Below are positions 1-28,655 of a DNA stretch of 28,655 nt, one piece after another (the first letter of the stretch is position 1; every line of letters starts with the position of its first letter). The stretch is from IMG/VR virus record IMGVR_UViG_3300025098_000213, positions 1 to 28,655 of that record; one strand, written 5' to 3'. Source of the DNA: a virus. The position numbers were made by a program, and so were the translations under genes. The notes below the pieces were generated by a model. The model was not told the DNA's origin. It searched no databases and was given only the letters and a program-made list of their open reading frames with translations.

Positions 1-525
1 TCTCAGAAGTATTCAGAGACCGACGGCAGCACATACGACACTGACGGAGACGGACTGAAGGAAAGAGAGGATAGCAAGGGCGCTACAGATGGGCAAGTAG
101 GAGGATCATCAGATGACGGATTCGGATCTTATGTGTTCAGAAACTACGTCTATGGCAATGGGGGCGGACAGCTTTACGGGTACGGTGGCGGCAGATACCA
201 AGGTGAGTTCAGGGTAAATATGGATCAAAACAGAATCGAGCTCAAGAGCAACAACGACATTAGCGAGGTGGTCATCGAGTATGTAGCTGATGAAGCTAGA
301 TCGACAAACCCTCAAGTCCACGTTTATGCTCAAGAAGCCTTGATGTCTTACATGTACTACAAGATGATCGAGCGCAAGGCTGCCGTTCCAGCTAACGAGA
401 AGGCTAGAGCTAGATCTGAGTACTACAACGAGAGAAGAAAAGCCAACGCTCGCATCAAGTCGTTCACCAAAGAGGAAGCCCTCAAGGTCATCAGAAAGAA
501 CTACAAGCAAGCTCCTAAGGGATGA
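1..525 (+). CDS. Virion structural protein, C-terminal part (5' end outside window)
   Basis: The reading frame is open from base 1 with no stop and no convincing start, so this is the C-terminal 174 residues of a longer protein; a GTG at 133 is probably internal. Codons 13-24 (bases 37-72) encode DTDGDGLKERED, an EF-hand or thrombospondin-type-3-like calcium loop with Asp at positions 1, 3 and 5 and Gly at 6. A Gly/Tyr-rich stretch follows (about 149-207), then a basic helical C-terminus with YYNERRKANARI. That C-terminus resembles small structural proteins encoded just before the tail hub in crAss-like and other Bacteroidetes podoviruses. This is inferred from pattern and position only. Its stop overlaps the start of the tail hub gene (ATGA), so the two are probably translationally coupled. 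A role at the head-tail connection is plausible but not shown. Confidence 0.6.
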   Translation, partial: SQKYSETDGSTYDTDGDGLKEREDSKGATDGQVGGSSDDGFGSYVFRNYVYGNGGGQLYGYGGGRYQGEFRVNMDQNRIELKSNNDISEVVIEYVADEARSTNPQVHVYAQEALMSYMYYKMIERKAAVPANEKARARSEYYNERRKANARIKSFTKEEALKVIRKNYKQAPKG

Positions 526-3500
526 TAGAAAGTACTACTCCAAAGAAGTGGGTTTCGGATAAAGACGAGCGCCTGCTTGGTCCAGGCGAAATGATTTTCG
601 CTCAGAACGTCATAGTCTCCGAGAGAGGTGGTGGCTCTGTAGGTGTCATCAAGACGATGAAGGGGACCACTAGCATCAACCCAGTTACAGCGGAGAGCGG
701 AACTGACACCAGCGCTTGGGAGGTTTCAGGATCGGTTGCTGACAATCAGAGAAACTACCTCTACCTTTTCGTCAATGACGAAGCGTCGGGTGATAGCGGG
801 AGAATTGTAAGGGTTGATGCAGAGAATTCAGAGTGGAAGACAGTTCTGTCTAATGGCATCTCCCTGAAGAGAGGTAACCACGTAGTTGGCACCGTCATCA
901 ACAAGGCCTTCCAGCAGGACGGTGTTGTTCAGACAGTTCTCTACTTCACAGACAATCACTATCAGCCATACAAGATAAATGTAGATAGAGCGCTCGCTGG
1001 TGATTACGACGACATCGACAATGATGAGTACCAGCGTTTTGCCATGCACACGATCAGAGCTGCGGCTTGGCAGATACCTAATGTTGGTTTTGAAACCGAC
1101 GAGGACTTTAATGGCAACAACTTCAAAAGTGATGTCTTTCAGTTCGCTGTCCAATACATCTACAAGGATGGTGAGGAGTCTGCGCTTAGCGGATATTCAA
1201 AGCTGGCCGTATCCCCATACCTGTCTAACAAAGGAACTAGCCTGATAAGCAAAGGGGCGGATACTGGCAATGTTTGCGTGATAGGAAACTTGTGGGGTTC
1301 GCTGTTTAGCGACAGGTACGCTGACGTAACGAAGGTGAGGCTGCTTGCCCGAATAAGCAACAACGATCCCTTTTACGTTCTCGATGATTTCGATCCGAGA
1401 GCGAACAAGACAAGGTACGTTGGAGGAAACTCTACGGTTGTCTACGACTCCACTACATACGAGTATAAGTTCTACAACGATCAGTACTACACCACAGTAT
1501 CCCAGACGACATCTCAGAAGATGTACGACAACGTCCCTCAGAAGGCAGAGGGCCAGGCGATTTCTGGAAACAGACTTATGTACTCCAACTACGAAGAAGG
1601 TTATCCGAATGTAGATCTAGGAGACGACATCACCTTCACGGTCACCTATGGAGAGGATACTACCGCTGGAGGTGTGTTTCACGTATCTGCAGCGGGAGCA
1701 GCTCAAAAAGCAATAAGAGTATCGGGAAGCTCTGTATCTGGAGAGACACCAGTCACTGCAGAAGGAGACCCCTTGAAAGGTGATGTTTTTGTGGATCTGA
1801 CTTCATCTGGGTTTGTGTGGCCTGGGAGTAATAACGCGAGCTCAACTGTGCCCGCTGGCACTGTGACTCGTATAGGTTTTACATACCAGCCAAGAGCCGA
1901 ATACCACAAAACAAGTACTGCGGGCGGCGGTGCTGGCATAACCCTCATTGAAGGAGCCTCTAATTCAGGCGGAGATACGTTTGACCTGAGGCTCGCATCT
2001 GTGTCTGGGGATAGCCTGAATACAGGCGTTAGCGCAACTTCTTTCACTGTAGATCAAGAATGTGTGTTCTTGCTTCAGTACACATCCGACACTGACGAGG
2101 ATGTGGATGACATTGCAACCAATATGAGATCTCAGCTTTCTGATGAAAGCGTAGAAGAGACAATGAGGTTTACTCGTGTGGGGTCGGGGACTGTCGGAGG
2201 CGTTATTGAAAATTCTACCGCGACAAGCGGGTCCTGGTCGAACGGAAACTCAGTCAACTTTGACAACTGCACTCTTGACGTCACTTTCGGTTTTAACGAC
2301 ACTGATGTTTCTGGGAGTAATGATGGAGATTTTGTTATAGAGCCGTATGTGAAAAGAATCAAAGTTATTCAGCACGAGGTAAGCGGGTTGGTTCTTGACG
2401 ATGCAACATACACTGATTATCCGACTATACAGGCCAATGTTGTGATCAACAACAACCAAATATCTTTTGGATCTCCTATAGACACGTATGTCAAAAACGG
2501 ATCTCAGAGTGTATTCTCTGTAGCCCCAACAGACTCATCATCATTCAAGGCTGGGTCTTCTCACGATTTTGGAATTGTCTTCTTTGATCAGTGGGGTAGG
2601 TCTGGGTTTGTGAACGAGATAGGTTCTGCATACATCGACCAAACAGGAGAGAGGGCGGCAGGAACTGGAAAGGGATCCGCTCAACTAAGAATAAACTTCC
2701 CTCAGGGCTTAAACTCTGTTGTGCCTGACTGGGCCTACTCATGGGCTCCAGTGTACGGAGGGTCTCAGTTTTCTAATGTCCTGCAGTATACAACGGGTGG
2801 CGCGTACATCGTTAAAGAAACCTCAGGCACCTACGCCTCTATCGTGGCGGACAAAAGAATTTATGTGTCTCTGAACACACTGGTTCAACACAAAGAGAAA
2901 ACATCATCCACTAGAGATTATTCCTTTACCAAAGGTGATATCTGCAGGGTGATAAGCTATAAGGATGCTGACACGGGAGTGAGAACTTTCCCGAGCACAA
3001 ACGAAAGCGGAGGAGGCATTATAGAGTTTGAGGTTCTTGGGGTTGAGACGTTAACTGCTGGCAATGGAAACCCTATTGAAGGAGCCTCTTCTAACGATCA
3101 GACTGAAGGACAGTTCTTGGTTTTAAGGGCTCCAGAGATTGAGGGTGGCTTTAGAGTGGACACTACTGGAGACGGAAGCCCAGATGCCAACCTTAAGTAC
3201 GAGGGGTTTGACTGGTTCTCAATGACGGGTGCTGCTTCTTATCCAGTAGACGTAAACCCTAACTCTGGAACCGCCACGAACTATTGGGGACAAGAGTGTG
3301 TCATAGAGCTTCTTACACCTAAGAAGTCTGCGGACACAAAAGTGTACTATGAGTTTGGAGTGCAGAAAAAACTGACAAACACCAGCAACCCTCTCGGAGC
3401 TAACTTAACACTGATCGATGGAGACGTCAGGCTAAGAACAGTCTCTTGCGTAACCCCAGAGTGGAACGGTGTAGATTCTTTCAACCAAGACGATCTTGAG

Positions 3501-4946
3501 GATTGGGTGTTTGTTCCGTTTGCACTAGAAGATCAATATCCTACCGAGATCTCAAGCGAGAAGGCATGGAACAGGGGTAGAGCTCATGTGAAGTTTGACA
3601 GAGCCGCAACAGTCAACAGATATAACAGCATCACGTACAGTGATCCTTACGCTGATGACACCGCGTTTCTTACGCTGTCTTCTTTCACGCCTGCCAACGC
3701 GAACTTCTTTGACTTACCGTCAGAGCACGGCGGTTGCAAGTTTATTGGTATGAGCGGTGACAACCTCATGGCTCTCCAGGAGAATAAAGTTTCAAGACTT
3801 AGCATAAACAAGAGTGTTATTGAAACGGGTACCCAGAGCGGACTCGTATCTCTGGCGGCCTCCCCTGTAAACAACCTCGTCTCCTACTCTGCAGATTTCG
3901 GAACTCAGAATCCAGAATCTGTTACCGTTAGGGACGGTGTCGTGTACTTCGCGGACGTAGAGAGATCCGCTCTTGTGAAGGTATCCCAACAAGGAATGAC
4001 TGTAATGTCTGACACGGAGAACAAGTCGACATTCGATGACAGGTTTGACAACTCTACTTCTGTTGTGTCTGGGTTCGACCCAGAAGACGACATAGTGTTC
4101 TTTACATTTAACGCTTCAGGCGGCTCTAGGACCTTCGGGTGGGACGAGAAGAGTGGAGCTTGGACATCGGTCTATACGTTTATCCCTGAGGGCTACGCCA
4201 CACTGAGAGGTAGGTTTTACGCTCTCGGATCTGGCGATTCTAGCACTGGCGCATTGGCTCACGAGTTTAACGACGAAGACAACTCTAACGTATTTATGGG
4301 GAGGTCTTCAGCTGACGTCTCGAAGGTGCATGTCATCTTCAATGACAATCCGAACAGGGTCAAGCACTACCAGAGCATCTCCATAGAAGGTGATAAGGCT
4401 TGGATTACGGTCATTAAAAGCAGTGAAGGCACTACATCTCCAAACCTTTCATTTGAAGAGAAGGAGGGTGTCCATTACGCTTACGTAGGCGCTGGCTCAT
4501 CCACAAACTACAACAACGTATACGCAAATTCTGAGAAGTACCTCCCTATTGGAGAAGTGGAGTCTGTTGATTCAGGCACCAATACTGCTGTCATCAAGAA
4601 CAGCCTCAGAGGTATGCATATACCTATCGGGTATAAGCTGGCTCAAAAAGGAGTAAGTGAGGACACCATATCGGATCTGGTTGGTATCACAATCTCGTCT
4701 GTTAACAGATCAGAAAAGAAGATTACATTTAACGGTGTGACTGGTATAGACGTAGGAGATAGGCTCTTCTGCTTCGCAGATGGAGGCATCACTGGAGATA
4801 AGATAAGAGGCAACTGGGCTAGAGCTGAACTCAGCTACACTCCTCAGGGTGCATCCTTTCCATCCGAGATAAGCGTAAACGAACTACATGCAATCAATGC
4901 CTACTACAAAGATTCTAAGGCGAATCACGCACTAGGCAATCAATAA
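522..4946 (+). CDS. Large tail hub/nozzle protein, crAss-like stabilisation-protein family
   Basis: This 1474-aa protein is β-rich and poor in Cys, as expected for a virion protein. Residues 8-52 hold the pattern DERLLGPGEMIFAQNV, then a Gly/Ser turn, then SVGVIKTMKGTT. That layout (DERL..GE...A.N followed by G.V) opens the tail hub or stabilisation proteins of crAss-like phages. Residues about 1183-1232 carry SGFDPEDDIVFFTF and GWDEKSGAWTSVYTFIPE, the β-propeller-like blade of the same family, followed by a VHVIFNDNPNRVKHY stretch. The middle (about 370-620) is Gly/Ser/Thr-rich and probably an inserted surface domain. A DTTGDGSPD calcium-loop-like motif lies near base 3159. The protein likely builds the tail tube or nozzle below the portal, functionally like T7 gp12. 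Family assignment is fairly secure; the exact position in the tail is inferred. Confidence 0.75.
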   Translation: MIESTTPKKWVSDKDERLLGPGEMIFAQNVIVSERGGGSVGVIKTMKGTTSINPVTAESGTDTSAWEVSGSVADNQRNYLYLFVNDEASGDSGRIVRVDAENSEWKTVLSNGISLKRGNHVVGTVINKAFQQDGVVQTVLYFTDNHYQPYKINVDRALAGDYDDIDNDEYQRFAMHTIRAAAWQIPNVGFETDEDFNGNNFKSDVFQFAVQYIYKDGEESALSGYSKLAVSPYLSNKGTSLISKGADTGNVCVIGNLWGSLFSDRYADVTKVRLLARISNNDPFYVLDDFDPRANKTRYVGGNSTVVYDSTTYEYKFYNDQYYTTVSQTTSQKMYDNVPQKAEGQAISGNRLMYSNYEEGYPNVDLGDDITFTVTYGEDTTAGGVFHVSAAGAAQKAIRVSGSSVSGETPVTAEGDPLKGDVFVDLTSSGFVWPGSNNASSTVPAGTVTRIGFTYQPRAEYHKTSTAGGGAGITLIEGASNSGGDTFDLRLASVSGDSLNTGVSATSFTVDQECVFLLQYTSDTDEDVDDIATNMRSQLSDESVEETMRFTRVGSGTVGGVIENSTATSGSWSNGNSVNFDNCTLDVTFGFNDTDVSGSNDGDFVIEPYVKRIKVIQHEVSGLVLDDATYTDYPTIQANVVINNNQISFGSPIDTYVKNGSQSVFSVAPTDSSSFKAGSSHDFGIVFFDQWGRSGFVNEIGSAYIDQTGERAAGTGKGSAQLRINFPQGLNSVVPDWAYSWAPVYGGSQFSNVLQYTTGGAYIVKETSGTYASIVADKRIYVSLNTLVQHKEKTSSTRDYSFTKGDICRVISYKDADTGVRTFPSTNESGGGIIEFEVLGVETLTAGNGNPIEGASSNDQTEGQFLVLRAPEIEGGFRVDTTGDGSPDANLKYEGFDWFSMTGAASYPVDVNPNSGTATNYWGQECVIELLTPKKSADTKVYYEFGVQKKLTNTSNPLGANLTLIDGDVRLRTVSCVTPEWNGVDSFNQDDLEDWVFVPFALEDQYPTEISSEKAWNRGRAHVKFDRAATVNRYNSITYSDPYADDTAFLTLSSFTPANANFFDLPSEHGGCKFIGMSGDNLMALQENKVSRLSINKSVIETGTQSGLVSLAASPVNNLVSYSADFGTQNPESVTVRDGVVYFADVERSALVKVSQQGMTVMSDTENKSTFDDRFDNSTSVVSGFDPEDDIVFFTFNASGGSRTFGWDEKSGAWTSVYTFIPEGYATLRGRFYALGSGDSSTGALAHEFNDEDNSNVFMGRSSADVSKVHVIFNDNPNRVKHYQSISIEGDKAWITVIKSSEGTTSPNLSFEEKEGVHYAYVGAGSSTNYNNVYANSEKYLPIGEVESVDSGTNTAVIKNSLRGMHIPIGYKLAQKGVSEDTISDLVGITISSVNRSEKKITFNGVTGIDVGDRLFCFADGGITGDKIRGNWARAELSYTPQGASFPSEISVNELHAINAYYKDSKANHALGNQ

Positions 4947-4959
4947 CTATATTTGTAAA

Positions 4960-6111
4960 ATGCTGGAAGCACTACACACTCTCATATCAATCATCTTCAG
5001 GGAAGCAGACCCTAATCTTACCTACGCGTTTGAACCCGTGACCATGGGCCTCATGGCGGGTAGCGCTTTGCTTAAGGCTCTAACTGGTAAGATGCAGTCG
5101 GGGATGCAATCCGATGCGTTCCGCGATCAAGCTGAGGCTGATGCGCTGCGAGCGAAGACTTCAATAGGGGAGGCAGACAGAATGATTGAGGCGGCGGAGC
5201 GCCGCAGAGCAGACTATGGTTTGGGGCCGTCCTTCACAGACCTAAGAAGAATGGTCATGGAGGATCCCACCTCTGACTACTTAAGGAGGGAGGCGGCCAA
5301 GACTGAAGCGAAGAATCTTGACGCTCTAAAGTATGGAGGCGCTAGATCTCTTGCTGCGGGAACTCAATCCGCTACTCAGCAAACACTAGACAACCTGTCT
5401 AAGATTGCCGCAGATGAGCAAGCAAGGAAGGCTCAGGGTCTTGGCGTCGTAGGAGCTCAAGAGCAGCGAGTTGCAGAACAGAAGCTTGTGGATGCCAGAA
5501 CAGACCTCACGCTCGGTAGAGGTATGCGTGCCGAGGGTTTGGCGCAGCAGTATGGATCGGAAGACATGATGAGGTTCGGAGATGTGCAGAAGAGAATGGG
5601 TAACCTTCAGTTCGGCAGTGACCTTATTGGGTCTGGAATTGACATCGCAATGCAGACTGATTGGGGTCAAGGCAAGGGTGCTGGAGGCGGACTCAAGAAA
5701 CTTTTTGGAGGTGGTGGCGGAGGCAACATTGAGAAAGCCGCTGAGTTGTTTGGAACAGGGGGTACAGGGGGTACTTCAGGCGGAGGTGGTGTAGACCTTT
5801 TTAGTGGGGCAGACCCTTACGCCCAGATTGACATCTTCGGCAGGAAGGAAAACGGAGGGAGAGTGACAGCCTTCAAGGAAGGAGGGGAACTGATGAGAGA
5901 CCAAGAAACTCCTGGGGAGTTCTCTCACAAAAACAACCCTATTGACATCATGCAAGACGGAGCTAAGATCGGAGAGATGACTGGAGGAGAAGGCATTGTG
6001 TCACCTGAAGACATGGGTGAATGGGAACAAGAAGCTGCTAAGGGGGACACTCCGCTTCACAGGAAAGTCAGAGCTTGGTTCAGAAAAATAAATCAAAAGG
6101 ATAATGGCTGA
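4960..6111 (+). CDS. Probable internal virion protein (383 aa)
   Basis: The ATG at 4960 lies 13 bases after the tail hub stop. An in-frame ATG at 5044 (MGLMAGSALLKALTG) is a credible alternative and would place a small hydrophobic segment at the N-terminus. The body is Ala/Glu/Arg-rich and helical with coiled-coil character (about 45-190), then a Gly-rich linker (about 245-290), then a compact C-terminal domain with NNPIDIMQDGAKIGEMTGGE and a basic end (HRKVRAWFRK). The 'NPI.I...G.KIGEMTGGE' pattern recurs in proteins next to tail and ejection genes of Bacteroidetes podoviruses. Size, composition and location between the tail hub and the giant protein suggest an ejected internal virion protein analogous to T7 gp14. 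There is no enzymatic motif. The stop overlaps the next start by 8 bases. Confidence 0.55.
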   Translation: MLEALHTLISIIFREADPNLTYAFEPVTMGLMAGSALLKALTGKMQSGMQSDAFRDQAEADALRAKTSIGEADRMIEAAERRRADYGLGPSFTDLRRMVMEDPTSDYLRREAAKTEAKNLDALKYGGARSLAAGTQSATQQTLDNLSKIAADEQARKAQGLGVVGAQEQRVAEQKLVDARTDLTLGRGMRAEGLAQQYGSEDMMRFGDVQKRMGNLQFGSDLIGSGIDIAMQTDWGQGKGAGGGLKKLFGGGGGGNIEKAAELFGTGGTGGTSGGGGVDLFSGADPYAQIDIFGRKENGGRVTAFKEGGELMRDQETPGEFSHKNNPIDIMQDGAKIGEMTGGEGIVSPEDMGEWEQEAAKGDTPLHRKVRAWFRKINQKDNG

Positions 6112-7675
6112 TTCAAGAGGGACAATAGCTGGGCTAGGTCGATTTAATCGCCCGACTCAGTCTCCGTATGCCAAGGAGTACATGAAGGGCATGCAGCAGA
6201 GTAATCTCGCTGCGGGTTCAGCACTAACAGATTTTGCCAAGAAGTTCGGAGAGATCAAAACGCAAGAGCGTAAGGCTCTTACGATGATCCCAGACGCTGA
6301 CTTCTCAAGCGACCCAGCGGTATCATCTATGTTTGCCTCTGACGCCCAGGGGATTAAAGACAAAATTAACGGAGGTGTAGAGGGTGCATACAATTTCGCT
6401 GACGAGGCTGATATCCTGAGGTTTAACAATGACGTAGCTAATTTCCAGAAAGAAATAACAGAGGCTGAGACTATATATGATCAATCAATCAAGGGGTTTC
6501 AGGACTTAGAAACTGCGCACGACTACTTTGTCAAGACTGGGGCAGATCCCAGGCAGGCACCTACCGAAAACATCAAGGGTGTCGGTGAGGTTTACAACGC
6601 CAAGATTGGGATGCAAGCTTTCGACGACACGATGGCAAAAGCCTCAGCTTTGAGAGAAGGCGAGATGAAGAAGCAACCTGATGGAAGCTACGTTCTTGTA
6701 GGTAAAGGAGGTCAAAAGCTAGGTGAATACAGGTCTAAAGAGGAGTACTTCAAAGAGTTAGCTGAGCTCTCAAAGCCAGACCTCCAGCCAGTTCCTGTCA
6801 TCGACGGATTGAACTTTGCCATAGAAGAAAAATGGGCTACTCAGTTTGACACTAGAAGTAAGGCTGAGTCAGCTGCGTTGACCTATGTACTAAACAACCC
6901 TGCTATCGCAGACAGAAGAGCTCGTGAAGTCATGGGGGTCTCTGAACTAGCTGAGCAAGGTGAGATGTCTGAAGAGGCTAAAGCCATGCTTGCGAAGCAT
7001 CCAAACGCATCGGCTAGATTTGATTCGGTGTCTGATGCACAGCTCGCTTACGCAAAAGAGATTGTTCAGGGGTGGGAAGACCTCAAGAAAAAGGAAGCGG
7101 CACCAAAGGCTACAGCAACTCAGACTGCGAAAGCACAAGAGAAAAGAAAGAGAAAGGACGCCGCCATGGAGTCTATCAGGGTTGTGGGAGATGAAATCCA
7201 GAACGCTGTTCGTGGTGGAGGGTTGTTTGAGGCTGTTGTTGGGTCTGGTAATATAGAGCCTGGCACAACTGCCCCTGGAGAGAAAGTTACCTTCCCCTAC
7301 TCGCTTGATGACAGCATTCAGGTTACCGACGAGGATGGCAATGAGCTCGACTTGAAAGTCACGCAGTTTTCTTACGATGTTTTCGGAGACAAGATTCAGC
7401 TGATAGGAACAACATCCAAGTCCAGCTCCCCTGGTCAAGCGGAAACGATCGTAGACAAAAGAGTCACGATTGACGGATCAAATATCGATCAGATCGCCAA
7501 GTTGGATCAACTCTTAAACATGGAGTACGGCGTAAAGCTAGCCGAATTATTTCGTAAATTTACATCAGGCGAATACCAGATGGCTCCAGACTTTCAGGGT
7601 CGTACTACCCAGGAAGAAATTAACGCAGCGATGGGTCGAACAACTACAAGTCCAACAGGCGGCATAGCACGATAA
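6104..7675 (+). CDS. Probable internal virion protein (523 aa), unrecognised
   Basis: I do not recognise a named domain. The protein is soluble, with no membrane segment. The first two-thirds are strongly helical and charged, and a Lys/Ala/Gln-rich coiled-coil stretch lies around residues 322-360 (KKKEAAPKATATQ, then KAQEKRKRKDAAM). The last third looks β-rich and hydrophilic (VTDEDGNELDLKVTQFSYDV). Its start overlaps the end of the 383-aa gene, and it ends 3 bases before the giant protein starts, so it belongs to the same transcript. By analogy with podovirus late clusters (tail, small internal protein, mid-size internal protein, giant ejection protein), it may be the counterpart of T7 gp15. 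This rests on position and composition only. Confidence 0.5.
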   Translation: MADSRGTIAGLGRFNRPTQSPYAKEYMKGMQQSNLAAGSALTDFAKKFGEIKTQERKALTMIPDADFSSDPAVSSMFASDAQGIKDKINGGVEGAYNFADEADILRFNNDVANFQKEITEAETIYDQSIKGFQDLETAHDYFVKTGADPRQAPTENIKGVGEVYNAKIGMQAFDDTMAKASALREGEMKKQPDGSYVLVGKGGQKLGEYRSKEEYFKELAELSKPDLQPVPVIDGLNFAIEEKWATQFDTRSKAESAALTYVLNNPAIADRRAREVMGVSELAEQGEMSEEAKAMLAKHPNASARFDSVSDAQLAYAKEIVQGWEDLKKKEAAPKATATQTAKAQEKRKRKDAAMESIRVVGDEIQNAVRGGGLFEAVVGSGNIEPGTTAPGEKVTFPYSLDDSIQVTDEDGNELDLKVTQFSYDVFGDKIQLIGTTSKSSSPGQAETIVDKRVTIDGSNIDQIAKLDQLLNMEYGVKLAELFRKFTSGEYQMAPDFQGRTTQEEINAAMGRTTTSPTGGIAR

Positions 7676-7678
7676 ACA

Positions 7679-10600
7679 ATGAACGAAAACGAACAGCTTC
7701 TAAAAGACTACGTAGCAACGTGGGATAAGTATCAGGATTGGGATACGGTCAATTCGAAGTTCCCAGAGTTTGCGGACACAGACTCTCAGATCCTTAAGGA
7801 TTACGTGGCAACTTGGGAGAAGTATCAGGATTGGGATCAGGTAAACGAGAAGTTCCCAGAGTTTTTCTCTCAAAAAAAAAAGGATGGTCCATCCGAATCG
7901 GACGTCTCTCCATCTCTTGGAGCAGGAACTGAACCTGGGAGCCTAGGCTGGACCTTAACTAAGTTCTTTGGCAAGATGTCCCCCAACATGGGGATTAAGA
8001 TGGGGGCCTACGAAATGGAAGCTGAGGAGAGGAGGTTGGCTGAGGCTGGACTTCTTGAGGACTTCAACAGGTATGATTTTGGTGGACTTGACGTAGACGC
8101 TATCACGAGGTCAGCTCAGATAAAGGCTGAATCTCAGGCCCCTGAAATTTATTCGGCCCTGGGGAGTGATCAAGATTTTCTGGATGGCCTTGCTCTCATA
8201 GAGAGTAAGAAGGCTGGTGACAAGATTGCCGTCGGAACTAGCTATGCAGGGTATGGAGCTGCCTACACCCCCACGCAACACCGAGGTCTGACGCAAAAGG
8301 AGATCGATGAAGAAAGAGAGAACTTCATAAAGGAGGCCTATACGAACAAATTTACGGAGTTCAATCAGGGGTCTCTTAAGGAAGAGATTTTGAGCCAGCT
8401 TACACCAGAACAGAGAGCAAACAAGGAGTTCCTCTCGATGCTGTCGGATAAGCTGTACTATCACGGAGAACTGAATGTGGACTTAGATGGTGATGGTAGA
8501 TACAACGACCAACCCCTCATACAAGACATGGTCACGTCGATAGACATGAGTTTTACTGGATTGGCTCAGGGGGTTGCGCTTCCTGCTGTGATGCCTTTTC
8601 TAGACGAAGAGCAACAGAAGGCACTGTTCGATCACATGAACGATGCCGACGAAACCGCTGGAAGAACTATGACGGTAACCGAGGACGGGATTTCGGACTC
8701 TTACCTCAACGGAGATTTCGTAAACGGAACCAAGCAGCTACTTACTGGTGTTGCTGGAGCGGCTCCAAGTATTGCGCTAGGTATGACTGGCTTTGGAGGA
8801 GCTGCTGCCTTGGGTGTTAGCGGTGGTTTCAAGTCCTACGCAGAAGTGGCTTACGACGAAGAATTCACTAATGACTTGGGTAAGTATGGATATGCCATTG
8901 CTAACGGCGTAGGAGACTTTGCGTTTGCTCGGATCGGCACTTCCATCTTCAAAGGCGCTGAACAGGCAGCTTTGAAGTCTTACACGACGGCAGGGTTGGC
9001 TAGAAAGAATGGTCAGATGTTGACTATGGATATGATTAAGGGGTACGGATACAGGAAGGGGATTGCTTTTTCCTCTGAGTTCCTTGAAGAGGCGGCCACT
9101 GAACTAACGACCAGCTACTTTTCTGCGATCGGAAAGGGTGAAAAGTTTGACTTGGCCTCCGAGATTTCTGGCGTGATCGATGCTGGCCTAATCGGTGGCT
9201 TTGCTGGTGTAAGCGTTGACACAGCAGGTAATACATCTGGTAGAATTAAAGCCGCAGCAAACGCACGAGCAAACGCAGCGGCAGAGACTCAGCGTCAACT
9301 CGAAGCTCAAAAAGCACAGCTTCAAAAGAAGCTTGCTGGGTACGCGACGGGAGACCCAAGAACTCAAGATCTTCAGGCTGAGATCAGCAGAATTGATTCT
9401 GATATTGAGAGCATCGTGAGAGGAAGGCAGGACTTCTATACCATGATGAGCGTTCGTCACGAGGCTGACTTTGAGCAGATGCAGCTGCTTGACGCAGAGA
9501 TTGAAAGGATGGCGTCAGCCGCCAACAAAGAAGGAGTTACTGAAGAAGAGCGTTCTGTTCTGTTGGAAAGAATGGAGGGTGTAGTCAAACAGCGTATTGA
9601 GCTGCAGCAAAAGCATATTGGCGAAGACGTATCTCTCACTGAAGAGGAGTCTGACCTGATGTTCGGGAAAGCCCTGAAGGACGGACTGTCAGCAATCGAC
9701 GATGAAGTAGATAAGGCGCGTAATGCGGTCACTATGTTGAGAGATAGACTTGGAACGCAAGACCCTCCTTCTCAGTCAGCATTGGATACAGCAGAGAAAG
9801 CTTTGCAAGATGAGGTCGGTAGAAGAAAAACTGTTCAACAGTTGATGGGTGAACTTGACGCTGCTAGATCTGAAGCTAGGTCAGCAAGAGCTGAGGCCGC
9901 AACAGAGGGCGGAGACATCGAAGCCTTTAACGAGGCTATGGAAAATGTAGTGTTGCTTGAGGGAGCCCTGGCTGAAGTCGCTGGTGTTGACAGCAAGATA
10001 GTTGCAGGCCCATCTCGATTCGTAGGGGATGTGCTTGACATCAACGCTCAGATCGCAAACAGAGCCACCAGTGAGTGGACTGAGGCCAACATCGAGGCTA
10101 TGCAGAACTCAGGCCTCACGAAGGAACAGGTAGAAGCAATCCTCCAGTCTGAGAACTACGCAATGGTTACGGCTGAGAACCCCAATGCAAGGGCAGTAAG
10201 CGATAAGTCTAATGAAGCCAACAACAAGAAAGCAGAGGAGTACCTAAAAAAACTAGGACTTAAATACCACAAAATTGTGGGTCGCTATGGTAACGGAGAG
10301 AACAGCTTCCTTGTGGAAGGTATGACGAGAGAGCAAGCTTCAGAGTTTGCACGTCAGTTCGATCAGGAATCAGTAGCGCACAGAGAGGGACTCGTCCTTA
10401 GAGACGGGAGCATGCAGGTGTTTGGAGAGGGAGTTGACTTTAGTGGCGACCTTGACAATTACTTCAGCGCCATCAAGGATGCCGAAGGAAATGTCGTAAG
10501 GTTTGCCAAGCCTCTTTCTGAGAAATACGTAGACAAAGAAGGCAACGAAATTACCAAGCAGGAATATGAAGGCCGCATAAAGGACCTTGAGTCAAACATG

Positions 10601-13600
10601 CAGGCGATTGAGAACTACATTGTAGAAAAAGTTCAAGAAGCCCAAAAAGAATCAGAGGATCAGAAGGCTACAATAGATCAGAAGAGTGGTCTCCCAGAGG
10701 GGGCCGTGACAGTGAATCCTAAAGCGGGTGTCAAGATGGGTGAGGGCGGTGTTCTCAACAAGAACGAAGCCAGAACGATTAACAATCTTTTTAAGCTGTT
10801 CCAATCTCTCTACGGGTCAGAGGCTAGAATGGTTCTCATGCCTGAGGGATCTCAATCCTATATGGGTGAGGGGAATGGTGGTTTGTTTTTCGACAAGAAG
10901 GACGGAGTTCCAACCATTTTTGTGTCAGCATCTCAAGTTAGAATCAACGCAGCTAGCGAGGCTTCTCAAGCTAAAGAGCAGGGCGCGGAATACAGAACAA
11001 AGTCATTTTCCGAGACTGTCGTAGAGGAGGTCGGGCACGCAGCTATCGGGCCAGGCTTTCAGCAGCTGACAGATACTCAGCAGCAAGCCATGGAGAGGAG
11101 AGCTTTTGAGATCGCGGGCAAGGCCAGAGATGGCGGTGCTCTACTCAACAGGCTGATCGCAAAGAAAGATACTTACACGAGCGAGGGGAAGGACCCAAGA
11201 ACTGTAAGAGAAGAGGTCGTCATGGATCTCCTCTCAGCCTTGTCTGGCGGGTCTTCAAATGTAAACCTCGGTATCGCAGATAGCGTTATGAGACTCTTCA
11301 ATGAGATCTTGGTGAAGGCTGGCATGGCCAAAGACATGCGCTTGAATGATCCAAAATCTATCTTCCGTGTAGCTGCACAGCTTAACGCGGCAAGAAAGAC
11401 TGGTGATACATTCTCCGCCGATGTAAAGTCGAATCCAAGAGAGGAATCTAAAGCCTCTGGCATGGTGAAGCCATTAGGCCTCAAGCCTGGGGAGGACGGT
11501 AAGGTTAAGATAAAAATGCTTGAAGCTTTTTACTCTTACAAGAATGGCCTCAAGAAAGACATAGGTAGTAAGGAAGTTACGAAGGAGTTTAATGACAAGT
11601 ACCACTTCATCAACTGGTGGAAGAAAGTAACTAATTCTGGCGCTGACACACACTACTCCAGATTCCAAACTGAGGATGGTAAGACCATCGACACCAGCGT
11701 AATCAACAAGAAACGCAGAGAGAGAGGTAAGCCATCTAGCGATGTTGTTAATATGTCTCTTGAGGTGTACAAAGAAAGAGTGCTTGAAGCCGAGAGGCAG
11801 GGGTTGATCGATGCAGCTGCGAAGCGCATGATGCTCAACAACTACTACAAGGTCAAGAGAAGATACAATTCGGAGAAGGATTCCTACGGACTCAACTACG
11901 AGAGCTACGTTCAGAATATGAACGACAAAGCTGAGGCGATGCTAAAGAGCGCTAGCGATAGAACAGGCGTTGACTTTAACTTCGAAGAAGATTCACCAGA
12001 GGGCAAGGCTTCCTACGCGCTTAAGCTTGACCTGAGAAAGAGAGGTCAGTACCTTTCTTTTGAAGAGAAGGCTAAGTTTATGGAGATGCGATTCGGCATT
12101 AGATATGACGCTGGAAACAAGGCTCTTACTAGAATGTTCCACTCATCTGTAGCTAAGGAGGAGTACGGTATTGACTACGACAACCAATCAGAAGGTGAAG
12201 TAATCCAGAGAACCACTGATGCCTTGACTGGTCTCATGAGATCGTACTACGGAAGCGTTGGCGAAAGAGCAAGGGTGTTTGGATCAGACCCCACTGAGTT
12301 CTTCGCTAAGGATAAAGAGCAAGCTCAGATTGACGTAGACAATATGCTGAGAGCTATGGGGGGTGTGATAGACTCCTCCCCAGAGGGCTTCCTTGCTGCT
12401 TATCAGTTTGTAAAGTCGATGACATCTGTAGGCAACAAAGCCAAGCCAAATATCGTTCTCGCAAAACAAGTGATGCTTGAGTCCGCTAGATGGAGAGATT
12501 CTGGAGGGAAGACGTATATCGACCCTAGGATAATTCAAGACATCAGAGAGGGATCTGATTCTGCTGGTTTTGATGTGAAAGGAGTTCCAGGGAAGACGAG
12601 AAAAACCATTGCTGATAATCTTGACAAACTAAACAGAGAAGTCGCTAAGTATCAGAATGAAGATGGAACCTACAAGTTAGTAGAGTTTCTTGACGCAATG
12701 AACCAGGTAGACGGAGAAAAACAAACCTCTCTGTTCCCGTCAGAAACTGGCCCGAAAAGATTCGTCGCTCAAAGAGTGTTCTCGGAAAAGGTAGGCGCAT
12801 TCGCTCTCAACCTGAATGGCAACAATGACGCCATGACAATCGATAGCCACATGGGTAGAACGCTTCTCCAGTTGATGGGAAGATACAATACCATGGAGAG
12901 CGTCATGGACAGGTATAGAGAAACGCTTGCTGAGATGGTAGACATGCCAGTTCCCACGGATATATTTGAGTTAGCGGAATACGACAAGAAACTTATCGAC
13001 AAAGCTGGAGAGCTTGCGATGAGATCAGAAGAACAGCTTCAGAGGAGGATTGAGCGAATGCTTGAAAACATTACTGGAGAGGACAAACCAATCCCAGTAG
13101 AGTATAAGCAGCGCAGGATTATGGAGGCTGTTATTGCTCAGTCCGCTGAAGAAATGGACATGAGTATCGCAGAGTTTACTCAGCTCTTGTTCGCTGATGG
13201 ACAGGTCATGAAAGGAGCTAACGACTTTAGACCAGCTGGGTATAGCGATTTTGCTACAGCTGCGGAGCAGGCCAGGCTTGAAGAAGACATGACATTCTCT
13301 GAGCGAAGAGAGGCTAGATTGACCAGACTTATTGTTGAGGCCAACAACGTAGCTGCTGCTGAGGGTGTTAATAGAAAGAACACGAAGGATTACCTAGAGT
13401 CAGCAGAGTCAGGAGTCATAGATCCAACTATGGAAGCCAAGGCTTCAATGCAGCTGTCGCTCCCATTCAATAAGAATCAAAATGCTGAAGACTCAAATCT
13501 ATACAGGAAGAGATCAGCTGAAGAAGCTCTGACTGTTAAGTCAGGAATGAGGCTTAGTGACCGAAAGGTCATGGATGCCCTTGGAACCGACGCCACTTCA

Positions 13601-16600
13601 AGAAGAATTTTAGGTAAGAACTCTCAAATTACTGAGGGTCAACAAGTTGGGGTTAGGCTAAACCTCAATGTCATGAAGAACACTGGGGTGCCAGTTCAGA
13701 CTATGCACGACAAGAATGCGACAGGGGAAGCTCTCAAGTACGCAGCAGTCGTGACCGTGAAGAATCCTGTACTCGCTGTGAATCAGAATGCACGTCGCAA
13801 GATCCTCTCTTTCCAAGAGAACAAGTTCCCAATGGCTAGTGTCAACGGGGGGTTCCTTACGGATAAGATCTCAGAGTCCAGCTTCGACGGAGTCAAGGCG
13901 TTCTTCAATCCATTCAAGCATAACGTATTTGTAGACGCTCAGGGCCGACCAATCAAGAGCGCAGGGGAAGCCACTATCGTTGGCAACACAGTGTACCTGA
14001 GAGGAGACATTGAGTACTACGATTACAACGACCCGATTTTGAAAGAGGGTAGAACCGAGAGCGCAGAACAGAGATCGAAGAGAACTGAGCGCGGACCTAA
14101 GTACGATAAGGCTCTGAAGAGATTCAAGGCTTACTCCGAAAGAGTTCTAGGATTGCAATACGCCAACGACACAGACCTGCAGGAAGCTTATGACAATATG
14201 ACCTTCACTTCTCAAGTTGCTCTTGACGAAAGCGATGCTGCATCGAGAGCTGAAGAAGCTGAAGCACGAGCCTCGGCAAGACTTATGATCAGGAGAACAG
14301 CAGGTAAAGCCGCTAGGAAGTACGGTGCTGTACGGGAGCAAATATTACAAGACCCAAGAAACTACTTCTCTAAGCAAAGCATTGCCAAAGAGAAGGAAAA
14401 TCTTGGTAACATGTCTGATCAAGAGCTCATCGATATAATGACTGATGACGCTTTGGGTAGGCTGCAAAGCAGAAACGATGACATGGGAGTGCTCGCTTCT
14501 GCGGAAATGATCAAGCGTGCTGTAGCGAGAGGTGACATGGATGCCATCCCAGGAATCGTAGCTGAAGCCGCAGCCATGGGGACAACAGCGGGTAGGCTGC
14601 TTCGTCACTTCCGTGAGCTTAAGAACTCTACACCGAAGGGAATCATTGAAACTCTTAAAAAGGAAATCGAGCTTAGAGGAAGAACCCTCAACGAAGCGCA
14701 AGAGAAACAGCTTAGCGGCATAGCCTCTGAATTGTTCAGGCTTCAGGCTGAGGTAGAAGAGCTCATGAAGAAGGGTGCTCAGGGAGAAGATGTAGACGCG
14801 GAACTCAAAGCGAAAGTAGCTGAGTTAAAGGAAGCTGAGCGAACGATGGATACGTTTGCAAACAAGATGATCGAGAGGAACTGGAATGAGATCGGTTCTA
14901 TGCTTATTCAGGGCAACCTGCTTACTCCTATGTCTCAGATCACAAACGTTGGAGCTAACATCATCAACGCAATCGGGCAGATCGGAGTTGATCTGGTGGC
15001 ATACCCAGTAGAGAAGTTGATTAAGATCTTTGACAAGAACTCTGACCCAGTTAGACGGCCGTCTTTCTCTGCGTACATGTATGGCATTAGAAAGTTTGGC
15101 AGCGGATTCATTGAGTCGCTTAATGAGGTTGTCACTGGTCAGTCTCAAGATGTGACTGAGTGGAGAATCAACAGAGGGTTTATGCCCTTCAGGTCTTTGA
15201 CGGCTGCTGTATCTAATGATGGTTTGCCGCTCATGATGGATGGAGAGCCCACGAAAATTGATAGCCAAAGGGTCAAGCTGTTTGTTCAGGGGACACTTGG
15301 TGTCCCTGCTGAGATCATGTTCAGGCTCCTGTCTGTCGGTGACACTCCATTTAGAAGAATGTTTGAAGGCATTGAGCTTTACGAGCAGGCAAACGAGCTC
15401 GGTCTAGAGGGAGAGGCTAGGGATAACTACATCAAGTACCCAGGGAAAAGAGCTCAGCAAATCGCAGAGTCTCGGGGTAGAAGAATAACCTTCCAGGAAG
15501 AGACAGTAGCCTCTAGAGCTGCTGATGAGTTTGTTGGGATACTCGAAAGACTTTTCGACGGTATACCTGGCATGGATGGTAAATTCTTGGTGAGAACCTT
15601 CATCCCTTACAGAAGAACTCCAGCAAATATCCTGTATGAAACCCTTACTTTCGCTGCCCCTCCAGTAGCTATCGCTAGGGCTTACAATGCTATGTCTAAC
15701 GGAGACAGCAAGGAGGCTTCTCAGAACATTGGTAAGGCTTTGATTGGGGGAATGGCTTCCACTACCGCTATGATGCTTATCAAGGAGGGCCTGCTTAGCG
15801 GGCCAGTTGACTACGGAGATGATGAAGAAAAGAACTTGATGTATGATCAGTTCCCTCCGAATAGCATTAACGTTACTGGATTGCAAAGACTTATGAACGG
15901 TGAAGATCCAGCAAAGCAAACTGACGATTACTTCATTTCGTACAACAAGCTTGGTATTATCGGAGCCATCTTCGGCGCTGTAGCAAAGGGAACATCAAAG
16001 CAAGAACTAATCGAGCGTGGAGATCAACCTCTAGTTACACATACTATAGCTGACGCATTTGGATTGAGAGCATTCTCAACCATGTCTCACATGATGGATC
16101 AGAGCTTCCTTCAGGGTGTGCAGGGATTGACTGGTATCTTGTCTGCGGCCACAGAGTCTGAGTGGGAGAGGGCAGCTGAGAATTGGTTTAAGAGCGTGTG
16201 GCAGGCAACGACAGCCACAGCTCTTCCTAACACAATGTCAGCTCTTTACAGGTCTCACAGGGAATATCTTCCAGACACAAGGGTGACCAAAGACATGGAT
16301 GTCATGGAGAGGTTGTGGACCAAGGCCAAGTACACAGTTATGGACAGGACGTTTGGCTTGAGCGATGTGCCAGTAAGAGTAGACTGGAAAGGTAATCCGA
16401 TCAAACAGACTCCAAGGGGTGCGAATGGGTACATGTATCAGCTGTTTGACATCACAAAGGCTAGGCAGGGTCAAGCAGATCCAGTCTCTAATGAGATGTA
16501 CAGGCTGTTCGAACAAACGGAAGAGTTGCCTAGAGCTCTGGGTACGCCAAGATTTGCAAGCACATCTCAGGTAAGTGTTCCAGATGTAATCAGCAGAAAG

Positions 16601-16927
16601 GACAAGTACAGAGCTCAAAGAAGCGGAGTTGATTTTTCCTGGATGGACGACGAAGAGTTCATGAAAGAGAAGATTAGACTCAATGTGGAACAGATCAACC
16701 GCATGATGGCGGTGGCAGGTAAGGCTAGATACAAGGAGCTCGAAGACCTTATCAACGCAAACAAGTACGTCAAGGCGACGGACGAAGAGAAGATAGATAT
16801 GATGGACGACCTCAACAGAGGGTACTCAAGAGCGTGGTCCTACGACGGAAACAGACTCGCTCCCCACACAGTGGAGCTTTGTAGAATTCTAAACGAGATT
16901 TATGAAGGAAGGAAGAAAGAAGATTAA
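7679..16927 (+). CDS. Giant polyvalent-type internal virion/ejection protein (3082 aa)
   Basis: This single 9.2-kb reading frame encodes several apparent modules. Residues 8-31 and 39-62 are a near-identical 31-aa-period tandem repeat, followed by an A10 tract. About 353-385 and 495-512 are Gly/Ala-rich hydrophobic segments that could contact membrane. About 520-800 is coiled coil. Residues 1110-1190 resemble a zincin fold with the motif reading EEVGH (1116-1120) instead of HExxH. About 1701-1730 (SEKVGAFALNLNGNNDAMT) resembles the DUF7178-type region of phage polyvalent proteins. About 1985-2110 includes GVRLNLNVMKNTGVPVQT. From about 2400, NLLTPMSQITNVGANI and later IPYRRTPANI match hallmark stretches of large polyvalent-protein-associated domains. 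It is probably packaged and ejected with the DNA, like T7 gp16. The module calls are by eye. The last 26 bases overlap the holin gene. Confidence 0.7.
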   Translation: MNENEQLLKDYVATWDKYQDWDTVNSKFPEFADTDSQILKDYVATWEKYQDWDQVNEKFPEFFSQKKKDGPSESDVSPSLGAGTEPGSLGWTLTKFFGKMSPNMGIKMGAYEMEAEERRLAEAGLLEDFNRYDFGGLDVDAITRSAQIKAESQAPEIYSALGSDQDFLDGLALIESKKAGDKIAVGTSYAGYGAAYTPTQHRGLTQKEIDEERENFIKEAYTNKFTEFNQGSLKEEILSQLTPEQRANKEFLSMLSDKLYYHGELNVDLDGDGRYNDQPLIQDMVTSIDMSFTGLAQGVALPAVMPFLDEEQQKALFDHMNDADETAGRTMTVTEDGISDSYLNGDFVNGTKQLLTGVAGAAPSIALGMTGFGGAAALGVSGGFKSYAEVAYDEEFTNDLGKYGYAIANGVGDFAFARIGTSIFKGAEQAALKSYTTAGLARKNGQMLTMDMIKGYGYRKGIAFSSEFLEEAATELTTSYFSAIGKGEKFDLASEISGVIDAGLIGGFAGVSVDTAGNTSGRIKAAANARANAAAETQRQLEAQKAQLQKKLAGYATGDPRTQDLQAEISRIDSDIESIVRGRQDFYTMMSVRHEADFEQMQLLDAEIERMASAANKEGVTEEERSVLLERMEGVVKQRIELQQKHIGEDVSLTEEESDLMFGKALKDGLSAIDDEVDKARNAVTMLRDRLGTQDPPSQSALDTAEKALQDEVGRRKTVQQLMGELDAARSEARSARAEAATEGGDIEAFNEAMENVVLLEGALAEVAGVDSKIVAGPSRFVGDVLDINAQIANRATSEWTEANIEAMQNSGLTKEQVEAILQSENYAMVTAENPNARAVSDKSNEANNKKAEEYLKKLGLKYHKIVGRYGNGENSFLVEGMTREQASEFARQFDQESVAHREGLVLRDGSMQVFGEGVDFSGDLDNYFSAIKDAEGNVVRFAKPLSEKYVDKEGNEITKQEYEGRIKDLESNMQAIENYIVEKVQEAQKESEDQKATIDQKSGLPEGAVTVNPKAGVKMGEGGVLNKNEARTINNLFKLFQSLYGSEARMVLMPEGSQSYMGEGNGGLFFDKKDGVPTIFVSASQVRINAASEASQAKEQGAEYRTKSFSETVVEEVGHAAIGPGFQQLTDTQQQAMERRAFEIAGKARDGGALLNRLIAKKDTYTSEGKDPRTVREEVVMDLLSALSGGSSNVNLGIADSVMRLFNEILVKAGMAKDMRLNDPKSIFRVAAQLNAARKTGDTFSADVKSNPREESKASGMVKPLGLKPGEDGKVKIKMLEAFYSYKNGLKKDIGSKEVTKEFNDKYHFINWWKKVTNSGADTHYSRFQTEDGKTIDTSVINKKRRERGKPSSDVVNMSLEVYKERVLEAERQGLIDAAAKRMMLNNYYKVKRRYNSEKDSYGLNYESYVQNMNDKAEAMLKSASDRTGVDFNFEEDSPEGKASYALKLDLRKRGQYLSFEEKAKFMEMRFGIRYDAGNKALTRMFHSSVAKEEYGIDYDNQSEGEVIQRTTDALTGLMRSYYGSVGERARVFGSDPTEFFAKDKEQAQIDVDNMLRAMGGVIDSSPEGFLAAYQFVKSMTSVGNKAKPNIVLAKQVMLESARWRDSGGKTYIDPRIIQDIREGSDSAGFDVKGVPGKTRKTIADNLDKLNREVAKYQNEDGTYKLVEFLDAMNQVDGEKQTSLFPSETGPKRFVAQRVFSEKVGAFALNLNGNNDAMTIDSHMGRTLLQLMGRYNTMESVMDRYRETLAEMVDMPVPTDIFELAEYDKKLIDKAGELAMRSEEQLQRRIERMLENITGEDKPIPVEYKQRRIMEAVIAQSAEEMDMSIAEFTQLLFADGQVMKGANDFRPAGYSDFATAAEQARLEEDMTFSERREARLTRLIVEANNVAAAEGVNRKNTKDYLESAESGVIDPTMEAKASMQLSLPFNKNQNAEDSNLYRKRSAEEALTVKSGMRLSDRKVMDALGTDATSRRILGKNSQITEGQQVGVRLNLNVMKNTGVPVQTMHDKNATGEALKYAAVVTVKNPVLAVNQNARRKILSFQENKFPMASVNGGFLTDKISESSFDGVKAFFNPFKHNVFVDAQGRPIKSAGEATIVGNTVYLRGDIEYYDYNDPILKEGRTESAEQRSKRTERGPKYDKALKRFKAYSERVLGLQYANDTDLQEAYDNMTFTSQVALDESDAASRAEEAEARASARLMIRRTAGKAARKYGAVREQILQDPRNYFSKQSIAKEKENLGNMSDQELIDIMTDDALGRLQSRNDDMGVLASAEMIKRAVARGDMDAIPGIVAEAAAMGTTAGRLLRHFRELKNSTPKGIIETLKKEIELRGRTLNEAQEKQLSGIASELFRLQAEVEELMKKGAQGEDVDAELKAKVAELKEAERTMDTFANKMIERNWNEIGSMLIQGNLLTPMSQITNVGANIINAIGQIGVDLVAYPVEKLIKIFDKNSDPVRRPSFSAYMYGIRKFGSGFIESLNEVVTGQSQDVTEWRINRGFMPFRSLTAAVSNDGLPLMMDGEPTKIDSQRVKLFVQGTLGVPAEIMFRLLSVGDTPFRRMFEGIELYEQANELGLEGEARDNYIKYPGKRAQQIAESRGRRITFQEETVASRAADEFVGILERLFDGIPGMDGKFLVRTFIPYRRTPANILYETLTFAAPPVAIARAYNAMSNGDSKEASQNIGKALIGGMASTTAMMLIKEGLLSGPVDYGDDEEKNLMYDQFPPNSINVTGLQRLMNGEDPAKQTDDYFISYNKLGIIGAIFGAVAKGTSKQELIERGDQPLVTHTIADAFGLRAFSTMSHMMDQSFLQGVQGLTGILSAATESEWERAAENWFKSVWQATTATALPNTMSALYRSHREYLPDTRVTKDMDVMERLWTKAKYTVMDRTFGLSDVPVRVDWKGNPIKQTPRGANGYMYQLFDITKARQGQADPVSNEMYRLFEQTEELPRALGTPRFASTSQVSVPDVISRKDKYRAQRSGVDFSWMDDEEFMKEKIRLNVEQINRMMAVAGKARYKELEDLINANKYVKATDEEKIDMMDDLNRGYSRAWSYDGNRLAPHTVELCRILNEIYEGRKKED
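7700..7864 (+). repeat. Tandem 31-codon repeat at the N-terminus of the giant protein
   Basis: Two copies encode LKDYVATW, KYQDWD and KFPEF in the same order, at residues 8-31 and 39-62, with a period of 93 bases. The DNA copies differ at several bases, many of them synonymous, so this looks like an old duplication kept by protein-level selection. The unit is short, aromatic and acidic, and could be a binding or packaging module at the exposed end of the protein. Confidence 0.85.
7872..7881 (+). other. A10 homopolymer within the giant gene
   Basis: Ten consecutive A residues encode the end of a Gln codon and three Lys codons (residues 65-68) immediately after the tandem repeat. Gain of one A would lead to a stop after about 20 further codons, and loss of one A to a stop after about 24. 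Slippage during transcription or translation would therefore release a short product made of the repeat module alone. No stimulatory structure was identified. Confidence 0.6.
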
Positions 16928-17342
16928 GAATACGAAGCTTGGGGCTTGGCTTAAAGAAAAGGCGCCAGGAGTACTCAGCACCGTAGGGGATCTGCTACCA
17001 GATAGCGGAGCCCTCGGTGTGGTTAAAAACCTGCTCGACAAAGAGCCAGGTGTAGATCCAGCCGAAGCTAAAGCAATGTTGGATGCTGAGGTTGCTTACC
17101 AGAAGGAAGTGTCTAGAAGGTGGGAGGCTGACATGAGCAGCGATGTAAAGCTCGCAAAACTCATTAGACCAGTCACTTTGATCTGCCTTATGGTGATGTT
17201 TATGGCGACTATGATAGCGGATTCCATTGATAATCTGCCATTTAACGTCAAAGATTCTTATGTATCTTTGCTTGAAATCCTTATGTTGACAGCCTTCGGC
17301 GCTTACTTCGCTGGAAGAACTATAGAAAAAGCTAGGAAATAA
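16902..17342 (+). CDS. Holin, 3-TM GTA-type family
   Basis: This 146-aa protein begins with a basic amphipathic segment (KIKNTKLGAWLKEKAPGVL) and a VGDLLPDSGALGVVKNLL region. It then shows the family pattern SRRWEADMSSD followed by KLAKLIRPVTLI. Two clear hydrophobic segments follow, about residues 88-108 and 121-138, ending in a Gly/Arg-containing tail (AGRTIEKARK). This matches the family called 'holin of 3TMs, for gene-transfer release', well represented in Bacteroidetes elements. It would form holes in the inner membrane at lysis. The ATG at 16902 overlaps the giant gene by 26 bases. No later in-frame Met would keep the conserved N-terminus, so this start is preferred. Its stop overlaps the next start as TAATG. 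Confidence 0.8.
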   Translation: MKEGRKKIKNTKLGAWLKEKAPGVLSTVGDLLPDSGALGVVKNLLDKEPGVDPAEAKAMLDAEVAYQKEVSRRWEADMSSDVKLAKLIRPVTLICLMVMFMATMIADSIDNLPFNVKDSYVSLLEILMLTAFGAYFAGRTIEKARK

Positions 17343-17551
17343 TGCTTGATAACCTGAGTCACTTTGAGTTTCTAACCGTAGCTGGTGCCCTTGTAATGGG
17401 GTGGATCAAGTTTCAGGCCGACTACAACAAGCTTAGTTCTAGAGTACAAGCTCTCGAAGCAGACAACGCAGAGTTCAAGGACGACGTCAAGCAACTGCTC
17501 AAGGATATCCAAGAGATAAAGCTACTTCTGGCTAAGAACCAGATGCAATAA
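17342..17551 (+). CDS. Small membrane-anchored coiled-coil protein, probable lysis accessory
   Basis: This 69-aa protein has one hydrophobic N-terminal segment (about residues 9-24, FEFLTVAGALVMGWI). A heptad-like coiled coil runs to the C-terminus (KLSSRVQALEADNAEF, then DVKQLLKDIQEIKLLL). It has no catalytic residues and no lipobox. The one-base overlap with the holin gene and its place as the last gene of the late operon suggest a lysis role, such as a holin partner, antiholin or spanin-like protein. The architecture also fits XhlA-like small membrane proteins. The function is inferred from context. The stop codon forms the outer edge of the hairpin at the convergent junction. Confidence 0.6.
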   Translation: MLDNLSHFEFLTVAGALVMGWIKFQADYNKLSSRVQALEADNAEFKDDVKQLLKDIQEIKLLLAKNQMQ

Positions 17552-17580
17552 GGGCCGACCGCAATTAAGCAGCCGACCCT
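17551..17580 (-). terminator. 12-bp hairpin at the convergent junction, specific to the leftward RNA
   Basis: Arms 17551-17562 and 17569-17580 flank a 6-base loop (17563-17568). In the leftward (minus-strand) RNA all 12 positions pair: nine Watson-Crick and three G-U. In the rightward RNA the same three positions (17555/17576, 17558/17573, 17560/17571) are A-C mismatches. The structure therefore most likely acts in the transcript leaving nrdA. No long U tract follows, so it may be an imperfect intrinsic terminator or a 3'-end protecting stem. Confidence 0.6.
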
Positions 17581-17593
17581 AGTAGCGAAGTTC

Positions 17594-17612
17594 CACAGCA
17601 ATTATCCCTGTG
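17594..17612 (-). other. Small secondary hairpin downstream of nrdA
   Basis: A 5-bp perfect stem (CACAG at 17594-17598, CTGTG at 17608-17612) encloses a 9-base A/T-rich loop. It lies between the nrdA stop and the 12-bp hairpin and would form in either strand. It is weak alone; it is listed because it makes two consecutive hairpins in an 82-base non-coding gap. Confidence 0.3.
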
Positions 17613-17620
17613 TAACGTTG

Positions 17621-17628
17621 CAAATATA
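17621..17628 (-). promoter_or_regulatory. Bacteroidetes-like -7 element (TATATTTG) after nrdA
   Basis: Read leftward, this site is TATATTTG, a full match to the Bacteroidetes -7 consensus TAnnTTTG. A TTG lies 23 bases upstream inside the nrdA 3' end, slightly farther than the usual spacing of about 19-21. Transcription from it would cover both hairpins of the gap and could yield a short RNA of about 60-70 bases. An 8-mer match of this kind may also be chance. Confidence 0.3.
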
Positions 17629-17632
17629 AGCA

Positions 17633-19297
17633 CTACGCCTCACACACTGCGCAATTTAAGATATCTCTACCAACAGCTTGCGCCTGGTTGACACCGCGTT
17701 GATAGTACAGGGTCTTGATACCCAGCTCCCAAGCCTTGATAACCAGTTGATTGATGTCCTTCAAGGGTACCTCGTCGCTGATCATGACGTTAAGTGACTG
17801 ACCTTGATCAATGTACTTCTGGCGATCTGCAGCTTGCTGCACAACCTCCATCTGAGAGATCTCAGCAAACGTCTTGAATACATCCTTCTCGTCCTGTGTA
17901 AGGAAGTCTAGATGCTGTACTGATCCACCCTTCATCATGATGTCCTTCCATGTGGCTGCATCATCCTTACCCTTCTCGGCAAGTAGGTCTTTGAGGTATG
18001 GGTTCTTGTATGTGAACTTACCCTTAGCCAAATCCTTTGTGAAGTAGTTAGACTGCAGTGGCTCAATAGACGGAGACACCTGACCGAGGATGAACGAGGA
18101 AGAGGTAGTGGGGGCTACTGCCATGCGTGTGCTATGACGTAAGCCATAACCCTTGAGTACCTCTGGCTCACCACCCATCAATGCCAACGCCTGACTCATC
18201 TTGTCAGATGAATCTTGGATGGATCGGAAGATGGACCTGTTCAGGCCACGAGCCATGACGCTCTCGAATGGGATGCCCTTGCTCTGCAGGTACGAGTGGT
18301 ACCCAAGCACTCCGATACCGATGGACCTGTGCTCCTCCGCAAAACGAACAGCCTTCTCCATGAACGGTAGATCCTTAGCCTTGTCTACGAACTCAGTGTA
18401 TACTGCGTCAAGAAAGGCTGTCATGATCTGCACAGCGTCAGTTCCCTTCCAGTCGTCGTAGTGCAACGCATTCATCGAAGACAAGCAGCACACGAAAGAC
18501 TTGGTGTCGTCAGTGTACTCCATGATCTCAGCGCACAACTGTGAGTGCTTAATCTCCATACCCTTATCTACGTAGTAGTCTGGGCGATCTTTGTTCACGT
18601 TGTCACGGAAGAAGATGTATGGGTAACCTGTCTCACTGCGCTTCTTGTGGATCTTGGCCATGATAGAGCGCTTCTCTTGGTCGCCACGGACCATGTCCTT
18701 CATCCAGTCGTCTCCGATGCACACTGCAAACGACACGTCCTGAATGGGATGCCCCTCGCTGCGGATCTGCAAGAACTCCTCGATGTCTGGGTGTTCTACG
18801 TCTAGGTATGCAGCCCAGCTACCACGACGAACCTTACCCTGCGAGATGATGTTAGTCGTTGTGTTGAACAACTCCATCATGGACACTGCTCCGTTAGTCT
18901 CTCCGCCTGTGCTAATCTTAGCGCCACGAGGACGCAGGTTACCGAAGTACGTAGCCGTACCTCCACCCACTTTACTCATGGCTCCAATCTCTGCAGCACC
19001 ACGCAAGATGTCGAACGTATCGTCCTGAACTGTGGTCCCGAAGCACGAGATAGGCAGGCCTTTGTTCTTGCCGAAGTTCACCCACACTGGGGTGCTCAGA
19101 CTAAACCATCCACGGCTCATGTAGTCGTAGAACGTATCGGCGAAGTTGTCGAACGCCCCTTCCATTGTCTTCTCAAGGATCGCCTCTGCGTGATCGGCAA
19201 TCTCTCTCACCCTCTCTTCGACCGTCTGGCCAGGGTCGAGGTAGCCCTTCTCCATAAATTGTCGGGTCTCTTCTGTGACCCAGTAAAACTCTTTCAT
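17633..19297 (-). CDS. nrdA: Class I ribonucleotide reductase, large (catalytic) subunit
   Basis: The protein reduces ribonucleoside diphosphates to deoxy forms for phage DNA synthesis, together with NrdB. It is 554 aa, much shorter than the E. coli or T4 enzymes (about 750 aa), and lacks the N-terminal ATP-cone, so dATP overall-activity control is probably absent. Visible residues are C85 (LPISCFG, redox Cys), C255 (QLCAEI, thiyl radical site), E257, C270 (FVCCLSS, second redox Cys), the Y531-Y532 radical-transfer pair (TLYYQR) and the C-terminal CAVC pair (C549, C552). PTTSSSFILGQVSPSIEP is the usual substrate-site loop. The position equal to E. coli Asn437 is Gln253, which is unusual. The start overlaps the nrdB stop as TAATG. 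It is the last gene of the leftward operon. Confidence 0.93.
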   Translation of the reverse strand: MKEFYWVTEETRQFMEKGYLDPGQTVEERVREIADHAEAILEKTMEGAFDNFADTFYDYMSRGWFSLSTPVWVNFGKNKGLPISCFGTTVQDDTFDILRGAAEIGAMSKVGGGTATYFGNLRPRGAKISTGGETNGAVSMMELFNTTTNIISQGKVRRGSWAAYLDVEHPDIEEFLQIRSEGHPIQDVSFAVCIGDDWMKDMVRGDQEKRSIMAKIHKKRSETGYPYIFFRDNVNKDRPDYYVDKGMEIKHSQLCAEIMEYTDDTKSFVCCLSSMNALHYDDWKGTDAVQIMTAFLDAVYTEFVDKAKDLPFMEKAVRFAEEHRSIGIGVLGYHSYLQSKGIPFESVMARGLNRSIFRSIQDSSDKMSQALALMGGEPEVLKGYGLRHSTRMAVAPTTSSSFILGQVSPSIEPLQSNYFTKDLAKGKFTYKNPYLKDLLAEKGKDDAATWKDIMMKGGSVQHLDFLTQDEKDVFKTFAEISQMEVVQQAADRQKYIDQGQSLNVMISDEVPLKDINQLVIKAWELGIKTLYYQRGVNQAQAVGRDILNCAVCEA

Positions 19298-20280
19298 TAA
19301 AATAATTCTTCTGCGGTGAAACTCTTGGTGCTCTTTGCGTAGTCGATGGGCTTCTTGTGGAAGAAGTCAGACAGGGCAGAAGCATACACCTCCTCATCCA
19401 TCCATGCTGTCACCTCTAGCTCGTCTTGGTTCACGGGGAACTCAAAGGCAAAGCCGATGCGACGCATGCTCTCGTTCACACGATTCTTCAAGTAGTTGTT
19501 TAAGATAGACTCGCTAAGGAACTCATTATCAAAACCTTGCAAGATCCACTTAATCAATCCGCTCTCTGCGTCGAGGGCTACTTGCGCCTCTTCCAAGATG
19601 CGTGACTCCAGGTCAGCGTCGAACAACTCAGGGTGCTCAGCTCGGATCTGATTGACCAGAGCCATGCCTCCCTCTGCGTGCAGATTCTCTTCTTTGCTCG
19701 TGTACTGCACAACGTTAGCCGTGTCCTTGAGAACAGCCTTGAATCTATTGAATCCAAGGATGGTGTAGAACTGGCTGAACAGTGACACGTTCTCAGTGAA
19801 GAGGGTAAAGAGGATGAGACTGTACAGGAACTGCTTACGATCGTCTTCGTATACGCGATCAACGTACTTGTTGAGATAGTTAACGCGGTTCAGTACAGGC
19901 TCATTCTCCAGGAGCGTCTTGAACTCGTCCTCCAATCCGAGCTTCGTCAGGATCTCTGAGTAGGCACGGGAATGGACTACTTCAACGCCTCCAAATACAG
20001 CCCCCATGTCCGCAATCTCTGGCTTAGGCAGATGCTTACCAATGTTCGACCAGTATGACTTCACTGCCACTTCAACCTGCGAGATGAGAAGGATGGCGCG
20101 TTTGATCACATCGCGCTCCTGCTCGGTCAGGCTCGTATGGTAGTCCTGAACGTCAGCCTTGAAGTTAAATTCATTGTGAGTCCAGTGGCTTGCCCACATC
20201 GCGTTGATGAGTGGGTCAGTGATTTCAGAATAGTCGAAGGGCTTGTAGCTCAGCCTCTTCTCAAAGATTGAGGTAGTCAT
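19297..20280 (-). CDS. nrdB: Class I ribonucleotide reductase, small (radical) subunit
   Basis: This 327-aa ferritin-like subunit generates the radical used by NrdA. The metal ligands can be placed as E70 (QVEV), E100 and H103 (GVEVVH), E163 (FTENV), and E198 and H201 (ENLH). A candidate radical tyrosine is Y107 in HSRAY. The first ligand is Glu where E. coli NrdB has Asp84; a Glu here is also found in other class I small subunits. The C-terminal tail ends SFTAEELF and is expected to dock into NrdA. The gene precedes nrdA with a one-base stop/start overlap. A 40-base gap separates it from the upstream nuclease gene; no promoter motif was seen there. Confidence 0.93.
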   Translation of the reverse strand: MTTSIFEKRLSYKPFDYSEITDPLINAMWASHWTHNEFNFKADVQDYHTSLTEQERDVIKRAILLISQVEVAVKSYWSNIGKHLPKPEIADMGAVFGGVEVVHSRAYSEILTKLGLEDEFKTLLENEPVLNRVNYLNKYVDRVYEDDRKQFLYSLILFTLFTENVSLFSQFYTILGFNRFKAVLKDTANVVQYTSKEENLHAEGGMALVNQIRAEHPELFDADLESRILEEAQVALDAESGLIKWILQGFDNEFLSESILNNYLKNRVNESMRRIGFAFEFPVNQDELEVTAWMDEEVYASALSDFFHKKPIDYAKSTKSFTAEELF

Positions 20281-20320
20281 GGAGGTAGTAAAAAGGTTGA
20301 TGAAAGGACCTACAAGATAC

Positions 20321-20770
20321 TCAATAATCCGTCTCGTAGCCCCACACTCGGTAGGACTCTAAACACTTGAGGTCGTGTAAGTTGAGTTTTGTGATGACAT
20401 CTTCACGGTCTTTGCGACTGTACTTTTTTCGGTACGCATGTCTCTTGTCCGTAACAAATTCATCGATGACATTCTTCTCACACCAGAATGCCAACTCTTG
20501 TCTGTCGACAATGGCAAACCCACCCTCTTCGGGTATGTCGAATGCGATGATGTGCGCGTTGCCATACATCCATCCTGGGTTTCCCCTAACGTTTTTGAAT
20601 TCACACCAGATTTCGTCTGGTAGATTGTTTCCCTTGACATCAACTGCGTGCTTCCTGTCTGTGTACAGGAGCCAGTAATCGATGTGCTTGTGCATATCTT
20701 CCTTGCGGCTGGCCTTCACGACCTCAAACCCAAGTTTCTCTGCGGCCCTCTTGAACCTCACCTCTGCCAT
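20321..20770 (-). CDS. PD-(D/E)XK-type nuclease-like protein
   Basis: The chosen start (ATG at 20770, MAEVRFKRAAEKLGF) gives 149 aa and begins directly with the nuclease-like first helix. An upstream ATG at 20815 would add 15 residues and overlap the neighbouring gene by 32 bases. The active-site pattern is E3 in the first helix, D31 (HIDYWLL) and D44-V45-K46 (HAVDVKG), consistent with the α-β-β-β core of restriction-endonuclease-like nucleases. A later WCEFKNVRGNPGW and AHIIAFDI stretch fits the core β-strands. The substrate is not evident; branched DNA or host DNA degradation are both possible. It is placed between endonuclease I and the reductase genes. Confidence 0.55.
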   Translation of the reverse strand: MAEVRFKRAAEKLGFEVVKASRKEDMHKHIDYWLLYTDRKHAVDVKGNNLPDEIWCEFKNVRGNPGWMYGNAHIIAFDIPEEGGFAIVDRQELAFWCEKNVIDEFVTDKRHAYRKKYSRKDREDVITKLNLHDLKCLESYRVWGYETDY

Positions 20771-20783
20771 TCTGCCAGTGGAG

Positions 20784-21038
20784 TTAGAATAACTCCTCCT
20801 GCTCTGGCTTTGCATTTGCTTCCCAGTATTCGTATGATGAATCTCTTGCTAAACTTGCTTCGTGCCTCAGCTTTGATATCATAGAGTCAATGACTCTTGA
20901 TACCTCCCCAGGGTCCTCCTTAGGTTTGCCGTCTGAGGTGTAGAGGTCTTCGCTGTAGTTAGTTATGACCTCATACATCCTCTCGATAGCTACCCCGTAG
21001 GCAGTACCTAGGGCTTCGATTGGAATCTTCTTGTTCAT
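20784..21038 (-). CDS. Small protein of unknown function (84 aa) ending EELF
   Basis: I do not recognise this protein. It is soluble and mainly helical (ALGTAYGVAIERMYEVI, then EVSRVIDSMISKLRHEASLA), with an acidic, disordered-looking C-terminus ending KPEQEELF. The last four residues are the same as those of NrdB, encoded two genes downstream. The start overlaps the endonuclease I stop (ATGA). The reading frame is clearly part of the operon, with no competing frame. Confidence 0.6.
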   Translation of the reverse strand: MNKKIPIEALGTAYGVAIERMYEVITNYSEDLYTSDGKPKEDPGEVSRVIDSMISKLRHEASLARDSSYEYWEANAKPEQEELF

Positions 21039-21481
21039 TTTGATTTGATTATTTGGATGGCTTCTTCAATTTGTTGCCTGTTACGGCAGATGAATAACAT
21101 CGGGAGTGGCTCACCAAGTTTCATTAGGTAGTCCATGAACAGCTTCCACCGCATGGGGAAGTCATGGTGTGAATGGATGTACCCTTTGGTCTCGATGATC
21201 CAGCTCCCATCCTTTGCTACGAAGTCAGGGGTGTATCTGATTGGAAGAACCACCTTGCCAGTCTTGTCAATCAGACTCTTTGATTTTGGAGTCATCTTGA
21301 AATAAGTCTGTGGGTAGTTAAACTTGGGGAGGATCTCGTACTCACGTTCCTCGTAGGCAAAACTTAGCCCCGATTCAGCGAGAAGATTCCCACATGTCTT
21401 TTCCAATCCGCTCTTGTACTTCCCTAAATCCCTTTTCTTAGCGGACTTCCTCTTCGTAGTTCCTTTCCTTTGTCGCTTCAC
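21035..21481 (-). CDS. Endonuclease I (T7 gp3-type Holliday junction resolvase)
   Basis: This 148-aa protein has a Lys/Arg-rich N-terminal arm (residues 1-19) and then the T7 endonuclease I motif series: SGLE with E27, YTPDF with D86, and IETKG with E97 and K99. In T7 the equivalent catalytic residues are E20, D55, E65 and K67. The spacing between D86 and E97 is 11, close to T7's 10. A longer loop (about residues 50-80) separates the first and second motifs compared with T7. Known members cut four-way junctions and branched DNA as dimers, resolving replication and recombination intermediates before packaging and helping degrade host DNA. Its start lies inside the 3' end of the helicase gene (44-base overlap). 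Confidence 0.82.
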   Translation of the reverse strand: MKRQRKGTTKRKSAKKRDLGKYKSGLEKTCGNLLAESGLSFAYEEREYEILPKFNYPQTYFKMTPKSKSLIDKTGKVVLPIRYTPDFVAKDGSWIIETKGYIHSHHDFPMRWKLFMDYLMKLGEPLPMLFICRNRQQIEEAIQIIKSK

Positions 21482-23303
21482 TCTGCGAAGTTACAGCGGA
21501 ATCTTGGAAAAAGAACTCGTTAGAGGGCATATTAAACCGCTTGTACTTATCAAACTCTTTATCAATGCTTTGAAATAGCTCACTACCTGTCGTATTGATA
21601 CGGAAGGCTGTGTGAGAAGTATTCATTGTAAAGGTGATTGGGTCGTCGATAGGGGTAGGCTGTCCACCTGTCTCCGTCTCACGGACCTTACGGATATGCA
21701 ACTCAGTAGTTTTCTTGATGTTGTGGTCTGGGGCCTGCACCTTGCGATGAACCGTCATGAAGCAGTCAGCTCGGTTGACGAACTTACCGCCACCCTCGGT
21801 GTCCTCTGCGTATGGTGCAACAGGCAACCCGTCGTCACCCTTGCGTCGTTGCGCCTCAGTCACAGCGTGCATGTTCAACCACACAGCTACGTCATTGGAG
21901 TTAGAGAAAGTCAAGAACTCTGAAGCCGCTTGGTAGTGGTAGTCATGAGAGTTACCATTGCCACTGAGCTCAATCTTAAGGCTGTTGTAGGGGTCAACAA
22001 ACACAGCGTCGCACTCCTGTTGCCTTACGATCTTCTCAAGGAAGACTATGATATCAGAGTAAGAGTACACTTGGTTGTTACTAATGACAGTGAAGTGCTC
22101 GTTCACCCACTTGTAAGCATCCTTGCGTTGGTCGTAGGTCATGTCACCGATCTTCCTGTTGACTGCGAACTGCATGAGAGACATCTTCAATGATGCGGTT
22201 CTGTTCTCCGAAGAGTACACCACCCACCTCCATCCGTGCCTCACAGCTGAGTTCACCATCATGTACAAGGCGAACGTAGTCTTACCCACGTTGGAGTGCC
22301 CGTTCATAATCATGAACTCCTTCTTGTAACGGAAGTGCTGGTCAAGCTTTGCGTCGCCAGTGTCCAGACCCACAGGGATCTTTCCGTTGGCGAAGTCGTC
22401 GATCCACCTGAAGTCCTCGTCGTCAGAAGAAATGAAGGACATGTCTCCATCGTTGATGAGCAGATCACGCTGGGCGTCTTGCTCGTTGTCAATGACCTCT
22501 CGGATTGGCATGTTCTTACCTACCTCGATGGCTTGACGGATGGTTTGCATGGCCGCCTGCTCGCTATCGATGTCACGCTTGCAGATCTCACGAAACAGAA
22601 CTCGCACAGCCTCCTCTTCTTCAATACGACCTGCTGAGATGTAACCACCTACCAGCTTGGACGCCTTAAGTAGAGCCGCATGCTTCTCTCCGTCGTCTGA
22701 CTGACGGATCATTCGTGCCGCGAGGTTGAGCTTCATGTAGTCTGTGAACTCCCCCACCTTCGCCTCCTGCACTTGCTCACTACGCTCTGTTGCGAACGCA
22801 CCAAACTTCTTGGCCTCGGGGTTTATGATGAGGTCAGGATCGTAAGACTCGAAGCAAGCTCGTGACTCGTTGATGCCAGACTCGTCTACCTCTAGGTCGT
22901 ACTGCTTGTGGAAGTACGTCCGAAGCGCACGAAAGTGATCTCTGTGACGCTCAGGGTTGGTGACTCGGACTAGAGCTTTGAGCCCATCACCACTCGGTGA
23001 AACCCAGCAGCTGTAGACGTGAGCATCCGTAGCCAGAGCGCTCTTGGCCTGAGCAACGTCAATGTGATCGAAGTCCAGAACAAGAATTCCGCTGTGCTCG
23101 AATAGAGCATCATCTGAGCGCGATGCAAACTCACCGCTGAAGCATACGACAGGAAGTTTCTTCTTCGAGCTCTTGTCTCCAGATCGTACCGCATCAATCG
23201 TAGTTTTCGACTGGCCCGTCTTGATTCTGTCGAGGGCAGTCGTGACGTTCACATGGTGTGGCGCGTTCTTGTCGAAGACGTCTTTGAAGAAGGTCACTTT
23301 CAT
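21438..23303 (-). CDS. Primase-helicase: VirE_N/BT4734-type domain fused to a RepA/DnaB-like ATPase
   Basis: The start is set at the ATG at 23303 (MKVTFFKDVF, 621 aa); the longer frame would need a TTG. Residues about 1-150 match the BT4734/VirE N-terminal domain of Bacteroidetes elements: VTFFKDVF, SGEF, then HSGILVLDFDHID (71-82) and SPSGDGLKALV (102-112). This region is probably primase-like. Residues about 295-560 form a RecA-fold ATPase with Walker A GHSNVGKT (335-342), Walker B DAVFVDP (about 432-438) and a sensor-like WLNMHAVTEAQRR (from about 475), as in RepA/DnaB-like replicative helicases. The protein likely unwinds and primes the replication fork. The first 110 bases overlap the DUF3310 gene in another frame. 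It is among the strongest host-range signals in the window. Confidence 0.85.
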   Translation of the reverse strand: MKVTFFKDVFDKNAPHHVNVTTALDRIKTGQSKTTIDAVRSGDKSSKKKLPVVCFSGEFASRSDDALFEHSGILVLDFDHIDVAQAKSALATDAHVYSCWVSPSGDGLKALVRVTNPERHRDHFRALRTYFHKQYDLEVDESGINESRACFESYDPDLIINPEAKKFGAFATERSEQVQEAKVGEFTDYMKLNLAARMIRQSDDGEKHAALLKASKLVGGYISAGRIEEEEAVRVLFREICKRDIDSEQAAMQTIRQAIEVGKNMPIREVIDNEQDAQRDLLINDGDMSFISSDDEDFRWIDDFANGKIPVGLDTGDAKLDQHFRYKKEFMIMNGHSNVGKTTFALYMMVNSAVRHGWRWVVYSSENRTASLKMSLMQFAVNRKIGDMTYDQRKDAYKWVNEHFTVISNNQVYSYSDIIVFLEKIVRQQECDAVFVDPYNSLKIELSGNGNSHDYHYQAASEFLTFSNSNDVAVWLNMHAVTEAQRRKGDDGLPVAPYAEDTEGGGKFVNRADCFMTVHRKVQAPDHNIKKTTELHIRKVRETETGGQPTPIDDPITFTMNTSHTAFRINTTGSELFQSIDKEFDKYKRFNMPSNEFFFQDSAVTSQSEATKERNYEEEVR

Positions 23304-23502
23304 TGTATTCGTATTCAAGGATTAGTTCTAAGTAGTGAATGGCTTTGATGATATCCTCCGCCCCATTCTTTTGGCGGTGTCGGCACAGGTACTTGATGAC
23401 ATTGCCTTCTATGAATCCGAGCTTGTTCTTGAAGATGAACTCGGTGGGTTGGATCGCCATGTCGTAGTGATCACCACCCTCTTGTCTATTTGATGGTTTC
23501 AT
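23194..23502 (-). CDS. DUF3310 family protein (T7 gp1.7-related nucleotide kinase family)
   Basis: Residues 8-62 follow the DUF3310 pattern: GGDHYDMAIQPTEFI, then LGFIEGNVIKYLCRHR and EDIIKAIHYLELIL. The family includes T7 gp1.7, a dTMP/dGMP kinase, so a role in dNTP supply beside the reductase genes is plausible but not proven for this short form. The remaining residues (about 63-102) are hydrophilic and Arg/Glu-rich, unlike the family core. They are encoded entirely across the start of the primase-helicase gene. The start overlaps the preceding gene as ATGA. The core call is firm; the biochemical role is inferred. Confidence 0.8.
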   Translation of the reverse strand: MKPSNRQEGGDHYDMAIQPTEFIFKNKLGFIEGNVIKYLCRHRQKNGAEDIIKAIHYLELILEYEYNESDLLQRRLRQERATPCERHDCPRQNQDGPVENYD

Positions 23503-23759
23503 ATTGCGCTGCTGTTTACTTTACCTACTGCTTTCTTCGAGCGTATCTGTCGGATCATAATTGACTTGATGCCCTTGTATGTTTTTCCGTACAGCTCGGT
23601 CTCTAATCTGTCCATGGTCTTGATGTCCTTGGACATGATGTCTGCAGGTTTGTCGTACCTACTGACAATCCATACAACTCTATCCAGTATGCGCTTCCCC
23701 TTCTTGTAGGAGATGTCCGCTGTCATTGAGTAGATGTTCGGGAGATTTTCATTGCCCAT
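23499..23759 (-). CDS. Unknown 86-aa basic protein
   Basis: No family is recognised. The protein is basic and helical (KKGKRILDRVVWIVSRY, KTMDRLETELYGKTY, then KSIMIRQIRSKKAVGK) with no membrane segment or Cys. The Lys/Arg-rich ends would suit nucleic-acid contact, but this is only compositional. It overlaps the upstream gene by 37 bases and the DUF3310 start by an ATGA, consistent with translational coupling. Confidence 0.55.
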   Translation of the reverse strand: MGNENLPNIYSMTADISYKKGKRILDRVVWIVSRYDKPADIMSKDIKTMDRLETELYGKTYKGIKSIMIRQIRSKKAVGKVNSSAI

Positions 23760-24028
23760 TTCTTTTTCAGTTTGTCAGCGATCCATTGCATCGACACCTT
23801 CTTTCCCATCACATCCCTGCAATCTTCTCTGGTGAGTACAACTGTGTTGTCACCCTTCTTGTTGGGGATGAACAGACACAGGAACTTCTCTGTGAAGGTT
23901 GGGATGTAGACGTTGAATTCGGAATCGTAGTCGTTCATGACGCAATGAAATGTGAGGTTGACGTTGTCTTTACTTCCGCAGAAAGAGAAGGGACCGAGAA
24001 ACTTTACGTCTCTCAGCCCCCACTCCAT
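23723..24028 (-). CDS. Unknown 101-aa protein
   Basis: The ATG at 24028 (MEWGLRDVKFLG) is preferred. The frame is open further upstream to 24151, but that extension would run across the 3' end of the SSB-like gene and has poor composition (Arg/Ser/Thr/Pro-rich). The 101-aa protein looks β-rich in its first part (FLGPFSFCGSKDNVNL, EFNVYIPTFTEKFLCLF) and has a C-terminal basic helix (KKVSMQWIADKLKKKWAM). No family recognised. It follows the SSB-like gene by 22 bases, so a role near replication is possible. Confidence 0.5.
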   Translation of the reverse strand: MEWGLRDVKFLGPFSFCGSKDNVNLTFHCVMNDYDSEFNVYIPTFTEKFLCLFIPNKKGDNTVVLTREDCRDVMGKKVSMQWIADKLKKKWAMKISRTSTQ

Positions 24029-24050
24029 GGCTGCGTAGAGCCCTACTGGT

Positions 24051-24360
24051 TTAGAAGGGCAGGTCCGCAGACTCCTGCTCTGCATTAGCTGCTTGTTTTT
24101 GTTGACGCTTTTCCTTGGCCGCTTCGCTGTTCGGGTTGAACACGCGGGCACAAGCTTTGCCGTTCTTGCTCATGAAGAGAGTCACGTACACGTTGCCGCC
24201 ACGACCTTCTTCGTCACGCTTGGTGACGTACTGGTCGAGCATGTCTTTGAGTTCGTGATCCTTGAGACGGACGTTCCAAGAGATAAGCTCTCCTGCGTCA
24301 TTGAACTTGGGGTCATCGGCCCAGCCGACGAGAACTGAATCATACTTTTGATCGCTCATT
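24051..24360 (-). CDS. Probable single-stranded DNA-binding-like protein with DLPF tip
   Basis: The ATG at 24360 (MSDQKYDSVLVG) gives 102 residues. The frame extends to a GTG at 24434, but that would place the promoter-like gap inside the gene. The core is short with alternating β-like segments (KYDSVLVGW, LISWNVRL, GNVYVTLFM, KACARVF). A Gln/Ala/Glu-rich flexible linker follows, and the end is acidic and hydrophobic: ESADLPF. An acidic linker tipped with D-[IL]-P-F is the hallmark by which bacterial SSBs recruit replication and repair proteins. The core is too small and divergent for me to confirm an OB fold. The neighbours (exonuclease, helicase, resolvase) support the reading. Confidence 0.55.
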
Positions 24361-24443
24361 GTAAAATAAAATTTAGTAAGTGTGAAAAAATTGTCATTGC
24401 GCAAATGTAGCCTCCAGTGAGTAGTAAGCCACACATTGCTCTG
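24361..24443 (-). promoter_or_regulatory. Internal operon gap with a TAnnTTTG (-7) element
   Basis: This 83-base A/T-rich stretch is the only sizeable gap inside the leftward operon. Read leftward, it contains TACATTTG at 24409-24402, matching the Bacteroidetes -7 consensus. Its last base is about 40 bases from the ATG of the SSB-like gene. I do not see the expected TTG -33 element at the right spacing, so the promoter is only half supported. A second transcription start here would let replication genes be expressed apart from the upstream regulators. Confidence 0.4.
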
Positions 24444-25232
24444 TTAAACTTTGAATTGTACATAGTCTTGTTCTGGTGTTTTGTTGCCCTGGAGGAAGCC
24501 TTCGATGCGCTCGATGGCGTCATTGAATTTCATTTCACCAGCGAACAATGTTTCATCGGAACACTCCACCACTGCAGGTAGATAGGGGTACGTCTTCTCT
24601 TGCACAAGCCAGTAGAACTTGTTGACACCAAACACCTTGCAGTAGATGTAAGCTTGGATGTCGTATGAGAAATCACGTACACTATAACGGAACTTGTCAA
24701 CAGCCTTCGTAGACTTGGAGTCGACGATGAATCCATCACCGAGGCAGTCTAGAAAACCTTTGACCTTGATAGGGCCGAGCATCTCGTTGAACTCTACTTG
24801 GTAGTTGCCTGAGGACAGGAGGCTGTCCACCAGACCGCAACGTTCGAGTCTATCGATCATCTCGTTCGCCATCTTCCAATCAGCAGGTGAGCAAAGCTCC
24901 TTGCCTTGCTTGCCCGCCTCTTCAATGAGAGCTGCTTGCATCTCCTTGAACTCCTTCGTCAATTTTGGACGCTTTGACGCACGGGTTTTGTCCGAGCATC
25001 TGTCAAGGATAGCATCATCTGATACTACTGAGTAGGTATCAAACGCTTTCTCACGTTCGAATAGAAGCATGTCGTAGAGTGTACCGAAGGTCAGTGCGTG
25101 TGACTGGAACTTCAGTTCACCTTTCATGTACTGGTCGAACTTCGCCATGTCGGTGAGAGCCACCTTCAATGACGAGTACGACAGGTGCGGCTTGTTGTAC
25201 CGCTCTTGTAGTGCTTGAGGGATATCAATCAT
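24444..25232 (-). CDS. PD-(D/E)XK exonuclease, RecE/DUF3799-like
   Basis: This 262-aa protein matches the pattern of phage 'exodeoxyribonuclease VIII-like, PDDEXK' proteins. The N-terminal LSYSSLKVALTDMAKFDQYM is followed by LTFGTLYDMLLFE (about 47-59). The active site lies in VKGFLDCLGDG with D162, IVDSKST with D171 and K173, and DIQAYIYCKVFG with Q193 and Y195. Such enzymes resect double-stranded ends and usually pair with a single-strand annealing protein; a candidate partner is encoded two genes upstream (25443-25961). An ATG at 25232 starts 8 bases inside the preceding membrane-HTH gene. Function is well supported by motifs; polarity of digestion cannot be read. Confidence 0.8.
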   Translation of the reverse strand: MIDIPQALQERYNKPHLSYSSLKVALTDMAKFDQYMKGELKFQSHALTFGTLYDMLLFEREKAFDTYSVVSDDAILDRCSDKTRASKRPKLTKEFKEMQAALIEEAGKQGKELCSPADWKMANEMIDRLERCGLVDSLLSSGNYQVEFNEMLGPIKVKGFLDCLGDGFIVDSKSTKAVDKFRYSVRDFSYDIQAYIYCKVFGVNKFYWLVQEKTYPYLPAVVECSDETLFAGEMKFNDAIERIEGFLQGNKTPEQDYVQFKV

Positions 25233-25446
25233 TCAAGTACCTATGAACCGTGGACTTAGGAATCCAAGTGCGACGGGAGATTTCACGAATCGTCATGCCC
25301 TTCTTTCGGAGGGTGCGTACTTGCCTAATCTGGCTTGCGTACTTCATGCGATTGTTCTGCGCCTCCCTGCGCTCCTGCAGCTCAAGGTAGATACCTGAGA
25401 CTGCAAGAACCGCGAGGACTCCTGAGATGAATCCGAGCAACATCAT
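25225..25446 (-). CDS. Membrane-anchored helix-turn-helix protein (73 aa)
   Basis: Residues 3-22 (LLGFISGVLAVLAVSGIYLE) form one clear transmembrane helix. They are followed by a basic juxtamembrane stretch (RREAQNNRMK), which predicts an N-out, C-in orientation. Residues about 39-71 are a homeodomain/resolvase-type HTH: VRTLRKKGMTIREISRRT, then IPKSTVHRYL. The protein would hold a DNA-binding domain against the inner face of the membrane. It could tether phage DNA or act as a local regulator; neither is shown. It overlaps the annealing-protein stop (ATGATG) and the exonuclease start. Both halves are evident in one uninterrupted frame, so the fusion is not an artefact of frame choice. Confidence 0.7.
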   Translation of the reverse strand: MMLLGFISGVLAVLAVSGIYLELQERREAQNNRMKYASQIRQVRTLRKKGMTIREISRRTWIPKSTVHRYLND

Positions 25447-25961
25447 CGCACAAACTTCTTAAGACCCGCCATTTGCTTTTCGCTGAGCTGGTCGCCATAC
25501 TTAGTGACGATGCTGTCGAAAGCTTTCTGCTTGTTTGTCTGTGACTTGATGTACGTCACGGCTTTGTCCATGATGTTTTCAGTCGGAACACTGGCGCTCG
25601 TTTCTTGCTTGGCAATGGCGTCTTGGACTTCATTAGCTGACGCAATAGACGCGTCGATTCCGATTCCGAGAATTGCCAGTGCGCGACCGACGGCTGATGT
25701 TTCACAGTTTTCGACATAGCTAGTTTTGTTGATGTTGGACGAACCTTTTTCCTCGTGAGCATGCCCTTGCGCTACGATCTGACCCTCGGGGGTCGTGATT
25801 GTACATAGGCACAAGCATTGCTCTGAGTCAAGCACAGGGAACTCCGTAAGGATGCCCCAGTTCTTGTACTGCTCCTCTTGTCGGAAGAACTTGATGCGCT
25901 CGTTGACTTCAACGTACTGCTTGCCACGAATGTTCGTGGTCTTGAACTTGTAATTAGACAT
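25443..25961 (-). CDS. Probable single-strand annealing protein (Erf/Rad52-superfamily-like)
   Basis: This 172-aa protein has an N-terminal β-rich part (KFFRQEEQYKNWGILTEF, CLCLCTITTPEGQIVAQG). The central signature ENCETSAVGRALAILGIG (about 84-101) is a pattern recurrent in phage recombination proteins of the Erf/Sak type, where it forms the helix near the DNA-binding groove. The C-terminal 50 residues look like a separate helical module (about 128-172) with Lys-rich helices. Proteins of this group anneal complementary single strands produced by the partner exonuclease. The exonuclease gene lies two genes downstream in the same operon. The family placement is by motif memory and is moderate; another ssDNA-binding function is possible. 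Confidence 0.5.
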   Translation of the reverse strand: MSNYKFKTTNIRGKQYVEVNERIKFFRQEEQYKNWGILTEFPVLDSEQCLCLCTITTPEGQIVAQGHAHEEKGSSNINKTSYVENCETSAVGRALAILGIGIDASIASANEVQDAIAKQETSASVPTENIMDKAVTYIKSQTNKQKAFDSIVTKYGDQLSEKQMAGLKKFVR

Positions 25962-26349
25962 TTAATTTAGATTGAATTGATTTCTTCTCTTTGACCATCT
26001 CCCGAATCATCTTGTCGATGTATGCAATGCGGTCAAGCTTTGCGGTCTCGCTGAAGTATGAATCGACGATGTACTGCGCAGTCTCAAAGAACGTATCATA
26101 CCCATCCCACGCAACCATATTGTCGTCATGTGTCCGTTTGTAGTGTATGATGGTCGTTCTGTCCTTATCCAATACATCTGAGGTGAGGGAGTCACCGATG
26201 TGCTTGGTAAGTGCTACCCCAAATGCGATACGAGGTTGCGTATGCTTGAGGTGTCTCGCTTTCGAATCGAACTCTATACCTATCGTTTTGAAGTATAGAT
26301 TCAGGGCATCACGCCCGTTGTCGATAAGGGTTAGTGGATTTGAATTCAA
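25954..26349 (-). CDS. DnaA domain IV-like DNA-binding protein, TTG start
   Basis: The frame has no usable ATG before the conserved region, so the TTG at 26349 is taken as start (131 aa). Residues about 32-75 read ARHLKHTQPRIAFGVALTK, then SDVLDKDRTTIIHYKR. This resembles the C-terminal DNA-binding domain of DnaA, where an Arg-rich helix is followed by an H/R-x-T-T-V/I-x-H recognition motif. The C-terminal third is a Lys/Glu-rich helix. A small protein with only the DnaA domain IV fold could bind an origin or operator. No DnaA-box cluster was identified. It overlaps the annealing-protein start by 8 bases. The DnaA link is tentative. Confidence 0.45.
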   Translation of the reverse strand: MNSNPLTLIDNGRDALNLYFKTIGIEFDSKARHLKHTQPRIAFGVALTKHIGDSLTSDVLDKDRTTIIHYKRTHDDNMVAWDGYDTFFETAQYIVDSYFSETAKLDRIAYIDKMIREMVKEKKSIQSKLNV

Positions 26350-26369
26350 AGTTAGTGAATTAGTTGCTG

Positions 26370-26717
26370 TTAAACGAATTTTCCATGGACTTTTTCTCGA
26401 ATGTTTGAGTGGATGTCAGCGTAGACCTGCATCGCAAGCATCACAGTCTCCATCTTCTCAGACAGATCGTGTAGCGCACCCTCCATGTCAAGCGGAGTGT
26501 ACGTCTTGCGGGAGGCGTACTGCGGAATCACCATCTCATTGGCGTTCTTGCAGTGCTCGATGAACTCACCGAGTCCTGCGCTGACAGGCATCTTGGACCA
26601 TTCAAGAACGTCGAACTCAATGATGTCCTCCATCGCAAACATACGGGCTAGAGTGACAGCCTTTGAGTCGAAGTCAAACTCGCTGTTGATGTACTTGATA
26701 GCTTCTTCGTTGGTCAT
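26370..26717 (-). CDS. Unknown 115-aa acidic protein
   Basis: No family is recognised. The protein is acidic and helical with regularly placed Met and Phe residues (KAVTLARMFAMEDIIEF, ALHDLSEKMETVMLAMQVY) and no membrane segment. The ATG at 26717 overlaps the preceding small gene as ATGA. The gap to the next gene is 20 bases. It is a confident coding frame by operon position and overlap pattern, of unknown job. Confidence 0.55.
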   Translation of the reverse strand: MTNEEAIKYINSEFDFDSKAVTLARMFAMEDIIEFDVLEWSKMPVSAGLGEFIEHCKNANEMVIPQYASRKTYTPLDMEGALHDLSEKMETVMLAMQVYADIHSNIREKVHGKFV

Positions 26718-26875
26718 TTGGGGTACAGGTCTGGGTTTATTCTCATACCCTCCTCAGTTACCACTACGAAGGGTTCGCTGTGAGTACAGCGCTTCCATGC
26801 CAGTTCCAAGCTTGGCGTTACTAAGATACCCCCGTTGCGGAAGTACCCGTAGATAGGTTGACTTTCAATATCCAT
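26714..26875 (-). CDS. Small unknown protein (53 aa)
   Basis: The ATG at 26875 (MDIESQPIYGYFRNGG) is chosen rather than the longer frame reaching 26998, because the upstream extension would overlay another small gene and is Arg/Thr/Ser-rich and implausible. The product is compact with two probable β-strands (GYFRNGGILVT, PFVVVTEEG). No family recognised. It overlaps the upstream small gene by 11 bases and the following gene by an ATGA. Confidence 0.5.
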   Translation of the reverse strand: MDIESQPIYGYFRNGGILVTPSLELAWKRCTHSEPFVVVTEEGMRINPDLYPK

Positions 26876-27029
26876 ACTCTTTTGCGGCTTTGTACGCTTC
26901 AAACATTTTGTAACCGAGTTTCTCGTAATTCGGCTGAGCGTAGGATTTGCGTCGCGTCTGCGAATCTTCCCATTGTTCGTACTCGGTGACGAACACACCC
27001 AATAGTATTTCTGCTTGCTTATTCTTCAT
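26865..27029 (-). CDS. Small unknown protein (54 aa)
   Basis: This short frame starts with the ATG at 27029 (MKNKQAEILLGVF); an in-frame ATG at 27035 would add two residues. It ends with a TGA at 26865 after AYKAAKEYGY. The product is hydrophilic and Tyr/Lys-rich, helical in the second half. It starts within the 3' end of the upstream gene and overlaps the next start by 11 bases, the same style as the rest of the operon. That spacing is the main evidence that it is real. Confidence 0.5.
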   Translation of the reverse strand: MKNKQAEILLGVFVTEYEQWEDSQTRRKSYAQPNYEKLGYKMFEAYKAAKEYGY

Positions 27030-27186
27030 AGGCATCTGATTGTTTTAGTTTAAGTCTCATCTTAGCCTCCCAATCCCTGACCATGCAGTCAAGAATCATC
27101 TTGTCGTTGGGGGAAGCTGTCTCTTCGAACCTTTGTAGGCGGGCTTCTATCTCTTGCCATTTCTTTTCTAAATACTCGTCGGTCAT
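27019..27186 (-). CDS. Small unknown protein (55 aa)
   Basis: The ATG at 27186 (MTDEYLEKKWQEIEARL) overlaps the stop of the double-HTH gene as ATGA, and the TAA ends at 27019. The product is a charged helical peptide, likely one long helix or helical hairpin (EARLQRFEE, then MVRDWEAKMRLKLKQ). No family recognised. It bridges exactly the space between two otherwise separated genes, which supports coding. Confidence 0.5.
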   Translation of the reverse strand: MTDEYLEKKWQEIEARLQRFEETASPNDKMILDCMVRDWEAKMRLKLKQSDAYEE

Positions 27187-27662
27187 TGCTTGGGGTTTCT
27201 TGAGAACGTGTAGGTGTCGTTGCCGATTGTGAATGTGAAGGAGAATTCTTCGTTGCTTGTTGGTGCTTGCATCTGCTTTGGTGCTTGAGGGGTTGGTTTG
27301 GGTGCTTGTACTGGCGTGGGTGTTGACACGACTCCTGTTTGCGACTTCACTTTGGTTCGCTTCCTTCCGTTAATTGCCCTGTCCACAGTGGCGGGGCTAC
27401 ACCCAACTGCTTTTGCAATGGCACGATGTGTCACTCCTTTGTCTTTGAGATTCCTGATTTTTTCGTCGCGCTCTTGTCGCGCTCTGTTTTCGTCTGCGTT
27501 TCTGATGTTCATTTCTTCTGCGTGTTTAATTATTTTTTTGATTTGATTCTTACTGATTCGGTACACTCGTTCGATTTCCTCGATGCTTGCACCGCGATGG
27601 AAGTACATACGTCTCACGCCTGTATCTACATCTACCGCTGATATTTTTGTCGTGTATTTCAT
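27183..27662 (-). CDS. Double helix-turn-helix regulator with Pro-rich linker (159 aa)
   Basis: Two HTH motifs are visible: GASIEEIERVYRISKNQIKK (about 24-43) and GVTHRAIAKAVGCSPATVDR (76-95), both of the homeodomain/resolvase type. A basic tail (GRKRTKVKSQ) follows, then a Pro/Gln/Thr-rich linker (112-135), then a small β-like C-terminal domain (EFSFTFTIGNDTYTFSRN). It is most likely a DNA-binding regulator of early phage transcription. The C-terminal domain may mediate oligomerisation. Starts and stops overlap its neighbours by ATGA. Position near the promoter-proximal side of the operon fits an early regulator. No operator was found. Confidence 0.65.
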   Translation of the reverse strand: MKYTTKISAVDVDTGVRRMYFHRGASIEEIERVYRISKNQIKKIIKHAEEMNIRNADENRARQERDEKIRNLKDKGVTHRAIAKAVGCSPATVDRAINGRKRTKVKSQTGVVSTPTPVQAPKPTPQAPKQMQAPTSNEEFSFTFTIGNDTYTFSRNPKQ

Positions 27663-28225
27663 GATTCTTGGTCATCTACTCCGTGGACTCGGCACTCGAA
27701 CTTGTTGTCTGCACACAGGTTCTTAAGTGCATTAACGACAGCATCTTCGGAGTAGTCCCCGCACTTGCCGCGCATCCAGTCAAGGTCGAGTTCGTCGTCG
27801 AGGTCGATGAGCTTGTCGAATGACACCTCGAATCCACCGACATACTCCCTCTCTTCGATGTTAATTGTCTGCCCTTCAAGCTCTGTACATGCGGCCTCCA
27901 CCCCGTGCTGCACACCCTCACGGAAGATGGCGATGGCTACTGCCTTGGGGATGACGGGCATAGTGGGTTTCTCGGGCTGTTCAAGGGCGTTGACCTCTGC
28001 CTTCAGTCGTTCGTTCTCATCACGTAAGTACTTGACGTTCTTCTCCAACATCTCCCGCTCCTCTTCGAGGGCGGCCTCCCGCCCTGTCTGTTCGGATGAT
28101 TGTTTCTTGGCCATCTCTTGGCGGAACTCCATCGACTCGATGGTTTTGTTGGCTGATGAGATAGCGTTCTCTGCATAGCGGATGGCCGCTTCAAGCTCTT
28201 GTTTGGATTCTTGTACTGAATTCAT
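27659..28225 (-). CDS. Unknown coiled-coil protein (188 aa)
   Basis: The first 80 residues form a long charged coiled coil (AALEEEREMLEKNVKYL and DENERLKAEVNALEQ). A Pro hinge (EKPTMPVIPKA) separates it from a C-terminal acidic domain with AIAIFREGVQHGVEAACTEL and DLDDELDLDWMRGKCGDY, and four Cys in total. No family recognised. The form suggests an oligomeric adaptor or a host-takeover protein, but there is no direct evidence. ATGA overlaps join it to genes on both sides. Confidence 0.55.
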   Translation of the reverse strand: MNSVQESKQELEAAIRYAENAISSANKTIESMEFRQEMAKKQSSEQTGREAALEEEREMLEKNVKYLRDENERLKAEVNALEQPEKPTMPVIPKAVAIAIFREGVQHGVEAACTELEGQTINIEEREYVGGFEVSFDKLIDLDDELDLDWMRGKCGDYSEDAVVNALKNLCADNKFECRVHGVDDQES

Positions 28226-28413
28226 GAGTCGTTATGGTTGATTAGTGTGAGTTGAATTTCGGATTCGTGATTGTTGTGTAGCGGGTCGAGGAACACTGCA
28301 TCTACATAGAAGTCGTAGCAGTCTTCGTATGCTGTCGTGTCATGCACCATGATGACAACTGGGTCGTCGTCTTTGCAGTCAGACAGGCTGTCGATTAGTT
28401 CTTTTTTAGTCAT
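28222..28413 (-). CDS. Small acidic unknown protein (63 aa)
   Basis: The product begins MTKKELIDSLSDCKDDDP and continues with VVIMVHDTTAYEDCYDF, a helix followed by β-strands. This layout recurs in small phage proteins that open with a 'TKKELI..L...DDD.V' segment, but I cannot name a function. It is strongly acidic, with no membrane segment. ATG at 28413; its end overlaps the next gene as ATGA. Confidence 0.5.
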   Translation of the reverse strand: MTKKELIDSLSDCKDDDPVVIMVHDTTAYEDCYDFYVDAVFLDPLHNNHESEIQLTLINHNDS

Positions 28414-28655
28414 TGTTCTTGGGTTTGGGGATACGGAAAGCGTGCATGGTGTAGTCGTCGACGTCGATGAAAGCGTGGTTGCGGTAGTACACAGCAGAGA
28501 TGAACTCCGTCAGTTGGTACATGTTGGCCTCATGGCAAGAGTACTTGCCTGTGTTGTCCATCACGTCAGACGATACACGAGCCACCAAGGACATACACAA
28601 GGGGAAGTAGTCCCATGCTTGGGTGGTATCCTGTTGGTCCCACGTCAGCCACATG
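28406..28655 (-). CDS. Unknown protein, C-terminal part or complete (82 aa visible)
   Basis: The frame reaches the right edge. An ATG at 28654 (MWLTWDQQDTTQAW) may be the start or an internal Met, so the 5' end is uncertain. The visible part is rich in aromatic residues and contains three Met-rich stretches (CMSLVARVSSDVMDN, EANMYQLTEFISAVYY). No family recognised. It overlaps the following gene by 8 bases, in line with the operon. Confidence 0.45.
   Translation of the reverse strand, partial: MWLTWDQQDTTQAWDYFPLCMSLVARVSSDVMDNTGKYSCHEANMYQLTEFISAVYYRNHAFIDVDDYTMHAFRIPKPKNND

Follow-up and report, generated by a model that had tools for sequence, protein, structure and literature searches.

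The 3082-aa protein encoded at 7679-16927 of a 28,655-base virus record (the window, that is, the whole stretch of DNA analyzed here) is, as a whole, probably a polyvalent ejection protein that delivers a swappable counter-defence domain. A sequence-only reading had proposed an ejection protein at the gp16 position fused to effector domains; this core idea was supported and the observation as a whole was partly confirmed, but the evidence named for it is mostly not what carries it. It had overlooked a DUF3293 domain (residues 815-940) and the relationship of the C-terminal part to internal virion protein D.

An intact giant gene in a podovirus-type structural cluster

The following genes make up the structural cluster of the window and its immediate downstream neighbour:

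522-4946, + strand: 1474-aa virion structural protein (phrog_14478), upstream of the giant gene; homologue of phi38:1 gp97 and elemo gp25
4960-6111, + strand: 383-aa protein, homologue of the virion structural proteins phi38:1 gp99 and elemo gp23
6104-7675, + strand: 523-aa protein directly upstream of the giant gene, in the place of T7 gp15 (by position only)
7679-16927, + strand: 3082-aa giant ORF (ejection/polyvalent-type protein), with 23 homologous loci and intact ORFs in relatives
16902-17342, + strand: 146-aa holin overlapping the end of the giant gene (phrog_3427, 3.3e-21)

The giant gene is a single uninterrupted frame, as originally described, and full-length homologues were found in independent contigs. 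Its relatives occupy 23 IMG/VR loci, where they are single ORFs of 2975-3284 aa except for copies cut by contig ends, and like the giant they stand last in a podovirus-type structural cluster; none was found in bacterial genome contigs. Compared with L002, the closest distinct relative (74% identity), dN was 0.19 with synonymous sites near saturation, and the gene is under strong purifying selection. Given this selection and the full-length homologues, the frame is not a chance ORF, and the giant is a real gene of a phage group seen in environmental contigs. Per 50-residue block, identity within the clade was 54-84% from residue 1951 to the end, compared to 24-56% before residue 1951.

Profiles of the 1474-aa and 383-aa proteins matched gp97 and gp99 of Cellulophaga podovirus phi38:1 and gp25 and gp23 of Flavobacterium Elemovirus, all of which are annotated as virion structural proteins, and in Elemovirus the place of the giant is taken by a 3694-aa protein annotated "structural protein; DUF3293". 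These matches and the position of the elemo giant identify a podovirus-type structural module of Flavobacterium/Cellulophaga-type phages, so that the podovirus-like late cluster noted earlier stands, with homologous structural genes upstream and a holin downstream. Profile searches (Pfam, PHROG) assigned no family to the 523-aa protein. The 1474-aa protein (522-4946) additionally showed a sub-threshold match to the C-terminal domain of the crAssvirus muzzle protein (1.3e-3). On the other strand lies a convergent cluster of ribonucleotide reductase, primase/helicase and exonuclease genes, with the large and small ribonucleotide reductase subunits at 17633-20280 (minus strand, convergent with the structural operon).

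The C-terminus resembles internal virion protein D

The terminal parts of the giant contain the following features:

7697-7870, + strand: N-terminal tandem repeat, two copies of ~27 aa (residues 7-33 and 38-64), read from the translation
8726-9358, + strand: Gly/Ala-rich, moderately hydrophobic N-terminal module (residues 350-560), from profile homology and hydropathy
14909-14968, + strand: conserved motif QGNLLTPMSQITNVGANIIN (residues 2411-2430), from the clade alignment
15287-16552, + strand: region of homology to internal virion protein D of T7-like phages (residues ~2537-2958), from tblastn and profile search, with the motif IPYRRTPANILYE (residues 2642-2654) inside it

When residues 2002-3082 were searched by tblastn against all phage records, the best matches were internal virion protein D of Pelagibacter phage HTVC011P (7e-4) and of Desulfovibrio phage ProddE (9e-3), together with proteins of the Roseobacter phages CRP-361 (2e-5) and CRP-125 that lack annotation there; the matching gene of CRP-361 has the same operon place as the giant. 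A profile of residues 2420-3082 matched HTVC011P, ProddE and CRP-361 with sequence E-values of 2e-10 to 2e-9 and T7 gp16 weakly (0.12, in its C-terminal part, residues 1106-1180 of 1318), these values coming from an 11-sequence set and needing to be scaled, whereas the tblastn values are calibrated. Because the calibrated values coincide with a matching genomic position, the C-terminus of the giant (residues 2540-2943) is likely homologous to internal virion protein D, the gp16 class. This homology lends direct sequence support to the ejection-protein assignment, which had been made from the T7 gp16 position and now has both the C-terminal similarity and the operon place behind it. The lytic transglycosylase that is N-terminal in T7 gp16 had no Pfam match in the giant. 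Two motifs formerly taken as polyvalent-protein hallmarks, NLLTPMSQITNVGANI and IPYRRTPANI, both occur in the giant and hardly vary across the clade alignment, and IPYRRTPANI falls inside the internal virion protein D homology region.

At the other end of the protein, the tandem repeat reported previously was found again in two copies, and the Gly/Ala-rich hydrophobic segments are likewise present but only modestly hydrophobic (best 19-residue Kyte-Doolittle mean 1.40). A profile of the N-terminal module (about residues 350-690) matched the N-terminal part of elemo gp21 (6.8e-10) and, weakly, the 1691-aa structural protein gp101 of Cellulophaga phi38:1 (2.6e-5), both in an 11-sequence database.

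An exchangeable cassette slot

9956-10678, + strand: variable cassette slot (residues ~760-1000), holding cassette A, B, C or none in different relatives

Cassette A (DUF3293) was carried by seven members of the tree, including the window phage, cassette B by eight and cassette C by four, while the remaining four (L003, L004, L006 and L017) had no recognised cassette; L028 and L029 were read as two further B carriers in the tree analysis. Cassette B is a ~130-aa domain with GTWFD...YNQKAV motifs and is possibly PII-like, and cassette C, GNAT-like by eye only, is found in Microbacterium phages as well, within their minor capsid proteins (1e-18). We rejected cassette B as a SAM lyase, since its match to cassette A spans only 24 columns, it has none to the T3 family, and the Glu is not kept.

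The flanks of L010 and L012 on either side of the slot share 91.6% DNA identity over 10.7 kb and 89.1% over 6.5 kb, yet L010 carries B and L012 carries C, and between the junctions their sequences show no similarity. A tree built from the conserved C-terminal half requires seven or more changes of cassette label, and well-supported sister pairs differ in their cassettes (L010/L012, L022/L023+L013 and L019/L009). Residues ~760-1000 are a recombination slot, with cassette exchange shown among close relatives. The L010/L012 segments (L010:10645-11105 and L012:11795-12386) amount to a clean in-frame swap of non-homologous domains inside one ~3200-aa ORF, and this natural swap between near-isogenic phages offers a ready comparison of the effect of each cassette. 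New effector domains had been expected in the uncharacterised middle of the protein (about residues 1200-2400); the recognised effector domain sits at 815-940 instead.

Cassette A and the SAM-lyase superfamily

10121-10498, + strand: cassette A, DUF3293/SAM-lyase-superfamily domain (residues 815-940), from the PF11697 match, the PF23780 matches of sister domains and the fold
10280-10288, + strand: Gly868-x-Tyr870, counterpart of SAM-lyase Gly56/Tyr58, by alignment
10298-10306, + strand: Glu874-x-Ser876, counterpart of SAM-lyase catalytic Glu69 and Ser71, by alignment
10364-10369, + strand: Gln896-Glu897, counterpart of SAM-lyase Gln104/Glu105, by alignment

The window cassette matched PF11697 (DUF3293) at 2.9e-13 (50.6 bits versus a curated cut-off of 25). 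It had no direct Pfam match to PF23780 (S-AdoMet_lyase), a family that matched the same stretch in two relatives (5e-6 and 1.8e-5). Across 23 diverse copies of cassette A, DUF3293 was detected in 23/23 and PF23780 in 18/23 (best 1e-7), with the L054 domain reaching 29.6 bits (cut-off 28). The AlphaFold model of the cassette showed a beta-alpha-beta-beta-alpha-beta fold (pLDDT mostly 85-97), and a fold search against predicted viral structures (BFVD) returned at probability 1.00 a set of 128-142-aa proteins, mostly from T7-like phages, as well as the elemo protein, an ART-PolyVal-like protein and a DUF3293 protein. Four of the small matches from T7-like phages, picked from their genomes by gene length and early position, were retrieved; all are PF23780 proteins (1e-11 to 8e-34) encoded by early-region genes, two of them at the very start of the region, and the early protein of Pasteurella phage PHB02 matched DUF3293 (0.003) in addition to PF23780.

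In SAM lyases the conserved SAM-binding residues are Gly56, Tyr58, Glu69 and Gln104, with contributions from Ser71 and Glu105 (Svi3-3 numbering; Guo et al., PMC7877911), and all six have counterparts in the window domain. Aligning the DUF3293 cassettes with SAM lyases left exactly L, G, E and Q as invariant columns. Identity to L002 was 81% in cassette A compared to 65-71% in the neighbouring parts, and purifying selection acts on the domain. Relatives of cassette A in IMG/VR all lie inside large ORFs of 1323-4394 aa (some cut by contig ends), most of them 3000-4400 aa.

Several comparisons gave no signal. The cassette A family and the T3 SAMase family alone did not match significantly by hhalign, though the catalytic residues line up, nor by hmmsearch; no SAM lyase came up when the multi-domain model was compared with PDB folds; queries of PDB sequences with the full-length giant, each of the three cassettes or the wider A6 alignment yielded chance-level matches only; and an NCBIfam search returned nothing informative. 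Membership of cassette A in the SAM-lyase superfamily is nevertheless strongly supported by the family profiles, the aligned residues and the modelled fold, and there is moderate support from the same sources for its predicted catalytic competence, while this evidence says little about the substrate.

If the giant were instead an ordinary structural ejection protein, the whole chain would serve as scaffold and channel, and the cassette would be a sensor or a structural PII-like domain devoid of lyase activity. A role as a channel would suit both the hydrophobic segments near the N-terminus and the C-terminus of internal-virion-protein-D type, PII-like trimers in many cases do no more than bind ligands (PMC7877911), and the four relatives lacking a recognised cassette indicate that it is not essential for the particle. 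However, cassette A retains all the substrate-contacting residues, and the repeated swaps for unrelated domains, together with a cassette type common to minor capsid proteins of unrelated phages, look like effector turnover, which makes a purely structural role improbable in our judgement.

Two observations on annotation adjoin these results. A methyltransferase cassette was considered from phrog_2226 "SAM-dependent methyltransferase" annotations and dropped, as these are probably misnamed members of the T3 gp0.3 family; T3 gene 0.3 (L069:901-1359) encodes the T3 SAM lyase and itself bears that name, a label that has spread through many phage annotations. In Myxococcus phage Mx1 (L086:3197-4876), the gene immediately upstream of the one for the tail sheath encodes a 559-aa hypothetical protein containing a DUF3293-type match (6e-5).

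Candidate substrates at DNA entry

A cell normally contains on the order of 1e5 SAM molecules. The annotated copy number of T7 gp16 is about 3 per virion, and Svi3-3 turns over at ~9.5 per second (PMC7877911); at these values, an entry dose could therefore clear a scarce messenger or act locally, but would exhaust the SAM pool only over about an hour.

Bulk SAM depletion like that of T3 SAMase, serving anti-restriction, anti-BREX or unmethylated phage DNA and acting late as well as on entry, would agree with the superfamily and catalytic residues that cassette A has in common with T3 SAMase, the first T3 protein made, which lowers host SAM and whose anti-restriction role is itself disputed (PMC8406200). 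A late structural gene, however, would deliver few copies, probably too few at ~3 per virion for a quick drain, and we consider bulk depletion rather unlikely.

Another candidate is a virion-delivered SAM-AMP lyase, an entry-time anti-CRISPR cleaving the SAM-AMP messenger of CorA-type III CRISPR. SAM-AMP is a plausible target because CorA-linked type III systems have a strong association with the Cytophaga-Bacteroides-Flavobacterium group (PMC10600005), the group infected by the cousin phages. Only the Glu and Gln are structurally common to SAM and SAM-AMP lyases (PMC12255297), and the counterparts of catalytic Glu71 and Gln108 of the SAM-AMP lyase (C. botulinum type) are both present as E874 and Q896. 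Between Tyr and Glu the window cassette has a loop of only 3 residues, compared to 10 for Svi3-3, and it is the longer loop of SAM lyases that would collide with the AMP moiety of SAM-AMP (PMC12255297). A few injected copies could also suffice for a scarce messenger, though hardly for the whole SAM pool. On the other hand, the strictly conserved T-loop residue Cys66 of SAM-AMP lyases has no equivalent, the stretch from G868 to E874 being free of Cys in every member of the A6 alignment, which argues against the known SAM-AMP-lyase subgroup, and a search of bacterial genomes found no relatives of cassette A, including standalone ones near CRISPR loci. On balance, we judge a dedicated SAM-AMP lyase to be unlikely.

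An altered zincin-like module and further domains

10691-11428, + strand: zincin-like module (residues 1005-1250), by homology to the HExxH module of elemo gp21 (5e-11)
11024-11038, + strand: E-E-V-G-H motif (residues 1116-1120), in which the first ligand His is replaced by Glu, by alignment
12341-12958, + strand: conserved region (residues 1555-1760) with TSxGxxxxPN and TxDsHmxR motifs, by alignment; formerly the "DUF7178-like" stretch
13628-13996, + strand: PF25735 Phage_L5_gp82/phrog_586 domain, GVRLNLNV (residues 1984-2106), from Pfam and PHROG

The zincin-like region postulated earlier is recognisable and aligns with the elemo HExxH module, but its first ligand is Glu throughout the clade and no zincin Pfam profile matched at E <= 1 in the giant or 14 relatives. 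In one alignment, EExxH was found in 25/25 clade members and HExxH in 2/2 Flavobacterium-phage cousins, with E1117, H1120 and the distal Glu E1179 invariant in both. A fold search of the first multi-domain model against the PDB gave nothing at E <= 0.001, with MATCAP, a zincin, appearing only at E 0.6-1.3. Since the altered residues are strictly conserved, decay seems less likely than a putative metal site that was kept and possibly re-specified. Among elemo-type giants scanned, 12/14 hold HExxH somewhere in the chain, and the pairing of a SAM-lyase-type domain with a zincin therefore looks like a recurring architecture. Elemo-type giants of up to 4394 aa (L043-L066) have DUF3293 with HExxH upstream or downstream of it, the rest of their length being free of annotation.

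The GVRLNLNVMKN-type domain picked out by eye proved to be PF25735 (Mycobacterium phage L5 gp82)/phrog_586, matching at 2.6e-8 (34.2 bits versus a curated cut-off of 27) and present in 14/15 clade members examined. PF25735 also occurs as small separate proteins of 238-300 aa in the phage contigs L030, L032 and L033. For residues 1555-1760, the DUF7178 label is not supported, because no DUF7178 Pfam match at E <= 1 was obtained in the giant or 14 relatives, and the TSxGxxxxPN and TxDsH motifs are lost in part of the clade. On the idea of an HhH-GPD glycosylase, suggested by the TxDsH motif, a PDB fold search of the second multi-domain model was neutral, giving nothing at E <= 0.001 and only terpene-synthase helical noise.

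Proposed mode of action

We propose that the giant serves as a composite ejection protein in a podovirus whose relatives are Flavobacterium/Cellulophaga phages, and that its chassis consists of the N-terminal helical/hydrophobic part and the C-terminal internal-virion-protein-D-type part. The chassis would travel inside the capsid and be driven into the envelope or cytoplasm ahead of the DNA, and the slot between its parts would hold one interchangeable effector, here a PII-like domain of the SAM-lyase superfamily with its catalytic residues intact. The cassette may work as soon as DNA entry begins and cleave SAM or a SAM-derived immune messenger such as SAM-AMP, so that host defence would be blunted before any phage gene is expressed; given the few copies per particle, a scarce messenger would be a more plausible target than SAM. 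SAM lyases function as trimers whose active sites lie at the subunit interfaces (PMC7877911), and an enzymatic role is weakest on two counts, this trimer requirement and the low number of copies delivered. A more specific version, which we put forward as a rather doubtful proposal, combines a virion-packaged SAM-lyase-superfamily enzyme that destroys SAM-AMP (or SAM) at entry from an exchangeable slot, its cassette chosen by the arms race, with the conversion of an ancestral HExxH protease site into an EExxH metal site that is strictly conserved.

Comparison with known systems

Polyvalent proteins, ejection proteins and SAM lyases are each already known; the literature searched, coverage of which was incomplete, yielded no account of an ejected protein with a SAM-lyase-type domain and no paper naming DUF3293. 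Like polyvalent proteins (Iyer et al. 2017, PMC5512222), the giant combines several unrelated globular domains in one late phage protein with a zincin-like module, and some of its relatives carry a GNAT-like cassette. At least two unrelated globular domains characterise such proteins, and the giant has regions of the DUF3293/SAM-lyase, PF25735 and internal-virion-protein-D types; it is also encoded with late structural genes, as they are. Its differences are the altered metal motif in place of an HExxH zincin (the commonest domain there, not obligatory), the lack of any LPD domain (common, not obligatory), with no Pfam match to LPD profiles at E <= 1 in the giant or 14 relatives despite the earlier assignment, and the fusion to an internal-virion-protein-D chassis. 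The text of PMC5512222 does not mention SAM lyase or DUF3293.

The nearest named counterpart, gp21 of Flavobacterium Elemovirus (vB_FspP_elemoA_7-9A, 3694 aa), shares the operon position, the N-terminal module (6.8e-10) and the zincin module (5e-11), and its cassette A domain is 44.5% identical to that of the window; it differs in keeping HExxH and, in the same profile search, in having neither PF25735 nor a detectable internal-virion-protein-D C-terminus. Proteins of the internal virion protein D/gp16 class (HTVC011P, ProddE, CRP-361 and T7 gp16) resemble the giant in late-operon position and in a homologous C-terminal region of ~400 residues (T7 gp16 itself being matched only weakly), but are 1230-1318 aa long compared to 3082 aa, and no zincin module or PF25735 was detected in them.

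With the phage SAM lyases (T3 gp0.3 and Svi3-3; PF23780), the window domain shares the predicted fold and the conserved Gly, Tyr, Glu and Gln, which gives DUF3293, so far a family of unknown function, a home in a superfamily whose mechanism is understood. Those lyases are small free enzymes, early in T3 and the first protein expressed there, whereas the window domain forms part of a late giant protein and its Tyr-Glu loop is far shorter. A copy in an ejected protein would act before transcription, the stage at which restriction, BREX or CRISPR would otherwise decide the infection.
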